DNA of 64,000 nucleotides from Alphaproteobacteria bacterium (GTDB lineage: Bacteria > Pseudomonadota > Alphaproteobacteria > SHVP01), in NCBI GenBank assembly GCA_016869765.1, contig VGES01000017.1, positions 1 through 64,000 on the forward strand. The letters run 5' to 3'. Both the position numbers and the translations under genes were made by a program. Below the pieces are notes generated by a model. That model saw only the letters and a program-made list of their open reading frames with translations, was not told the DNA's origin and made no database searches. Shown piece after piece: positions 1 to 64,000 of the stretch. Numbering within the stretch: position 1 is the stretch's first letter; each line of letters begins with the position of its first letter.

Positions 1-2685
1 GCGCCATCGCTGCTGGCCTCCAATCCAGCCAGCATCTTGAATCACGAATCCCCGACCAAGGGAATCCCCGCCGATTCAACCTTTCAGAAACGCGCTCTAG
101 GGGCGACGATCCGTGAGGCGTTGCGCGCCTCGCGCTACCTGATTGTCATCTGCTCTCCAGCGGCCGCCCAATCGCGCTGGGTGAACGGAGAGATTGCGAC
201 CTTCAAGGCCTTGGTTGGGGAGGGACGCGTCCTTTGCCTCATCGTCGATGGCGAGCCCAACGCCAGCGATCGCGGCGAAGGCGCGACACAAGAGTGTTTT
301 CCTGAGGCGCTTCGCTTCCGTTCAGCGGCCCCGGGGGAGGTGCGCGAGCGCGCCGAACCGATCGCAGCGGATGCCCGGCGCGGCAAGGACGGTCGAGCCG
401 ATGCCTTGCTCAAGATGATCGCTGGCCTGCTTGGCGTCGACTATGACGAACTCAAGCAGCGCGACCGCCGTCGTCGGCGTTGGCGTCGCGTTCGATTTGC
501 TGCGGCCGTCTTCGTCGCGGCATTGCTGGTTGCGGTCGTCGCGGCCTATATCGACGCCCGCGATTCGCGCGAGCGCTACCACGATGCGGGGGTGCGCGAA
601 TTGATGAACGAGCGCCCCGACCGGGCCGCGCCATATCTTGCGGCGGCCTATGGCCTCGGCAAGGACGATCCGTTGCTCCGCCTTCAACTCGGTCACGCAC
701 TGCGCACGATCGACATCAAGCAGGCCCTCGTCGCCGGTCATGAGGCGGGCGTGCTTGCGATTCGCTTCAGCGATGACGGGACCAACTTCGTAAGTGCGAG
801 TGCGGATCGGACCGCCCGCGTATGGACAGCCGCGGGGCGACCCCTCCAGAGCTTGCGCGGCCACACCGACAGCGTGGTCGACGCGGCCTTCGATGCCGAT
901 GGTCGGCGGATCGTCACCTCGAGCCTCGACGGGACGGTCGTCGTATGGGACGCGGCTAGCGGGCGGCGGCAGCTCACGATAGCCGGCGCCGGTGGTGGCA
1001 CGGCGGTGTTCGCGCCCGACGGGCGGCGCATCGTGACGGCTGCGCACGAGTCCGTCCACGTGTGGGATGCAGCAAGCGGGGCGCAGCTGCACGCGTTTCC
1101 CGTTCGCTTCACCTTTGGCCTCATCCTCGATCGTGCGTCCTTCGACCGTGGTGGCGAGCGCCTTGTGTTGCCGGGACCCGGGCCATCGGCGCGGGTGTGG
1201 GATCTCGCGACCGGGGAGGCGCGAGTGACAATGACCGCCGAGGACGGCGTCGTCCTGGTCGCGCGTTATGACGAAGCCGGTGAGCGGATCGTCACCGCGG
1301 GAGACCAGGCGATCGTCTGGGACGCGCGGACCGGGGATCGCCTCAAACTCCTGCAGGGGCACGAGGGCCGAGTCGTCGATGCCGTGTTTGGGCCCGAAGG
1401 CCAGCTCGCGACCGCAAGTTGGGATGGCACCGCCAAGCTGTGGGACACCGACTACACGGTTCGGAACAGCTTGGGCGGACATCGCCCGAACCTGAAGGCC
1501 GTGCGATTCGGTCAGGCGGCCGGAGTAGTGGTCACGCATGACGCCACTGGGGTCAAGATTTGGGACGCATCGAGTGGTCGATTGCGCGCCGAATACGAAA
1601 CTGGTCCGTTCCTGACGGCGATCGCGCCCGATGTCGACCTCGTCGCCTCCCCGACGGATCGGGCGATTCGGCTTCTCATCGTGCCCGACAATGGCTGGCT
1701 CGGCGGTTATCCCACGACGGGGGCGCTGCGCGGCTTCTCGGCGTCGTCCGATCGATTGGCGGTGGCCGATCGCCGACGCGTCGCCATCTGGGACCCTGCG
1801 GCAGGCCAGACCACGACCCTCACCGAGGCGGCCGTCACGGCGATCGAGTTGAGTGCCGATGGTCGGCGGGCCATGACCATCGAGGAGGGGGCGGTCCGGG
1901 TGTGGGACGTTCGAGAGTCGCGAACCAATGCGTCGTTTACGCCGCCTGTCGAGGCGGGCGGTTTCGCCTCCGGAATGCTTCGCGGCAGCTTGTCCCCCGA
2001 CGGTCGACGAGCGGCGATCGTCGGCACGGGCCGCAACGCCACCGTGTGGGATGCCGAGACCGGAACGCGGCTGCTGGCACTCAGTCACGTTACCCACGAC
2101 GTCGGCATTGTTCGATTCGACCCGACCGGTGGAACACTGGTCACAGCCGCGAGTCGCGGACTTCACCTCTGGGATGCGTCGGGCCGAGGTCTTGCCTCAG
2201 CCGACGGCCAAGGCGGTTTCATCGAACGCGTCACGTTCAGCGCCGATGGACGCCTCCTTGCGAGTGTCGACGACCAGGGAGTGGTCCGGATCTGGGATGC
2301 GCCGAGCCTGAGGATCGCGAGTTCCTTGCGCAACCCCGTTCCGGCGGTCGCCGCGGCGTTTCATCCTCGGATGGCGCTCGTTGCCACGGCGCACACCGAC
2401 GGCAGGGTACGCTTCTGGGAGTTGCCCTCCGGCCGCGCGGTGTTCGAGCTTGATGCCGCAGCGCCAGGGCGCAGTTCACGCGACCGCCCGATCCACGATC
2501 TCGCGTTTTCCGGCGACGGGCTCTGGCTCGCGGTCGCCATGGCGGGACAGGTCGACCTTTGGGAAACCGCTCTCGAGGATCGTCCGCCCGCTGCAGTAGC
2601 GCGGGCTGTCCGCTGTCTCGCGCCGTGGCAGATCCGGGGCGGGCGCCTTGAGCCCGCGCCGCTGAGCGACGAAGATTGCGACTAG
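1..2685 (+). CDS. TIR-domain / transmembrane / WD40-repeat protein (5' end cut by window edge)
   Basis: The frame is open to the left edge, so the start lies outside; the numbering here uses the TTG at 37. An incomplete TIR-like domain covers about residues 15-95, with the motif SPAAAQSRWVNGE, whose Glu52 sits where TIR NADases have their catalytic Glu. An Arg-rich stretch (143-153) precedes one membrane helix at about 153-172. From about 225 to the end there are at least ten WD40-type repeats ending in W-D or V-W. The expected layout is cytosolic TIR, one membrane pass and an extracytoplasmic beta-propeller. TIR-WD40 fusions belong to signalling or defence sensors; the ligand and the NADase activity are inferred. 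The next gene starts 27 bases downstream and is not obviously related. Confidence 0.8.
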   Translation, partial: APSLLASNPASILNHESPTKGIPADSTFQKRALGATIREALRASRYLIVICSPAAAQSRWVNGEIATFKALVGEGRVLCLIVDGEPNASDRGEGATQECFPEALRFRSAAPGEVRERAEPIAADARRGKDGRADALLKMIAGLLGVDYDELKQRDRRRRRWRRVRFAAAVFVAALLVAVVAAYIDARDSRERYHDAGVRELMNERPDRAAPYLAAAYGLGKDDPLLRLQLGHALRTIDIKQALVAGHEAGVLAIRFSDDGTNFVSASADRTARVWTAAGRPLQSLRGHTDSVVDAAFDADGRRIVTSSLDGTVVVWDAASGRRQLTIAGAGGGTAVFAPDGRRIVTAAHESVHVWDAASGAQLHAFPVRFTFGLILDRASFDRGGERLVLPGPGPSARVWDLATGEARVTMTAEDGVVLVARYDEAGERIVTAGDQAIVWDARTGDRLKLLQGHEGRVVDAVFGPEGQLATASWDGTAKLWDTDYTVRNSLGGHRPNLKAVRFGQAAGVVVTHDATGVKIWDASSGRLRAEYETGPFLTAIAPDVDLVASPTDRAIRLLIVPDNGWLGGYPTTGALRGFSASSDRLAVADRRRVAIWDPAAGQTTTLTEAAVTAIELSADGRRAMTIEEGAVRVWDVRESRTNASFTPPVEAGGFASGMLRGSLSPDGRRAAIVGTGRNATVWDAETGTRLLALSHVTHDVGIVRFDPTGGTLVTAASRGLHLWDASGRGLASADGQGGFIERVTFSADGRLLASVDDQGVVRIWDAPSLRIASSLRNPVPAVAAAFHPRMALVATAHTDGRVRFWELPSGRAVFELDAAAPGRSSRDRPIHDLAFSGDGLWLAVAMAGQVDLWETALEDRPPAAVARAVRCLAPWQIRGGRLEPAPLSDEDCD

Positions 2686-2712
2686 CGAGGGCAGCGCCAT
2701 AGAGGAGCGCCG

Positions 2713-3567
2713 ATGAGCGCGGGTTACGTCCATCTCGATACGCTGACGATGCCCTTCGCCGGGGTCGACTCGAATCCCGGCGCGCGCCAGCAGGTGTTGT
2801 GGCGCGACGCGCAAACAGGGGCCACCGTCGCCATGAACTACGGGCCCGCCGGGTTCTCGCCCGCGCATGCCAAGCTTCTGGACGAGCACGGGACGCATCG
2901 CCACTACCACGCGACCGTCAACGAACGTCACTATGCGATGGGCGGGGACTATCCGATCTGGCATTGGGCGGCGCCCGAGTCTGAACCGACTCTGACCCTG
3001 ATGCGGCGCCACATGTATGTCGAGAATCCGCCGCGCACGTTGCACGGTTCGCAACCACACCGGCGGCCGCAGATCGCGACCCAGATGCTGGTGTGGAACA
3101 CCGGTGGTGGCACGTCGATCTTTGCGGCCGACGCCAAACACGAGACCCACGAGTTCCCGCCCGGTACCCGCGCGCCCGACAACGGGCCGTGGGCGCGACC
3201 GCGGATCGTCGCCGTTGATCTACAGTCGTGGCGCCAGCATCCGACCCTCTTGGGCGCCAAGATTCGCGCCGTGGCGCCGACCGATGGTGATCAACCGGCG
3301 GTCATGGTGGTCAGCGTCCCGCCCGAGTCGATTGCGCCGGCCAGTCTGAAGCCGGTGCCGGGGGCGTCACGCCGATGGCTTTTTCTCCTGTCGGGTGATT
3401 TGCGCCTGCGGCTTACCACTCCAGCGGCAGTGGAGGACATCGTCGCGCACGAGGGACATTTCGTGCATTGGGCCGACGCCGCGCTGACGCCTGGCCCGGG
3501 CATGGTGAGCGAGGGCGGCGCGGTCGTCCTGTGTGTTGGCCACGATCTGGCGCGGTCGATCGAATAA
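2713..3567 (+). CDS. Two-module cupin-type protein (ChrR/DUF4437-like)
   Basis: 284 residues with no signal peptide. The N-terminal half carries a His-rich stretch (HGTHRHYHATVNERHY, near residue 60) and the C-terminal half has a second cupin-like strand pattern (WLFLLSGDLRL, then EGHFVHW). This fits a bicupin of the ChrR/DUF4437 kind, small metal-binding barrels of varied or unknown activity. The ATG follows GAGGAGCGCC, a reasonable ribosome site. It ends 94 bases before the next transporter gene on the same strand, a gap that is rich in GCC triplets. No substrate can be named. Confidence 0.55.
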   Translation: MSAGYVHLDTLTMPFAGVDSNPGARQQVLWRDAQTGATVAMNYGPAGFSPAHAKLLDEHGTHRHYHATVNERHYAMGGDYPIWHWAAPESEPTLTLMRRHMYVENPPRTLHGSQPHRRPQIATQMLVWNTGGGTSIFAADAKHETHEFPPGTRAPDNGPWARPRIVAVDLQSWRQHPTLLGAKIRAVAPTDGDQPAVMVVSVPPESIAPASLKPVPGASRRWLFLLSGDLRLRLTTPAAVEDIVAHEGHFVHWADAALTPGPGMVSEGGAVVLCVGHDLARSIE

Positions 3568-3661
3568 CACGCAATTGAGAGCCGCCGCCGCCGCCGAATT
3601 TGCTAGAGTGGCGGCCATTGCCGGGCTGCAACAACCGGCCGCAAGGGGAGACCACAGCATC

Positions 3662-5227
3662 ATGACACGTCGTTATTCGGCCGCCCTGCTCGGGGCGGTG
3701 GCCGCCGCCACGGTGCTCGCGCCAGTCGGCGAGGCATCCGCCCAGCAACTGCAGGACGACACGATTCGTTTCGCCACGGCCAGCATCTCGCCGGCCTTCG
3801 GCCGCCCGGAACAGGGCACGGCCTCGCCCAGCGTCTACACACTGTGGCCGCTCTATGACTCGCTCACCATGGTCAATGCCAAGGGCGATGTCTCGGGCTT
3901 GCTGGCGGAAAGCTGGAAGAACCTCGACAAGGGCACCTGGCAGGTGGCGCTCAGGAAGGGCGTCAAGTTCCACAACGGCAAAGAGCTGAAGGCGCAACAC
4001 GTCGCAGCCCAGTTTGCCTTCGTCATCGACGACAAGTCCTCGGCCGGTACGGTTGCCAACTCGACCAACAAGCAGCAGGCGTTTATCACCAGCGCCCACG
4101 CGATCGACGACTACACGGTCGAGTTCAAGACCTCGAGCCCGAACCCGGAGATTCCGCGCCAACTCGCCGGTTTCTGGATTCCGGAAACCACGGTTCGCGA
4201 CGAACTGGGCACCGCCGACTTTTCGCGGAAACCCGTCGGTACCGGTCCGTACATGAACCCACAGTGGACGGGCGGCGTCGACGGATCGGTCGACTGGGTT
4301 GCGTTCCCGGACGCGTTGCGCAAACCGAAGGTCAAGAACCTCAGGATCGTCGCCCTCGGCGAATCCGCGACCCGCGTTGCCGGCGTCCTCTCGAACCAGA
4401 TCGACATCGCCCAGGGCGTGCCGTTCGACGCCAAGGGCCGCCTGGAGACGGCCGGCCACAAGATGGACATCGCCGATCGTCCCTCGGTGCTCGGCTGGCG
4501 CTTCATGTCGGTGCGCGAAAAGAGCCCGTTCCGGGACAAGCGCGTGCGCCAGGCGGCGAACTACGCGATCGATCGCGCTGGCATGGCCAGCAGCCTGCTT
4601 GGCAACACCTCGGTGCCGCAGGGTCAGTGCGCGACGCGCAACACCTTCGGCTTCAATCCGGCGGTCACCGCCTATCCGTACGATCCGGCCAAGGCCAAGG
4701 CGCTGCTCGCGGAAGCGGGTTACCCGAACGGCTTCAAGACCGAGGTCGAGACCGTGGTGGGGTCTTTCCCGGCGGACAGCGAGATCTATCAGCTCGCCGG
4801 CCTGCAGCTCTCGGCCGTCGGGATTGACACCAAGGTGACGCCGATCACCTTCCCGGACTGGCTCGACAAGTGGTTCGGTCGCAAGAAGGCGCCGGACGGC
4901 ACGATGGGCTTCACCGACATCTTCTCGAACGCGTGTCACAACTTCAACGCGATCCCGTTCGACGCTTATCCGAACATGACCTGCAAGAAAGAACTGGCTT
5001 CGCATTGCGATCGGGATGAGACCGCGTTGCTCGATCGCGCCATGGGCGAATTCGACGTCGACAAGCGTCGCGGGCTGATCCAGGAGCTGATGGCGGTCAA
5101 CAAAGATCAGGCGCAGAATCTGTTCTTCGTCGAGTTGACCGACCTGACCGGCATTCACCGCCGCGTGCAGGGCTTCACCAACACGATTCAGCGTTTCTCC
5201 TTCGAGAACATCACGCTGACTCGCTAA
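3662..5227 (+). CDS. ABC transporter substrate-binding protein, peptide/nickel type (family 5), orphan
   Basis: Periplasmic binding protein of 521 residues. The N-terminus MTRRYSAALLGAVAAATVLA ends in an AxA-type signal peptidase site near residue 26 (GEASAQQ). The mature part has SBP_bac_5 marks: LAESWKN, FHNGKELKAQHV, GTGPYMNP, and VRQAANYAIDR followed by AKALLAEAGYPNGF. I chose the ATG at 3662, after AAGGGGAG, because an upstream in-frame ATG would bury the signal peptide. No permease or ATPase gene is adjacent, so it must share a transporter encoded elsewhere. It resembles the binding protein at 55644 in layout and C-terminal organisation. Confidence 0.88.
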   Translation: MTRRYSAALLGAVAAATVLAPVGEASAQQLQDDTIRFATASISPAFGRPEQGTASPSVYTLWPLYDSLTMVNAKGDVSGLLAESWKNLDKGTWQVALRKGVKFHNGKELKAQHVAAQFAFVIDDKSSAGTVANSTNKQQAFITSAHAIDDYTVEFKTSSPNPEIPRQLAGFWIPETTVRDELGTADFSRKPVGTGPYMNPQWTGGVDGSVDWVAFPDALRKPKVKNLRIVALGESATRVAGVLSNQIDIAQGVPFDAKGRLETAGHKMDIADRPSVLGWRFMSVREKSPFRDKRVRQAANYAIDRAGMASSLLGNTSVPQGQCATRNTFGFNPAVTAYPYDPAKAKALLAEAGYPNGFKTEVETVVGSFPADSEIYQLAGLQLSAVGIDTKVTPITFPDWLDKWFGRKKAPDGTMGFTDIFSNACHNFNAIPFDAYPNMTCKKELASHCDRDETALLDRAMGEFDVDKRRGLIQELMAVNKDQAQNLFFVELTDLTGIHRRVQGFTNTIQRFSFENITLTR

Positions 5228-5277
5228 CCCCAGGGGGAACCCGGTCGCCCCATGGGTGGCCGGGTTCTGGTCCGACA

Positions 5278-5619
5278 ATGGCCATCACGATCTATCACAA
5301 TCCGCGGTGCTCCAAGTCGCGGGCGACGCTCGCGTTGTTGCGCGACCGTGGCATCGAACCGGCGGTGATCGAATATCTCGACACGCCGCCCAGCCGCGAG
5401 GAACTGAAGGCGCTGCTGAAGAAGCTCGGGCGCAGCGCGCGGGACGTGGTGCGGACGAGCGAAGCGCCGTACCGCGACCTCAAGCTCGCCCAGGCGAACG
5501 ACGAGCAACTGATCGCGGCGATGGCCGAGCATCCGATCCTGATCGAGCGGCCGATCGTCGTGAATGGCGCCAAGGCGGCGCTCGGCCGTCCACCCGAAAC
5601 GGTGCTCGAAATCATCTGA
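5278..5619 (+). CDS. arsC: ArsC-family reductase (arsenate reductase, glutaredoxin-type)
   Basis: 113 residues, the normal size for the family. The active-site stretch NPRCSKSR places the catalytic Cys at residue 11. The later motif ERPIVVNG, holding the conserved Arg-Pro, is also present. E. coli-type ArsC reduces arsenate to arsenite with glutathione/glutaredoxin; some family members (Spx/YffB-like) do not. There is no arsenite exporter or arsR nearby, so the role in arsenic resistance is by family only. The gene starts 50 bases after the preceding binding protein. Confidence 0.85.
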   Translation: MAITIYHNPRCSKSRATLALLRDRGIEPAVIEYLDTPPSREELKALLKKLGRSARDVVRTSEAPYRDLKLAQANDEQLIAAMAEHPILIERPIVVNGAKAALGRPPETVLEII

Positions 5620-5739
5620 GGCGGATCAGGCGTGGCGGCCCGCCGCTTGACACGGCAAGGCCAGGACGCCGACCATCGCGATCATCCCCGTGGCCAAGAC
5701 GATGGCTGCGTTTCGCTTGTGAAATCCTAGGCAAACACC

Positions 5740-6432
5740 GTGTCGAACGTCGTGCTCCATCTGTCCTTCGAATCGAAAACGGGGACCGACCGGCGCGCGG
5801 TCGTCGTCGACCACGCGGTGATCGCCGGCTGGACCGGGCGCGACACCGCGGCGCTCGAAAAGCACATCAAGGAACTCGAAGAACTCGGCGTCAAACGCCC
5901 GGCGATGACGCCCATCTTCTATCGCATCGCCGCGCGCCGGCTCACCACCGATGACGCGATCGAGGTGCTCGGGGCCAAGTCGGGCGGCGAGGTCGAGTTC
6001 GTCCTGCTGCAGTCGGGCGATCGCCTGTGGGTCGGCGTCGGGTCCGATCACACCGACCGCGAGGTCGAGGCCTACGGCGTCACGGTCTCCAAGCAGATGT
6101 GCGACAAGCCGATCGGAACGACGTTCTGGCCGATGAGCGAGGTGGCGGCGCACTGGGACCGCTTGGTCCTGCGTTCGCACGTTTACGAGAACGGTCGCGA
6201 GGTGCTGTATCAGGAGGGACTGGCGAGCGCGATGCGCGCGCCCGACGATCTCATTCGTCGCTATCGCGGCGGCGATCGTCTGAGCAACGGCACGCTGATG
6301 TTCGGCGGCACGCTCGCAGCCAAGGGCGGGGTACGCGCGACGACCGCCATCACACTCGAACTCGAAGACCCGGTCCTCGGCCGCCGCCTGCGCCATCGCT
6401 ATCGCAGCGTTAGCCTGCCCATCGCCGGCTGA
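5740..6432 (+). CDS. DUF2848 family protein
   Basis: 230 residues from a GTG start. Motifs I associate with DUF2848 are VIAGWTGRD, PIFYRIAA, GSDHTDREVEAYGVTVSKQ and a late GGTLAAKGG. The domain resembles fumarylacetoacetate-hydrolase-like folds by general pattern, but no reaction has been assigned to the family as far as I know. It begins a run of three same-strand genes (this one, a cupin, an NMT1-type binding protein) separated by 22-24 bases, which suggests one transcript and a shared small-molecule catabolic role (inference). Confidence 0.75.
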   Translation: MSNVVLHLSFESKTGTDRRAVVVDHAVIAGWTGRDTAALEKHIKELEELGVKRPAMTPIFYRIAARRLTTDDAIEVLGAKSGGEVEFVLLQSGDRLWVGVGSDHTDREVEAYGVTVSKQMCDKPIGTTFWPMSEVAAHWDRLVLRSHVYENGREVLYQEGLASAMRAPDDLIRRYRGGDRLSNGTLMFGGTLAAKGGVRATTAITLELEDPVLGRRLRHRYRSVSLPIAG

Positions 6433-6454
6433 ACCTTCTTCCACGGAGAGCGCC

Positions 6455-6847
6455 ATGCCGTTCAACAAGCCACACCTCGAATTCCATCGCCTCGACATGG
6501 GCACGGGCTGGGCGACGCCGCCCGGCTATCCCGCCGGCATCAAACAGAAGATCCTGGCGAGCGACATCGACGAAACAAAGAAATCCGGCAGTCGCACCCG
6601 CCTTCTGCGCTTCGATCCGGGCGTCTACACGACCGAACCGTTCGTCCACGACCACTGGGAAGAGGTCTACCTGATCTCGGGCGACCTCACGGTGGGCAGC
6701 GACAAGCAAGGCAAGGGCGGCGAGCCGTTCCACGCGCCGACCTACGCCTGCCGCCCGCCCGGGGCGCTGCACGGGCCGTTCAAATCGAGCGCCGGCTGCC
6801 TGCTGTATGAGATGCACTACTACGACGAGACCAAGAACAAGAAATAG
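6455..6847 (+). CDS. Small cupin (ChrR-like) protein
   Basis: 130 residues and a single barrel. Motif 1 is FVHDHWEEVYLISGDL near residue 66, with two His, Glu and Gly in the cupin spacing. Motif 2 is PPGALHGPF near residue 106. Such proteins bind a divalent metal and act as dioxygenases, isomerases or sensors. An AGAGCGCC ribosome site precedes the ATG. It lies between the DUF2848 gene and the NMT1-type binding protein in an apparent operon. Confidence 0.75.
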   Translation: MPFNKPHLEFHRLDMGTGWATPPGYPAGIKQKILASDIDETKKSGSRTRLLRFDPGVYTTEPFVHDHWEEVYLISGDLTVGSDKQGKGGEPFHAPTYACRPPGALHGPFKSSAGCLLYEMHYYDETKNKK

Positions 6848-6871
6848 TCGCACTCACGCCAAGGGTGGTCC

Positions 6872-7795
6872 ATGAAGCTCGCCGTCCCCGATCTGATCTC
6901 CAATTCGTATTTTCCGGCCGTCGCCGCCGTCGAACTCGGCATGTTCAAGAACGAGGGGCTCGACGTGTCCCTCGAAATGGTGTTTCCGGTCGACAAAGCG
7001 TACGGCCAGATGCGGGACGGCCAGGTCGACATCGTCGGTGGCTCGGCGCATTCGATCCTCTCGGCGTTCCCCGAGTTCCAGGGCGCCAAGCTGCTGTGCG
7101 CCCAGGGCCAGGGCATGTACTGGTTCCTGGTCATGCGCGCCGACCTGAAGGCGAAGAAGGGCGACCTCTCGGTCGTCAAAGGGAAGAGCATCGGCGCTGC
7201 CCCGTGGGTCGAGATGGGCCTGCGCCGTCTCTTGATCGAGGCGGGGTACGATCTCGCCCGCGATGGCATCAAGATCGCGCCGGTGCCGGGGTCGCTCAAC
7301 GCCGGGGTCAACTTCGGCGTGACCGCCGCCAAGGCCCTCGAAGAGGGGAAGATCGACGGCTTCTGGGCCAACGGCATGGGCACCGAGGTGGCGGTACGCA
7401 AGGGCATCGGCACGGTGGTGCTCGACGTGCGCCGCGGCGATGGCCCCAAGAAATGCTTCGACTTCACGATGGCCTCGATCGCGGTCACCGATCGGCTCAT
7501 TGAGCGTTCGCCCAAGACAGCGGCGGCGATCGTGCGGGCGATCGTCGCCACCCACCGCGCCCTCAAGGACGACCCGGGCCGTGCGACGGCAATCGGGCGC
7601 AAGCTGTTCCCGGCGAGTGAAGCGGAATTGATCGCCGAGCTGATCCGGCGCGACCTGCCGTTCTACGATCCGGCAATCTCGGAAAGTTTCGTCGCTGGCA
7701 TGACAGACTTCGCGCGCGACTTGGGGATCCTCAAGGGCCGCCCCAGCTATGACCAGGTGGTGGCGCCGCAGTTCCGGCATCTGTGGCGGGGCTAA
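6872..7795 (+). CDS. NMT1/THI5-like substrate-binding protein without a signal peptide
   Basis: 307 residues. The fold is that of the SsuA/TauA/ThiY binding proteins: an opening strand, the block ISNSYFPAVAAVELGMFKNE, GQVDIVGGSAHSI, then a domain-2 strand with GKSIGAAPWVEMG. The start MKLAVPDL is already the first strand of the mature fold, so no export signal is seen, which is unusual for an ABC binding protein. A preceding AGGGTGGTCC supports this ATG. It could be a cytoplasmic enzyme or sensor derived from a binding protein; no ATPase or permease is adjacent. Confidence 0.8.
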   Translation: MKLAVPDLISNSYFPAVAAVELGMFKNEGLDVSLEMVFPVDKAYGQMRDGQVDIVGGSAHSILSAFPEFQGAKLLCAQGQGMYWFLVMRADLKAKKGDLSVVKGKSIGAAPWVEMGLRRLLIEAGYDLARDGIKIAPVPGSLNAGVNFGVTAAKALEEGKIDGFWANGMGTEVAVRKGIGTVVLDVRRGDGPKKCFDFTMASIAVTDRLIERSPKTAAAIVRAIVATHRALKDDPGRATAIGRKLFPASEAELIAELIRRDLPFYDPAISESFVAGMTDFARDLGILKGRPSYDQVVAPQFRHLWRG

Positions 7796-7840
7796 CGGGT
7801 CCATTCGCGATCCCCAACGTGACTCCATTTTCTGCGTGCC

Positions 7841-7973
7841 CCTCACCCGGCACGCTTCGCGTGCCACCCTCTCCCGCATCTTGCGGGAGAGGGCAGAGCG
7901 CCGAAGGCGCGAGGGTGAGGGCGCCTCGCGGGGGGCGGAAGCGAACGACGTGAGCGGGTGAGGGGTGAGGGGG
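7841..7973. repeat. Intergenic palindromic repeat, copy 1
   Basis: It begins with CCTCACCC and closes with GGGTGAGG. Its core is a perfect 12-bp hairpin (7867-7878 with 7882-7893, loop TCT). A tail of about 50 bases, with more GTGAGG units, follows. A near-identical core lies at 10492-10573, and looser relatives are at 30437, 51021 and 62095. The left side of the VOC remnant at 7974 abuts it directly. Confidence 0.85.
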
Positions 7974-8039
7974 CTAACTCTCGATCAGTTCGATATATTC
8001 GCCTGAGGAGCCGAGACAGGTCCCGTCGTAGGGCGCGCC
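7974..8039 (-). pseudogene. Displaced 3' end of a VOC (glyoxalase-like) gene
   Basis: About 66 bases match, with a dozen or so differences and one 11-base gap, the last codons and stop of the intact VOC gene at 10576 (opening CTAACTCTCGATCAGTTCGA here, CTAACTTTCGATCAGCTCGA there). Both copies sit directly next to the same palindromic repeat. No other part of the VOC gene is present. The match stops near GGGCGCGCC, where toxin-like sequence begins. Confidence 0.8.
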
Positions 8040-8209
8040 TCGACGTGGCCGCGGCGCCCCGCGACCTCGATCTGCAGGGGCTACGACGGCATGCGCTGAA
8101 GGGGGATCGGGCGGGGCAACGGGCCGTGTCGGTGTCGGGCCGGTGGCGGATCGTGTTCCGCTTCGCGGATGGCCACGCCCATGGCGTGACCTTGATCGAC
8201 TATCACTAG
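8032..8209 (+). pseudogene. higB: HigB-type toxin, N-terminus lost (chimeric)
   Basis: The C-terminal part of a RelE/HigB mRNA-interferase toxin is recognisable: [17 protein letters not shown], then [20 protein letters not shown] and the ending DYH. Family members are about 92 residues; the first 30 or so are missing here. The frame stays open upstream (GTG at 7958) but runs through the VOC remnant read backwards and the repeat, so any product would be a chimera. The stop overlaps the AGGAG ribosome site of the antitoxin gene. Loss of toxicity is inferred. Confidence 0.8.
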
Positions 8210-8220
8210 GAGTACCCGTC

Positions 8221-8511
8221 GTGCCGATGAAACAACCGCCGCATCCAGGTCAATCGATCTTGCTCGATTGCATCGAACCGCTCGGTCTCACGGTTACGGA
8301 GACCGCTCGCCAATTGGGCATAAGCCGCAAACAGTTGTCCGAGGTGATCAATGGACGGGCCGGAATCTCGCCCGAAATGGCGATCCGGCTGGACAAGGCC
8401 TTTGGCGGCGGGGCCGATACCTGGTTGCGTCTCCAGGTGGCCTATGACCTTGCCAACGCTATGAAACGAGCGCGACACATCAAAGTGCGGCGGCTGACCA
8501 AGGCAGCCTAA
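8221..8511 (+). CDS. higA: HigA-family antitoxin (XRE helix-turn-helix)
   Basis: 96 residues. I chose the GTG at 8221, 8 bases after AGGAG (8208-8212); an ATG two codons later is also possible. The HTH spans about residues 22-60 ([20 protein letters not shown], then [20 protein letters not shown]). The C-terminal [14 protein letters not shown] is the usual HigA addiction-module ending. It normally neutralises HigB and represses its own operon. Its partner just upstream is truncated, so it now appears to be an antitoxin without a working toxin. Confidence 0.88.
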
Positions 8512-8542
8512 GGGGGCGCCGCCCTTTGAACCCCCGATCGAC

Positions 8543-8559
8543 CCGCCCATAATGGGCGG
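8543..8559. promoter_or_regulatory. 17-bp palindrome before the methyltransferase gene
   Basis: CCGCCCAT-A-ATGGGCGG is a perfect inverted repeat with one central base. It ends 14 bases before the ATG at 8574 and lies just ahead of the CCGGAGG ribosome site. It could be an operator or a hairpin in the leader; nothing in the sequence decides between them. Confidence 0.4.
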
Positions 8560-8573
8560 AGCCGGAGGTCGCC

Positions 8574-9758
8574 ATGGACAACGTTCCCAATATCGATGAC
8601 GTGGTGCAGCCCACGCACGACGAGCACTCGCGTCAACGTTTCGTTTCGGTGTTGCGCAAGCACGTGCTCACCGAGTTCGCGGCCGATGTCCGCACCGTCT
8701 ACGACAAACGCGCGGCACCGCGCTTCACCCGCAAGCATGGCCGTGCGCCCAAGACCGGTCTCGAAATTCGCAAGGAGATGAAAGACGAACCGGCATTCCA
8801 GGAATGGATCGCGCTGATGCAGCAGGCGCAGTACATGACCTGGTGGTCGGTGCAGCCGGCGATCGAGCGCAGGATTCCGGAGCTCGTGCAGGTGGCCAGG
8901 GCCGCGGCGGCGGCCAACCCGACCGGTGGCTCGCTACGCCTCGATCCCTCGGTCGAGATTCCGAAGACCGTGACCGAGCTCGACGTGCATCTGATGCCCG
9001 GGTGTTTCCACACCGAGCACGTCACCGACGACGTCGCCCAGGGCGCGCTTTACCATTTCGGCACGCAGGTGTTTTCGGGCGGCCTCAGTCATCGTTTGCG
9101 CGGCGGCTGGGGCGCAACGACGGCGCAATTCCTCAAGATTCGTTATCCCCACTTCCGGCCGGCGAAATACCTCGACCTCGGCTGCACCGTTGGGCGCGAG
9201 ATGTTCTCGATCATGGATGCGTTTCCGGCGGCGGAAACCTTTGCCGTCGACGTCGCTGCGCCGGCGTTGCGCTACGCCCACGCCCGCGCCCAGGCGCTCG
9301 GCAAGACGGTGCATTTCAGCCAGCAGAACGCCGAGCGGCTCGATTTCCCGGACAACAGCTTCGACCTCGTGACGACGAGTTTTTTCTATCACGAGATCAG
9401 CGTGCAATCGGGGCGCAAGATCGCCAAGGAAGCGTTCCGCGTCCTGAAGCCCGGCGGGTTGATGATCAACCAGGAAATGATGCCGGTCGCCGCCGCCAAG
9501 GATCCGTACTACGACTTCACCGCCGACACGTGGAACGAGTTCTACAACAACGAACCGTTCGTCGGTGCGTTCCGTCGCCAGAACCTGCGCAAGGTGTTTA
9601 CCGACGCGGGCTTCAAGGCCGCCAACTATCTCGAGATCAAGTTGCCGAACTACGGCACCTGGCCCGACGCGGTGTTCGCCGCCTGCGTGCGCGGCGAAGC
9701 CGTGCCGCCGGAGGTCGAGAACGGCCAGGCGTGGTTCTCGTTCGGCGCCTGGAAGTAG
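8574..9758 (+). CDS. Class I SAM-dependent methyltransferase with long N-terminal extension
   Basis: 394 residues. A helical N-terminal region of about 190 residues of unknown role precedes a Rossmann-type methyltransferase domain. Motif I is YLDLGCTVGREMFS (near residue 202), the acidic end of strand 2 is FAVDVAAPAL, and motif IV is DLVTTSFFYHEIS. KEAFRVLKPGG then follows, as in UbiE-type enzymes. The Gly-rich loop is GCTVG rather than the common GCGTG. Small-molecule methylation is likely; the acceptor is unknown. The next small gene starts 7 bases downstream. Confidence 0.85.
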   Translation: MDNVPNIDDVVQPTHDEHSRQRFVSVLRKHVLTEFAADVRTVYDKRAAPRFTRKHGRAPKTGLEIRKEMKDEPAFQEWIALMQQAQYMTWWSVQPAIERRIPELVQVARAAAAANPTGGSLRLDPSVEIPKTVTELDVHLMPGCFHTEHVTDDVAQGALYHFGTQVFSGGLSHRLRGGWGATTAQFLKIRYPHFRPAKYLDLGCTVGREMFSIMDAFPAAETFAVDVAAPALRYAHARAQALGKTVHFSQQNAERLDFPDNSFDLVTTSFFYHEISVQSGRKIAKEAFRVLKPGGLMINQEMMPVAAAKDPYYDFTADTWNEFYNNEPFVGAFRRQNLRKVFTDAGFKAANYLEIKLPNYGTWPDAVFAACVRGEAVPPEVENGQAWFSFGAWK

Positions 9759-9765
9759 CCCGGTC

Positions 9766-10110
9766 ATGGTGTCGCTGCCGCGGCGGGCGAAGGGGCCCAA
9801 ACGGCCGATCTTCGCCGATCCGGTCACCGAACACCTGATGGCGATGGTGGTGGCGCTGACCGGCGAGTTGTCGGTGGCGCGCGAACGCCTCGACACCGTC
9901 GAACGCCTGCTCGATCGGCGCGGCGTGCTCAAACGCACCGAGGTCGAAGCCTTCCGCCCCGATGCCGCCATCGAAGGGGAGCGGTTCAAGGAGCGCGACG
10001 AACTGATCGGCCGCGTGTTCCAGGTGCTGCACGAAGAGGCCGAACGCGCCACGCTCGAAGCCGAGCGCAGCACCGTGAAGCGCCCGCCCGCCAAACGCCG
10101 CAAGCGATAG
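9766..10110 (+). CDS. Small basic hypothetical protein with coiled-coil-like helix
   Basis: 114 residues. The ATG at 9766 lies 7 bases after the methyltransferase stop, so co-translation is likely. The middle (about residues 22-60) is a long amphipathic helix (VTEHLMAMVVALTGELSVAR) and the tail is Lys/Arg-rich (PPAKRRKR). I do not recognise a family. Its tight coupling to the methyltransferase suggests an accessory protein; this is inference only. Confidence 0.65.
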   Translation: MVSLPRRAKGPKRPIFADPVTEHLMAMVVALTGELSVARERLDTVERLLDRRGVLKRTEVEAFRPDAAIEGERFKERDELIGRVFQVLHEEAERATLEAERSTVKRPPAKRRKR

Positions 10111-10123
10111 GTCGCGCTCCGCG

Positions 10124-10477
10124 ATGAGTATTCGCCGAGAGGACTTGGACGCGGGACGTGTCGACTTTCGTGGCCAGATCACGGAGCGCCGGTTACCACT
10201 GGTCCATCCCGGTCGAATTCTGCGCCGGGAGTTCCTCGAGCCTCTCGACCTCAGCGTCTATGCGCTCGCCAAAGCGATCAAAGTCCCTCGCTCGCGGATC
10301 AACGACATCGTGCTTGGTCGTCGCGCCATCACGATCGATACGGCGCTTCGGCTCGGTCGGTACTTCGGCACGACACCGGAGTTCTGGACCAATCTGCAGC
10401 TTCGCAACGACTTGGAAGTGGCCAAGGGGCCGCTGGCTCGTTGCATCGCGCGCGAAGTGGCGCCACGCGCCGCGTGA
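10124..10477 (+). CDS. HigA-like antitoxin (XRE family), no toxin partner
   Basis: 117 residues. The N-terminal VHPGRILRREFLEPLDLS is the standard HigA opening. The HTH continues with VYALAKAIKVPRSRINDIV, and TPEFWTNLQLRNDLEVA closes the domain. No RelE/HigB-like frame lies on either side: upstream is the small basic protein, downstream a palindromic repeat and then the VOC gene. It is either a solitary antitoxin or a stand-alone regulator. Confidence 0.85.
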   Translation: MSIRREDLDAGRVDFRGQITERRLPLVHPGRILRREFLEPLDLSVYALAKAIKVPRSRINDIVLGRRAITIDTALRLGRYFGTTPEFWTNLQLRNDLEVAKGPLARCIAREVAPRAA

Positions 10478-10491
10478 TCACCCGAGGCGCG

Positions 10492-10573
10492 CCTCACCCG
10501 GCACGCTTCGCGTGCCACCCTCTCCCGCATCTTGTGGGAGAGGGCAGAGCGCCGAAGGCGCGAGGGTGAGGGC
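10492..10573. repeat. Intergenic palindromic repeat, copy 2
   Basis: Almost identical to the core of the 7841 copy (CCTCACCCGGCACGCTTCGC at the left end, the CTCTCCCGCA hairpin, then GAGGGTGAGGG). It lies three bases past the VOC gene stop. The VOC 3' end and this repeat together are the source-like block found again at 7841-8039. Confidence 0.85.
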
Positions 10574-10575
10574 AG

Positions 10576-11475
10576 CTAACTTTCGATCAGCTCGATGTAT
10601 TCGCCCGAGGAGCCGAGGCAGGTGCCGACGCGCCGGCCATCGTAGGGCGCGCCGTGGATCGGCCGCGGCGGAGCGATGAACGGCAGCTTCACCTTGGCGA
10701 GCGAATCGACGGCAAACGACACCATGCCGACGCCGGGCGGCAGGGCGCCCGGGTCGCGCGGCCGCTCGCGGGCCACCGACGGATAGTTGTCGATCTCGAT
10801 CAGGCATTGTCCGTCGAGCACGACCGTGCAGATCTGCATCGGGGTGTCCTCGGGCAGGTCGTTGGCCCGATTGAAGAACCCGATCACGGCCGGCCGGTCG
10901 ACGTTGGGTTTGGTGTCGAAGTGTGTCGTGTAGAAGTCGCGCGCTGCCGTCATGCTGCGGCTGCCGAGCACCATGATGAAAATCCGGTCGATGAACGACT
11001 TGGCGGTCGGCAGGTAGGGGCGCGACGGGTCCTTGAGAATCCGCGTCAGATAGAGCACCTCGTTGCACGGTCCTTCGAACTGTGCGGCGCGGATGAAACC
11101 CGAGGTGCCGACCTCTTTGGGCCCACCGATATGGACGAAAGGCGAACCCTGGAGGTGTCCGGGCGTCGCCTCGACGTCCGTGATGACGATCTCCATCGAG
11201 TGCCAGCCATGGGTCGTCATCGCCTTGTAACCGGGAACGCGGGGTCCTTCGACGAAGCGAATCCATGTCGCATCGCCGCTCGCCGGCCGGGTGACCGCAA
11301 AGCGGCGCCCGGTCATGGCCGGGGTGCCCCACGCGCCGGCCGCCTCAACCTCGATCCTACCGGTGGCGATCGCGCGGTAGCCCAAATAGCGGTCGTAGGC
11401 GGCAATGGTCGCGTCGAAGTCCGGCGCGAGCACGGTCGCGCCAGCGATCGGCCCGAGACATGGTTTGTCGGACAT
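10576..11475 (-). CDS. Two-module VOC (glyoxalase/bleomycin-resistance fold) protein
   Basis: 299 residues. The first module opens with GATVLAPDFDATIAAYDRYL (about residues 13-32). The second starts near residue 163 (DRIFIMVLGSRSMTAARDFY) and ends in GEYIELIE. These are paired beta-alpha-beta-beta-beta units of the vicinal-oxygen-chelate superfamily. The His/Glu metal ligands are not convincing in the first module, so a binding or lyase role is as likely as a dioxygenase. The last codons of this gene have a displaced copy at 7974-8039. Confidence 0.75.
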   Translation of the reverse strand: MSDKPCLGPIAGATVLAPDFDATIAAYDRYLGYRAIATGRIEVEAAGAWGTPAMTGRRFAVTRPASGDATWIRFVEGPRVPGYKAMTTHGWHSMEIVITDVEATPGHLQGSPFVHIGGPKEVGTSGFIRAAQFEGPCNEVLYLTRILKDPSRPYLPTAKSFIDRIFIMVLGSRSMTAARDFYTTHFDTKPNVDRPAVIGFFNRANDLPEDTPMQICTVVLDGQCLIEIDNYPSVARERPRDPGALPPGVGMVSFAVDSLAKVKLPFIAPPRPIHGAPYDGRRVGTCLGSSGEYIELIES

Positions 11476-11590
11476 GGCCCCTCCCCAGGGTTTGGTGCGG
11501 CACTCTAGCCCACGACGGCGCGGGCGCGGTCGGCGAAATTGTGGGGCGGCCTCTGGTTACGGCGCGCGAAGAACGTTAAGACGACCGGTC

Positions 11591-11650
11591 ATGCGCCACG
11601 CTTCACCGTTTGCCAACCTGAGTCTGCCACTGATCGCAGCGCCGATGTTA
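11591..11650 (+). pseudogene. N-terminal stub of a nitronate monooxygenase gene
   Basis: Translation from the ATG at 11591 gives PFANLSLPLIAAPM by residue 19, the typical start of nitronate monooxygenase (2-nitropropane dioxygenase, FMN-binding barrel). After APM the expected continuation is absent and the frame runs through unrelated residues to a stop near the nadB start. About 300 residues of such an enzyme are missing. Confidence 0.6.
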
Positions 11651-11733
11651 TTCAAAGAGCGTCATCGCCTGTTGCGGCCGGGTGAGCGGATGATCCAGCG
11701 GGACGGGCGAGAACTCGTCCGGCGCCCCCTCCC

Positions 11734-13263
11734 ATGACGTTCCATGCGGACCAGGACCGAGTCGTCGTGGTGGGGGCCGGCATCGGGGGGCTCGCCACCG
11801 CGCTCAAGCTCGCGCCGATGCCGGTCACCGTCCTGAGCGCGGCGCCCATTGGCCAGGGCGCTGCAACCGCCTGGGCGCAAGGCGGGATCGCCGCCGCCAT
11901 CGGGCCCGACGACAGCGCCGCCCGCCATCGCGACGACACGTTGGCGGTTGCTTGCGGCATCGCCGACCCCGAGGTGGTGGCCGTGGTGGCCGGGGAAGCG
12001 CCGGGGTGTGTCGCCGAACTGATGGCCCTCGGCGTGCCATTCGATCGCGCCGCCGACGGGGCCTTTCACCTGGGGCGGGAAGGCGGCCACAGCCGCCGGC
12101 GCGTGCTGCATGCCGTGGGCGATCGCAGTGGCGCCGAGATCCTGCGGGTGCTCTTGGCGGTGGCCCGCGCGCATCCGTCGATCACGCTCGTCGGCAACAG
12201 CGAGGCCGAAGTGCTGCTCCAGGATGAGGGACGCGTCGCGGGTGTCGTCATGCGCCATGGCAGCGAGCGCACGGCGATTGCCGGTCGGGCGGTGGTGCTC
12301 GCGACCGGCGGCATCGGCGGTCTCTACCGCTACACCACGAACCCGACGACCGCGAGGGGGCGCGGCGTGGCGCTGGCCGCCCGCGCCGGGGCGACGCTCG
12401 CCGATCTCGAGTTCATCCAGTTCCATCCCACGGCGCTGCGGGTCGATCGCGATCCGATGCCGCTCGTGACCGAGGCCCTGCGCGGCGAAGGGGCGGTGCT
12501 GATCGACGAGCATGGGCGGCGCCTGATGACGGGGCGGCATCCGTTGGCCGACCTCGCGCCGCGCGACATCGTGGCGCGCGCGATCTGGCGTCATCGGCGG
12601 AATGGGGGCGAGGTCTATCTCGATGCGCGTCAGGTCGCAGGCGGGGCGTTCCCCGAGCACTTCCCGACCGTGTATGCCGCGTGCATCGCGGCCGGGATCG
12701 ATCCGACCGAGACCGCGATCCCGGTGGCCCCCGCGGCGCATTACCAGATGGGCGGGGTCAAGATCGACATCGATGGGAGATCGTCTGTCGCAGGCCTGTG
12801 GGCGGTGGGCGAGGTGTCGGCCTCTGGCCTGCATGGCGCCAACCGGCTGGCCTCGAATTCGCTTTTGGAGGCGCTGGTGTTCGCGCGGCGGGCCGCCTCG
12901 GCCATCAAGAGCGAAACGAGCGCGCGCGTCCGGCCGATGCCGCCGCCGCCGGATGGGCCGCCGATCGCGGCCGCCGACCGGGCGTTGATCGCGCGCCTGC
13001 GGACGACGATGAACGATGCCGTAGGGCTCGAACGCCAGGCCGACGACCTCGTGGCGGCGGCCAAGTCGATGCGCGGACTTGCCGAGGAAGCACAGACGCT
13101 CGCCCGCGCGACCCAGGACGCCGTGCTGGTCGGTCGGTTGGTCACCTGCGCCGCCGAGCGCCGTCGCGAGAGCCGGGGCGCCCACTACCGCCGCGACTTC
13201 CCCGACACCGTCCCGGCCGCGGCACATCGCTCGGTCCTGTCGCTCGCTGATCTCGACGCCTGA
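11734..13263 (+). CDS. nadB: L-aspartate oxidase
   Basis: 509 residues. It makes iminoaspartate from L-aspartate in the quinolinate branch of NAD synthesis. The FAD dinucleotide motif VVVVGAGIGGLATA lies at residues 10-23. Further family blocks are AWAQGGIAA, EGGHSRRRVLHA, EFIQFHPTAL, PVAPAAHYQMGGVK and the FAD-binding ending GLHGANRLASNSLLEALVF. The helical C-terminal domain is present though short. NadA and NadC are not in the window, although they often accompany nadB. The preceding 250 bases hold only the nitronate monooxygenase stub. Confidence 0.92.
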   Translation: MTFHADQDRVVVVGAGIGGLATALKLAPMPVTVLSAAPIGQGAATAWAQGGIAAAIGPDDSAARHRDDTLAVACGIADPEVVAVVAGEAPGCVAELMALGVPFDRAADGAFHLGREGGHSRRRVLHAVGDRSGAEILRVLLAVARAHPSITLVGNSEAEVLLQDEGRVAGVVMRHGSERTAIAGRAVVLATGGIGGLYRYTTNPTTARGRGVALAARAGATLADLEFIQFHPTALRVDRDPMPLVTEALRGEGAVLIDEHGRRLMTGRHPLADLAPRDIVARAIWRHRRNGGEVYLDARQVAGGAFPEHFPTVYAACIAAGIDPTETAIPVAPAAHYQMGGVKIDIDGRSSVAGLWAVGEVSASGLHGANRLASNSLLEALVFARRAASAIKSETSARVRPMPPPPDGPPIAAADRALIARLRTTMNDAVGLERQADDLVAAAKSMRGLAEEAQTLARATQDAVLVGRLVTCAAERRRESRGAHYRRDFPDTVPAAAHRSVLSLADLDA

Positions 13264-13335
13264 CGTCGCGCTTGCCAGCGCGGGCGGGCGCGCTCAAAGT
13301 CGATCATCCCCGCCGATCGGGCGTTCGTTCCGTTC

Positions 13336-14577
13336 ATGTCCCTGCGTCATACGCTGTCCCGTCGCCTCGCGCTGTTCCGTCAGCCGGAGTTCCGTCGCCT
13401 CTGGCTCGTCGGCACGCTGGCCGAGGGCATGCGCTGGGTCGAGATGTTGACGATGAGCGTCTACATCTACGAAGTGACGCGGTCGGCCCTCGCGGTCGCG
13501 TTCTTCAACTTCCTGCGCCTGATCCCGCTGCTCCTCATGGGCGCGTTCACCGGTTCGCTCGCCGAGCGTCTCGATCGCAAGCGCCTGTATGTGGGTGGGC
13601 TCGCGATCACGACCATGGCGACCGGCTTCGTCGGCGTGCTCGCGCTGTTCGACCGGATCGAGCTTTGGCACATCGCATTGGCGACGCTCATCGGAGGCAT
13701 CGCCTTCACGACCGAGTTCCCCGTACGCCGCAATCTCCTGGCCGACGTCGCGGGCGAACAGAACGTCGGCGCGGCGATAGGCATCGACAGCATCACGCGG
13801 CAGTGCATGCGCATGGCGGGACCCGCCGCAGGTGGCATTCTGCTCCAGGAGACCGGTCTTGCCGGGACCTACCTCACCGAAACCGTGGTCTACGCCCTCT
13901 GTCTCGTGCTGGTGATCAGAATGCGCGAGCGGCGCAGCCCCGCAACGGCCGTGCCGCCGACCACGCGGCCGAGCCTCATCGCCGACACCATTGCGGGCAT
14001 TCGCACGGTGCGGGCCCATCGCGCGCTCGCCGGTATCCTGCTCGTGAGCCTCGTCGCGCAAATCCTGCTGTTTCCCTATGGCCGGCTGATCCCGGTGATC
14101 GGCAAGGACGTTCTCGAACTGACCCCCGCGCTCGTCGGGGTGCTTGCCTCGGCAGAAGGGATGGGCGCCCTCGTGGGCGCCAGCCTTTGCACCGCCTTCA
14201 TCGAGCCGCGCCACTATCGCCAGGCGTACTTCATTGGCAGCGCGGGCTTCGGCATCGGCATCATCGCGTTCTCCCTGGCGCCGACCTTTGGCTTGGCGAT
14301 CGCGGCGCTGTTCGTGGCCGGGCTCGGCATCGGCTTTTTCTCGAACATGCAGGTGACATTGCCGCAGTTCCGCTCGCCCCCGGGCATGCGCGGCCGGATG
14401 ATGGGGCTCCTCAGCGTCGTCATCGGCATCGGCCCGTTCGGCGTGCTCTACGCCGGTGGACTCGCCGAATGGCTGGGCACCCAGAACGCGATTACCCTCA
14501 TCGGCGTACAGGCGTTGATCGCGCTCGGCGCCCTCGCGCTCTACTGGAACGGGCGTAGCGACCGCGCGGTTCCATAA
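13336..14577 (+). CDS. MFS transporter (EntS/MFS_3-like exporter)
   Basis: 413 residues with about 12 hydrophobic segments. The start LFRQPEFRRLWLVGTLAEGM and the loop GSLAERLDRKRL are typical of the MFS_3/EntS group, often efflux pumps for drugs or siderophores. The ending is a short polar tail. It lies 72 bases after nadB and 12 bases before the tandem nitrilase, so it may be co-transcribed with the latter. The substrate is unknown. Confidence 0.82.
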   Translation: MSLRHTLSRRLALFRQPEFRRLWLVGTLAEGMRWVEMLTMSVYIYEVTRSALAVAFFNFLRLIPLLLMGAFTGSLAERLDRKRLYVGGLAITTMATGFVGVLALFDRIELWHIALATLIGGIAFTTEFPVRRNLLADVAGEQNVGAAIGIDSITRQCMRMAGPAAGGILLQETGLAGTYLTETVVYALCLVLVIRMRERRSPATAVPPTTRPSLIADTIAGIRTVRAHRALAGILLVSLVAQILLFPYGRLIPVIGKDVLELTPALVGVLASAEGMGALVGASLCTAFIEPRHYRQAYFIGSAGFGIGIIAFSLAPTFGLAIAALFVAGLGIGFFSNMQVTLPQFRSPPGMRGRMMGLLSVVIGIGPFGVLYAGGLAEWLGTQNAITLIGVQALIALGALALYWNGRSDRAVP

Positions 14578-14589
14578 CCTCTGGCATTC

Positions 14590-16563
14590 GTGCGGCAAAA
14601 CGGGTCTGCTGGTGCGCCCCAAGCGAAGGAGCGTTCGGTGTTGGTCATTGTGCAGGTGTCGTGGTCGGTCGAGGCGTTGGCCGGCGAGGTCAAGGCGCTG
14701 ATCGAGGTCGCGAGGCGCCACACGGGCGGCGATCCGCTGGTGCTGCTGCCGCTCGCCGCGGCCTCAGGCGCGCCACCGGAAACCAAGGTGAGCGAGGCGT
14801 TGGTCGCGCTGGCGCGCGCCACGAGCACAACCATCGCGGCCGCGGCGCTCGTCGCCGCGCCGGGCGGCGAGCGCCGCACGGTCGCCTTCCTGGCTTCGGG
14901 CGCAGGCCTGCTGCTGCGCACGCCCAAGGTGACACCCGATCTCATCGAGGGCTACACGGATTCGACCAGTGCGCTCACCGAGCCAGCCGCCTTCGCGATC
15001 GCCAAGACGGCGCACGGCCACATTGCGCTGTTGCCGGGCGAAGACGTCTTGATGCCGCACCTCGTGCGCGCCGCCGCGCTCAACGGGGCCGAGCTGGTCT
15101 TGAATTCGATGCGCGAGCAGACCGACGACGGCTTCGAGATTCGCCAGATCGTCCGTCGGGCGCGGGCCTACGAGAACACGATGTATCTGGCGCACGCCGC
15201 GCCCGCCGAAGTCGCCCAGGACGGTGTGCGGGTGCGTTTGCCGGCGGCTTCGGCACTGTGTGATTGGACCGGCAAGGGTGTTCGCGCCGAAGGCGGTGAG
15301 ACGTTCCTGTTCTGCGACTACGACCTGCAGAAGCTGCGCCGCGTCCGCCGCGCCCCGGGCGCCAACTTCCCGGCGATCGTACGCACTGGCGTCTATGCGC
15401 CCGGCTATCGCGAACGGGCCAAGGTGAACCGGCCGCCGGCCCCAGGATCGAAGGGCGCATGGGTCGAGGAGGGCAAGCGCCGCGCCCAAGCCAATGCCAG
15501 GCCGAGCGCGCATCAGGTGCAGACCAACTACCCGATCGTCATCGCCCAACACGTCGTGCACATTCTGCGCACCGCCGGTGCAGCCGAGGAGATCAAGATG
15601 CGCAACGTGGCGAGTGCGTTGTCCTTGATCGAGCCCCGGGTCGGACGCACCGGCGCCCGGCTCGCGATCTTCCCAGAGTTCTTCGTCACCGGCGCGCAGG
15701 TGCCGCGGGGTCCCGAGGTGTGGGCCAAGATTGGCGTGCGCTTCCCCGGGCCCGAGGCCGATGCGCTCGCGGCCTTCGCCCAGAAGCACAAGATCTACAT
15801 CGCGGGCGGCGTGTTCGAGGTCGACGATGCCTGGCCCGGGCGGTTCTTCAACACCGCGTTCATCTTCGATGATTCCGGCAACCTCGTGCATCGCTACCGC
15901 AAGATCCACTGTGCCGATCTGATGGGCACGTTGCCGGTGACCACGCCGGGCAGCGTGTTCACCCGATACGTCGACAAGTACGGTTACGACCACCTGTTCC
16001 CCGTCGCCGACACGCCTATAGGACGGATCGGCACGATGATCTGCTTCGACATCAATTTCCCGGAGACGGCGCGGGCCCTGGTCGCCAACGGGGCCGAGAT
16101 TCTCCTGCATCCCACGTCCGAGCCGCACAACGCCGGGCGCGCCGCCTGGGAGTTCGGTCGCCGTTCGCGCGCGTTCGAGAACACGGCCTACGTGGTGTCA
16201 GCCGCCATGGGTGGGGAATACCTGAACGAGGGCGACACCGTGCCCAACCTCTATTCGCGCGGGCATGCGAAGCTCGTCAACTTCGACGGTTCGGTACAGG
16301 CCGTCGCCGATGGGCCGGGGCGGATCGCGCTCGACGGCCGTATCGATCTTGTCGCCCTGCGACGGGCAAGAGCGAACCCGAGAGTCAATCTGGCGTTGTG
16401 GGACGAGCCAGCCGTGTACGCGGGAATCTACGATTTGGGGCGGGGGATGCCCAATGATCTGTGGGCCGATCCGTCGTCCCCTTATCCCTACCGCGGCATG
16501 CAACCCACCAAGGATGTGATCGCCCGCTACGAACGGGACGGCCTCTACGCGCCGCCGGGCTGA
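14590..16563 (+). CDS. Tandem carbon-nitrogen hydrolase (inactive-looking N-domain, active C-domain)
   Basis: 657 residues, about twice the usual nitrilase length, from a GTG; a second GTG at 14638 is possible. The C-terminal unit (about 310-600) keeps the catalytic set: Glu363 in FPEFF, Lys438 in YRKIHC and Cys485 in MICFDINFPE. The N-terminal unit (about 18-270) follows the same fold, including the block RAAALNGAELVLNSM, but has LLPLAAA where the Glu belongs and no Cys at the nucleophile site (LLPGEDVL). Hydrolysis of an amide or nitrile by the second unit is likely; the first may be structural. The MFS gene 12 bases upstream could handle its substrate or product. Confidence 0.85.
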   Translation: MRQNGSAGAPQAKERSVLVIVQVSWSVEALAGEVKALIEVARRHTGGDPLVLLPLAAASGAPPETKVSEALVALARATSTTIAAAALVAAPGGERRTVAFLASGAGLLLRTPKVTPDLIEGYTDSTSALTEPAAFAIAKTAHGHIALLPGEDVLMPHLVRAAALNGAELVLNSMREQTDDGFEIRQIVRRARAYENTMYLAHAAPAEVAQDGVRVRLPAASALCDWTGKGVRAEGGETFLFCDYDLQKLRRVRRAPGANFPAIVRTGVYAPGYRERAKVNRPPAPGSKGAWVEEGKRRAQANARPSAHQVQTNYPIVIAQHVVHILRTAGAAEEIKMRNVASALSLIEPRVGRTGARLAIFPEFFVTGAQVPRGPEVWAKIGVRFPGPEADALAAFAQKHKIYIAGGVFEVDDAWPGRFFNTAFIFDDSGNLVHRYRKIHCADLMGTLPVTTPGSVFTRYVDKYGYDHLFPVADTPIGRIGTMICFDINFPETARALVANGAEILLHPTSEPHNAGRAAWEFGRRSRAFENTAYVVSAAMGGEYLNEGDTVPNLYSRGHAKLVNFDGSVQAVADGPGRIALDGRIDLVALRRARANPRVNLALWDEPAVYAGIYDLGRGMPNDLWADPSSPYPYRGMQPTKDVIARYERDGLYAPPG

Positions 16564-16647
16564 CCCGCGTTCTCCTCCGCAAATGGCCCGGACGGTCGGT
16601 TCGTCCCGTCGGTGAGGAAATCGCGAGCTGCGAAAGCGGGACCGAAT

Positions 16648-17589
16648 TCAGTCGCTTCGATCGAATGCCGCCCAAACGAGTTCATCGATGGCGACGTCGA
16701 ACGTCGTTGCGCCGGAAAGACGAGAGATCACGCCTGGCGGATAGGGCCGTCCGGGAATCGTGTGCCCGCCGCCCTCGACACGACATGCAATGACACGCCC
16801 CCCGAACCTCGCGCACCGCTCGCTCAAGGACAGCCATACCCTCGTTCCGTCGTCCGGCGACCTATCGGGGAGCTGAACGACGACCGGCTCTTCCGTGCAA
16901 CCGTTCGCACGGCGCCAAAATGCCGCCGTGTCGTTCGCGGATACGACCTCGCCTCGATCCCGCATGCCCATCGGAACGACCCGTCCGCCTTCCCATGGCA
17001 TAAGCGTATCCTTCGTTCCCGCGACAAGAAGGACCGTCAATCCCGCCTGCGGCGCGCAGCTCCCCAGAAGCGGCCGGGGCATGTGTGCGACGATCGCTCC
17101 AATTCCGGCAAATCGCGTGGTCCGCTCGCAGGCCAACCGCATGGCCATCATTCCGCCGTTCGAGACGCCGAGAACGACCACCTTTCGTGGATCGGCCACG
17201 CCATGGGAGACGAGATGGGTAACGAGATCCTCGATGAACGCGACATCGTCGATCGGGCCGTGGCCCGGGCGATTGACTTCGACCTCGCGTCCAACATTCC
17301 AGACGCCGTCGATACCGTCGGGATAGGCGACGGCGAACCCGCGCGACGACGCGGATGGGCTTAGTCCCATCAAACTCCGCATTTGTCGACTGTTTCCCCC
17401 GCCGCCATGCAATACAATTAGGAGCGGCGCAGGGAGCGGTTTCGCCGGCACGTCGATGATGAATGTCCGCGGCGGCCCGGAGGGGCGTGTCAGGATCGAC
17501 GCGTCTTGGGCGAGGACAGATACGGGAAGCGTCACTGCACAAACAAAGAGGAAGGCTATTACTTGGCGCGCGGACACTTCAACCGACAT
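16648..17589 (-). CDS. Secreted PHB-depolymerase/feruloyl-esterase-like hydrolase (CE1, LpqC type)
   Basis: 313 residues from the ATG at 17589, which places a signal peptide first (ARQVIAFLFVCAVTLPVSVL, cleavage near AQDA). The fold is alpha/beta hydrolase: oxyanion strand LIVLHGGGGNSRQ, nucleophile elbow GVSNGG, an acid probably in AGTKDTLMPWEGG, and His in VEGGGHT. This matches the COG3509 esterases that act on polyhydroxybutyrate or feruloyl esters. Base composition looks somewhat less GC-rich than its neighbours. It is transcribed divergently from the flavin oxidoreductase at 17747. Confidence 0.83.
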   Translation of the reverse strand: MSVEVSARQVIAFLFVCAVTLPVSVLAQDASILTRPSGPPRTFIIDVPAKPLPAPLLIVLHGGGGNSRQMRSLMGLSPSASSRGFAVAYPDGIDGVWNVGREVEVNRPGHGPIDDVAFIEDLVTHLVSHGVADPRKVVVLGVSNGGMMAMRLACERTTRFAGIGAIVAHMPRPLLGSCAPQAGLTVLLVAGTKDTLMPWEGGRVVPMGMRDRGEVVSANDTAAFWRRANGCTEEPVVVQLPDRSPDDGTRVWLSLSERCARFGGRVIACRVEGGGHTIPGRPYPPGVISRLSGATTFDVAIDELVWAAFDRSD

Positions 17590-17746
17590 TCCCCAAATGG
17601 ACCCCTGGAACGATGCAAACCCTAGCAGTTTGGCCGGTTCCGGGGAATCCATGGGCGGGCATCTAAATCGGTCTTGCAAGGTTCCGTGAGACCTTGCCCC
17701 ACCGGTGGACGACGAGCGGCGCCGCCCGCCAACGAGAGGATCGAAG

Positions 17747-18868
17747 ATGCGTTTCGGCTACATGCACCTGATGCCCTATTCGGAGATCGCCGAGAGCGGG
17801 CAGGACTGGCCGGTGGCCAATTGGCGTTTCGATCCGGTGCGCGGCGCCGAACTCTACGACGCCTACATCGCCAACATGGCGCATGCCGAGCGCTGCGGTT
17901 TCGACTGGGTCGGGTGCAACGAGCACCACATGAGCCCCTACGGCCTGATGTCGAACCCCAACATCATCGGCGCCGCCTTGATTCAGCGCACCAAGCGGAT
18001 CGAGATCGCGATCGTCGGGTCGCTCGTGCCGCTGCTCAATCCGCTGCGCGTGGCGGAGGAGTACGCCATGCTCGACGTGATGTCGCGCGGGCGCCTGATC
18101 GCCGGGCTGCTGCGCGGCATTCCCCACGAATATGTCGCCTACAACATCGCGCCCGATGAGTCCCACGAGCGCTTGGAAGAGGCGGTGACGCTCATCAAAA
18201 AAGCATGGACCGCGGCCGAACCCTTCGGCTGGGAGGGCAAGTACTACCAGTTCCGCGCCGTTTCGATCTGGCCGCGGCCGTTCTCCAAGCCCCATCCCCG
18301 CATCCTGATGTCGGGCTCGAACGAGCAGTCGGCCGAGATGTGCGCCCGCCACGGCGCCATGTTGGGTCTCGTGGCGCTCGAAGACCTGGAGCGCGCCCGG
18401 CATCTCATCAAGGTCTACCGCGATGCCGCCAAGGGGTTCGGCTGGGAGCCGACGCCCGACGACATCCTGGTTGGCCTCTCCATGAGCCTTTCGGAGGACC
18501 GCGAGGAGGCCAAGGAGCGCATGGCCAAGGGCCGCAAGTACTTCGGCGAGGTACTGGGCGGCGGCATTCGCACGGCACAGAAGCTCGTCGTGCAGAAGAC
18601 GCGCTACTTCGACGATTCGACCAAGGGGCGCTGGAAGGACATCGCGGCCCAGATGCGCACGACGACCATGGACGACCTGATCGCCCGGCGCACGATCCTG
18701 TGCGGCACACCGGAAGACGTCGTCACCCAGATCAAGGACATCCACAAGGCGATCGGCCACGGCCGCATGAACCTCAACATGAAGATCGGCAACATCGCCA
18801 ACGACGTGACCACCTCGGGCCTCGAATTGTTCGGCCAGCGCGTGCTGCCGCACGTCCGCGATCTCTAG
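17747..18868 (+). CDS. LLM class flavin-dependent oxidoreductase (luciferase-like), paralogue 1
   Basis: 373 residues from the ATG after GAGAGGA. It has the bacterial luciferase barrel: MRFGYMHLMPY at the start, NEHHMSPYGLMSNPN at about residues 59-73, RVAEEYAMLDVMSRGRL, and the ending LFGQRVLPHVRDL. Such enzymes use reduced FMN or F420 to oxidise small organic molecules. Near-identical organisation is found at 42423 (same motif order, a large share of residues the same), so this is a paralogue pair. No flavin reductase is adjacent. Confidence 0.88.
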   Translation: MRFGYMHLMPYSEIAESGQDWPVANWRFDPVRGAELYDAYIANMAHAERCGFDWVGCNEHHMSPYGLMSNPNIIGAALIQRTKRIEIAIVGSLVPLLNPLRVAEEYAMLDVMSRGRLIAGLLRGIPHEYVAYNIAPDESHERLEEAVTLIKKAWTAAEPFGWEGKYYQFRAVSIWPRPFSKPHPRILMSGSNEQSAEMCARHGAMLGLVALEDLERARHLIKVYRDAAKGFGWEPTPDDILVGLSMSLSEDREEAKERMAKGRKYFGEVLGGGIRTAQKLVVQKTRYFDDSTKGRWKDIAAQMRTTTMDDLIARRTILCGTPEDVVTQIKDIHKAIGHGRMNLNMKIGNIANDVTTSGLELFGQRVLPHVRDL

Positions 18869-18937
18869 AGCCGCGCAAAACCGTTGCGTCCTGGCGGGAA
18901 ACCGCTAGGTTCCGCCGCCGTGACCGTTGCCAACGTG

Positions 18938-20530
18938 ATGACCGACCCGAAAGAGGCGCCCGCCGCGGCGTGGGCCGGGCGGCGCACGTTCGCGATCATC
19001 TCGCACCCCGACGCCGGCAAGACGACGCTGACCGAGAAACTCCTGTTGTTCTCGGGCGCGGTGCACCTGGCCGGCCAGGTCAAGGCGCGCGGCGATCGTC
19101 GCCGCGCGCGCTCGGACTGGATGGAGATCGAGCGCGCCCGCGGCATCTCGGTCACGAGTTCGGTCATGACGTTCGAGCGCGGCCAGGTGACCTTCAACCT
19201 CCTGGACACGCCGGGCCACCAGGACTTCAGCGAGGACACCTACCGTACGCTCACCGCCGTCGATTCGGCGATCATGGTGATCGACGCCGCCAAGGGGATC
19301 GAGAGCCAGACCCGCAAGCTGTTCGAGGTCTGCCGGCTGCGCGATATTCCGATCGTCACCTTCATCAACAAGGTGGATCGCGAGGGTCGTGATCCGTTTT
19401 CGTTGTTGGACGAAATCGAGAGCACGCTGGCGCTCGACGTCTGCCCGATGACCTGGCCCGTCGGCATGGGCGGCGAGTTCCACGGCGTCTATGACCTCGT
19501 CGGCCATCGTTTCCTGTCCGATGGTGCGGGCACGGTGCCCGGGGTCCCCGGCCTGTCGTGCACAGGACCGGACGATCCCAAGCTGGCGCAGCGCGTCTCC
19601 GAAAGCGTCCTCGCCGCGTTTCGCGAAGGCGCGACGCTCGCGGCCGAAGCCTACCCGGCGCTCGATATCGCGGCTTATCGCGGCGGGCGGATGACCCCGG
19701 TGTTCTTCGGCTCGGCCCTCAAAGACTATGCGGTGGCCGAGCTGTTGGGCGCGCTCGAAACACTGGCACCACCGCCGCGGTCCCAGCCGGCCGAGCCAAA
19801 GCCGATCGATCCGGCGTCGCCCAAGGTCGCGGGCTTCGTGTTCAAGGTCCAGGCCAACATGGACCCCAACCACCGCGACCGCGTCGCCTTCGTGCGGCTG
19901 TGTTCGGGCCGGTTCAAGCGCGGCATGAAGCTGTTTCACGTGCGCTCGGGAAAACTGATGACGATCCAGGCGCCGATCTTCTTTTTCGCCCAGGAACGCG
20001 AGCGCGCCGAGGAGGCGCTGCCCGGCGACATCATCGGCATTCCGAACCACGGCACGCTGCGCGTCGGCGATGCGTTGACCGAGGGCGAGGCGGTGCGCTT
20101 CACCGGCATTCCGAACTTTGCGCCCGAGATCCTGCGCCGCGTACGGTTGGACGACCCGATGAAGGCGAAACAGTTGCGCCGGGCGCTCGAAGACCTGGCC
20201 GAAGAGGGGGCGACCCAGGTGTTCCGCCCAGTGATCGGCACGGCGTGGATCGTGGGCGTCGTCGGGCCATTGCAATTGGACGTGCTGGCGGCGCGAATCG
20301 AGGCGGAATACAAGATCGCGATGGGTTTCGAGGAAGCGCCCTACGAAACCGCGCGCTGGGTGGTGGGCGAGCCCGCCAAGGTCAAGGCGTTCATCGAACG
20401 TCTGCGGGGGAGTGTGGCCGAGGATCGCGACAACGCCACCGTGTTCCTCGCCCGCAACCAATGGGAACTCAATAGGACCATCGAGGAGTGGCCCGAGCTG
20501 CGGTTCGAAAAGACGCGCGAGCGCGCCTGA
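18938..20530 (+). CDS. prfC: Peptide chain release factor 3
   Basis: GTPase of 530 residues that recycles RF1/RF2 from the ribosome. G1 is ISHPDAGKTTLTEK, switch 2 is DTPGHQDFSEDTYR, G4 is NKVDREGRDP. RF3-specific blocks include RRRARSDWMEIERARGISVT and, at the C-terminus, FLARNQWEL. I chose the ATG at 18938; in-frame GTG (18920) and TTG (18884) codons lie upstream. The stop is 4 bases from the convergent racemase-family gene, with no visible terminator between them. Confidence 0.93.
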   Translation: MTDPKEAPAAAWAGRRTFAIISHPDAGKTTLTEKLLLFSGAVHLAGQVKARGDRRRARSDWMEIERARGISVTSSVMTFERGQVTFNLLDTPGHQDFSEDTYRTLTAVDSAIMVIDAAKGIESQTRKLFEVCRLRDIPIVTFINKVDREGRDPFSLLDEIESTLALDVCPMTWPVGMGGEFHGVYDLVGHRFLSDGAGTVPGVPGLSCTGPDDPKLAQRVSESVLAAFREGATLAAEAYPALDIAAYRGGRMTPVFFGSALKDYAVAELLGALETLAPPPRSQPAEPKPIDPASPKVAGFVFKVQANMDPNHRDRVAFVRLCSGRFKRGMKLFHVRSGKLMTIQAPIFFFAQERERAEEALPGDIIGIPNHGTLRVGDALTEGEAVRFTGIPNFAPEILRRVRLDDPMKAKQLRRALEDLAEEGATQVFRPVIGTAWIVGVVGPLQLDVLAARIEAEYKIAMGFEEAPYETARWVVGEPAKVKAFIERLRGSVAEDRDNATVFLARNQWELNRTIEEWPELRFEKTRERA

Positions 20531-20534
20531 GCGC

Positions 20535-21299
20535 TCAGTGCTCGGCGAGGAGCCGGCCGTAACCCGGCACCTTGTCCTTGATTCCGGCGCGCCGGAGGAT
20601 GTTCCAGAACGTGGCCGTCACCGAACTGATCACCGGTTTGCCGGTGGTCTTTTCGAGCAAGTCGATCACGTCCAAGGTGTTGAAATCGGTGCAGCAGATC
20701 AGGATGCCGTCGACCTCCGGACGATCGACCGATAGCGCGTGCTCGAACACCTTGGGCGGCGGCACGCGGCTCATTTCGCCGACGTGCTCGGGCGTGTCGA
20801 GTCCGAGGCCGGCCATCGCCACCACCTCGATGCCGTGACGGGCGAGGTACCCCGCTTCCTTCTTGTTTGACTCCTGGCGGTAGGGCGAGGCCATGCCGAT
20901 TTTCTTGAGGCCGAGCGCACGCAGGGCCGCGACGATGGCGTCCGCCGTCGAGATCGCGCTCGCCTTCGAATTGTTCTCGATCGCCGGGATCAGTTTGTCC
21001 GCCGGGCAGGCCATTGAATCGGCGGTGCAGGCGAAGGCGATGCCCGAGACCCGCGCCATGGCCAGGCCCTTTGCCGCGTCGGTCGCCTCCTGCACGATGT
21101 GGGCAATGGGGTCGCCGTCGCGGCTCGCTTTGGGCGGCATGCGGATGAAGTGAAACGACACGCCCTCGGGGCTCAGGCGGTTGAACTCGGCCTCGCACAC
21201 CGTGTTGGTCATCGGCACGGCAACGCCGAGCCGGGCGCGCCAGCCGATGGCTTTGCGGTCACGCAGCGTGGCGGGAAGGGCGGTCAAGGTCGTACGCAT
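20535..21299 (-). CDS. Asp/Glu racemase superfamily enzyme (maleate isomerase / arylmalonate decarboxylase-like)
   Basis: 254 residues from the ATG at 21299; an open extension to 21437 looks like low-quality sequence and was not used. Two Cys in the family's paired positions are visible, FACTADSM and [29 protein letters not shown] is the common ending helix region. The superfamily contains maleate cis-trans isomerase, Asp/Glu and hydantoin racemases and arylmalonate decarboxylase. Substrate choice cannot be read from sequence. Convergent with prfC. Confidence 0.8.
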
Positions 21300-21568
21300 C
21301 GCTCTCGAAAACGCCGTGTCGGTGGCGGGGCTCCTGCTCCTCACCGAGGCCACCATGACCGAAGTGCAGGAGCCCAAGAAGGATCGCGCGACGCCGGGGA
21401 TGGAACCCGACATCGCGGCCTGAGCGTCAGGGCGCAAGGGCGGCGAGGCGACCCAGGCAACCGCTGTTCGTCACGGGCAGCGCCTCGTACCGAGGCAACC
21501 CGCTCGCGTCACCGCGAGGTTACGGCGTTCGCGAGTGTCGGGCCAAGGGCGCCGATGGTCCGCGTGCT

Positions 21569-22828
21569 TCACTCGTTGCGGCGCGTTGACTCGGGCTCGA
21601 AGGATGCCATCAGCTGGGGCCGGATTCTTAGCGACCACAGCCACACGATGAGCGTGAGCGCCGCCGCGACGTAGAGCGGCGGTTGCAAGCCGGCCCACGA
21701 GGCGACCGAACCCAGCAGAAACGCGCCTGCCGCGGGACCACCGTTGAAGATCAGGGTGTTGAGGCTCATGACGCGGCCACGCATCTGCGGGTCGACCGCA
21801 TTCTGCATCAGCGTCTGGACGCTCGTGCCGCGTAGCGACATGGAAACGCCCATGAGCACGACGCTGCCGATGCCGACCCAGACATCGTGGCTTCCGGCGA
21901 GTCCGAGCAGCGCGATGACCGACAGCGGACTGCCCCAGATGGCGATGGTCACCAGCCCCCGATCGGCCCCGCGCCAGGCGAGCCAGATGCCGCTCACCGT
22001 TGCGCCGATGCCGGTCATCGCCATCATCAGGCCGAACAGGTCGGCGCCGCCCTCGTAGATCTTGCCGACGAAGGCGGGCAGCAATTCGAGGACGGGCCGG
22101 AGCAGGAACGCGGCCGCGAGGCTCAGGATCAGCATCGGACCGATGCCGCGGTGGCGGAAGGCGTAGCGATACCCGGCGAGGATGTCGGTGAAGACGCTGG
22201 TCGCGACCCGCGGCGGCGGCGCCTCGTCCGCGAGGCGGACGAGCGCCAGCGACACCAGCATGGCGCCGTAGGTGAGGGCGACGAAGCCGAAGGCCGCCCC
22301 GGCTTCGCCGAAATGAATCAGGAACCCGGCGATGCTCGGGCCCACGATGCGCGTGACGTTGAACAACACCGAGCTCATCGCCACGGCGGCCGAAAGGTCT
22401 TCGCGGCGAACCAGCGAAGTGATGATCGATTGGCGGGCCGGATGGTTGAAGCCGGTGAAGACGCCGAGAACCACGGTGAGCGCGAGCAGCGTCTCGATCG
22501 ACAGAAGCCCGGCAAACGACAGCGCTGCGGTGACGACGGCATGAACGAGCAAGAGCGCCTGCAGGATCACGAGGAGCCGCACGCGGTTGTGACGGTCGGC
22601 CAACACACCGGCGAACGGGCTCGATATCACCGCCGGCAGCAGGTCGCCCGAAGCGACGATCCCGACCCAGAACGGGTCGTGCGTGATCTCCCACGCGAGC
22701 CAGCCGGCGGCAGCGCGCTGCACCCAGCCGCCGATCTGCGACAGGGCCGAACCCACCGTGAAGACGCGATAATTGCGGTTCGAAAACGCGCGGCCGATGC
22801 CGCCCAACGCAGGATGAGCCATGACCAA
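21569..22828 (-). CDS. MFS transporter (EntS/MFS_3-like)
   Basis: 419 residues and about 12 membrane segments. The start FSNRNYRVFTVGSALSQIGG, the loop GVLADRHNRVR and the segment VDPQMRGRVMSLNTLIFNGG belong to the MFS_3 exporter group. A second ATG two codons in is equally possible. It lies 92 bases downstream of the VOC gene that ends the ABC operon and could be its last gene. Substrate unknown. Confidence 0.82.
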   Translation of the reverse strand: MVMAHPALGGIGRAFSNRNYRVFTVGSALSQIGGWVQRAAAGWLAWEITHDPFWVGIVASGDLLPAVISSPFAGVLADRHNRVRLLVILQALLLVHAVVTAALSFAGLLSIETLLALTVVLGVFTGFNHPARQSIITSLVRREDLSAAVAMSSVLFNVTRIVGPSIAGFLIHFGEAGAAFGFVALTYGAMLVSLALVRLADEAPPPRVATSVFTDILAGYRYAFRHRGIGPMLILSLAAAFLLRPVLELLPAFVGKIYEGGADLFGLMMAMTGIGATVSGIWLAWRGADRGLVTIAIWGSPLSVIALLGLAGSHDVWVGIGSVVLMGVSMSLRGTSVQTLMQNAVDPQMRGRVMSLNTLIFNGGPAAGAFLLGSVASWAGLQPPLYVAAALTLIVWLWSLRIRPQLMASFEPESTRRNE

Positions 22829-22920
22829 CCGTGATGCCGCATCCGGGCGGAGCCCGTCTGCGTCGTCGTCATCCTAGTGGGTCGCGGGGGCGCCGGGGCA
22901 AGAAAACATCGTTGCTCGCA

Positions 22921-23844
22921 TCAAGCCTCGATCAACTCGATCAGCGCGCCGGCGGGGCTCGAGACGGTCGTCAGGCGCGCCTCGCCGAACGGAGCCAGGG
23001 CGACGGAGGTTGGTCCTGAAAGCACCTCGGAACGATGCCGGATCGCCGCCGCCACATCGGAATCGACCGCCCAGCGAATCGCCAAGTGGCCGCGATTGGG
23101 CGGACGGCAGCGCGACGCGAGATCACGGCCAGTGAAAATCCGCCACTGCACGATCTCGACCTGGCCGTAGGCCTCTGGTCTGGCATGGGCGAGCACGACG
23201 TTCTTGGGCACCCGCCCGGCGTAGTTGGCGGGCATGTTGAACTGGTTGATGGCCAATGTGGCCTCCCCGTCGTACCAGGTGCCCCAGCCGAGTTTGTCGA
23301 CGAAGAACGCACGGGATGCTCGCGAGTCGCGCACCATCATCTGGGCGGTGAACGGCATGCCGAACATCTGGGTGCCGGGCGCCGGTTTTTCCGCCTCGTA
23401 GAGTCCGAAGCATACGCCGTCGGGCGCGCGCAGGACGACGTTGCGATTGACGTGCGTCGAGAAGCGCATCACGTCGATGTCGTTGAACGAGTTCCAGCCG
23501 ATTTCGTAGGCCTTGGCCAGCACGGTCTCGATCGCCCGTGTCCGGATGAGCAGCGAGAAAATTCCGCCGGTGTCCCACGCCTGGGCGCCACCACGCATCG
23601 TGGTGCGGGCCACGCCGTCGAAGCGAACCAGCCTGATCCAGCGCGGTTCATCGCCCGGCGCCCGCAACACGGCCTCCTCGGCCGTGGCGCCTGAACCGAG
23701 TTGCCAGTGGGCGAGCAGGCGCCGATCGGCGGCGCCGCGATGTTGCACCGTCCAGTCCCCGAGGGCGGCGAAGGCCTCGATCCAGCGGCCAAGATCGCCG
23801 ACCGAGATCACCGCCTCCTGCCACCCGGTATCGCGCTGCCACAT
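22921..23844 (-). CDS. Two-module VOC family protein at the end of the ABC/deaminase operon
   Basis: 307 residues from the ATG at 23844, which lies 11 bases after the stop of the ATPase gene; an open upstream extension was discarded. The first module begins EAVISVGDLGRWIEAFAALG and the second near residue 174 (FTAQMMVRDSRASRAFFVDK). The C-terminus ALIELIEA parallels the VOC gene at 10576 (GEYIELIES). The spacing suggests it is co-transcribed with the importer, so it may act on the imported compound (inference). Confidence 0.75.
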   Translation of the reverse strand: MWQRDTGWQEAVISVGDLGRWIEAFAALGDWTVQHRGAADRRLLAHWQLGSGATAEEAVLRAPGDEPRWIRLVRFDGVARTTMRGGAQAWDTGGIFSLLIRTRAIETVLAKAYEIGWNSFNDIDVMRFSTHVNRNVVLRAPDGVCFGLYEAEKPAPGTQMFGMPFTAQMMVRDSRASRAFFVDKLGWGTWYDGEATLAINQFNMPANYAGRVPKNVVLAHARPEAYGQVEIVQWRIFTGRDLASRCRPPNRGHLAIRWAVDSDVAAAIRHRSEVLSGPTSVALAPFGEARLTTVSSPAGALIELIEA

Positions 23845-23855
23845 CTTCGCCCCCC

Positions 23856-24827
23856 TTACAGTTCTTCGGCACGGTGGCACGCCGCGAGCCGTCCGTCATC
23901 GAAAGACCGCAAGTTGGGAGTTTCCTCCCGGCAGCGATCGACGGCGTGGGGACAGCGCGGGTGGAAGTGGCATCCGGTGGGCCGGTTCACGGCCGAGGGG
24001 ATCTCGCCGCGCGGCGCCTGCGGTTCGCGCGCCCGCGCGGGATCGGGGCGCGGACTCGCGTCGAGCAACGAGCGGGTATAGGGATGGCGCGGTCGATCGA
24101 GCAGCGTTTCGGCCGGGCCCTGTTCGACGATGCGGCCCAGATACAGGACCACGACGCGGTCAGCGATGGCTCGGGCGACGCCGAGATCGTGCGTGATCAG
24201 GAGACACGCCAATCCGCGTTCGTGTTGGAGGCGTTGCAGTAGGCGCAGGATGTGCGCCCGCACCGAGACATCGAGGGCCGAGACCGGTTCGTCGGCGATC
24301 AGGACTTCGGGGTCGACGGCGATGGCGCGTGCGATCGCCACGCGCTGGCGCTGGCCGCCCGACAACTCGTGCGGCAGGCGATCGCGGTACTGCGCCGGCG
24401 GCATCCCGACGTTCTCCAGGAGTTCGTCGACCCGGGTGTACAGGGCGGTGCCCCTGAGACCGAGATGGCCTTCGAGGCCGGTGGCAACGGCCGATGCAAC
24501 GCTGCGCCTGGGGTTGAGCGAGGCCGCGGGATCCTGGAACACGACCTGTGCCGCGCGGCGGAACGCGCGCCAGGCTTCGCCGCGCAACGCGGCGAGGTCC
24601 TGGCCGCGGTAGGTGACCTGCCCCCGGCTCGGGGTCTGGAGACCCACGAGCAGGCGGCCGAGCGTCGTCTTGCCCGAGCCCGACTCGCCCACGAGCGCGA
24701 TGGTCTCGTTGCGACCGAGGTCGAGCGACACGCCGTCGAGCGCATAGAGCGGCCGCCGCGCGAAGAGGCCGGTGCGCATCGCAAACACATGCTGAAGGTC
24801 GTGGGCCGCGATTACGGAGGCGTTCAT
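23856..24827 (-). CDS. Dpp/Opp-type ABC transporter ATPase (DppF-like)
   Basis: 323 residues. Walker A is GESGSGKTT, the signature is LSGGQRQRVAIARA, Walker B is VLIADEPVSALD, the switch His is in LLITHDLG. The C-terminal oligopeptide-transporter extension contains CHFHPRCPHAVDRC. It is the second ATPase of a two-ATPase importer. Its ATG overlaps the stop of the upstream ATPase gene by four bases. Confidence 0.92.
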   Translation of the reverse strand: MNASVIAAHDLQHVFAMRTGLFARRPLYALDGVSLDLGRNETIALVGESGSGKTTLGRLLVGLQTPSRGQVTYRGQDLAALRGEAWRAFRRAAQVVFQDPAASLNPRRSVASAVATGLEGHLGLRGTALYTRVDELLENVGMPPAQYRDRLPHELSGGQRQRVAIARAIAVDPEVLIADEPVSALDVSVRAHILRLLQRLQHERGLACLLITHDLGVARAIADRVVVLYLGRIVEQGPAETLLDRPRHPYTRSLLDASPRPDPARAREPQAPRGEIPSAVNRPTGCHFHPRCPHAVDRCREETPNLRSFDDGRLAACHRAEEL

Positions 24828-25822
24828 GCGGCCGACGCACTCCAGGTCGTCCTGGCCGCCGGATCGTGGGCGCGATGGCAGGCCACGGATCCGCTATCGT
24901 AGGACACGAGTTCGGGGCTTTGCCCCATGCACTTGGCGATCGCGATCGGACAACGCGGATGGAAGCGGCAGCCGGCGGGGGGCGAATCCGGCGAGGGCAC
25001 CTGACCCGGGATCGAGAACAGCGCCTCGCGCCGGTCGGGGCGCAACGTCGCCTTGATCAAGCCCTGGCTGTAGGGATGGCGCGGGGTGGCGAACAGGCTC
25101 GCGGTCGTGTTGCTCTCGACGATCCGCCCGGCGTACATGACGTAGACCCGATCGCAGGTTTCGGCGATCACGCCCAGATCGTGCGTGATCAGGAGGACGC
25201 CGATGCCCAACTGGCGGCGCAGGCGTCGCAGCAGATCGAGGATCGCGGCCTGGATCGTGACATCGAGCGCGGTGGTCGGCTCGTCGGCGATCAGGAGCTT
25301 CGGGTTCATCGCGAGCGCCGCGGCGATCAATGCCCGCTGGCGTTGGCCGCCCGAGAGCTCATGGGGAAAACGCCGGACGGCTAAGGCAGGATCGGGAATC
25401 TCCATCAGGGTCAGAAGCTCGAGGACTCGGGCGTCGACGTCGCCCGCAAAATCATGCTCGCGCAAAGCCTCGGCGATCTGATGCCCGATGGGTAGCAGAG
25501 GATCCAGGTACGTGTTCGGGTCCTGGAACACCATGCCGATCTCGGCCCCGCGAATCCGCCGCATCGCGGCGGGCGGCAGACCATCGAGCCGGCGACCGCC
25601 ATGGAACGTCACGGTGCCGCCGGCCAGGTGTGCCGCGGGCGTTGGGAACAGATTGACGAGGCCGAAGGCCGTCATCGATTTGCCGCAGCCCGATTCGCCC
25701 ACGAGACCGACGAACTCCCCCGGTGCGATCGCGAGCGACACCCCATCGACGACGCTGACCTCGCGGCCCGATCGCCGGAGCGAGACGCGAAGATCACGCA
25801 CGTCGAGCAGGGGTTCGGTCAT
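24824..25822 (-). CDS. Dpp/Opp-type ABC transporter ATPase (DppD-like)
   Basis: 332 residues from the ATG at 25822. Walker A is GESGCGKS, the signature is LSGGQRQRALIAAA, Walker B is LLIADEPTTALD, the switch is LLITHDLGV. The oligopeptide C-terminal box is CRFHPRCPIAIAKC. An open frame continues upstream inside the permease gene but is out of its coding frame and was rejected. Four-base overlaps link it to the permease before it and the ATPase after it. Confidence 0.92.
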   Translation of the reverse strand: MTEPLLDVRDLRVSLRRSGREVSVVDGVSLAIAPGEFVGLVGESGCGKSMTAFGLVNLFPTPAAHLAGGTVTFHGGRRLDGLPPAAMRRIRGAEIGMVFQDPNTYLDPLLPIGHQIAEALREHDFAGDVDARVLELLTLMEIPDPALAVRRFPHELSGGQRQRALIAAALAMNPKLLIADEPTTALDVTIQAAILDLLRRLRRQLGIGVLLITHDLGVIAETCDRVYVMYAGRIVESNTTASLFATPRHPYSQGLIKATLRPDRREALFSIPGQVPSPDSPPAGCRFHPRCPIAIAKCMGQSPELVSYDSGSVACHRAHDPAARTTWSASAA

Positions 25823-26676
25823 GGCGCGTCGCGCAGCCGCGGGTTGAGGGCGTCGTTGAGCGCATCCCCCAGCAGATTGAAGGCAAGCACCACGACCGTG
25901 ATCGCCAGTCCGGGGAACACTGACATCCACCAGGCTTGACGCAGATACTGCTGCGCCTGGTTGAGCATGCCGCCCCAGGACACGAGGTTCGGGTCTCCCA
26001 GGCCGAAGAATCCGAGCCCGGCCTCGAGCAGGATCGCAGCCGCGACGTCGAGCGAGCCGGTAACGACGATGGGCGCGATGACGTTGGGCAGAATCTCGCG
26101 CACGACGATCGCGGTGTCGCTCTTGCCGCCGAGCCTGGCCGCCTCGACGAACGCGGCCGATCGCAGCGTGATGACGCCCGCCCGAACCAAACGCGCGGTC
26201 TGCGGCCAGGACAGGATCGCGATCACGATGATGACGTGAAGGACGCTCGAACCGAAGAACGCGATGGTGACGATGGCGAGCACGAAGCGGGGCAGGGTCT
26301 GGAAGAACTCGGCCAGCCGCATCAGGGCGTTGTCGAGCACGCCGCCGACGTAGCCGGCGATGGCACCGATCGCGGTGCCGATCAGGACGGCGCTCGCGGC
26401 AGCCAGGATGCCGACCGCGAGCGAGACGCGGGCGCCATAGACGAGCTGCGACCACAGATCGCGCCCGAGGTGGTCGGTGCCGAGCGGATGGCCGGGCGAC
26501 AATGGCGGCAACAGGGAGGCGGCGCTGCCGCTGAAGGGGTCGCGTAGCGCGAGGAGCGGTGCGGCGATCGCCACCAACACGCTGATCGCGATCGCTGCCA
26601 TGGCCAGCGTCGCACCGGGGCGCCGACGCAGGCGCGACCACAGGGTGTTGCGCGGGGCGAGGGCCAATCCGGTCAT
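25819..26676 (-). CDS. Dpp-type ABC permease (DppC-like)
   Basis: 285 residues with about six membrane segments. The N-terminal box HPLGTDHLGRDLWSQLVYGA is the DppC mark. The EAA loop is EAARLGGKSDTAIVVREILP, followed by the ending NLLGDALNDALNPRLRD. It pairs with the DppB-like permease whose gene overlaps its start by four bases. Confidence 0.92.
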   Translation of the reverse strand: MTGLALAPRNTLWSRLRRRPGATLAMAAIAISVLVAIAAPLLALRDPFSGSAASLLPPLSPGHPLGTDHLGRDLWSQLVYGARVSLAVGILAAASAVLIGTAIGAIAGYVGGVLDNALMRLAEFFQTLPRFVLAIVTIAFFGSSVLHVIIVIAILSWPQTARLVRAGVITLRSAAFVEAARLGGKSDTAIVVREILPNVIAPIVVTGSLDVAAAILLEAGLGFFGLGDPNLVSWGGMLNQAQQYLRQAWWMSVFPGLAITVVVLAFNLLGDALNDALNPRLRDAP

Positions 26677-27653
26677 GGGCGGCGCACCCGCGGGTCGAGC
26701 GCGGCATGAAACAGGTCGGCGATCAGGTTGGCGAGCACGACGCCGAGCGACACGAACAGGAGGATCGCCGTCATCACCGGGTAGTCGCGTCGGGTGATCG
26801 ATTCGAACAGCAGGCGGCCGATGCCGGGCCAGCCGAACACGGTCTCGATCAGCGCCGAGCCGGCGAGGACGAACCCGAAATCATAGGCGATCGCGGTGAC
26901 GATCGGTGGCGCAGCGTTGCGCAGGGCATGCGCGAGCAGCACCGTCCGTTCGCGGGCGCCGCGGGCGCGGGATGCCAGGATGTAGTCGGCGTTCATCACT
27001 TCGAGCAGGCTGGCGCGTGTGATCCGTGAGATGAGCGCGATGTAGCGCAGCGAGAGCGCGAAGGCGGGCAGCGCCAGATAGCGGAGCCCGTCGAGGAACG
27101 CAGCAAAGCCCTCTGGCGGGGCGCGCAGCGAGCGGGCGCCCTGCGAGGGCAACAGGTCGAGGCCGAGGGCGAACACCAGAATGAGTATCTGACCGAGCCA
27201 GAACTCGGGCACCGAATAGCCGGTCATCGAGAACAGCCGCGTGCCGTGGTCGAGGGGCGAATCGCGACGACGGGCGGCGAGGATGCCGAGGCCGACGCCG
27301 AGCACGATGGCGATCGCGAGCGCGGTCAGCATGAGGCGCAGCGTCGCTGGCAGGCGCTCGAGGATGAGTTCGCCCACGTCCTTGCGATGCGCGAACGAAT
27401 ACCCGAGGTTGCCGTGCCCGACCTGCCAGAGGTACCGGCCGAGTTGCTCGGGGATCGGGCGGTCCAGGCCGAATTCGGCCCGTACCTGTTCGACGTAACC
27501 TGGCGGCGCCGGGTAGTCGCCGATCAGCGCCGTCGTCGGGTCGCCCGGGGCGAGCTGGATCAGCGTGAAGTTGACGACGACGACGCCGATGACGAGCGGA
27601 ATCGCCGCCACCAGGCGTCGCAGCGTCAGCAGTGCGAGTTCGTGCGGCCCCAC
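26673..27653 (-). CDS. Dpp-type ABC permease (DppB-like)
   Basis: 326 residues. The first helix ends in the conserved LIQLAPGDPTTAL. The region EQLGRYLWQVGHGNLGYSF, the EAA loop ILASRARGARERTVLLAHAL and the ending DLFHAALDPRVR are DppB-type. The start is a GTG at 27653, 22 bases after the binding-protein stop. It forms the inner-membrane channel with the DppC-like partner. Confidence 0.9.
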   Translation of the reverse strand: MGPHELALLTLRRLVAAIPLVIGVVVVNFTLIQLAPGDPTTALIGDYPAPPGYVEQVRAEFGLDRPIPEQLGRYLWQVGHGNLGYSFAHRKDVGELILERLPATLRLMLTALAIAIVLGVGLGILAARRRDSPLDHGTRLFSMTGYSVPEFWLGQILILVFALGLDLLPSQGARSLRAPPEGFAAFLDGLRYLALPAFALSLRYIALISRITRASLLEVMNADYILASRARGARERTVLLAHALRNAAPPIVTAIAYDFGFVLAGSALIETVFGWPGIGRLLFESITRRDYPVMTAILLFVSLGVVLANLIADLFHAALDPRVRRP

Positions 27654-27675
27654 GTCCCGGGAACGACCCGCCGGA

Positions 27676-29253
27676 TCAGCGGGTCATCCACACCTCGCTC
27701 CAGCGATCGCGGCCGTCGACGCCCTTCCACAGGCCGTTCAACTTGCGCGAGGCGAGGTCGGTGCCGACCTCGTCGTAGAGCACGAGGGTTGGAACGTCTT
27801 CGTTGAGGATGCCCTGCGCTTCGCGATAGAGCCGCGCGCGCGTCGCCTGATCGGCCGCCGTCGCGGCCTGGCCCAGGAGGTCGTCCACCGCCTTGTTGGA
27901 ATAGCCGCTGGCGTTGAGGAATTGCGCCCGCGTCTCGTTCGTGAGGTAGATGCGGTGGTAGCCGATCGAGGGATCGCCGCTCGAGGAGAACGACTGCAAC
28001 GTGAGATCGAAGTCGCGTTCGGTGAAGACCTTCTGGATCATGACCGATCGTTCGAGCGGCACCAGGTTCACGTTGAGGCCGACCTGGCGCAGGTTGTCGC
28101 GAATGATCTGGCCGCCGGCGTTGAACATCGGCCGCGCCGGGTCGAACACCAGGTTCAGCGTCGTGTTCGGCGCGACCTTGGCCTGATCGAGCAGCGCCTT
28201 GGCCTTGCTCGGATCGAGCGGGTACTTCTTGGCGTAGGCCGCATCGGCATTCACGAGCCACGGGAAACCGTCACCGAACGCGCCGTAGCCAGGTCGGGCG
28301 TGGCCGTCCATGGCCTGGGCCACCTGCAGGTCGCGATTGATCGCCGTGGCCAGCGCTTGGCGCGCCTCCTTGGTGGCCAACGCCGGCCGGGCGGTGTTCA
28401 TCATCAAGAAGTACACGGCCGGCGTCGCCGAGCCGCGCTTGGCCTGGATGCGGTTGTTGTCGGCCAGGCGTTTGACGTCGGGGCGCGAGACGTAGAACTG
28501 GTAGAGGAAGTCGACCTCGCCGGTTTCGAGCGCCGTCGAGCGGTTGGGACCCTGCGGGATGATCTGGAAGACCAGCGCGTCGAGGTAGGGTTTGCCCGCT
28601 TCCCAGTAGGCGTCGTTGCGCACCAGGCGCACCGCCTGGCCGCGGTTCCATTCCGCGAACTTGAACGGACCGGTGCCGATCGGTTTCTCGTTGGCCGTGT
28701 TGGCCTTGATGTCGCTGCCGGCGTAGACGTGACGCGGAATCATCGGCGCCTCGAAGGGCGTCTGGATGTTGATGAACGGCGCGTAGGTCTCCTTCAGCTT
28801 GAAGACCACGGTGTTGGCATCGGGCGTCTCGATCTCGGGCGCCAAGCGGCGTAGCGTCGTCTGGGTTCGCGGATGGAGCTTGGCCAGCGCCTCGTCGTAG
28901 GTGAACTTGACGTCGGCGCTCGAGAAGTCCCGACCGTCGTGCCATTTGACGCCGCGGCGCAGGGTGAACGTGTAGGTCTTCTGATCCTGACTCACCGTCC
29001 ACTGCGTAGCGAGCGAGGGCTGCGGCTTGTAGTCGGGGTCGACCCACACCAGGCCCTCGAACAGCTTGGCCCCGATATCGCCTGGCGCGTTGCCGGTGGT
29101 GATGGCCGCGTTCAGCGTTTCGGGGTCCGAGTCGATGACGATGACGGCGGTCCCGCCCCGCGTCTGGGCGGACAGGTTCGTTGCGGCGAGGAGGGTCGTG
29201 CCGGCGAGCACGGTGCCGGTCAGCAAACGGCGGAGGAACGAGCGGTGGGTCAT
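27676..29253 (-). CDS. ABC transporter substrate-binding protein (family 5)
   Basis: 525 residues with a signal peptide (RSFLRRLLTGTVLAGTTLLA, cleavage near LSAQ). Family 5 marks are YTFTLRRGVKWHDGRDFSSA, PIGTGPFKFAEW and KEARQALATAINRD. It is the periplasmic receptor of the importer encoded by the following four genes. Its start overlaps the stop of the adenosine-deaminase-like gene (ATGA). That linkage, rather than the family name, is the best clue to the substrate: a nucleoside-like or purine-bearing molecule is possible. Confidence 0.9.
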   Translation of the reverse strand: MTHRSFLRRLLTGTVLAGTTLLAATNLSAQTRGGTAVIVIDSDPETLNAAITTGNAPGDIGAKLFEGLVWVDPDYKPQPSLATQWTVSQDQKTYTFTLRRGVKWHDGRDFSSADVKFTYDEALAKLHPRTQTTLRRLAPEIETPDANTVVFKLKETYAPFINIQTPFEAPMIPRHVYAGSDIKANTANEKPIGTGPFKFAEWNRGQAVRLVRNDAYWEAGKPYLDALVFQIIPQGPNRSTALETGEVDFLYQFYVSRPDVKRLADNNRIQAKRGSATPAVYFLMMNTARPALATKEARQALATAINRDLQVAQAMDGHARPGYGAFGDGFPWLVNADAAYAKKYPLDPSKAKALLDQAKVAPNTTLNLVFDPARPMFNAGGQIIRDNLRQVGLNVNLVPLERSVMIQKVFTERDFDLTLQSFSSSGDPSIGYHRIYLTNETRAQFLNASGYSNKAVDDLLGQAATAADQATRARLYREAQGILNEDVPTLVLYDEVGTDLASRKLNGLWKGVDGRDRWSEVWMTR

Positions 29254-30356
29254 ACGGTCTCCTTGGTGGCCCTCGATCGGGCGATCTCGCGGGTGAATTC
29301 CCGGCGCAGCGACTGTTTTTCCCCGGGATCGAGCCAGGAGGCGTCGATGCCGTTGAGCGCGATCTGCGTGAGCGTTTGGTCGCTGAACCCGACCTTGTCA
29401 CGGCCGATCGCAAATTCGCGGGCAAGCGTCGTCGGGAACATCGTCGGGTCGTCGGCGCCCAGCACCAAACGCAGCCCCGCCTCGTGCATCGCCTTGATCG
29501 AGCGTCGCCGCCACGCGCGCCATGACCGGCGCGAGGTGGTGAACGAACAGGTGAAATGGATGCCGGCGTCGCGACACCGTGCGACGACGGCGGGGTCGTG
29601 CAGGATGAAGTAGCCGTGGTCCAGACGATCGCAGGCGAGTACGTCGAGACAGGTGACGATGTTGCGGGCGTGCGGATCGTGTTCGGCGGTATGGGCCGTC
29701 CGTTTCAGGCCGGCGCGCCGGGCCATCGCGAAGGCCTCGGCGAACTTCTCTGGTGGCCCCGCGGTCTCCAGGTTGTCGAGGCCGATGCCGAGGATCTCGT
29801 CGCGACGCTCGGCGATGACGATCTCCAGGAGTTCGCGCGCGAGCGCCGCCGATTCGGCGCGGTTGATCGCGGCGATCAGGCGCGAGCGAATGCCATAGGC
29901 TCGCTCCGCCGCCCGGAAGCCCTCGATGAGGCCGTCCGTGATCGTGGCGAAGGAGACGCCCTGCGGGAAAAACGTCGTCGGGTCGTAGAACAGTTCGAGA
30001 TAGCGTACGTTGCTCTCTCGCGCCGCATCCTCGGCGATCTCGTAGCCCAGGCGGACGAAGTCGTCGTCGGTCACGACCGATCGCGCCGCGGTGTCGTAGA
30101 TCGTGAGCAGGCTGAACGACGGATCGGGATAGACCTCGTCCGGATCGGGCGCCATGGAGACAACGGCGTGGGCGTAGGCCGCCGGGTCGGCCGGCCTGGA
30201 ATTCATGTTCGCGTAGATCAACTCGGGGTCGGCGGGCAAGGCGATTCCGTTCTTGTGTGCGAGTTCACGCCAAGTCGAGGCGCGCATCGCCCCGATCAGG
30301 TGGCAATGAAGCTCCACCTTGGGCATCGCCCGCAGCCAGTCGTCCGACCCCGCCAA
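29250..30356 (-). CDS. Adenosine-deaminase-like amidohydrolase
   Basis: About 368 residues from a TTG at 30356; the exact start is uncertain, and an ATG ten codons later at PKVELHCHL is another choice. The zinc-site motifs of adenosine deaminase are kept: HCH near the start, HTAEH (catalytic Glu), LDHGYF and GADDP. The position after HxHL, Asp/Glu/Asn in known family members and in contact with the ribose 5' group, is Ile here (HCHLIGAMR), which suggests a different substrate. First gene of the ABC operon, overlapping the binding protein by four bases. Confidence 0.82.
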   Translation of the reverse strand: MAGSDDWLRAMPKVELHCHLIGAMRASTWRELAHKNGIALPADPELIYANMNSRPADPAAYAHAVVSMAPDPDEVYPDPSFSLLTIYDTAARSVVTDDDFVRLGYEIAEDAARESNVRYLELFYDPTTFFPQGVSFATITDGLIEGFRAAERAYGIRSRLIAAINRAESAALARELLEIVIAERRDEILGIGLDNLETAGPPEKFAEAFAMARRAGLKRTAHTAEHDPHARNIVTCLDVLACDRLDHGYFILHDPAVVARCRDAGIHFTCSFTTSRRSWRAWRRRSIKAMHEAGLRLVLGADDPTMFPTTLAREFAIGRDKVGFSDQTLTQIALNGIDASWLDPGEKQSLRREFTREIARSRATKETV

Positions 30357-30436
30357 CCCGCCACTCCCTGGGACGCTTCCCGTCGCCCCGCAACGCGGGC
30401 GGAACCTATCACGGGGCAAGGTCGTGCTGAAGCAGG

Positions 30437-30513
30437 CCCTCACCCTCGCGCCTTCGGCGCTCCACCCTCTCCCGCGGAGCGGGAGAGGGTGGCCCGTAGG
30501 GCCGGGTGAGGGG
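30437..30513. repeat. Intergenic palindromic repeat, copy 3
   Basis: Same class as the 7841 and 10492 copies: CCCTCACCCTCGCG outside, and a perfect 14-bp hairpin (30462-30475 with 30479-30492, loop GGA). It lies between two minus-strand genes, ornithine decarboxylase upstream and the deaminase operon downstream. There it could slow RNases or read-through. Confidence 0.8.
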
Positions 30514-30533
30514 CGTGGGCCGGGTGAGGAAGC

Positions 30534-31661
30534 CTAGATGCAGTAGGTCTTCAACGGTTCGAAGCCGTTGAAAGCGACCGAGGCGTAGGTCGAGGTGTAG
30601 GCGCCGCAGGCGCGAATCTCGATCTTGTCGCCGATCTCCAAGTCCTCGGGCAGGCGGTAGTCCGCCTTTTCGTAGAGAATGTCCATCGAGTCGCAGGTCG
30701 GGCCGGCCAGGATCACCGAGCGCGGCGTGCCTTTGCGCGAGGTCGTGATCGGGTACTGGATCGACTCGTCCATGGTTTCGGCCAAGCCGCCGAACTTGCC
30801 GACGTCGAGGTAGACCCAGCGCTTGGTGTCGCGATCCGACTTCTTCGATATCAAGACGACCTCGCTCTGGATCACGCCTGCCGAACCCACCATCTGGCGG
30901 CCCGGCTCGACGATGATGTCGGGGATGCGGTTGCCGAAGTGCTTGTGCAACGACTCCTCGATCGAGGCGCCGTACTCGGGCATCGTCGGAATCGAGCGCC
31001 GATAGCGCGTCGGGAAGCCGCCGCCGATGTTGAGCATCGAGAGCGTCACGCCTGCGTTTTCGCATTCGCTGAACAGCCAAGCGGCCTGGCCGACGGCAGC
31101 GTCCCACTGGCCCGGGTCGCGCTGCTGCGAACCGACGTGGAACGACACGCCGATCGGGATGACGCCGCGCTGGGCGGCAGCGATAAGCAGTTTCTTGGCC
31201 ATGGCGACGTCGCAGCCGAACTTGCGCGACAACGGCCAATCGGCGTTGGCGCCCGAGGTCAGAATGCGGCAGAACACCTTGGAGCCCGGCGCGGCATCGG
31301 CGATCTTGTTGAGCTCGGGCTCGGAGTCGAGCGCATAGAGTTTCACGCCGCGGCTGAACGCCGCCGCGATGTCGGCCTTCTTCTTGATCGTGTTGCCGTA
31401 GGAGATGCGGTCGGCCGAAGCGCCGGTCGCCAGCACCATGTCGATCTCGTTGACGCTGGCGGTGTCGAAGCTCGACCCCAGGCCTTCCAGCACCGTGAGG
31501 ATCTCGGGCGCCGGGTTGGCTTTGACGGCGTAGTAGATCGCCGCCCGCGGCACCGCGGTGCGAAGCTTCCGATAGTTGTCGGCGATCACGTCGAGGTCGA
31601 TCACCAGGCACGGCGTGCGCGGTTGTCGCTCGGCGAGAAATCGGTCGATCTTCTTGGTCAT
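30534..31661 (-). CDS. Ornithine decarboxylase (group IV, eukaryotic-type PLP enzyme)
   Basis: 375 residues, the compact bacterial form. The PLP lysine is Lys47 in YAVKANP. The phosphate-binding region includes MLNIGGGFPT, with FHVGSQ before it and EPGRQMVGSAG after it. The active-site Cys is Cys323 in GPTCDSMD, which also marks decarboxylases that accept ornithine. It makes putrescine. The homospermidine synthase gene lies 23 bases upstream on the same strand, so the two form an operon from putrescine to homospermidine. Some relatives also use lysine. Confidence 0.88.
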   Translation of the reverse strand: MTKKIDRFLAERQPRTPCLVIDLDVIADNYRKLRTAVPRAAIYYAVKANPAPEILTVLEGLGSSFDTASVNEIDMVLATGASADRISYGNTIKKKADIAAAFSRGVKLYALDSEPELNKIADAAPGSKVFCRILTSGANADWPLSRKFGCDVAMAKKLLIAAAQRGVIPIGVSFHVGSQQRDPGQWDAAVGQAAWLFSECENAGVTLSMLNIGGGFPTRYRRSIPTMPEYGASIEESLHKHFGNRIPDIIVEPGRQMVGSAGVIQSEVVLISKKSDRDTKRWVYLDVGKFGGLAETMDESIQYPITTSRKGTPRSVILAGPTCDSMDILYEKADYRLPEDLEIGDKIEIRACGAYTSTYASVAFNGFEPLKTYCI

Positions 31662-31684
31662 CCTGTCGGTACTCCTCTACGTGG

Positions 31685-33103
31685 TCAGGCGACGCGAAAA
31701 TTCTTGAACTGCCAGGGGTCGGTCGGGTCGACCTCTTCGGGGAAGAGGCGGCCGCGGTCGACCAGCGGCGACCAGTCGGAGCGCACGCCCACGACTTCGC
31801 CCAAGTAGGGGCGGGCGATTTCCATGACGCGCGCATGATCCATCTGGTCGGGCTCGATGATGCCGGCCGCGGGGTTCTCGATCGCCCAGATGACGCCGGC
31901 CAGCACGCCCGCGGTGACCTGCAGGCTGGTGGCGTTGTTGTGCGGCACGAGCGTGCGGGCTTCTTCGATCGACAGCCGCGAGCCGTACCAGTAGCTCGAA
32001 TGCTTGGGGCCCATCAGCAGGACACCCAGCTCGTCGAGGCCGCGCGTGATCTCGCGCATCATCAGGCGCTTTTCGGATTGCAGCGACCAGTTCTTGCCGG
32101 CGAGCTCGTGGAGCGACAGCACGGCGTCGTCGCACGGGTGATAGGCGTAGTGCACGGTCGGCCGATAGCGCACGGTGCCGCCTTCGGCCAAGGTGTAGTA
32201 GTCGGCGATCGAGATCGCTTCGTTGTGGGTCACGAGAAAGCCGTGGAACGGCCCTTCGAGCGGCGTCCAGGTGCGCACGCGCGTGGATGCGCCCGGGCGC
32301 ATGAGATAGATCGCCGCGTCGCAACCGAACTCGTGGCGCTTGCCGTCTTGCGGGAAGTGTCGCTCGTGGCTGCCCCAGCCGAGTTCGGCGGGCTGCGAGC
32401 CCTCCGAGACGAAGCCGTCGATCGACCAGGTGTTGACGAACTCGCCCGGCCGCTTCGACTGGTTCGCCACCTGGGTGTCGCGTTCGGCGATGTGGATCAC
32501 GCGCACGTCGAGGTCGCGCGCCAGGAGCGCCCAACCGATGCGATCGCGCGGGGCGCGGGCGCCGGGCTTGGTGGTCGCGGCGAGCTCGAGCAGGGCTTCC
32601 TTGACGAAGTGCGAGACGAGACCCGGGTTGGCGCCGTGGGTGAGCACGGCGGTCGGGCCGCCGGCGTACTTCGGCACCAGGGTCAAGGCACGTTCGCGGA
32701 GGGCGTAGTTCGAGCGCTGCGAGGGCGTGAGGCCGGGGTCGGTGTAGCCGCCCGCCCACGGCTCGATGCAGGTGTCGAGGTAGAAGGCACCCTTCTCCTG
32801 GGCGAGGTGGACGAGCGCGACGGTCTCGACCTCGACCGAGAGGTTGAGCAGGAAGTCGCCCTTGCGCAGCAACGGCTCCAGCACCTGGCGGTAGTTGCCC
32901 TGGACGAGCGCGACCTGGCGGAAGTCGACGCCGAATTCGGCCGCAACCTCGCGACCGCGCTCCTCGGCCGTGACGATGACGATGTGTTCCCGCGGCATTT
33001 CGACGTGGCGAAGGAGGAGCGGGAGAACCCCCTGGCCGATGGACCCGAAGCCGACCATGACGAGGCGGCCGGGATAGGACACGTGCTTCTTGAACTTGGA
33101 CAT
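31685..33103 (-). CDS. hss: Homospermidine synthase
   Basis: 472 residues, the normal length. The N-terminal Rossmann motif is VMVGFGSIGQGVLPLLLRH. Family blocks DTCIEPWAGGY, THGANPGLVSHFVKEAL, VNTWSIDGF and PHNNATSLQVTAGVL are all present. The NAD-dependent enzyme joins two putrescines, releasing ammonia, to give sym-homospermidine, the main triamine of many alphaproteobacteria. It is the first gene of the pair with ornithine decarboxylase; its leader contains an inverted repeat at 33165-33187. Confidence 0.93.
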   Translation of the reverse strand: MSKFKKHVSYPGRLVMVGFGSIGQGVLPLLLRHVEMPREHIVIVTAEERGREVAAEFGVDFRQVALVQGNYRQVLEPLLRKGDFLLNLSVEVETVALVHLAQEKGAFYLDTCIEPWAGGYTDPGLTPSQRSNYALRERALTLVPKYAGGPTAVLTHGANPGLVSHFVKEALLELAATTKPGARAPRDRIGWALLARDLDVRVIHIAERDTQVANQSKRPGEFVNTWSIDGFVSEGSQPAELGWGSHERHFPQDGKRHEFGCDAAIYLMRPGASTRVRTWTPLEGPFHGFLVTHNEAISIADYYTLAEGGTVRYRPTVHYAYHPCDDAVLSLHELAGKNWSLQSEKRLMMREITRGLDELGVLLMGPKHSSYWYGSRLSIEEARTLVPHNNATSLQVTAGVLAGVIWAIENPAAGIIEPDQMDHARVMEIARPYLGEVVGVRSDWSPLVDRGRLFPEEVDPTDPWQFKNFRVA

Positions 33104-33164
33104 CGTTACGGATCACCACCTGCCGTCGCATCCGCGCGGCGTCGCTTTAGGCGCAGGTCTTCCG

Positions 33165-33187
33165 ATCCCTTGGTAGAGACCAGGGAG
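33165..33187 (-). promoter_or_regulatory. Inverted repeat in the homospermidine synthase leader
   Basis: The arms TCCCT-T-GGT and ACC-AGGGA pair across AGAG with one bulged base. It sits about 60-85 bases ahead of the hss start. There is no T-run after it, so a terminator is unlikely; it may be a leader hairpin or a protein site. Confidence 0.3.
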
Positions 33188-33635
33188 AACCCATTCAAAA
33201 ACATGCGGAATCGAGGCCCCGACGAGTGGCGACCGCGGCGTTTTCGGCCGATCGTCATCTACCTGTCGTGGCGTGGGATGGGCGCAGGACTATGCCCGGT
33301 CATCGATCCACTTCCCTTAAGGTGCTGGCCCACGGTGACCAGCTCTCCCGAAAAGGACGCGTTGACGTCGTTGCTTGACCAACTAATAGGCCACGGGCAC
33401 GTGCGATTAGCGTCTAATTGTCCCTAATGGGGTGATTCGGATTTCGATTCAAGAAAAAATTTGGGTCAGGGGCCGACCCGAAAAAATCGTTCGAGTCATG
33501 TTGCGTGAAGGACACAGATTCGCGTGACGACGGTCACGTTGGCGGGTCCGGCGCCGGAGTCGCCCCCGCGCGTTCTCCGAACTTGGTTATCATCGCCGCC
33601 GTCGCAACGGAAGATATAAACAGGAGGAGAGCGTC
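33188..33635. other. Gene-free region with AT-rich island and inverted repeats
   Basis: This is the remainder of a 532-base gap between divergent genes, the longest gap in the window. The part from about 33370 to 33500 is visibly poorer in G+C than its surroundings. It contains ATTAG-CGT-CTAAT (33416-33428) and GGGTC-7-GACCC (33463-33479) set between A-runs. Read on the minus strand, the second is followed by AAATTTTTT, like a weak terminator. I see no coding frame with family resemblance. Confidence 0.5.
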
Positions 33636-34127
33636 GTGGCGTTTCGTCTGCTGAGTTCGGATCTGAAGGATGGCGAGTTCCTCAAGTCGGATCACATCCT
33701 GAGCGCGGCCTATGGCTTCGGCTGTCTGGGCGGCAACCGCTCGCCCGCGCTGTCGTGGGAGAATCCGCCGGCCGGCACGGAATCCTTCACGCTCACCATG
33801 TACGACCCCGATGCACCGACCGGCTCGGGCTTTTGGCATTGGCTGGTGTGCAACCTGCCGGCCGATTGCCGGGCGCTGCCGGCGGGGATCGGCATGGGCG
33901 GCAAGCTGCCGGCGGGCGCCATCGAAACGCGCACGGACTTCGGCAAGCCCGGGTATGGCGGCCCGTGTCCGCCCGAAGGCGACCACCCGCACCGTTACCT
34001 GTTTGCCTTGCACGCGGTCAAAGGCAAGGTGCAGGTGACGGCCGACACGCCGGCGGCGCAGATCGGCTTTCAGCTCCACTTCATGACGATCGGCAGGGCG
34101 ACGCTGATGGGGCTGTTCAAGCGCTAG
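33636..34127 (+). CDS. YbhB/YbcL family (PEBP / Raf kinase inhibitor-like) protein
   Basis: 163 residues from a GTG 7 bases after AGGAGGAG. Family motifs: GNRSPALSWENPP, TLTMYDPDAPTGSGFWHWLV and GPCPPEGDHPHRYLFALHAV, which build the ligand pocket of phosphatidylethanolamine-binding-type proteins. No signal peptide, so cytosolic. The bacterial role is unsettled. The following secreted unknown begins about 80 bases downstream. Confidence 0.9.
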   Translation: MAFRLLSSDLKDGEFLKSDHILSAAYGFGCLGGNRSPALSWENPPAGTESFTLTMYDPDAPTGSGFWHWLVCNLPADCRALPAGIGMGGKLPAGAIETRTDFGKPGYGGPCPPEGDHPHRYLFALHAVKGKVQVTADTPAAQIGFQLHFMTIGRATLMGLFKR

Positions 34128-34208
34128 CGGGCGCCTCGGCCCGGCCGGGGGCCGCAATTCGGCCGCAGAGCCGTGTTTTCCTTTGGCCTTCGTCGAAGGG
34201 AGAGGACC

Positions 34209-35087
34209 ATGCGGCGCAGACTCCGGGGGGTGTTGGCAGGCGTTCTCCTGACGCGCAGACTTTTCTTCGCCGCCCTCGCCGCAGGGTTCGTGCTGCTTCC
34301 GGTCGAGTGGTCCGGGCTGGCGACGGCGCAGCCTGGGGGTGAAACCTACCGCCTCGGCCCATTCACGATCGGGCCGCCCCGTACGGTCGACGATTCCGAC
34401 TTTGGCTGGATCAGCGTGTCGCTTGGTCGGCGCACGGCGAGGATTGAGACGAGATTCTACGGAGACACTTCACGCGAAAGTCTCTGGGCGCAGACGATGA
34501 AGGCTGTCGTTTGGCAAGACGGTTTTTTGATGGTGCGGGGCCAAAATGGGGGCAACGCGTGGCGCGAAGAAGCCATGCATGTGTTCCTCGAGAAGGACGG
34601 CCGTCTGCACCATCTCGGAGAGGCGATGGAATACGAGGGCGGAACCTTCTACGACATTTATGACCACTGGGAGTTCGTCCTATGCCACGCCTGCTCGCCT
34701 GCCCTTCGACTTCACCTCGAAGTCCGGTTCGGCATCTTCGTGGTGAATCGCCAAGCGACCTGCGAGCAACCGCTCAAAGAATCCATCCAATGGCCACAGT
34801 GGGTTCGCGACTCCGAAGCGGCTGAACCGCTGACCAGGGATTGGGACACCGACCGCCCGGGTGGATGGGCGTCGATGCTGTACTACATGGCCCTGGTTTC
34901 GGCCTACTGCGATGCCCTCCCGGCATTCGAGGCTGCCCTGGCGCCGATTGTTGCGGCGGCGGATCCAGTTCATCTCAGTCGCCTCTTGGAACATGCTCGG
35001 ATGCGACTGCCCGATCGTGCCGAAGACGAGGACAAGCAAAGAGGCTTCTACTATCGCCATGACGTTGAGTTCCGGGACGAGCGCTGA
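34209..35087 (+). CDS. Secreted hypothetical protein
   Basis: 292 residues from the ATG at 34209, preceded by AAGGGAGAGGA. An Arg-rich start and hydrophobic stretch (LFFAALAAGFVLLP) with a possible cleavage site near ATAQPG indicate export. The rest is acidic and aromatic (YYMALVSAYCDALPAFEAAL), with four Cys that could form disulfides. I recognise no family. A short stretch after the gene shares its last 13 bases and possibly a decayed copy of its ends. Confidence 0.65.
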   Translation: MRRRLRGVLAGVLLTRRLFFAALAAGFVLLPVEWSGLATAQPGGETYRLGPFTIGPPRTVDDSDFGWISVSLGRRTARIETRFYGDTSRESLWAQTMKAVVWQDGFLMVRGQNGGNAWREEAMHVFLEKDGRLHHLGEAMEYEGGTFYDIYDHWEFVLCHACSPALRLHLEVRFGIFVVNRQATCEQPLKESIQWPQWVRDSEAAEPLTRDWDTDRPGGWASMLYYMALVSAYCDALPAFEAALAPIVAAADPVHLSRLLEHARMRLPDRAEDEDKQRGFYYRHDVEFRDER

Positions 35088-35117
35088 CGCGGGCTTGCAA
35101 ACGAGCCGGAGGACGCA

Positions 35118-35216
35118 ATGAGGCGACGGGTGGGCAGGACGATTGAGCGTTTGTGGAGCCTCTCGGGCGTTTGCGTAGTTGTCGGGCCACTTGCGCGGAC
35201 ACCCGCCGCGGTTTGA
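35118..35216 (+). CDS. Possible 32-residue small ORF or decayed gene fragment
   Basis: ATG after GGAGGACGCA, then 32 codons opening MRRRVGRTIERLW and ending before TGA. The start resembles that of the preceding secreted protein (ATG and Arg codons after a purine run). The 13-base string GGACGAGCGCTGA that ends the preceding gene recurs at 35248-35260. It is either a real small protein or a shrunken duplicate. Confidence 0.2.
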   Translation: MRRRVGRTIERLWSLSGVCVVVGPLARTPAAV

Positions 35217-35261
35217 GAGCGATACGTCGCCGCTTCGTCGTGAACAAGGACGAGCGCTGAT

Positions 35262-35873
35262 TCAGGCCCGTTTGCGCGCCAGCTTCAGGCGGTCAGCGAA
35301 GTGTTTGCGCAGTTTCAGCACCTTGGGCGCGGCCGTGTAGGCGATGTAGGGCTGGTAGGGGTGGAGCGCCGCGTAGTTCTGGTGGTAGTCCTCGCCGACG
35401 AAGAACTTCTCCAACGGTTCGAGGGTGGTGACGATCGGCGCGCCGAACACCTTGGCCGCGTCCAATTGCCGGATATAGGCCTCTGCAACGCGTTTCTGTT
35501 CCTTGTCGGCATAGAAAATCGCCGAACGGTACTGCGTACCCACGTCATTGCCCTGGCGATTGAGCTGGGTCGGATCATGGGCAACCGCAAAGAAGATCTT
35601 GAGCAGTTGCCCAAAGCTCACGCGCGCGGCGTCGTACTTGATCTGCACCACTTCGGCGTGATCGGTCTCGCCCGAACACACCGCATCGTAGTTGGCTGTG
35701 GCTTCATCGTCGCCGGCGTAGCCCGAGACCACCTCGATCACGCCGTCGAGTTCGCGGTAGACCGCCTCGACGCACCAGAAGCAGCCACCGGCGAACACCG
35801 CCCAGCGCTCGCCCTTGCCGGGGGCGAGATCGAGGTCGGGATCGGGAAACTTGTCGGGCGCGATTCGGGCCAT
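35262..35873 (-). CDS. msrA: Peptide-methionine (S)-S-oxide reductase
   Basis: 203 residues from the ATG at 35873; a longer open frame to 36194 overlaps the divergent gene and was rejected. The active-site GCFWCVEA gives Cys31. Further MsrA blocks are VSGYAGDDEATANYDAVCSG, HAEVVQIKYD, HDPTQLNRQGNDVGTQYRS and EDYHQNYA. It repairs methionine S-sulfoxide in proteins or free methionine with thioredoxin. No msrB is adjacent. Confidence 0.93.
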   Translation of the reverse strand: MARIAPDKFPDPDLDLAPGKGERWAVFAGGCFWCVEAVYRELDGVIEVVSGYAGDDEATANYDAVCSGETDHAEVVQIKYDAARVSFGQLLKIFFAVAHDPTQLNRQGNDVGTQYRSAIFYADKEQKRVAEAYIRQLDAAKVFGAPIVTTLEPLEKFFVGEDYHQNYAALHPYQPYIAYTAAPKVLKLRKHFADRLKLARKRA

Positions 35874-35956
35874 GGCTACCTCGTCGTTGCCACCAGCATA
35901 ACCCAGTCGGGCGACGGATTGCGCTCTCCGGCCCGTGATAAACAAGGGGGACAACC

Positions 35957-36910
35957 ATGAACAGATTGGCAATAGGGCTCGGTCTTGTTGCCGGCCTTTG
36001 GGCGGGGAGCGCGGCCATCGCCCACGACGGGCTTCCCATTGGCGATGGCAAGATCGCGCGCGAGCCGCGGGTCGGCCACGTTTTCGTCTGTGAGACTCGC
36101 TTTGGCGGTGGGGGGGCCCAGCGGGTCGGGCCCTGGGTGCGCGAAGGCTTCTGGTTCGCCGGCGAAAAGATCGCCGTGCGCGGCAACGTCCCATGGCCCA
36201 ACGCGCGGTTCTCGATCGCGGTCGAAGGGCGGGATCGCGTCATCCGCGCCAACAACCTGCCGAACCATGCGTCAGGGCAATTTCCGGTGCGGGCCGACGA
36301 CCCGGCGTACGCCTATGACCGCAACCCGAACACTATCCGTGAACAGGGAATCGTTTGGCGCCTGCCGGCGCAGCCCGTGCCCGCCGCTCACCCCACGTGC
36401 GTACCGATGGGCCAGATCGGAATCGCGCTCTCGGGCGTCGCGATTTACAACGCGCTCGACGGGCTTGGGCGGGACGCCCCGGCCTACGAGATTCAAGACG
36501 CCTGCGGAGGCCATCCCGAGCGTTCCGGGCAGTATCACTACCACGATCTGTCGCCCTGTCTCGACGATCGCGAGGGCAAGGCCGGACGGCACAGTGCACT
36601 CCTCGGTTACGCGCTCGATGGTTTCGGGATTTTCGGGCCCGTCGGCGACGACGGGAAGGAGGTCGGCAACGCCGCACTCGATGCCTGCCATGGACACGTC
36701 CACGAGGTGCCGTGGGACGGGCGTCGCGTGACGATCTACCACTACCACTTCACGCGTGAATACCCCTACACGCTCGGCTGTTTTCGTGGCGCGGTCGATC
36801 GCACGCTTTTTGCAGGCGGCGGGGGTGCTGGCGGCGGCCCGCCGAACGGTCAGCGTCCACCCGGTCCGCCGCCCGGTGGCGGTCGGCCGGCCGGGCCGCC
36901 TCCGCGCTAG
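35957..36910 (+). CDS. Exported YHYH-domain protein with Gly/Pro-rich tail
   Basis: 317 residues. The signal peptide is residues 1-22 (cleavage near AIAHDG). The domain is the YHYH family: QYHYHDLSPC (motif at 193-196), LLGYALDGFGIFGP, then CHGHVHEVP. A second YHYH occurs at 261-264, in TIYHYHFTREYPYTLGC. The last 30 residues are almost only Gly, Pro and Arg, a low-complexity tail. His-rich motifs suggest metal binding; the function of the family is unknown. Divergent from msrA. Confidence 0.82.
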   Translation: MNRLAIGLGLVAGLWAGSAAIAHDGLPIGDGKIAREPRVGHVFVCETRFGGGGAQRVGPWVREGFWFAGEKIAVRGNVPWPNARFSIAVEGRDRVIRANNLPNHASGQFPVRADDPAYAYDRNPNTIREQGIVWRLPAQPVPAAHPTCVPMGQIGIALSGVAIYNALDGLGRDAPAYEIQDACGGHPERSGQYHYHDLSPCLDDREGKAGRHSALLGYALDGFGIFGPVGDDGKEVGNAALDACHGHVHEVPWDGRRVTIYHYHFTREYPYTLGCFRGAVDRTLFAGGGGAGGGPPNGQRPPGPPPGGGRPAGPPPR

Positions 36911-36986
36911 GCGACCTCGCGGAGAACGACCGCCGTTGACGATCCCCTGGGCGGTCATCATGGTTCCCAGAATCGGAGTACGCGCG

Positions 36987-37607
36987 ATGATGACCATGCG
37001 CTTCCCGGCGACGCTCCTCTGGCTCGCGTTCCTCTTCGCTTCGTCGCCCCTCCTTGCTCAGGGCACACGTCAGGTGTTGGTGACCACCAACGGTTGGCAT
37101 AGCGGCATTGTCATCGCCCGGGACGACCTACCGGGAAACGCGATCCCGGAGACCGAGGATTTCCCGGAGGCTGCTTTCTACGAGTTCGGCTGGGGCGACG
37201 CCGACTACTACCCGGCACCGCGCCCGACCCTGGGGCTAGCGCTCGGCACGGTGCTACCGGGACCGGCGGTGCTACACATGTCCGGGTTGCCTGCTCATCC
37301 GAGCGAGGTCTTCGTCAAGGTCACGGTGCTCCGGCTTGATCTCGATTCCGAGCAATTCGCGAAGCTGGTTGGCTATCTCGCCGACAGTTTCCAGCGCGAT
37401 GGCGCGGCGCGCGTCGCCTCGAGCGCCAAGGGGCTTTACAGCTTCAGCGCCTTCTACCCAGCGACCGGTGCGTTTCACCTGTTCAACACCTGCAACACGT
37501 GGACCGTTCGGGCGCTCGCGTCGGCTGGCCTGCCCATCGAAGCGAGTGGCGTGCAGACCGCCGATGAATTGCTGCGACGGGTACGGCCGTTCGCCGTGGC
37601 GCCCTAG
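36987..37607 (+). CDS. DUF2459 family protein, exported
   Basis: 206 residues from the ATG at 36987, 9 bases after CGGAG; earlier in-frame starts (36960 and inside the YHYH gene) have no better site. A signal peptide follows (LLWLAFLFASSPLLAQ). The family pattern includes TTNGWHSGIVIARDDLP, YEFGWGDADYYPA and FNTCNTWTVRALASAGLP, in which His and Cys could form a protease-like pair (inference). It starts 76 bases after the YHYH gene. Confidence 0.78.
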   Translation: MMTMRFPATLLWLAFLFASSPLLAQGTRQVLVTTNGWHSGIVIARDDLPGNAIPETEDFPEAAFYEFGWGDADYYPAPRPTLGLALGTVLPGPAVLHMSGLPAHPSEVFVKVTVLRLDLDSEQFAKLVGYLADSFQRDGAARVASSAKGLYSFSAFYPATGAFHLFNTCNTWTVRALASAGLPIEASGVQTADELLRRVRPFAVAP

Positions 37608-37619
37608 GGCGCCACCAGA

Positions 37620-38426
37620 CTAAGACGCGAACCCGCGGAGAAACCCGACGACATGCTGGGCGTACTCTGCGGCGCACACCCGCGGGGCTGTGTGTCCGCC
37701 GGTGGGCAGGCGAACGAACCGGGCGCCGGCAATGCCGGCCGCCAACTCCTCCTGGTAGTGGATTGGCGTCACCATGTCATCGGCCGCCCCGATAACGAAC
37801 GTTGGGCAATGGATATCGCGGAGGTGCGCCCGGCCGTCGAAACTCATGAATGCGGCGATGCGCTGCTCCAGAATCCATTGGTCGTCGACGTTGGCGGGTA
37901 GGCGCTCGGCCGCCGCGAGTTGCTCGGCGTGACGGCTCACCCACCACGGCGGATAGAGCACGTTGTTGACGGCATGGCGGTAGGCGTTGAAGCCGGCGGC
38001 GCGCAACAACGCAAGCCGCGTCGCGAACGTACGATCGATATAGGGATCGGGTCCTGCCCACGTCGAACTCAAGACCAGGGCGCGCAGGCGCTCGGGGTGG
38101 CGGCGCGCGATCATCTGGCCAATGGCGCCGCCAGCCGAATGGCCGGCGTAGAGCACCTGGTTCAGACCGGCCGCTGTCATAAAGGCGACAACGTCGGCGA
38201 CGATCGAGTCGAGCGTCACTGGTTGGCGTGTCCGCGGGTTGGCACCGCAACCGCGGTGATCGAGGGCATAGGTGCGAAAATGCGGGCTGAGCAAAGCCAA
38301 TTGCTCGGTCCAGAACACAGCATCGCCGCCCAATCCCGGCACGAGCAGGAGCGCAGGGCCGGCGCCCGCTTCGAGGTAATGAAACGGCTCGCCACTGACG
38401 GTGACGGATTTCTTCTCCAGCGCCAT
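37620..38426 (-). CDS. Alpha/beta hydrolase (RutD/3-oxoadipate-lactonase-like)
   Basis: 268 residues, typical for the family. The oxyanion region is LLLVPGLGGDAVFW, the nucleophile elbow GHSAGG, the acid probably in IGAADDMVTP, the His in PTGGHTAP. Such enzymes hydrolyse lactones, aminoacrylate or simple esters. Its ATG directly abuts the stop of the upstream cupin gene, so the two are translated together and probably serve one pathway. Confidence 0.85.
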   Translation of the reverse strand: MALEKKSVTVSGEPFHYLEAGAGPALLLVPGLGGDAVFWTEQLALLSPHFRTYALDHRGCGANPRTRQPVTLDSIVADVVAFMTAAGLNQVLYAGHSAGGAIGQMIARRHPERLRALVLSSTWAGPDPYIDRTFATRLALLRAAGFNAYRHAVNNVLYPPWWVSRHAEQLAAAERLPANVDDQWILEQRIAAFMSFDGRAHLRDIHCPTFVIGAADDMVTPIHYQEELAAGIAGARFVRLPTGGHTAPRVCAAEYAQHVVGFLRGFAS

Positions 38427-38930
38427 TCAGCGGTCGCCGCCGAAATAGGTGAGCCCTGAGGCCGCGGCGAGCGCACTCGAGTCGGTCGGTCGCTCGAAGG
38501 GCGAAGGTGCGGGCTCTCCCGGCCGACGGGGCCGTCCCACCTGGTCGAAGAACTTCTCGGCGCCGGGCGGGGTCTGGAGCCACAGCATGGTGAGCGGCTG
38601 GTCGGCATCGTTGACCACCGAATGGCGGACTCCGGGGCCGATCAGGCATGCGGTGCGGGGCGCGAAGGCGCGCTCTTGGCCGTCATACACCAACCGGCCC
38701 GCACCCTCGATGCACACCAACATCTCGACGAGGTCGGTGTGCAGATGTTCGCGAATGTGCGAATGCGGTGCGATCGTCTGAAAGCCCTGGACGAAACCGT
38801 CAAAGCCGGTGAGCGCAGGCGACAGGCCCACCTCGATGAAACCGTTGGCCGGCCGTGGTTGCCAGAACGATTGGCCGCCGTCGGGCGCCACCACCACGAC
38901 GCGTCCCGCCATCGCTGCGTTGCTCGCCAT
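38427..38930 (-). CDS. Cupin domain protein
   Basis: 167 residues. Motif 1 is HSHIREHLHTDLVEMLVCIE, with His, His and Glu in metal-binding spacing. Motif 2 is GPGVRHSVVN. The protein is a single barrel with a Pro-rich C-terminal extension (RRPGEPAPSPFERP). It is transcribed before the hydrolase, with no bases between stop and start. It may be a metal dioxygenase or isomerase acting ahead of the hydrolase (inference). Confidence 0.82.
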   Translation of the reverse strand: MASNAAMAGRVVVVAPDGGQSFWQPRPANGFIEVGLSPALTGFDGFVQGFQTIAPHSHIREHLHTDLVEMLVCIEGAGRLVYDGQERAFAPRTACLIGPGVRHSVVNDADQPLTMLWLQTPPGAEKFFDQVGRPRRPGEPAPSPFERPTDSSALAAASGLTYFGGDR

Positions 38931-39032
38931 CGCGCGCTCCCTCGCTGCTCGGGCCTTAGCCTAGCATGGGCGCGGGTGGCGAGGTTTGGGCTGCCGCCAC
39001 AGGTTGGTTATGCTGACGTCCCTAGGAAGCCC

Positions 39033-39962
39033 ATGACCGACGAGTTTCCCACCGATGCCATCGACGTGACGTTGCGCTACGTCGCGGCCCTGCTCGCGTG
39101 CGGTTTCATCATCGTTGGCGTCAAGAAATGGCTGCCCATGGCTGAGGCGCGACGCGCGGTGTTGGTGTCGTTGTGGCCGCGCTTCGCTGTCTGGGTCCTG
39201 GCGGCATTCTTGTTCTTGTCGGGTACGGGCTTCGGGCTGTTGTTGCTCGGCGCAGCCCTCGCGGTGCTCGGCTGGCAGGCGGCGCGGGAAGTGGCCGCGG
39301 TCGCGCGTTCGGCAGCGTTGGCCGCCGACGGCCGGCTTTCCTCGATCGCGGCCGCCGCGATCGTACTCGCGGCGCTCGTCGCCGGGGGACGCGGCCTGAC
39401 CGGAGCGCTGATCGTGGCGCTCCTCGGCGCCGCGGCCGCCGGCATCGTGCGGACCCGCGAAGACTCGGCGGCGACGTTCGCCGCGATCGCCGGCAAGGTG
39501 TTCAGCATTCTCTACGTCGCGGTACCGCTCGGCCTGTTGGTGCTGCTCCGCGGGCGCGCCGATGGATTCGCGACCGTGGCCTGGTTGCTCCTGGTCGTCA
39601 TCCTCACCGACCTCCTCGGCACGCTCGGCGACCTCGTGTTCGGGCGGGCCCCCGTGACCCCGCGTCTGCTGCCCGGGCGCAGCGTCGCCGGGCTGATCGC
39701 GGCATTCGTTGGCGCCCTGCTCGGGGGAATCCTCATGCACGGCGCGATCCTCGGCGCGCCGCTGGCGCTCTTTGTCCTCGGCTCACTGTTCGTCGGCGCC
39801 GCCGTCGTGCTCGGTGATGCCCTCGCCGCCGCCCTCAAGCGCTCGGCCAACGTCGCGACCTTCGGCCGCGCGCTGGCTGCCTCCGGCGGTGTTATGGACC
39901 GGATCGGCGGCTTGCTCGTGGCTGCGCCGGTCGCCTACGGCATCGTCGCTCTGATGCACTGA
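39033..39962 (+). CDS. CdsA-like integral membrane CTP-transferase homologue with altered signature
   Basis: 309 residues with about eight membrane helices, from the ATG after AGGAAG; a longer upstream frame overlaps the cupin gene antisense and was rejected. The region ALKRSANVATFGRA, SGGVMDRIGGLL lines up with the phosphatidate cytidylyltransferase signature. KD is replaced by TF, the His of HGG by Ser, and the final Asp of DRxD by Gly, so catalysis by the standard route is doubtful. The helix HDAI-type ends are missing. It could act on another lipid or be inactive. Confidence 0.6.
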   Translation: MTDEFPTDAIDVTLRYVAALLACGFIIVGVKKWLPMAEARRAVLVSLWPRFAVWVLAAFLFLSGTGFGLLLLGAALAVLGWQAAREVAAVARSAALAADGRLSSIAAAAIVLAALVAGGRGLTGALIVALLGAAAAGIVRTREDSAATFAAIAGKVFSILYVAVPLGLLVLLRGRADGFATVAWLLLVVILTDLLGTLGDLVFGRAPVTPRLLPGRSVAGLIAAFVGALLGGILMHGAILGAPLALFVLGSLFVGAAVVLGDALAAALKRSANVATFGRALAASGGVMDRIGGLLVAAPVAYGIVALMH

Positions 39963-39974
39963 GCGCCGTGACGT

Positions 39975-41210
<1,236 letters not shown>

Positions 41211-41299
41211 ACCAAACCTTATGCACGGATCAGGCGCAAAATTGTGGCGGCCGTTTGAGCTGGGTTTGTGCTCCAATAACCCGTTCGAAGGAGGGGTCC

Positions 41300-42226
41300 A
41301 TGACGCCGGTACGTGAAATCGCCCGCGGGCTCCAGTTTCCCGAGGGTCCGATCGCCATGCCCGATGGCACGTTCCTGGTTGTCGAGATCGCCCGCGAGAC
41401 CCTGACGCGCGTTCTTCCCGATGGTCGCACGGAGGTCGTGGCGACGCCCGGCGGGGGGCCGAACGGCGCCGCCATCGGTCCGGATGGCGCCTGCTACGTG
41501 TGCAACAACGGCGGTTTCGAGTGGGTGCGGCATGCCGGCCGCGGGCCGATGCCTTCGGGCCAGGCCAAGAACTATTCGGGCGGCCGCATCGAGCGGATCG
41601 ATCTGAGGACGGGCAAGGTCGAGGTGCTGTATTCCCGTAGCGATCAGGCGCCGCTCAAGGGGCCCAACGACCTCGCGTTCGACTCCCACGGCGGCTTTTG
41701 GTTCACCGATCTCGGAAAGTCGCGGGCGCGCGACATGGATCGCGGCGCGGTGTGCTACGCCACGGCCGACGGGCGCACGATCAAAGAGGTGATCCAGCCG
41801 CTGTTCATGCCGAACGGCATTGGTCTGTCGCCCAACGAAGATCGCCTTTACGTCGCCGAGACACCGACAGGTCGCGTCTGGGCCTGGGACGTGGTGGCGC
41901 CGGGCGAGATCCGGCGCAAACCCGCGCCCGCGGTCCACGGCGCCGATCTTCTGCTGGGGTTGCCCGGCTACCAGATGTTCGATTCGATGGCCGTCGATTC
42001 GGCGGGCAACGTGTGTGTCGCCACGCTTCATACCGGAGCGATCACCGTGATCGCGCCCGATGCCAGCGGCTACACGCAGGTACCGCTTCCCGATCCGACC
42101 ACGACCAACATCTGTTTCGGCGGCCCGGGCCTCACCACGGCCTACGCGACACTCTCCTCGAGCGGAACGTTGGTCGCCTTCGATTGGCCACGGCCCGGCG
42201 CACCGCTGCCTTATTTGAATCGCTGA
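41300..42226 (+). CDS. SMP-30/gluconolactonase family protein
   Basis: 308 residues from the ATG after AAGGAGGGGT. It forms a six-bladed propeller lactonase: the metal Glu in LQFPEGPI, the Asn in GPNDLAFDSHGGFWFTD, and the Asp in MFDSMAVDSAGN. Such enzymes open sugar or other lactones with a divalent metal. No signal peptide is seen. It is divergent from rtcB and lies about 200 bases ahead of the second luciferase-like gene. Confidence 0.88.
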   Translation: MTPVREIARGLQFPEGPIAMPDGTFLVVEIARETLTRVLPDGRTEVVATPGGGPNGAAIGPDGACYVCNNGGFEWVRHAGRGPMPSGQAKNYSGGRIERIDLRTGKVEVLYSRSDQAPLKGPNDLAFDSHGGFWFTDLGKSRARDMDRGAVCYATADGRTIKEVIQPLFMPNGIGLSPNEDRLYVAETPTGRVWAWDVVAPGEIRRKPAPAVHGADLLLGLPGYQMFDSMAVDSAGNVCVATLHTGAITVIAPDASGYTQVPLPDPTTTNICFGGPGLTTAYATLSSSGTLVAFDWPRPGAPLPYLNR

Positions 42227-42251
42227 AGCGCGCGGCCGCGGGCTTCGACGC

Positions 42252-42335
42252 TCAGGCGCGTCCGAGCGGCAGCAGGCGTTGCCCGAGCAACCGACCGAAC
42301 GTCAGCGCCGGGGTGAGGTCCAATGGTTGTTTCAT
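42252..42335 (-). CDS. Possible 27-residue small ORF
   Basis: On the minus strand GGAGG is followed three bases later by ATG and 27 codons beginning MKQPLDLTPALTFGRLLGQR, then TGA. It fills most of the gap between the lactonase and the LLM gene and runs against both. No family recognised. The ribosome site is strong though close. It may also be the surviving start of a lost gene. Confidence 0.3.
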   Translation of the reverse strand: MKQPLDLTPALTFGRLLGQRLLPLGRA

Positions 42336-42422
42336 GGTCCTCCATTGCGTCCGATCACCATAGCGCAGAGGTGCGCGTCGGGCGCCAGTCCGCTAGGCTC
42401 AGGCCACTGGGGAGGCGTAGCG

Positions 42423-43541
42423 ATGAAGTTCGCGTTCTTTCACCTGATGCCCTACACGCACACGACCGTCGAGCCGCAGGATTGGCCGGTGGCCAACAAA
42501 GCGTTCGACCCGGAGAAGGGCACCGAGCTCTACAAGACGTATCTCGACACGCTGGTCTATGCCGAGGAGTGCGGCTTCGACTGGATCGGCTGCAACGAAC
42601 ATCACATGAGCCCGTTTGGCCTGATGTCGAACCCGAACATCATCGGCGCGGCGCTCATCCCGCGAACCTCGAAGGCGAAACTGGCGATCGTCGGCAACCT
42701 GATCCCGTTGGTGAACCCGATCCGAGTCGCCGAAGAGTACGCCATGCTGGATGTGATGTCGGGCGGGCGGCTCCTGGCCGGCATGCTGCGGGGCATCCCG
42801 CACGAGTACGTCGCCTACAACATCGCAGGCGACGAATCCCGCGGCCGGTTGATCGAGGCGATGGCTCTCATCCGTAAAGCGTGGACCGAGCCCGAACCGT
42901 TCGGCTGGGAGGGCGAGTACTATCAGTTCCGTGCCGTCTCGATCTGGCCACGGCCGCGGCAACGTCCGCATCCGCCGATCATCATGTCGGGTTCGAACGA
43001 GGCTTCGGCGCGACTGGCGGGCGAGATGGGGGCGACGCTCGGCATTGCCGCCGTCAGCGACCTCAAGGGCGCCAAGAAACAAATCGAAGCCTACAAGGAC
43101 GCTGCACGATCGGCTGGCTGGGAGCCCAAGCCTGAGAACGTCTTGATCGGCATGATTTGCCACGTCGCGGAATCTTCGAGCCAAGCCAAGGAAGAACTCG
43201 AATCCGGTCGGCAATATTTCCAGAAGGTGCTGACCGGCGGCGTACGCACGGCGCAACGGCTCGTGTTGCAGAAAACGCGCTATTACGCTGCCGAAGACAT
43301 GGTCGAGTTCAAGGACGTGCGCATCAGGTTCGGTGCGACGGTGCAGGAGCAACTCGACAACGGCACCATGTTGTGCGGCACGCCTGAAGAGGTGGTCGAA
43401 CAGATCAAAGCGCAGCATGCCGAGCTCGGCTACGGCGTGCTCAACGTCAATATGAAGATCGGCAACCTGCCGGACGCAGCGATCCTCAAGGGGATGAAGC
43501 TGTTTTCCCAGCGGGTGATGCCGAAGGTCCGGAATTTGTAG
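42423..43541 (+). CDS. LLM class flavin-dependent oxidoreductase, paralogue 2
   Basis: 372 residues from the ATG at 42423, after GGAGGCGTAGCG. It has the same motif order as the gene at 17747: MKFAFFHLMPYTHT, NEHHMSPFGLMSNPN, RVAEEYAMLDVMSGGRL, PEPFGWEGEYYQFRAVSIWP and the ending LFSQRVMPKVRNL. It is a flavin-dependent monooxygenase of the luciferase barrel. It sits before a quinone oxidoreductase and a DUF1330 protein on the same strand, perhaps a redox cluster. Confidence 0.88.
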   Translation: MKFAFFHLMPYTHTTVEPQDWPVANKAFDPEKGTELYKTYLDTLVYAEECGFDWIGCNEHHMSPFGLMSNPNIIGAALIPRTSKAKLAIVGNLIPLVNPIRVAEEYAMLDVMSGGRLLAGMLRGIPHEYVAYNIAGDESRGRLIEAMALIRKAWTEPEPFGWEGEYYQFRAVSIWPRPRQRPHPPIIMSGSNEASARLAGEMGATLGIAAVSDLKGAKKQIEAYKDAARSAGWEPKPENVLIGMICHVAESSSQAKEELESGRQYFQKVLTGGVRTAQRLVLQKTRYYAAEDMVEFKDVRIRFGATVQEQLDNGTMLCGTPEEVVEQIKAQHAELGYGVLNVNMKIGNLPDAAILKGMKLFSQRVMPKVRNL

Positions 43542-43564
43542 TTTGGTGGCGCAAATTCCTCCCG

Positions 43565-43635
43565 ACCGGGGAGGGGTGAGGAGGGGAGGGCCATACCTCC
43601 GCTCACGTCGTTCGCAGCTCGCCCCGCGTGGGGCG
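43565..43635. repeat. Degenerate GAGGGG-rich intergenic repeat
   Basis: GAGGGGTGAGGAGGGGAGGG, then CTCCGCTCACGTCG, then CCCCGCGTGGGGCG. It is related in composition to the palindromic repeats elsewhere in the window but lacks their perfect hairpin. It lies between the LLM gene and the quinone oxidoreductase. Confidence 0.5.
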
Positions 43636-43666
43636 AGGATCAGAAAGGTTCAGGAAAAAAGACGTC

Positions 43667-44632
43667 ATGACCAAAGCCCAAGTCCTGTACAAAGCGGGCC
43701 CGCCCGATTCCTTCAAATGGGAGGATCGTGAGGTTGGGCAGCCCGCCGCGGGCCAAGTGCGGCTCAAGCACACTGCGATCGGTCTCAACTTCGCCGAGAC
43801 CCAAGTGCGCAAGGGCCTGAGGCCCTATCCGTTGCCAGGCGTGATCGGCGGCGAGGGCGCGGGCGTCATCACCGCCGTCGGCCAGGGCGTATCGGGCTTC
43901 AGGGTGGGCGATCGTGTCGCCTATTTCGGCCCGCAGGGCTCGTACGCCGAGGAGCGACTGATCCCGGCCGACGCGCTCTACCTGTTGCCCAAGGGCGTCT
44001 CCGACGAAGTCGCCGCCACCAGCATGCTCAAGGGCGCAACCGCGCACTATCTCGTGCATCGCACGTTCCCGGTGAAGAAGGGGCACGTCGTGCTCTATCA
44101 CGCGGCCGCGGGTGGTGTCGGCCTGATCGCCTGTCAATGGGCCAAGCACTACGGCGCCACCGTGATCGGCACCGTGAGCAGCGAGGATAAGGTCGCGGTC
44201 GCCAAGAGCCACGGCTGCGATCACGTCATCAACTACAAGGACGGCAAGTTCGCCGATCAGGTGAAAGCGTTGACCGGTGGACGCGGTGCCAATGTCGTCT
44301 TCGACGCGGTCGGCGTCACGACCTGGGACGAGTCGATCAAGTCGACGGCGGTGTTCGGCATGATCGTGCTGTTCGGCAATCCGTCGGGCGACGTGACGCC
44401 GGAGCAATACGCGCGCATCCCGCTCGACCGCTACTTCATCCACCCGACGCTGCCCGCCTACATGGCCAAGAGGGAGGATCGCGACAAGGCGATCCACGAT
44501 CTTCTGTCGGCTATCGACAAGGGAATCCTCAAGGTCGAGGTACGCCAACGCTACCCGTTGAAAGATGCGGCGCGTGCCCACACCGACCTCGAAGCGCGCC
44601 GAACCATCGGCGCTTCCGTCCTCGTGCCCTAA
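43667..44632 (+). CDS. NADPH:quinone oxidoreductase (zinc-free MDR family)
   Basis: 321 residues from the ATG at 43667. The QOR pattern includes AIGLNFAETQVRKGLRPYPL, GGEGAGVITAVGQGV and VGDRVAYFGPQGSYAEE. The NADPH-binding loop is YHAAAGGVGLIACQWAK. The structural and catalytic zinc ligands of alcohol dehydrogenases are absent, as expected for QOR. It reduces quinones or enones with NADPH. The DUF1330 gene begins 12 bases downstream. Confidence 0.9.
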   Translation: MTKAQVLYKAGPPDSFKWEDREVGQPAAGQVRLKHTAIGLNFAETQVRKGLRPYPLPGVIGGEGAGVITAVGQGVSGFRVGDRVAYFGPQGSYAEERLIPADALYLLPKGVSDEVAATSMLKGATAHYLVHRTFPVKKGHVVLYHAAAGGVGLIACQWAKHYGATVIGTVSSEDKVAVAKSHGCDHVINYKDGKFADQVKALTGGRGANVVFDAVGVTTWDESIKSTAVFGMIVLFGNPSGDVTPEQYARIPLDRYFIHPTLPAYMAKREDRDKAIHDLLSAIDKGILKVEVRQRYPLKDAARAHTDLEARRTIGASVLVP

Positions 44633-44644
44633 GGGGAGGCTTCC

Positions 44645-45265
44645 ATGCCGGCCGGCTATCTGTTCGTCAACGGAGCGTTCTGGGACAACGATAAGCGCGA
44701 CCGGTACTCGAAGGCGTTGCCGCCGATCTACAAGCAGTTCGGCGGCCACTACATCGCTTACGGTGGGCCGATCGAGGTCATCGAAGGCGTGTGGGCGCCG
44801 CGCGGATCGCTGATCGCGCAATTCGACTCGCCCGAACTGGTCGAACGCTTCTGGTGGTGCCCGGAGTACCGTGCGGCAGCCACCATTCGCCAGGGCGGCG
44901 GCGCCTTCACGGTTCTCAAGCTGGATGGGCGGTTACCAGCGATGCGCCCACCCCAGGGCTCGGCGTTCCTGATCATGTTCGCCAAAGTCCGCGACGAGAG
45001 TGCGCTCAACCTCATTCAGGGGACGATCGAGGCGATCGCCGGCAGAGTCGGGGGCGAAACGCTGGCGGTGGCGCCGGCCAACAGCCTGCGGCCGCTCGAG
45101 GGCGCGTTCTACGACACGGCGATCCACCTCTCGCGGTGGCCGAGCATGGCGGCCCTCAAAGGATTCCTCGCCGATCCCCACTATGCCGCGCTCGCCGCCG
45201 AGCGACGAGCCCTGGGCGACATCGTGGTCCTTGCCAGACCGGCGCTCGACAACCCGCCGTTCTGA
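44645..45265 (+). CDS. Tandem DUF1330 / dimeric alpha-beta-barrel protein
   Basis: 206 residues, two copies of a unit normally of about 95 residues. The first unit runs from GYLFVNGAFWDNDKRDRY to about residue 92 (FTVLKLDG). The second runs from FLIMFAKVRDE to IVVLARPALD and is more diverged. In most DUF1330 proteins two chains pair; here the pair is fused in one chain. Function unknown. Twelve bases after the quinone oxidoreductase, likely the same transcript. Confidence 0.72.
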   Translation: MPAGYLFVNGAFWDNDKRDRYSKALPPIYKQFGGHYIAYGGPIEVIEGVWAPRGSLIAQFDSPELVERFWWCPEYRAAATIRQGGGAFTVLKLDGRLPAMRPPQGSAFLIMFAKVRDESALNLIQGTIEAIAGRVGGETLAVAPANSLRPLEGAFYDTAIHLSRWPSMAALKGFLADPHYAALAAERRALGDIVVLARPALDNPPF

Positions 45266-45356
45266 GCGCTCGACCCGGTTGCCCATGCCGCGGCGATAGG
45301 GGATAAAGAGAAAACAGTGCGCCGGGCAACGGCGCCACAGGGGACGGGGGGACCAC

Positions 45357-45860
45357 GTGGACGCGACGCTGCAGACCTTGCGGCGACTGGATCGTTGGGC
45401 CGAGATCGGCCTCTACTACCTTTCTGCGCTGCTGATCCTGCTCATCACCGGGCTGGTCATCTACACGGTGGTCGCCCGTTACTTTTTCAATGCGGCCCCG
45501 ATCTGGTCGGAAGAAGTGCCACGCGTCCTGTTCTATTGGGTGACATTTATCGCCTGCGCGGTGGCCACCAAGCGTGGCCAGAACCTTCGGGTTACGCTCG
45601 TGCTCGAACGGTTGTCGCCGACGGGCCGACTGTTGCTCGAGAATACGATGCACGTGCTCGTCATCATCATGGCGCTGCTCATCGCGTACTACAGCTGGCC
45701 GCTGGTGCGGCTCGGCATGCGAACGCACATGCTCTCGACCGGTTGGCCCAACGTCGTCGGGATCATTCCGGTCACGATCGGCTGCGTGATGATGGCGTTC
45801 TACCAGTTGGGCCTGATGGCCAAGTCGGTCGACGAGTACCGCAAGGCGCGAGCCCGCTGA
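45357..45860 (+). CDS. TRAP transporter small permease (DctQ family)
   Basis: 167 residues from a GTG. It has four membrane helices: about 20-42, 58-75, 95-117 and 140-160. The family block SEEVPRVLFYWVTFIACAVA is clear, followed by KRGQNLRV. It couples with DctM in a tripartite, Na+-driven solute importer. Its TGA overlaps the DctM ATG by one base (TGATG). Confidence 0.9.
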   Translation: MDATLQTLRRLDRWAEIGLYYLSALLILLITGLVIYTVVARYFFNAAPIWSEEVPRVLFYWVTFIACAVATKRGQNLRVTLVLERLSPTGRLLLENTMHVLVIIMALLIAYYSWPLVRLGMRTHMLSTGWPNVVGIIPVTIGCVMMAFYQLGLMAKSVDEYRKARAR

Positions 45861-47161
45861 TGCTCCTCATCGTCCTCATCCTCGTCGTCATCGTCCTATC
45901 GATCATCGGCATGGAGATCGCGTGGGCGATCGCCATGGCCTGCCTCGCGTTCATCTTCATGACCCAAATGGGTTGGTGGGATCGCGAGATTCCGCTCGTG
46001 TTGTTCGCCCAGTCGATGCGGGAGGGCCTCAACAGCTTCGTGCTGCTGGCCATCCCGTTGTTCGTCTTTGCCGGCGAACTCATGAACGCCTCCGGTGTCA
46101 CGCATCGGATGGTACGGGTCGCCTCGGTGTTGGTGGGTCACCGGTCGGGCGGACTCGCCAACGTCGGCGTCACCGCCAATTTCATCATGTCGGGCGTGTC
46201 CGGTTCCGCGGTGGCCGACGCGGCGGCGACCGGCACGGTCCTCGTCCCCGAGATGACCAAGCGTGGGTTTCCTCCGACGTTTTCGAGCGCGGTGATCGCT
46301 TCGGCAGCGACGGTTGGGCCGATCATTCCGCCCTCGCTCGTCTTCGTGCTGCTGGGCGCGATCGTCGAGGTCTCGGTCGGTCGCCTGTTCCTGGCTGGAG
46401 TTCTTCCCGGCGTTATCATGTTCGTGGCGATGTTCCTTACGACGTGGTGGATCTGCCGCGCCCGCGGCTTCCCCGTGGAACCGCGGGCGACGCGTCAGGA
46501 GAAGGTGTCGGCGGCCTTCGACGGGCTGTTCGCCCTGCTGGCTCCGATCATCATCGTCGGTTCGATCGTGGGTGGCGTCGCTACCCCGACGGAAGGCGCT
46601 GCGGTCGCTGTCGCCTACACCCTGGTCCTGGGCTTCGTCGTTTACCGATCGCTCACGATCAAGGCGGTGATCGAAGCGGCCGGCGCGACGGCGATCGCTT
46701 CCGGCGTCATCATGCTCACGGTGGCAACCTCGCAGATTTTCGCCTGGCTCGCGGTGCAGGCGCGCATGGGCGAAATTCTCACGGAGTGGATGCTGTCGAT
46801 CAGCGATAACGTGTGGGTGCTCCTCGGCCTCGCCAACATCATCATGCTGGTGCTCGGCACGTTCATGGAGCTGCTGCCGATCATGTTGATTCTGGCGCCG
46901 ATCTTGTTCCCGCTGTTCGCCGGCATGGGCATCGACCCGGTGCACCTCGGCGTCGTGATGGTGCTGAACCTGATGATCGGCATGATCACACCGCCGATCG
47001 GCCTCAATCTGTTCGTGCTGGCGGCGATCTCCAAACAAGGCGTCTTCGAAATATTCCGCGAGGCGTTGCCCTATTTCGTCACGTTGATGATTGTTCTCGC
47101 GCTCATCACCTACGTTCCCATGCTAACCTTGACCATACCCACGTTCGTGATGCCAAAGTGA
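45860..47161 (+). CDS. TRAP transporter large permease (DctM family)
   Basis: 433 residues with about 12 membrane segments. The start at 45860 is fixed by the TGATG junction. DctM marks are IPLFVFAGELMNASGVTHRM, NFIMSGVSGSAVADAAATG, IIPPSLVFVLLGAI and NLMIGMITPPIGLNLFVLAA. It forms the transport channel for the solute delivered by the DctP protein encoded 19 bases downstream. Substrates of this group are mostly organic acids; which one is not readable here. Confidence 0.93.
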   Translation: MLLIVLILVVIVLSIIGMEIAWAIAMACLAFIFMTQMGWWDREIPLVLFAQSMREGLNSFVLLAIPLFVFAGELMNASGVTHRMVRVASVLVGHRSGGLANVGVTANFIMSGVSGSAVADAAATGTVLVPEMTKRGFPPTFSSAVIASAATVGPIIPPSLVFVLLGAIVEVSVGRLFLAGVLPGVIMFVAMFLTTWWICRARGFPVEPRATRQEKVSAAFDGLFALLAPIIIVGSIVGGVATPTEGAAVAVAYTLVLGFVVYRSLTIKAVIEAAGATAIASGVIMLTVATSQIFAWLAVQARMGEILTEWMLSISDNVWVLLGLANIIMLVLGTFMELLPIMLILAPILFPLFAGMGIDPVHLGVVMVLNLMIGMITPPIGLNLFVLAAISKQGVFEIFREALPYFVTLMIVLALITYVPMLTLTIPTFVMPK

Positions 47162-47180
47162 CCACAGGGAGGAACCCGTC

Positions 47181-48170
47181 ATGAAGCTAACCCGTCGTCA
47201 GTTCGGAGGCGCCGTTGCCGCCGCCGCCATCGTGTCCCAGGTCGGACTGTCCAAGCCTGCCAAGGCCAAGGTGTCGCTCAAGTGCGGCAGCGCCGCCAAC
47301 GACCAGTATGTCGGTGTCAAGTTCACCCGTGCTTGGCTCGAAGAGTTGAAGAAGCGCACCAACGGCGAGATCGAAGGCACGGTGTTCGCTGGCACGTTGG
47401 GCGGAGAGCAGGCGATGCTCGAAGGCATGGCCGTCGGCACGCTCGACCTCTACCAGGGCGCCTACACCGGTACCCGTGAGTTCGACATTTTCTATACCGC
47501 CAACTTTTTCCGCAACTACGACCACGCGGTGAAGGTGGTCAACAATCCGGCGATCCGTGCGCGTCTCGAGAAGGTGCTGTCCGACAAGTACCAGGGGCAG
47601 ATGATCGGGGTCGGTCGCGCCGGGGCCTTCGGCCTCTACATGCGGGCGAATATCAACTCGTGGGCTGACCTGCGAAACAAGAAGATCCGGGCCGGCGCAA
47701 TCGAGGGCGTGCTCGAAGGATTGAAGGCTTTCGGTGCCAACCCGACGCCGATTCCGTTCAACGAGGTCTATTCGGCGTTGCAGCAGGGCGTCGTCGAGGG
47801 CCAGGTAACACTGTCCTCGCTTGTCATCGTCCAGAAGTACTACGAGGTCTGCAAATACGCGGTGAACAACGAGTTCGGCCTCGGCCTCGACAAGTTCGTT
47901 ATCGCCAATCGCGTGTGGCGCCAGATTTCGCCGGCGCACCAGAAGATCATGATCGACACGTTCAGCGAGATGGAGCCGGCGGGTTACGACAAGCCGGTGC
48001 GCGAAGAGCGTGAAGAAAACTTCAAGAAGTGGGAAGGCTTCAACGGCGCCGGCAGCGTCATCAAATTGGACGACGCCGAGGGGCGTCGTTTGACCTCGCC
48101 GGTGGCCGAGCGTCTGGCCAACGACGTGCTCGGCGCGGGCGCCTGGAAGAGCATCCAGGACACCGTGTAG
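47181..48170 (+). CDS. TRAP transporter solute-binding protein (DctP family)
   Basis: 329 residues. The N-terminus TRRQFGGAVAAAAIV has a twin-arginine pattern, with cleavage near PAKAKV, so Tat export is possible. Mature features: GGEQAMLEGMAVGTLDLYQG, LRNKKIRAGAIEGVLEGLKA and PIPFNEVYSALQQGVVEGQ, where Arg and the EVYSALQQG helix usually hold the solute carboxylate. It ends the operon just before an intrinsic terminator at 48193. Confidence 0.92.
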   Translation: MKLTRRQFGGAVAAAAIVSQVGLSKPAKAKVSLKCGSAANDQYVGVKFTRAWLEELKKRTNGEIEGTVFAGTLGGEQAMLEGMAVGTLDLYQGAYTGTREFDIFYTANFFRNYDHAVKVVNNPAIRARLEKVLSDKYQGQMIGVGRAGAFGLYMRANINSWADLRNKKIRAGAIEGVLEGLKAFGANPTPIPFNEVYSALQQGVVEGQVTLSSLVIVQKYYEVCKYAVNNEFGLGLDKFVIANRVWRQISPAHQKIMIDTFSEMEPAGYDKPVREEREENFKKWEGFNGAGSVIKLDDAEGRRLTSPVAERLANDVLGAGAWKSIQDTV

Positions 48171-48192
48171 GCACGATCCGACCGGTTCGGAG

Positions 48193-48220
48193 GAGGGGGC
48201 CTGCGGGCCCCCTCTTTTTT
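48193..48220 (+). terminator. Rho-independent terminator of the TRAP operon
   Basis: Stem GAGGGGGCC (48193-48201) pairs with GGCCCCCTC (48206-48214) around the tetraloop TGCG, followed directly by six T. It lies 23 bases after the DctP stop. Confidence 0.93.
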
Positions 48221-48283
48221 CGCTCTTCGCTTGGCTTGGCGAACGCGCCGGTGTAACCCTCGGACCACCGACAAGGGGGACCC

Positions 48284-48970
48284 ATGGCCGTGCTCAACAT
48301 CAAGGAAGACGCCCAGCGCGCCTTCGCCGTCCTGAAAAACGGCGGCATCGCGATCCTGCCGATGGACGTCGGCTACTCGCTGATCGGCGGTTCTGCGGCC
48401 TCGCTCAAGAAGATCTTTGACACCAAGCGCCGAGCACCGTCGAAGCTCAACGCCATGGTCGGGAACGACGCGTTGCATCGCGAGTTGCACGTCATCAGTC
48501 CGCGCGCCCGCGACATCTATCAGGCGATCTGCTTCGACTACGACCTGCCGCTCGGGTTGATCGCCCCGTGTCGTCCGGAGCATCCGTTGTTGAAGCGTCT
48601 CGATGCCGATACCTACGAGCGCTCGACCAAGGGCAACACGCTCCTCATGCTGCTTAACGCCGGTCGGTTCCATGCCGAGATCACGCGGCTTTCGCACGAG
48701 GCGGGACACCTGCTGTTCGGCTCGTCCGCCAACCTGACGCTCACCGGAACCAAGTTCCAGGTCAGCGACATGGAGCCCGAGATCACCGGTATCGCCGACA
48801 TCATCATCGACTACGGGCTGATGAAGTATCATCTGTGGGGATTGTCCTCGACTCTGCTCGACGTCGAAACCTGCACCGTGCATCGTTTCGGATCGTGCTA
48901 CGAGAACATCGCCGCGATCCTTAGGCGCCACTTCAAGGTCGAGCTGCCGCCCAAGCCCGCCAAGGCCTAG
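48284..48970 (+). CDS. YrdC/Sua5/YciO family protein (divergent)
   Basis: 228 residues. The YrdC pattern is present: GGIAILPMDVGYSLIGG, then the basic TKRRAPSKL, and late SSANLTLTGT and LSSTLLDV. The TDTVYGL box of true threonylcarbamoyl-AMP synthases is altered to MDVGYSL. This is therefore more likely a YciO/YrdC side branch than the essential tRNA t6A enzyme. It begins 64 bases after the terminator with GGGGG as ribosome site. Confidence 0.75.
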   Translation: MAVLNIKEDAQRAFAVLKNGGIAILPMDVGYSLIGGSAASLKKIFDTKRRAPSKLNAMVGNDALHRELHVISPRARDIYQAICFDYDLPLGLIAPCRPEHPLLKRLDADTYERSTKGNTLLMLLNAGRFHAEITRLSHEAGHLLFGSSANLTLTGTKFQVSDMEPEITGIADIIIDYGLMKYHLWGLSSTLLDVETCTVHRFGSCYENIAAILRRHFKVELPPKPAKA

Positions 48971-49243
48971 GCGCATTGTCGCCGCATCCGCGCCACAAAG
49001 TCTGGCCAAGCTGGGGCCTGTCCGGACCGTTCCACGCGCCGGCTGGCAGGCCCCTGAGCCGTGGTTGCCCCACAGCGAAGCGGTCGGTGGACGACGACGT
49101 CGGGCGCCGTCGCCAGCGCGGCGCCTGACACTGGGGTCAACCGCCCCAGTTGCCGCGACCCCCGATGGGCCGTTGACCTGCATCATGGCGGGTCGGTTGT
49201 GCTGGTGATCCCTTGTTCGCCTCAGCATTCCAAGGAGGACTCC

Positions 49244-49690
49244 ATGCGTCGAGCAAAGGGGTGGTTGGTTGGACTTCTGGCGGCGACAGCCGTGGGCGGC
49301 CTGGTCGCCGCGGCGGACGCGCAACCCCGAATGGGTCCCGGTCGCATGACCGACGGCGAGCGCCAGTTGTTTCACTTCGGCCAGATCGATGCCGATCACG
49401 ACGGCGTCGTCACGCAAGCCGAGTATTTCGCCTACCGCGACAAGATGTTCGCCGCGATGGACAAGGACAAGAGCGGCTCGATCTCGATGCCCGAGCACGG
49501 TGGTCCGTCGCCCGGGCGCGGCATGGAGCGACACTTCAAAGGAGTCAATCGTTCCAGCTCCGGTCAGATCACGAAGCAGGAATGGACGCAGGAAAGCCAG
49601 GAGATGTTTGCCGAACGCGACAAGAACAAGGACGGCAAACTGACGCCCGATGAATTCGGCCCCCTGATGCGTCACGGCCGGAGGATGTAG
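49244..49690 (+). CDS. Exported EF-hand (calcium-binding) protein
   Basis: 148 residues from the ATG after AAGGAGG. A signal peptide covers about residues 1-26 (cleavage ADAQ). There are four EF-hand loops: 49-60 (DADHDGVVTQAE), 73-84 (DKDKSGSISMPE), 102-113 (NRSSSGQITKQE, lacking the first Asp) and 126-137 (DKNKDGKLTPDE). Loops 1, 2 and 4 look able to bind Ca2+; loop 3 is degenerate. It is probably a periplasmic calcium buffer or sensor. The 273-base gap before it holds no feature I recognise beyond its ribosome site. Confidence 0.85.
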   Translation: MRRAKGWLVGLLAATAVGGLVAAADAQPRMGPGRMTDGERQLFHFGQIDADHDGVVTQAEYFAYRDKMFAAMDKDKSGSISMPEHGGPSPGRGMERHFKGVNRSSSGQITKQEWTQESQEMFAERDKNKDGKLTPDEFGPLMRHGRRM

Positions 49691-49826
49691 TCGCTGGCGA
49701 CCTAGCGCCAACACCCGAGTGCCGCCAGAGGCTTTGTCGCCCCTGCGGCGAGGGTGACCTTTGACCATGGCGAGACGTACAGGCTAGGCTTCGGCCTCGT
49801 TGTTCCAGGGGCGAGGGAGCCGATCG

Positions 49827-50999
49827 ATGCCGTTGCTGTCCGAACTGAAGAAGAACGCCAAACGGGAACGCAAATTCACCGCTGACCCGCTCGATTCGTG
49901 GACGCTGCCTCCACACTACTATTACGACCCGGCGATCTACGAAAAAGAGAAGCGCGAGATCTGGTTCAAGACGTGGCAATACGTCGGCCTCGTGGCCGAC
50001 CTGAAGAACGTCGGCGACTACTTCACGACCCAGATTCTGGATCAGAAGCTGTTCGTCATCCGCTCCAAGGACGGCAAGATTCGAACCTTCTACAACGTCT
50101 GCCAGCACCGCGGGCACACGCTGTTCGACCCGGACACGCGCGGGAACGCCTTGCAGATCACATGCAAGTTCCACGCTTGGTCCTACGACACGTTCGGCAA
50201 CCTCCGGAATGCCCCGATGTCCGAGGTGGTCCGGAACTTCCATAACGAGGACTTCTGCGTTCCCGAGATTCGTACCGAAATGCTCGGGCCGATGATCTTC
50301 GTCAACCTGGACGACTCGGCCGCGCCGTTGATGGATCAAGGCGGCAAGCTGCTCCAGCGGTTCCGCGATGCGGTGGTCGGCTTCGATGATCTGTTGCTGG
50401 CGCGCCGCGAGGGCTTCCAGGTCAAGGCGAACTGGAAGTTCATCCTCGACGGCCTGGAGTGCTACCACTGTCCCTACATCCATCCGCAGTCGATGGGCCG
50501 CCGGGACTCGACCACGACCAAGACCTGGGACGCTCATATCGAGGGCATTTGGCAGGCGCACAGGACGCTCGGCAACTACGAGTTGATGGACAAGCATCCC
50601 GAGAAGTTCCCGTACCCGATCACCAACGCCACCAATCGCGACATCTACGTCTGGTTCATGTTCCCGAACCTTGTGTTCGTGTCGCGCCAAGGACCGCCCA
50701 ATTTCCAGATCCTGCACGCCATGCCCCAGGGGCCCGAGCAGTCGATCCGCTATCAGATCAACTTCTGCCCGAACGACCCGCCGAACGAGTTCGACCTCGG
50801 CCACATGAATCACTATCGCGATGTGGTATGGCCGCAGGATTGCGAGGCGATGGAAAAACAGATGTCGGGCATCAAGTCGCTCGGCTTCCGCCGCGGCCGC
50901 CTGATGACCGACGAATCGTCATCCTGGTGGAGCGAGGAGGGCACGCACCACTTCAATCATCTGGTCTGGAAGTCGCTCAACGGCGAGCACTACGCGTAG
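49827..50999 (+). CDS. Rieske aromatic ring-hydroxylating oxygenase, alpha subunit
   Basis: 390 residues. The Rieske [2Fe-2S] ligands are Cys92/His94 (NVCQHRGH) and Cys113/His116 (CKFHAW). The catalytic domain carries DGLECYHCPYIHP with His214 and His219 as Fe ligands. The third ligand is probably the Asp in WPQDCEAMEKQ. Such enzymes hydroxylate aromatic or quaternary-amine substrates with O2. No beta subunit or reductase gene is adjacent, so electrons must come from elsewhere. The following hydrolase is on the same strand after a repeat. Confidence 0.9.
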   Translation: MPLLSELKKNAKRERKFTADPLDSWTLPPHYYYDPAIYEKEKREIWFKTWQYVGLVADLKNVGDYFTTQILDQKLFVIRSKDGKIRTFYNVCQHRGHTLFDPDTRGNALQITCKFHAWSYDTFGNLRNAPMSEVVRNFHNEDFCVPEIRTEMLGPMIFVNLDDSAAPLMDQGGKLLQRFRDAVVGFDDLLLARREGFQVKANWKFILDGLECYHCPYIHPQSMGRRDSTTTKTWDAHIEGIWQAHRTLGNYELMDKHPEKFPYPITNATNRDIYVWFMFPNLVFVSRQGPPNFQILHAMPQGPEQSIRYQINFCPNDPPNEFDLGHMNHYRDVVWPQDCEAMEKQMSGIKSLGFRRGRLMTDESSSWWSEEGTHHFNHLVWKSLNGEHYA

Positions 51000-51020
51000 G
51001 TCGTCGCTCGGCGCCCCACA

Positions 51021-51070
51021 CCCTAGCCTCTCCCCTCCGCGGAGAGGGAGCGCGCAGCGCGGGTGAGGGG
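51021..51070. repeat. Intergenic palindromic repeat, copy 4
   Basis: CCTAGCCTCTCCCCTCCGCG pairs with the following GGAGAGGGAG. It closes with GCGGGTGAGGGG, the same ending as the other copies. It lies between the Rieske oxygenase and the hydrolase. Confidence 0.65.
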
Positions 51071-51164
51071 CAGCGAGCCAAGAGGCGTACCCCTCTGCTC
51101 GCCCGGCTGTCGCACGCTCTCTCTCTCCCTCCTTTCGGGGAGACCTCGCAACTCTCGGACACCC

Positions 51165-51992
51165 ATGTTGGTTCGTTTTCTCGATCTCGGTGGCTATCGC
51201 ACCCGCACCTACGTCGCCGGCTCGGGGCCGGCGCTGATCCTGGTTCATGGCGGCGGGGCGTCGGCTGATGCGTACGTGCGCAACATCGAGGTGTTGGCCG
51301 AGCGCCACACGGTCTACGCCCCGGACCTGCTCGGCCATGGCTTCGCCGACTGGCCCGACCCGAGGGGTAGGACGCCGCAGGAACTCCAGGTCGAACACCT
51401 CGGGCGCTTCGTCGATGCGCTCGGCCTCACGCGTTACACGCTGGCGGGCTGGTCGTTCGGCGGATTGGTCGTCGGACTCCATGCCCTTGCGCGACCGAAC
51501 CAGGTCGAGCGCCTGATCTTCATCGGCTCGAGTTCGGTGTTTCACCCGCTCGATCAGCGCAGGGAAATCCACCAGGCGGTCTTCGACAATCAGATCAAGG
51601 CGCTGGAGAACCCGAGCCGCGATTCCATTCGCAAGCGCAACACCGGATCGAATCACCGCAAGGACGATCCCTTCGAGGAGATCGTCCTGACACAGCTTAC
51701 GTTCTTCGCCTGGCCCCAGCGCCAGGAGGCTTTCCGCTACACGATCGAAGGATTGCAGCGCGCGACCGCGATGCCCGAACACCAGATGTTTCCGCGCCTC
51801 GAAGCGATCAGCGTGCCGACGCTGGTGATCACCGGCCGCAACGACCCACGGGCCAAATGGGACGTGGTCGACGCCAACGTCCGCCGCATCAAAGGGGCCC
51901 GCCACGAGATCATGGAGGGCTGCGGCCACAAGCCGTTCTCCGAGGACCCCGAGACGTTCAATCGCCTGGTGAAGGCGTTTCTCGCCGGCTAG
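51165..51992 (+). CDS. Alpha/beta hydrolase (meta-cleavage-hydrolase-like)
   Basis: 275 residues from the ATG at 51165. The oxyanion loop is LVHGGGASADAY, the nucleophile elbow GWSFGG, the acid ITGRNDP and the His EGCGHKPFSE. The layout fits C-C hydrolases of aromatic meta-cleavage routes and haloperoxidase-like esterases. The Rieske oxygenase upstream makes an aromatic pathway plausible. Its stop overlaps the convergent CoA-transferase stop by four bases. Confidence 0.83.
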   Translation: MLVRFLDLGGYRTRTYVAGSGPALILVHGGGASADAYVRNIEVLAERHTVYAPDLLGHGFADWPDPRGRTPQELQVEHLGRFVDALGLTRYTLAGWSFGGLVVGLHALARPNQVERLIFIGSSSVFHPLDQRREIHQAVFDNQIKALENPSRDSIRKRNTGSNHRKDDPFEEIVLTQLTFFAWPQRQEAFRYTIEGLQRATAMPEHQMFPRLEAISVPTLVITGRNDPRAKWDVVDANVRRIKGARHEIMEGCGHKPFSEDPETFNRLVKAFLAG

Positions 51993-53194
51993 ATCACGCC
52001 GGCCTTGCGCAGGGCAGTGATCTCGTTCGTCGCGAGACCGGCTTCGCGCAGAATTTCGTCCGTGTGCTGTCCATGTTCGGGCGCAGTCGCTTCGGGGTAG
52101 GCCATACCCGCCATCTGGATCGGGCTCGCCAGCAGTTGCACGGTCTTGCCGTCGGGGCGTTTCTGCGTGCGGATGCGCCCGCGGCGACGGACGAACGGAT
52201 TCTCCAGGGCGCCGGCGACGTCGCGTAGCGGCGCCGCGGGCACCTGTCCGGCGAAGCGGTCGATCCAGTCGTCGGTCGTGCGTGCGGCCAATGCCTGATC
52301 GAGCATGTCGCTCACCTCGTCACGGCGCTCGAAGCGATCCTTGAACGTGGCAAACCGTGGATCGCTCGCCCATTCCGGGCGGCTGATGATCTCGCACAGG
52401 CGGCCCCAGAACTTCTCCTTGTTGCACATCAGGAAGATCCAGCCGTCCTTGGTCTTGACGAGCTGGCAGGGGACGAGCGAGGGATGGGCCGAGCGCGGCC
52501 GGCGCCGCTCGTTGTGGCCGGCGGCCAGGTACCAATGCGCGACGTAACTCAGGTTGTAGAGCGCGGTGTCGAACAGGGTCACGTCGACATCACGTCCCTG
52601 GCCGGTGGTGCGCGCCGACAGGACGGCGGCGACCAAGCCGTACGACATCGACAGGCCGGTCATCATGTCGACGATCGACAGCCCCATGCGGGCCGGCGGT
52701 CCGTCCGGCTCGCCGGTGAGCGACAGGTAGCCGGCCTCGGCCTGCATCAAGTAGTCGTAGCCCGGCCAGGTTGCCCGCTCGTTGTCGCGGCCGTAGGCCG
52801 TGAGGTGCGCGCAAACGATACGCGGGTTGGCTGTCTTGAGGTCATCGTAGGTGAGCTTGAGCTTGCCCGGCACGTCGCCCCGCAGGTTGTGACACACCGC
52901 ATCGGCGTTCTTCACCAGCAGGCGAAACACGCGCTGGCCTTCTGCGCTTTTGAGGTCGAGCGTGAGCGAACGTTTGGCGCGGTTGTTGCTCTGGAAGAAC
53001 AGGCTGGCCGCGGAGTCCTGGGCGCCGTCGACGAAATACGGTCCGACGTGGCGGCCGACGTCGCCCTCCTTGGGGTTTTCGACCTTGATGATGTCGGCGC
53101 CGAGGTCCGACAGGTACTGCGTTCCGAACGGCCCGGCGCCGTATTGCTCGACCGCGAGGACGCGCACGCCCGCGAGGGGAAGAGGGAGGGTCAT
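51989..53194 (-). CDS. CaiB/BaiF family CoA-transferase
   Basis: 401 residues. The family III CoA-transferase pattern is PLAGVRVLAVEQYGAGPFGT, LGADIIKVENPKEGD and NRAKRSLTLDLKS, with the catalytic Asp176 in GLSIVDMMTG. It transfers CoA between carboxylic acids through an aspartyl-CoA intermediate. It follows the MaoC hydratase (9 bases) and the CitE-like lyase on the same strand. The trio equals the transferase, hydratase and lyase set used for itaconate or mesaconate. The substrate is inferred from this context only. Confidence 0.92.
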   Translation of the reverse strand: MTLPLPLAGVRVLAVEQYGAGPFGTQYLSDLGADIIKVENPKEGDVGRHVGPYFVDGAQDSAASLFFQSNNRAKRSLTLDLKSAEGQRVFRLLVKNADAVCHNLRGDVPGKLKLTYDDLKTANPRIVCAHLTAYGRDNERATWPGYDYLMQAEAGYLSLTGEPDGPPARMGLSIVDMMTGLSMSYGLVAAVLSARTTGQGRDVDVTLFDTALYNLSYVAHWYLAAGHNERRRPRSAHPSLVPCQLVKTKDGWIFLMCNKEKFWGRLCEIISRPEWASDPRFATFKDRFERRDEVSDMLDQALAARTTDDWIDRFAGQVPAAPLRDVAGALENPFVRRRGRIRTQKRPDGKTVQLLASPIQMAGMAYPEATAPEHGQHTDEILREAGLATNEITALRKAGVI

Positions 53195-53203
53195 GGATGA
53201 AAC

Positions 53204-53722
53204 CTAGTAGTTGGCGGTGTCGCCGACGGCATGCCCGCGCTTGGGCACCAAGAAAACACGCTCGTAGGTGATGACGGCGGTGCCGTCCTCCTTGCGACCG
53301 GTGGTGCGGATTCGGACGACGCCTGCCGTCGGTCGCGACTTCGACTCGCGCTTCTCCAGCACCTCCGACTCCGAGTACAGCGTGTCGCCGGCGAACACCG
53401 GGGCCAGCATCTTGATCTTGTCCCAGCCGAGGTTGGCGATCGCCTTCTGGCTCGTGTCGCTCACGCTCATGCCGCTCACCACCGAGAGAATCATGCTCGA
53501 GTTGACCACCATGCGGCCGAACTCGCTCTTGCGCGCGTACGCGGCGTCGAAGTGGAGCGGATGGGTGTTCATGGTGAGGATCGAGAACCAGATGTGATCC
53601 GATTCGGTGATCGTGCGGCCCGGGCGATGTTCGTAGACGTCGCCCACCGTGAAGTCGTCGTAGTAGCGCCCGAGATCTTCACGGTAGCGATTGGGGCCGA
53701 CCTTCTTGCTGCCATAACTCAT
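53204..53722 (-). CDS. MaoC-family dehydratase/hydratase
   Basis: 172 residues, a single hot-dog fold. The active-site region is ILTMNTHPLHFDAAYA (normally Asp-x-x-N-P-x-H-x-D), giving NTHPLHFD here, followed by KSEFGRMVVNS. ITYERVFLVPKRG closes the domain. Its length and motifs match itaconyl-CoA or mesaconyl-CoA hydratase-like members. It lies between the CoA-transferase and the lyase genes, so it likely hydrates the CoA ester before cleavage. Confidence 0.88.
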   Translation of the reverse strand: MSYGSKKVGPNRYREDLGRYYDDFTVGDVYEHRPGRTITESDHIWFSILTMNTHPLHFDAAYARKSEFGRMVVNSSMILSVVSGMSVSDTSQKAIANLGWDKIKMLAPVFAGDTLYSESEVLEKRESKSRPTAGVVRIRTTGRKEDGTAVITYERVFLVPKRGHAVGDTANY

Positions 53723-53737
53723 GGATGGTTCCTTGCA

Positions 53738-53830
53738 TCAAACCGATCGCCCGGCGGCGGCGAGCGTTCGCCGCGCGCGGGTAACCAGCGGCACATCGAT
53801 CATGCGACCGTCGACGGTGGTGACACCGCC
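53738..53830 (-). pseudogene. Second, in-frame copy of the CitE gene's 3' end
   Basis: Read on the minus strand directly after the CitE stop, the same frame continues as GGVTTVDGRMIDVPLVTRAR, then RTLAAAGRSV and a TGA. This repeats the true ending KGGVVTVDGRMIDLPLVTRA. It is a tandem duplication, or the scar of recombination between two lyase paralogues. It ends 15 bases before the MaoC start. Confidence 0.85.
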
Positions 53831-54664
53831 CTAGCCGCCCGCCAACGCCAGGGTGCGTCGCGCGCGGGTCACGAGCGGCAGATCGATCATGCGGCCGTCG
53901 ACCGTCACCACGCCCCCCTTGGCGGCCTCGAACGCTTCGACGATTCGTCGGGCCCGCGTGATGTCGTCCTCGCTCGGCCGCAACGCCCCGTGAATGGGCG
54001 CGACCTGCTTGGGGTGGATCGTCGCCTTGCTGCGAAAGCCGAGTTCGGCCACGCGCCTGGTTTCGGCGACCAAGCCCGCCTCATCGTCGAGCGCGAGCCA
54101 CACGCCGTCGGTGGCGACGATTCCGGCGCGGGCCGCGGCAAACGCGATCTGGCTGCGTGCCACCAGCAGACCGTCCCAGCTTTGCTCGCCGCCGGTCTCG
54201 GCGGTGAAATCGGCGGCTCCGAAACCGAGCGCCTCGAGCCTCGGCGAGGCGCCGGCGATGGTGCCGGCGTTGGCGAGCCCTTCCGTGGTTTCGATCACCG
54301 CCGACAGGCGGATTTCCGGGAACCTTGCTCCGAGCAACCCGTCGACCCAGCGCACCTCCTCGACCGATCCCACCATCGGGATGACGACGCCATCGGGCCC
54401 GGCCGGGGCCTCCAGTAGAGCCGCCAAGTCACGAACGCCGTGGACGGTCTTGGGCGAGTTGATGCGGACAAAACGCCGCGCGCCGTGGGTTGACGGTCTG
54501 GCGAGGTAGTCGATCACGCCGCGCCGGGCCATGTCTTTTTCAGGTGGCGCCACGGCGTCTTCGAGGTCGAGCGCGACCACGTCGGCGCCCGATTGCACCG
54601 CCTTGTCGAAGCGGTCGGGCCGCGATCCGGGGACGAACAGGAGGGTGCGAAAAAGACTCGGCAT
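53831..54664 (-). CDS. HpcH/HpaI aldolase / citrate-lyase beta-like CoA lyase (CitE family)
   Basis: 277 residues. Family marks: RTLLFVPGSRPDRFDKA, ALDLEDAVAPPEKD (Mg-binding acids), RINSP, the Glu in VIETTEGLANAGTI, GAADFTAETGG, and KATIHPKQVAPIH. CitE-type enzymes cleave malyl-, citramalyl- or beta-methylmalyl-CoA. With CaiB and MaoC downstream this fits citramalyl-CoA cleavage to pyruvate and acetyl-CoA (inference). A duplicate of its last 30 codons follows the stop. Divergent from the GntR gene, with the palindromic sites between. Confidence 0.9.
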   Translation of the reverse strand: MPSLFRTLLFVPGSRPDRFDKAVQSGADVVALDLEDAVAPPEKDMARRGVIDYLARPSTHGARRFVRINSPKTVHGVRDLAALLEAPAGPDGVVIPMVGSVEEVRWVDGLLGARFPEIRLSAVIETTEGLANAGTIAGASPRLEALGFGAADFTAETGGEQSWDGLLVARSQIAFAAARAGIVATDGVWLALDDEAGLVAETRRVAELGFRSKATIHPKQVAPIHGALRPSEDDITRARRIVEAFEAAKGGVVTVDGRMIDLPLVTRARRTLALAGG

Positions 54665-54769
54665 CGGCCGACCTCGTTGGAACGGCCCGGAGCATCGATG
54701 TTCGGTCGGCCTCGGTCAACGCATTTTCCGCGGTTCGCGGCACGGCCGCAGCGGTCGGCGGAACCCGGG

Positions 54770-54783
54770 TATTTTCGAAAATA
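54770..54783. promoter_or_regulatory. 14-bp perfect palindrome, putative operator site 1
   Basis: TATTTTCGAAAATA lies in the divergent gap between the CitE-like and GntR genes. TTCGAAAAT from it recurs at 54848-54856, with centres 74 bp apart, about seven helix turns. A binding site for the adjacent GntR-family protein is likely. Confidence 0.6.
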
Positions 54784-54846
54784 TCCATCGGCTGCATTAA
54801 GGATGGAGCCTTTTTTGCCGGCATTCGCCGGCCCGGACTCCGCAAC

Positions 54847-54856
54847 ATTCGAAAAT
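54847..54856. promoter_or_regulatory. Putative operator site 2
   Basis: ATTCGAAAAT shares TTCGAAAAT with site 1 and ends 15 bases before the GntR start codon. Bound protein here would block expression of the GntR gene and the genes behind it. Confidence 0.5.
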
Positions 54857-54871
54857 CTGGTACCCTAGGCC

Positions 54872-55654
54872 ATGACCAAGACCCGTCAGGAATCCGCGAC
54901 GACCGACCGCGGAATAGGCCCAACCGACGGGGCAGTGGCGACCATCAACGAGGTCGTCTACCAGCGTCTCCGCGCCGACATCATTGCCGGAGGCTATGCC
55001 CCGGACGAGCGCCTCCGTTTCGATGAGTTGCGCCGCCGCTATGGCGCCGGCATCGGCTCCTTGCGCGAGGCCCTGTCGCGGATCATCGCTGACGGCCTTG
55101 CGACGACCGAGAGCCACAAGGGCGTTCGCGTGGCATCCATGAACCGGCGCGACTTGTTGGACCTGGTGGCGGTCCGCAAGGTGGTCGAGACGGCCGCTCT
55201 GCGAAGCGCCATCGAGCAGGGTGGCGCCCGATGGGAAGCCGACATTGTCGCGGCCTTCGCGCGCTATGAGCGGGTCGTGCGACGCGACAAACGGCGCTCC
55301 GCTGACAACGAGCGCATCGCTCGTCACAACGCCTTTCATGCGGCCCTCGTTTCTGGTTCGCCTTCGAAGCGACTGCTGCAGATGCGAGCAACGCTGTACG
55401 CCCAAGCATGGCGCTATCTCGAGATGGCGTTCAAAAAAAGAACGCAGGATTCGGCGCTAACACTGGCCGAACACGAGCGCCTGATGCGGGCGACGCTGGA
55501 ACGGCGCGCGGCATTGGCGTGCGCGTTGGCCGAGGAGCACATCGAAAATGCGGCACAGCTCTTGTTGCCGTCGTTACCCGAGGGTCCGGAGGCGATCATT
55601 GCCTCGACCGCTGTCGCCGAAGGATCGAAAACCGGAGGCAAAGATGAACACTAG
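54872..55654 (+). CDS. GntR-family transcriptional regulator (FadR/FCD subfamily)
   Basis: 260 residues. A winged HTH lies at about residues 24-90 (VVYQRLRADIIAGGYAPDER, then GAGIGSLREALSRIIADGL). An all-helical FCD ligand domain lies at about 95-235, with the metal-type His/Asp pattern in RHNAFHAALVSGS and AEHERLM. It probably represses both its own strand and the divergent lyase genes until an organic acid or CoA ester binds. The last 11 bases overlap the binding protein gene. Confidence 0.9.
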   Translation: MTKTRQESATTDRGIGPTDGAVATINEVVYQRLRADIIAGGYAPDERLRFDELRRRYGAGIGSLREALSRIIADGLATTESHKGVRVASMNRRDLLDLVAVRKVVETAALRSAIEQGGARWEADIVAAFARYERVVRRDKRRSADNERIARHNAFHAALVSGSPSKRLLQMRATLYAQAWRYLEMAFKKRTQDSALTLAEHERLMRATLERRAALACALAEEHIENAAQLLLPSLPEGPEAIIASTAVAEGSKTGGKDEH

Positions 55655-57179
55655 GTCGGTTCTTTCTTTTTTGGTCGTTGGCCTGACCGTTCCCCTTCTA
55701 ACGGCCACCCCGGTGCAGTCGCAGTCGTCGCGGCCCGACACGCTTCGAATAGCAATTCCCAGTGTGCCCACCGATCGCGGCAACCCGTTCAACTCTGCGG
55801 TAACGCCGACCATTTTTACCGGTTCGGCGATCTTCGATCCGCTTGTCCTCGTTAACGAGAGCGGGCAGTTGGTTGCTCAGCTCGCGCGGGAGTGGCGGAT
55901 CACCGAGGATCGGCAGGTCTGGCGTTTCTCGCTTCGGCCCAACATCCGCTTCCAAAACGGCGAACCGCTTACCGCCCAGGCGTTCGCGTCGGCGATCGAG
56001 TATCTCGTCAAGGACGAAAAGGGCAAGACTTGGCGATCGGCGCCGGACGTGGTCGGAGTCGACAGCGCCCGTGCGGTCGACGACCTCACCCTCGAAGTCC
56101 GGACCAAGGCGCCAGACCCGATCCTGCCGAAGCGCCTCTCGCAGGTCCTGGCGCCGGCACCGAAAGCTTGGATGGACCTCGGATTCGATAAGTTCGTCGC
56201 CACACCCGTGGGAACCGGCCCCTATGTCGTCGAAAGTTGGTCGCGGGAAGTGGTTGCGCTTGCGGCGCATGGCGGTTCCTGGCGGGCCACCAAAATCCCG
56301 CGCATCGAAATCGTCGGACTGCCGGAGCCGGCGACCCGAGCGGCCGCCCTGATCACCAACCAAATCGACGTGGCCGGCAATCTGAATTTCGATGACATCA
56401 AGCGGATTCGTGACTCGGGGTACACCGTCGTTGTGGGACCCGCCTATCAGATGCTGTCGCTTGCGCTCTCGAACGTTGCCAAGAAGGATAGCCCGTTCAA
56501 CGATCGCCGCGTGCGACAGGCCGCGAACTACGCGGTCAACAAACAGGCGATCGCCGATGGCATCTTCCAAGGCCAGACCAGGGTCTCGGCCGGCCAGGGG
56601 GCGAGCCCGGGTGTCGTCGGTTTCAACCCGGCGCTTCAACCCTACCCGCAGAATGCCGAGCGAGCCAAAGCGTTGCTGGCCGAGGCTGGCTTTGCCAACG
56701 GGTTCAAGGGTGTGGCGGAGATCGCCGTTGGCTCGTTCACCGGGGACTCCGAACTCTACCAGCAGGTCGGACAGGATCTCGCCCGCGTCGGCATCAACCT
56801 CGAGATGCGGCAGGTGGTGTTCGCCGATTGGCAGCGCAAGCGCCTGACCAACACTTGGGACGGGATCGTGCACAACCTCTCTTGGTTTGCCGAACCGTAT
56901 GTCGATGCGGCGCGGTTCTGGACTGCGTTCTCGTGCTTGTCGCGACCCGTGTATGCCTGCGACGAAGAGATCCAGAAGGTGATCGCCGCGTCGAATCAGG
57001 AGTTCGATCCGGTCCGGCGAGAACGGCTCCTACAGGAGGTGATGGCCCGCTACCGTGAGGATCCACCGGCGCTCTACTTGGTCGAAGCCATCAACACGTT
57101 CGGCCTCGCGAAGCGAGTCCGCAATTTCAACCGCCACCACCGGTGGCTGATCTACAACGATATGAGCCTCGATGGCTGA
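55644..57179 (+). CDS. ABC transporter substrate-binding protein (family 5)
   Basis: 511 residues from the ATG after CGGAGG, inside the end of the GntR gene. The signal peptide is SVLSFLVVGLTVPLLTATPV, cut near QSQSS. Family marks: WRFSLRPNIRFQNGEPLTAQ, PVGTGPYVVESWS, VRQAANYAVNKQAIADGIF, AKALLAEAGFANGF. It has an 8-base overlap with the CocE-type hydrolase. No permease is encoded until 62 kb, after a second binding protein, so both may use that channel. Confidence 0.9.
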   Translation: MNTRSVLSFLVVGLTVPLLTATPVQSQSSRPDTLRIAIPSVPTDRGNPFNSAVTPTIFTGSAIFDPLVLVNESGQLVAQLAREWRITEDRQVWRFSLRPNIRFQNGEPLTAQAFASAIEYLVKDEKGKTWRSAPDVVGVDSARAVDDLTLEVRTKAPDPILPKRLSQVLAPAPKAWMDLGFDKFVATPVGTGPYVVESWSREVVALAAHGGSWRATKIPRIEIVGLPEPATRAAALITNQIDVAGNLNFDDIKRIRDSGYTVVVGPAYQMLSLALSNVAKKDSPFNDRRVRQAANYAVNKQAIADGIFQGQTRVSAGQGASPGVVGFNPALQPYPQNAERAKALLAEAGFANGFKGVAEIAVGSFTGDSELYQQVGQDLARVGINLEMRQVVFADWQRKRLTNTWDGIVHNLSWFAEPYVDAARFWTAFSCLSRPVYACDEEIQKVIAASNQEFDPVRRERLLQEVMARYREDPPALYLVEAINTFGLAKRVRNFNRHHRWLIYNDMSLDG

Positions 57180-59277
57180 CGCCGCCCGCTCCTCGCCTCC
57201 CGCGCGCGACCAGGTCGGCGCGGGAGGCCGATATCTCGGCTATGCCGCCGGGACGATCTCGGCGACAACGCGCTTCGTCACCGATCTCCCCTACAAGGTC
57301 ACGAAGACCGAAAACGGTGTCATTCCGCTGAAGGACGGGACCGAGATCGCAATCACGGTTTGGCAGCCCGACGGGCCCGGAACGATGCGACTGCCAGCCA
57401 TTCTCGACGTCATCGCCTATGGCAAAGGCACCATGACGTACCTCGGCGACGAACGCATCTACGGATATCTCGCGGGGCATGGATACGTCTGTGTGCGTGC
57501 CGACATTCGTGGCAACGGCGAGTCGACCGGCAGCATGCAGACTTTCATGGACGCGCCGGAGTGGACCGATACGGCGGAAATGATCGGCTGGATCGCGCGC
57601 CAGCCGTGGTGCGACGGCAACGTCGGAATGTTAGGCTACTCGTGGGGCGCGATCAGCGCCTACTATACGGCGATCCACGAAAAGCCGCGCGAACTCAAGG
57701 CGATCGCGATCGGCGGCTTTGTCACCAACCGCTTCCATCGCGGCGGCGTGGTCACTCGCCATCTGCCGACCTTCTTGGTCACGCTCCTGGCGATGCGATC
57801 TCGTCCACCCGATCCGCAGATCGTCGGTGAGTCCTGGCGCCGCCGCTGGTTCGAGCGCCTCGACAGTCTCGAGCCGATTGTCGACAAGGTGATCGCTCAC
57901 CAACGCTTCGACTCGTACTGGAACGCCTCGGCCGTCAATCATCGGGTCGCTGAACTCGGCGTGCCAGCATTCGTCGTTTCGGGAATAGCGGAACCCGTGA
58001 TGTCGTCCCACGACACGGCGATCGTGGCCGGTGCGCGGACGCCGGTGTTTGGAATCGTCGGCCCTTGGGGGCATAAGCGGCCGCACGACGGCGTTCCGGG
58101 GCCGGCAATCGGTTATCTGCAGGAGGTCCTGCGCTGGTTCGACCATTGGCTCAAAGGGCAGAACAAAGACGTTCTCCGATGGCCGAAGATGCGGCTATGG
58201 ATGCCCGAGGGAATCCCCGCCAAGAACTACTATCGCGACAATCCTGGGCGATGGCTCGCTGAGCGCGAGTGGCCGAGCCCAGCCGTCGAATCGCTTGCCT
58301 ACTACCTCGCGCCGCGGGCGTTGGTGAGCGACACACCGGAGCCGGCCCAGCTCTCGCACCGCTCGGTCCTGAGCGTCGGCCTGCGCTCGGGCGAATGGAG
58401 CCCATTTCTCGCCTACAGCCCCAGCCCCGAACTGCCCGGCGATCAGCGTGACGATGACGCCAAATCGCTCTGTTTCGACAGCGAGCCCTTGCGCGAGCGC
58501 CTCGAGATCGTCGGTCGGCCATCCCTGACCCTCGATCTCGCGGCCGATCGGCGCAACGGCTTCATTTGCGTGCGTCTGTGTGACGTCGCGCCGGATGGAG
58601 CGTCAAGTCGTGTTACCTTCGCGCTCCTCAACCTCACCCACCGCGACGATAACATCCAGCCGAAGGCGCTCGAACCGGGGCGGCGCTATCGCATTACGAT
58701 CGAACTCGAGTTCGCCTCCTACGCGTTTCGTCCCGGCCATCGCATCCGACTGGCGATTTCCACTTCCTACTGGCCGACGTGCTGGCCGACACCCGACCCG
58801 GCAACGATCACGGTCGACTGCGGCGGCAGCCGTCTTTCCTTGCCTGTCCGTCGGCCGCGCAGCGACGACGCCGCGATCCAGTTCGACGGAGTCGAAACCG
58901 CTCCGCCGCCGCAATTCAGCTCGATCGGGCCGTCCTACCGCAGAGATCGTCTCATCGAGCACCTCGATACGGGTCTGCTGGAAATAACCACCGAGGAAAC
59001 CAGCCTTACGAGGCTCGAGCACAATCAGTTGGTCTATGGCATGACGCGGCGGCAACGAGCGGCGCTTCGCGAGGGCGACCCTCTATCCGCGGTTCAGGAG
59101 GTCGACATCACCTGGCGGATCGAACGCGACACCTGGAAGACGCGAACGGAGACGCGGTTTCGCATGGCCGCGAACGCCACCGACTTCCTGGTCGATATCG
59201 GGGTTGACGCGTACGAAAACGAGAAACGTGTACGAGCGCGCGATTGGCACTTCACGATCCCGCGCGATCTGCTTTGA
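57172..59277 (+). CDS. CocE/NonD family hydrolase (S15 peptidase superfamily)
   Basis: 701 residues. The alpha/beta hydrolase part (about 45-330) has the strand LPAILDVIAYGKG, VRADIRGNGESTGS and nucleophile Ser157 in GYSWGA. His301 lies in GPWGHK. At the usual Asp position (GWYD in relatives) the sequence is SGIAEPV, so Glu274 may replace it. A jelly-roll PepX-C domain (about 360-580) follows, then about 120 extra residues. Members cleave esters or X-Pro amides. No signal peptide; it overlaps the binding protein gene by 8 bases. Confidence 0.88.
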   Translation: MADAARSSPPARDQVGAGGRYLGYAAGTISATTRFVTDLPYKVTKTENGVIPLKDGTEIAITVWQPDGPGTMRLPAILDVIAYGKGTMTYLGDERIYGYLAGHGYVCVRADIRGNGESTGSMQTFMDAPEWTDTAEMIGWIARQPWCDGNVGMLGYSWGAISAYYTAIHEKPRELKAIAIGGFVTNRFHRGGVVTRHLPTFLVTLLAMRSRPPDPQIVGESWRRRWFERLDSLEPIVDKVIAHQRFDSYWNASAVNHRVAELGVPAFVVSGIAEPVMSSHDTAIVAGARTPVFGIVGPWGHKRPHDGVPGPAIGYLQEVLRWFDHWLKGQNKDVLRWPKMRLWMPEGIPAKNYYRDNPGRWLAEREWPSPAVESLAYYLAPRALVSDTPEPAQLSHRSVLSVGLRSGEWSPFLAYSPSPELPGDQRDDDAKSLCFDSEPLRERLEIVGRPSLTLDLAADRRNGFICVRLCDVAPDGASSRVTFALLNLTHRDDNIQPKALEPGRRYRITIELEFASYAFRPGHRIRLAISTSYWPTCWPTPDPATITVDCGGSRLSLPVRRPRSDDAAIQFDGVETAPPPQFSSIGPSYRRDRLIEHLDTGLLEITTEETSLTRLEHNQLVYGMTRRQRAALREGDPLSAVQEVDITWRIERDTWKTRTETRFRMAANATDFLVDIGVDAYENEKRVRARDWHFTIPRDLL

Positions 59278-59304
59278 AACGAAACGCTGGGAAAGGACGA
59301 TCCA

Positions 59305-60321
59305 ATGACCGTGAAGATGACCGAGGCCGACACCGGGCCGAAAATCGACTACCGCACGCGGCGCATCGGCCACGTCAATCTGTTCGTCTCCAACATGGAG
59401 CGGACCCAGGATTTCGTGCGTGACATCTGCGGCTTCGAACGCACGGCGATCATCCCCTCGGCCCGCGCCTCGTTCTTTTCGAACGGCAACACGCATCACG
59501 ACATCGGCATCGTCGAGGCCAAGGGCCATGCCGCGGTTCGCAAGAAGTTTCCCGATCCGAACGAGCCCGAGGGGCGCGGATCGATTCCGGGGCTCAACCA
59601 CTTCGGTTGGGAACTCGAAAACGAATACGATCTCGTGCAGGCGCACGATCGGGCCGCCGCCGCCGGCATGAAGCCGCGGGTCACCAACAACGGCACGTCC
59701 TATTCCGACTACCTGTTCGCCCGCGATGGGAGTTGCCATCAGTTCTATGCCGACAACGAACTCGACTGGCGGGGGCAGTATACGGGCGGGGAGTGCGAGC
59801 ATCTCCATCGCTCGGTGAAGTGGGTGCCGGGCGAAAAATCGCCGAGCAAAGAGCCCTTCTACAACCCGAATGCCGTGATTCGCCGGGTCGAAGCGGCGCC
59901 GCTGCACCCGATGCGGGTTACGCACGCGGTGATGGTGTCGAACACCTTCGCCCAGTCGCTGCAGTTCTACACCGATGTCGCGGGCTTTCGCGTGGTCGAG
60001 CGCGGTTCCGGGGATTCCTTCGTCTACCTCGCGGGATCGGCCGCCCCGTACTCCATCGTCCTGCTACCGGAGCGCGATGGGCGCGTGAACGGCATGCACC
60101 ACGTGAGTTTCGAACTGTGGCCTCACGAGGACGTGACCAAGTCGGTGGCAGCGCTCAAGGCGCGCGGCGCAAAGATTCTTGCCGATCTCGATCTGCCGCA
60201 CAAACGGAGTGTCTGTATCGCCGATCCGGACGGCATTCGCTTCGAGTTTTTCGTCCGTCGCCCGGGTGGCTTCGCCGCCGTCGCAGCGCGGCGGGGCGAG
60301 GATCAGGCCTACGCGGCGTGA
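59305..60321 (+). CDS. VOC family protein, extradiol-dioxygenase-like
   Basis: 338 residues in two modules. The first is about residues 20-155 (HVNLFVSNMERTQDFV, HHDIGIVEA). The second is about 203-318, with His207 (THAVMVSN), His266 (MHHVSFEL) and Glu314 (IRFEFFV) in the 2-His-1-carboxylate spacing of type I extradiol dioxygenases. Ring cleavage of a catechol-like compound is possible. It lies 27 bases after the CocE-type hydrolase and before the second binding protein. Confidence 0.82.
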   Translation: MTVKMTEADTGPKIDYRTRRIGHVNLFVSNMERTQDFVRDICGFERTAIIPSARASFFSNGNTHHDIGIVEAKGHAAVRKKFPDPNEPEGRGSIPGLNHFGWELENEYDLVQAHDRAAAAGMKPRVTNNGTSYSDYLFARDGSCHQFYADNELDWRGQYTGGECEHLHRSVKWVPGEKSPSKEPFYNPNAVIRRVEAAPLHPMRVTHAVMVSNTFAQSLQFYTDVAGFRVVERGSGDSFVYLAGSAAPYSIVLLPERDGRVNGMHHVSFELWPHEDVTKSVAALKARGAKILADLDLPHKRSVCIADPDGIRFEFFVRRPGGFAAVAARRGEDQAYAA

Positions 60322-60461
60322 GACGCAGTTTTCTGCACCTTTGCGCCCGGCCGGTTCGTTGACGCGTTGAGCGGGTGTCTCTAGCATCCGGTCCGGACAA
60401 GAAGGGTGAGGCCGCCCCGTCGGGGCGTCGATCACCAAGCCACATTCCAGGGGAGGACTAC

Positions 60462-62054
60462 ATGCAGCGTAAGGATTGGTATCTCGGATTGCCGGTCGTG
60501 CTCGCGTTCGGGGTGAGCGCGATCGCGCTCCAGCCGGGTGAAGCACGCGCCCAGGCCAACGAACTCAAGATCGCGGTGTCGACGTTCGCGACCGAAACGC
60601 TCGACGCGGTCGACGGCGGCGTCGGTTCGTTCTCGTACCAACTGCCGCTCTACGACCATCTCGTAACGCTCAATACGCGCCGCCAGATGGTCCCGGGGCT
60701 GGCCGAAAGCTGGACCGTAACGCCGGACGGCAAGATCTACACCTTCAAGCTGCGCCGCGGCGTCAAGTTCCACAACGGCGACGACTTCTCGGCCGCCGAT
60801 GTCATCAATCACTTCACGGTGCGATTGCCGAAGTCGAAGCAAGGAATCTTCGCGAGCGAAATTGCCGGCCTGACGGAATCGATGCAGGCCCCGGATCCGA
60901 TGACCGTGGTCTGGACCCTGAAGAAAGCGGACGCCGACTTCTTCGGCAAACTGACGCCCTCGGATACGACGATCGGCGGCATCACGCCCAAAAAGGCGAC
61001 CGACGACCTCGGCACCGAAAAGTTCGCCGACATGCCGATCGGCACCGGCCCATTCAAGATCGTCGATCGCAAGAAGGGCGCCTCGATGCACTTCGATCGC
61101 GTTACGGCGCACGCCTATCGACCGGTGCCCAAGTTCGAGAAGCTACGCATCTCGCGCATCCCGGAAGAAGCGACGCGCGTCGCCATGTTGCAGCGTGGCG
61201 AGGCCGATATCGGCGAAGTCGACGTCGAGGCCGCGAAGACCGTGGTCGGGCACGGCGGTCAGGTCTTCGAGATTCCCAACGCCTATGTCGCGTTCATCAG
61301 CTTCATCGGCGCCTGGGAACAGAAGGCCAAAGACAACAAGGTTCCTGCGGCCGATGTCCGCGTACGCAAGGCGCTCGCGATGGCGATCAACCGCCAGGAA
61401 CTGCTCGACATCATGCTCGACAAGCGCGGGCAGCTGATCAACGCCTTCCTGACGTTCCAAGGGGGCCTGGGCTACGACGAGGCTTGGGAGAAGGCCAACG
61501 GCACGGCGTTCGATCCGGCCGGCGCGAAGCGGTTGCTCGCGGAAGCGGGTTATCCCAACGGCTTCAAGCAGAAGCTGTGGGCGATGCCGCTCGCCGGTGC
61601 GCCATGGTTCCCGAAGGCCACCGAGGTCATCGCCGACTACTGGCGGGCGATCGGCGTCGAAGTGACGTTCCAGCAGACCGACTTCGGGGCGCTCGGTCCG
61701 CAGATCTACAGCCGGGCCGAAGGGGCGCTCGGGGACGCGTACAATTTGCGTACCGGTCGCACCGACTTCGCCATCGGCAAGCTCAACAACTACATGACCA
61801 CGGACGGGCGCAACAAGGTCGCCAACATCAATTGGAACACGGAGTGGAACGCGGCCAACGACGTGCTCGATCCGAAGGCTCGCGAAGCGGCGTTCCAGAA
61901 GTTGGCGCGCGACTTCCGCGAGACCTACACGCTGATCCCGCTGTTCAACACGGGTGCGTTGTACGGCGCGCGGCGCGACATCGAAGGTTGGGAACCGACT
62001 CAAGGTTGGCCCAACATCTCGATGCGCTACGAGTATCTCGGCCGTCGTAGCTAG
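60462..62054 (+). CDS. ABC transporter substrate-binding protein (family 5), next to its permeases
   Basis: 530 residues from the ATG after GGGGAGGAC. Signal peptide with LPVVLAFGVSAIALQPG, cleavage near RAQA. Family marks: YTFKLRRGVKFHNGDDFSAA, PIGTGPFKIVDRKKG, VRKALAMAINRQELLDIML, AKRLLAEAGYPNGF. It is separated from the permeases by a hairpin-forming repeat, which often lets binding-protein mRNA outlast the rest. It is less like the 55644 protein than that one is like the 3662 protein. Confidence 0.9.
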   Translation: MQRKDWYLGLPVVLAFGVSAIALQPGEARAQANELKIAVSTFATETLDAVDGGVGSFSYQLPLYDHLVTLNTRRQMVPGLAESWTVTPDGKIYTFKLRRGVKFHNGDDFSAADVINHFTVRLPKSKQGIFASEIAGLTESMQAPDPMTVVWTLKKADADFFGKLTPSDTTIGGITPKKATDDLGTEKFADMPIGTGPFKIVDRKKGASMHFDRVTAHAYRPVPKFEKLRISRIPEEATRVAMLQRGEADIGEVDVEAAKTVVGHGGQVFEIPNAYVAFISFIGAWEQKAKDNKVPAADVRVRKALAMAINRQELLDIMLDKRGQLINAFLTFQGGLGYDEAWEKANGTAFDPAGAKRLLAEAGYPNGFKQKLWAMPLAGAPWFPKATEVIADYWRAIGVEVTFQQTDFGALGPQIYSRAEGALGDAYNLRTGRTDFAIGKLNNYMTTDGRNKVANINWNTEWNAANDVLDPKAREAAFQKLARDFRETYTLIPLFNTGALYGARRDIEGWEPTQGWPNISMRYEYLGRRS

Positions 62055-62094
62055 CCCTCGTTTGCCCCCGGCCCGCGGGAGGCTCCCTCCCGCG

Positions 62095-62153
62095 CCTCAC
62101 CCTCCCTCTCCCCTCCGGGGAGAGGGAGCGAGCGAAGCGTGCGGGTGAGGGGA
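62095..62153. repeat. Intergenic palindromic repeat, copy 5
   Basis: CCTCACCCTCCCTCTCCCCT pairs with GGGGAGAGGGAG across CC, and the copy closes with GCGGGTGAGGGG. A separate hairpin, CGCGGGAGG-CT-CCCTCCCGCG, lies just upstream (62074-62093). Both sit between the binding-protein gene and the permeases. Confidence 0.8.
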
Positions 62154-62173
62154 GCGCTTGGGGGAACGTCCCG

Positions 62174-63097
62174 ATGACCCGCTACGTCGCCGAGCGATTG
62201 TTTCAAGCGTTGCTGACGCTGCTCCTGCTGTCGGCGATCATCTTCTTCTTGTCGCGGGTCCTGGGCGACCCGGTCATGTTCCTGCTGCCCATGGATGCGC
62301 GCCAGGACGACGTCGATCGTCTGCGCGAAATCTACGGTTTCAACCGGCCGCTCATCGTCCAGTACCTCGACATGCTGGGGCAGATGCTGCAGGGCGACTT
62401 CGGCGAGTCGTTGCGACTGCGCGATCCCGTCATCGACCTGATTGCCGAACGCTGGCTCGCGTCGGTGCAGCTGATCCTGATCGGCATGTCGTGGGCGATC
62501 GTCGCGGCGTTGATCCTGGGCGTATTGTCGGCGGTCTACCGCGGCCGCCCGATCGACTGGATCGCCCGCACGCTGGCGGTGATCGGCCAATCGGCGCCGT
62601 CGTTCTGGATCGGGCTCATTCTCATCCAGCTGTTCTCGGTGCGCCTCGAGTGGTTGCCCTCGGCGGGGTACGGCGGTTTCGCCCACATGGTGCTGCCGTC
62701 GTTTGCGCTCGGCGTGTTCGCGCTCGCCGGCATGACCCGGCTCCTGCGCTCCTCGATGCTCGACGTGCTCGATTCCGACTACGTCAAGAAGGCCCGCATC
62801 ATGGGCGTCCCGGAGTGGCGCGTGATCACCAAGCACGCGCTCAAGAACGCGATCCTTCCGGTGCTGACCTTTGCCGGCGAATACTTCGCGCTCCTGGTGA
62901 CGGCGGGGGTCGTGGTCGAGACCGTTTACGCTTGGCCCGGCATGGGCACGCTCGCCGTCGATGCCGTCGTCAACCGCGACTTTCCGCTGATCCAGGGCGT
63001 GACGACGATGATCGCGGTCATCGTCATGAGCATGAACCTGATCGTCGATCTCTTGTATGCCTCCATCGATCCGAGGATTCGCCTTGGCCGCCGTTGA
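62174..63097 (+). CDS. Dpp-type ABC permease (DppB-like)
   Basis: 307 residues with six membrane helices. The N-terminal box is FLSRVLGDPVMFLLP, the EAA loop KKARIMGVPEWRVITKHALK. The ending is DLLYASIDPRIRLG. It is the first of two permease genes; the second starts inside its last codons. Confidence 0.92.
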   Translation: MTRYVAERLFQALLTLLLLSAIIFFLSRVLGDPVMFLLPMDARQDDVDRLREIYGFNRPLIVQYLDMLGQMLQGDFGESLRLRDPVIDLIAERWLASVQLILIGMSWAIVAALILGVLSAVYRGRPIDWIARTLAVIGQSAPSFWIGLILIQLFSVRLEWLPSAGYGGFAHMVLPSFALGVFALAGMTRLLRSSMLDVLDSDYVKKARIMGVPEWRVITKHALKNAILPVLTFAGEYFALLVTAGVVVETVYAWPGMGTLAVDAVVNRDFPLIQGVTTMIAVIVMSMNLIVDLLYASIDPRIRLGRR

Positions 63098-63974
63098 CAA
63101 GCCGACGTCCGTTCGTGGCCCTTTGGCGTGGTTCGCCGCCCGGCGTCGGCGTCGCTTGCCGCCGCTGCCGCTGATCCTGTTCCTGGCGCTCATCGTATTT
63201 GCCGCGTTGTTCGCCGATCTGGTCGCGCCCCACGATCCCAACGTCGCGGGGCTGCGCTTCCGCTTTCGCCCCCCGGTGTGGGAGGAGGGCGGCAGCTGGC
63301 AGTTCATCCTCGGTACCGACGCCCTGGGGCGGGACATTCTCTCGCGCATCATCCACGGCACGCGGATATCCCTGCTCGTCGGGTTGTTCTCCGTGGGCGT
63401 CGCGGGGTCGGTCGGCATCCTGCTCGGCATGGTCGCGGGCTATATGGGCGGGGTGGTGGATGCCGTGATCATGCGCCTCACCGACGCCACGTCGGCCGTG
63501 CCCTTGCTGCTGGTCGCGCTCCTGTTCGTCGTCACCCTCGGGCCGTCGTTCGGCAACCTGATCCTCGCCCTGGCGCTGCTCCTGTGGTCGCGTTACACGC
63601 GCGTCGTCCGTTCCGAGGTGCTGTCGCTCAAGGAACGCGACTTCGTCGCGCTCGCCCGCGTCGCCGGCGCCTCCAACGCCTGGATCATCGCGCGGCATAT
63701 TTTCCCCAACATCGTCAACACGGCGATGGTCATGCTGACGCTGCAACTGGGCACGGTGATCGTCGTCGAAGCGGCGCTGAGCTTCCTCGGCGCCGGCGTG
63801 CCACCGCCGACCCCTGCCTGGGGCAGCATGGTGGCCGACGGCCGCAACTACATCGCGACGCGGTGGTGGATCGCATTCTTCCCCGGCATGGCGATCCTGC
63901 TCACGGTCATGACCTTCAACCTGTTCGGCGATTGGCTGCGCGATCGCCTCGATCCCAAGCTGCGGCAGCTCTAG
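63084..63974 (+). CDS. Dpp-type ABC permease (DppC-like)
   Basis: About 296 residues. I prefer the TTG at 63084, 8 bases after GAGG and 14 bases inside the upstream permease gene; an in-frame ATG at 63057 gives nine more residues. The DppC box FILGTDALGRDILSRIIHGT, the EAA loop ALARVAGASNAWIIARHIFP and the ending DWLRDRLDPKLRQL are clear. The stop is directly followed by the ATG of the next gene. Confidence 0.9.
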   Translation: MAAVDKPTSVRGPLAWFAARRRRRLPPLPLILFLALIVFAALFADLVAPHDPNVAGLRFRFRPPVWEEGGSWQFILGTDALGRDILSRIIHGTRISLLVGLFSVGVAGSVGILLGMVAGYMGGVVDAVIMRLTDATSAVPLLLVALLFVVTLGPSFGNLILALALLLWSRYTRVVRSEVLSLKERDFVALARVAGASNAWIIARHIFPNIVNTAMVMLTLQLGTVIVVEAALSFLGAGVPPPTPAWGSMVADGRNYIATRWWIAFFPGMAILLTVMTFNLFGDWLRDRLDPKLRQL

Positions 63975-64000
63975 ATGGACGCGATCACGCACCCACTGCT
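63975..64000 (+). CDS. Start of next gene, probably the transporter ATPase (cut by window edge)
   Basis: An ATG directly follows the permease stop (TAGATG) and eight codons are visible (MDAITHPL). Operon order in Dpp-type systems predicts a DppD-like ATPase. The sequence is too short to confirm. Confidence 0.45.

Follow-up and report, generated by a model that had tools for sequence, protein, structure and literature searches.

Closest described systems

In the textbook type I extradiol dioxygenases, the C-terminal domain is the working one and the N-terminal domain is vestigial. The use of the C-terminal domain has been documented for the characterised enzymes of this type (PMC6880040, PMC3943285). 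A characterised precedent for the gene set considered here is the opa cluster of Pseudomonas sp. PTH10 for the meta-cleavage of 2,3-dihydroxybenzoate, in which one operon brings together genes for an extradiol enzyme, an ACMSD-like decarboxylase, an alpha/beta hydrolase, a Rieske dioxygenase and a binding protein. The encoded enzymes hydroxylate the ring, open it by extradiol cleavage, decarboxylate and hydrolyse a C-C bond (PMC6362003), and the gene kinds match the partner genes that we found next to relatives of VOC1, the two-domain VOC protein of our locus. The opa cluster differs in that no CocE-type hydrolase is mentioned in the passages cited and that it uses the classical lower pathway; the genome studied here lacks the aldolase of that pathway (see below). 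The asd cluster for acetosyringone of Pseudomonas rhizophila AS1 likewise combines the gene for a VOC protein, AsdC, with those for a transporter and for two alpha/beta hydrolases, but it is led by an FAD monooxygenase (PMC12911418). On the side of the hydrolase, CocE/NonD proteins from Mesorhizobium, Paracoccus and Ketogulonicigenium belong to the same subfamily as the one described below (35-38% identity over approximately 94% of the length) and share the kind of importer. Their loci differ in that the (incomplete) PLSDB gene tables list neither a VOC nor an alpha/beta hydrolase gene alongside, and in that the catalytic acid of the aligned proteins is Asp rather than Glu.

Layout of the operon and its importer

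The window, i.e. the whole stretch of 64,000 bases analysed, comprises bases 1-64000 of a 77,696-base contig (C17) from the genome of a freshwater-type alphaproteobacterium (3.99 Mb, 99.6% complete). A predicted operon of 11 genes spans positions 54872-67233 of this contig and is cut by the window end; its part further along the contig adds the genes of a pair of ABC ATPases, of a small VOC protein and of an alpha/beta hydrolase:

54872-55654, + strand, transcription regulator of the GntR/FCD type (PF00392, PF07729)
55644-57179, + strand, SBP1, family-5 solute-binding protein, SBP_bac_5 (PF00496)
57172-59277, + strand, CocE/NonD hydrolase, 701 aa (TIGR00976 over cut-off; alignments)
59305-60321, + strand, VOC1, two-domain relative of type I extradiol dioxygenases (PF00903)
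60462-62054, + strand, SBP2, family-5 solute-binding protein, SBP_bac_5 (PF00496)
62174-63097, + strand, ABC permease B (PF00528, PF19300)
63057-63974, + strand, ABC permease C, start uncertain (PF00528)
63975-64946 of the contig (63975-64000 inside the window), + strand, ABC ATPase D
64943-65923 of the contig, beyond the window, ABC ATPase F
65920-66393 of the contig, beyond the window, VOC2, small VOC protein, 157 aa
66397-67233 of the contig, beyond the window, alpha/beta hydrolase, 278 aa, last gene of the operon

The seven genes that a sequence-only reading of the window had named were all recovered with the families it had given (family models and coordinates), and its overlaps of 11 bases (GntR/SBP1) and 8 bases (SBP1/CocE) proved exact. 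The latter depends on the start codon ATG 57172, for which there is no alternative before the conserved part of the protein, and CocE relatives start about 40 residues later. The gaps after the CocE gene amount to 27 (VOC1), 140 (SBP2), 119 (permease B) and -41 bases (permease C), and those beyond permease C to 0 (ATPase D), -4 (ATPase F), -4 (VOC2) and +3 bases (alpha/beta hydrolase). An alternative start of permease C at TTG 63084 has a better ribosome-binding site. This tight packing of 11 genes on the same strand favours one operon, and we infer co-transcription from it. GC-rich palindromic repeats resembling REP elements occur at 62085-62145, inside the operon in the gap between SBP2 and permease B, and at 51039-51130; the count of the REP-like pattern was at chance level with 3 mismatches allowed.

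The search for ATPases and further enzymes to the right, which the earlier reading had proposed, yielded ATPases D and F, VOC2 and the alpha/beta hydrolase. With these two ATPases, the first of which starts just before the window end, the Opp/Dpp-type ABC importer is complete, with two family-5 receptors (PF00496 twice), two permeases (PF00528 twice) and two ATPases in one operon; the Walker A motifs GESGSGKS and GESGCGKT were read in ATPases D and F, respectively. SBP1 and SBP2 share only 27% identity over 365 residues and are therefore not the result of a recent duplication. It is plausible that the two receptors serve one permease pair. A second importer operon of the Opp/Dpp type is present at 22921-29253 on the - strand of the window, followed by a possible VOC-like protein at 22921-23844, and a similar importer operon, accompanied by a nitrilase-like gene and possibly by a VOC-like one, was found on contig C41 of genome G000 (locus L010).

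The CocE/NonD hydrolase

The CocE protein scored 233.1 bits with TIGR00976, far above the cut-off of 66.3, and stayed far under the cut-offs of the models for X-Pro peptidases. Its catalytic Ser (GYSWG) and His (GPWGH) are kept in the alignments, and the position of the acid is occupied by Glu. The same Glu is present in the CocE protein encoded at 1371-3359 of locus L018 from another genus (see below), which is likewise located beside a Gln-type VOC gene, and the other aligned relatives carry Asp. A scan of genome contigs with CocE gave no match. CocE relatives of the long subtype adjoin an ABC importer in all nine annotated plasmid loci, which represent the top of the match list and no random sample; one of these importers is of the glycine-betaine type, and in the others the binding protein or the permeases belong to the Opp/Dpp kind.

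Conservation of the gene neighbourhood

Because searches at the order and family levels provided only 10 genomes each, the search for conserved loci was extended to the class and to matches of peptide patterns. The gene order SBP1-CocE-VOC, whose conservation had been suggested as a check of the operon, recurred in a second genus of the same family, namely in locus L018 of a metagenome-assembled alphaproteobacterium (CANJEJ010000134), with identities of 51, 45 and 54%, respectively; this contig starts inside the SBP1 gene. Behind the VOC gene follow genes of the Amidohydro_2, alpha/beta hydrolase, FAH, two-domain Rid and enoyl-CoA hydratase kinds, and the alpha/beta hydrolase is 52% identical to that encoded by the last gene of our operon. 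A paralogue of VOC1 in the window's own genome (53% identity) adjoins Amidohydro_2, Rid and enoyl-CoA hydratase genes. A tblastn search of VOC1 against plasmids gave no match. Judging by the conserved order, the grouping of these genes is more than chance.

Among 39 gene clusters with VOC1 relatives, we counted PcaD/HsaD-like alpha/beta hydrolases in 22, Rid proteins in 15, Rieske proteins in 12, GntR regulators in 11 and Amidohydro_2 proteins in 10. Within two genes of the VOC1 relative, alpha/beta hydrolases were present in 19 of 38 cases, compared to 19 of 234 positions of the background (p 4e-9), Rieske proteins in 9 of 38 compared to 6 of 234 (p 2e-5), and Amidohydro_2 proteins in 7 of 38 compared to 7 of 234 (p 1e-3). 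Because the clusters are related by descent and the background was drawn from the same loci, these p-values are optimistic and serve as a guide only. The neighbours of the VOC1 family constitute a meta-cleavage-like gene set. TenA-like genes adjoin VOC1 relatives in several genomes (loci L053, L048, L071 and L069).

Two further genes of the window are located upstream of the operon, outside the region that the sequence-only reading had covered, and had been missed there:

49827-50999, + strand, alpha subunit of a Rieske ring-hydroxylating oxygenase, 390 aa (PF00355, PF00848)
51165-51992, + strand, PcaD/HsaD-like alpha/beta hydrolase, 275 aa, paralogue of the last operon gene

Relatives of this Rieske protein with 47-48% identity adjoin VOC1 relatives in loci L046 and L052. 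Because genes of the same two kinds flank the VOC1 relatives there, we counted both genes to the set. Another Rieske oxygenase gene is located on the - strand at 75175-76356 of contig C17 (15175-16356 of locus L009), 8 kb downstream of the operon, and reading of the sequences also revealed two similar genes for luciferase-like flavin monooxygenases at 17747-18868 and 42423-43541.

Regulation and the divergent CoA module

The GntR gene is separated by a gap of 207 bases from a divergent group of three genes, the CoA module:

51989-53194, - strand, CoA-transferase family III, CaiB-like (PF02515, 380 bits)
53204-53722, - strand, MaoC-type hydratase, RipB/Ich-like (below cut-off, 227 of 340 bits)
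53831-54664, - strand, CitE/HpcH-type lyase, RipC/Ccl-like (below cut-off, 253 of 375 bits)
54769-54784, no strand assigned, palindrome GTATTTTCGAAAATAT, candidate GntR operator in the gap between the CitE and GntR genes

The trio resembles the Rip pathway of itaconate degradation, with scores below the equivalog cut-offs for RipB and RipC. The palindrome GTATTTTCGAAAATAT occurs nowhere else in the 3.99 Mb genome with up to 2 mismatches, and its inner 14 bases would be expected 0.01 times in the window. In the simplest reading, it would be a local operator bound by GntR and serving both divergent operons. The earlier suggestion that the CoA module finishes the breakdown is backed only indirectly, by this shared intergenic region with its genome-unique palindrome, and no conserved linkage of the CaiB-MaoC-CitE trio with VOC1 was found among the loci read.

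Proposed pathway and alternatives

The gene content suggests a real catabolic operon of ordinary import-and-degrade design, in which the genes are combined in an unusual way; literature searches found no described operon of such composition. The genes, their order with its conservation in part and the catalytic residue set of the VOC family in its N-terminal domain are observed directly, and we infer the part of the CoA module and each of the following steps. The operon would be controlled by GntR through the palindrome, and the two family-5 receptors would feed one Opp/Dpp-type importer (B, C, D, F). What it takes up is most likely an aromatic compound carrying an ester or amide, which the CocE-type serine hydrolase would cleave inside the cell. 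The type I extradiol-like VOC1 would open the ring after its hydroxylation, probably by a Rieske enzyme such as the one encoded at 49827-50999, and the ring-cleavage product would be cut by the PcaD/HsaD-like alpha/beta hydrolase. No match over the cut-off was obtained for 4-hydroxy-2-oxovalerate aldolase (TIGR03217) in the 99.6% complete genome, which argues for the absence of the classical lower meta pathway and for a different pathway end. The import-and-degrade proposal as such has gained good support from the presence of the ATPases, the recurrent proximity of CocE relatives to ABC importers and the occurrence of the VOC family in meta-cleavage-like sets. We regard a GntR-controlled operon of 11 genes for import, hydrolysis and ring opening of an aromatic ester or amide as rather probable.

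A different role would follow if the operon served the uptake and hydrolysis of peptides or N-acyl-amino acids. CocE would then be an amidase or a peptidase of the X-Pro-like type, and the genes for the VOC proteins and the alpha/beta hydrolase would be mere passengers. The families PF02129 and PF08530 take their names from X-Pro dipeptidyl-peptidase, the importer belongs to the Opp/Dpp kind, and the plasmid relatives usually combine CocE with a complete importer of this kind and no listed VOC gene. However, it is a VOC gene that has been conserved next to CocE in both genera, genes for Rieske proteins and alpha/beta hydrolases recur around the VOC family, and the model exceeding its cut-off is that for CocE/NonD and none of those for X-Pro peptidases, which makes this function quite unlikely. 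Another question is whether the genes form one transcript: GntR-SBP1-CocE-VOC1 might be followed by a second operon, SBP2-B-C-D-F-VOC2-alpha/beta hydrolase, whose own promoter would lie in the 140-base gap. The gaps of 140 and 119 bases and the promoter-like match at 60359-60387 between VOC1 and SBP2 allow for separate transcripts, and SBP2 has a strong ribosome-binding site (GGGGAGGA) 5' of ATG 60462. However, this match was the only one in a scan with 1.5 expected by chance, neither the promoter nor the terminator counts exceeded chance, and no terminator-like site was found in the 140-base gap. We therefore consider a split into two operons doubtful and retain the single operon.

Predicted catalytic residues of VOC1

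The AF2 model of VOC1 (pLDDT 92.5) gave catechol 2,3-dioxygenase (1mpy) as best fold match in the PDB (Foldseek, E 1e-17), and the protein has the two VOC domains and C23O-like fold of type I extradiol dioxygenases (XylE/C23O, BphC, HPCD). In the family alignment, H23, H65-D66, H99 and Y148 of the N-terminal domain are invariant and Y136 nearly so. The profile of the N-terminal domain alone aligned with residues 150-268 of 1mpy, i.e. its catalytic domain, placing the five catalytic residues H153, H199, H214, Y255 and E265 of XylE at H23, H65, H99, Y136 and position 146. We take E265 to be the third ligand and H199 and Y255 to be the acid-base residues of XylE. VOC1 accordingly possesses the second-sphere His/Tyr pair (H65, Y136), but the predicted ligands in the same site are H23, H99 and Q146 instead of a 2-His-1-Glu triad. 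Across the 54 aligned sequences, the N-terminal domain holds the conserved set and the C-terminal ligands decay in most. The C-terminal domain was rejected as the active one in VOC1, as the alignment places the conserved set in the other domain and the C-terminal one lacks the acid-base His and Tyr. Sequence comparison thus predicts that the iron-type catalytic site has shifted to the N-terminal domain in the VOC1 family, with the division of labour between the domains reversed.

Position 146 is occupied by Glu in 47 of the 54 sequences and by Gln in 6, with a gap in the single broken row (L110). The Gln sequences, from the window, L018, the paralogue in the window's genome and three genes from another family, group together in a single clade (SH-aLRT 99). 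Most likely, the change from Glu to Gln therefore happened once and was then kept. All six also possess H207, H266 and E314 in the C-terminal domain, compared to 6 of the 47 Glu sequences (Fisher p 4e-5, treating related sequences as independent). The assignment of VOC1 as extradiol-like thus holds for the family, but has to be qualified for the N-terminal location of the site and the third ligand of the clade, and with Gln in this position dioxygenase activity is not assured. VOC1 might no longer cleave rings, the change at position 146 having turned it into an isomerase, a C-C lyase or a binding protein, as would fit with Gln in all six clade members and the replacement of Tyr136 by Phe in one of them. 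However, H23, H65, D66, H99 and Y148 are invariant although the members are only 43-53% identical to the window's VOC1, indicating that the site is under strong constraint, and the gene retains its catabolic company; we regard a loss of ring cleavage as somewhat doubtful. Tentatively, the branch may instead be extradiol-like with a working His-His-Gln site in the N-terminal domain, or may have two metal sites, one of His-His-Gln with the acid-base His/Tyr and one of His-His-Glu in the C-terminal domain, and its substrate may derive from an aromatic ester or amide that has been imported, as part of a pathway not yet described. The Gln clade offers a natural way of testing whether another group can stand in for the carboxylate in the facial triad.

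The VOC1 family with its predicted reversed domain roles occurs in Alpha- and Betaproteobacteria and in Chloroflexota. With this reversal and a copy number that reaches 17 in a single lake genome, the family may mark overlooked pathways of aromatic degradation for dissolved organic matter. The genome concerned (G165, VGEO01), obtained from a lake offshore metagenome at 80 m, contains 17 VOC1-family paralogues in 3.6 Mb. Paralogue expansions for recalcitrant organic matter have been described for SAR202, which resembles G165 in having many oxygenase paralogues in one aquatic genome but belongs to another phylum and involves other enzyme families (PMC6946804).
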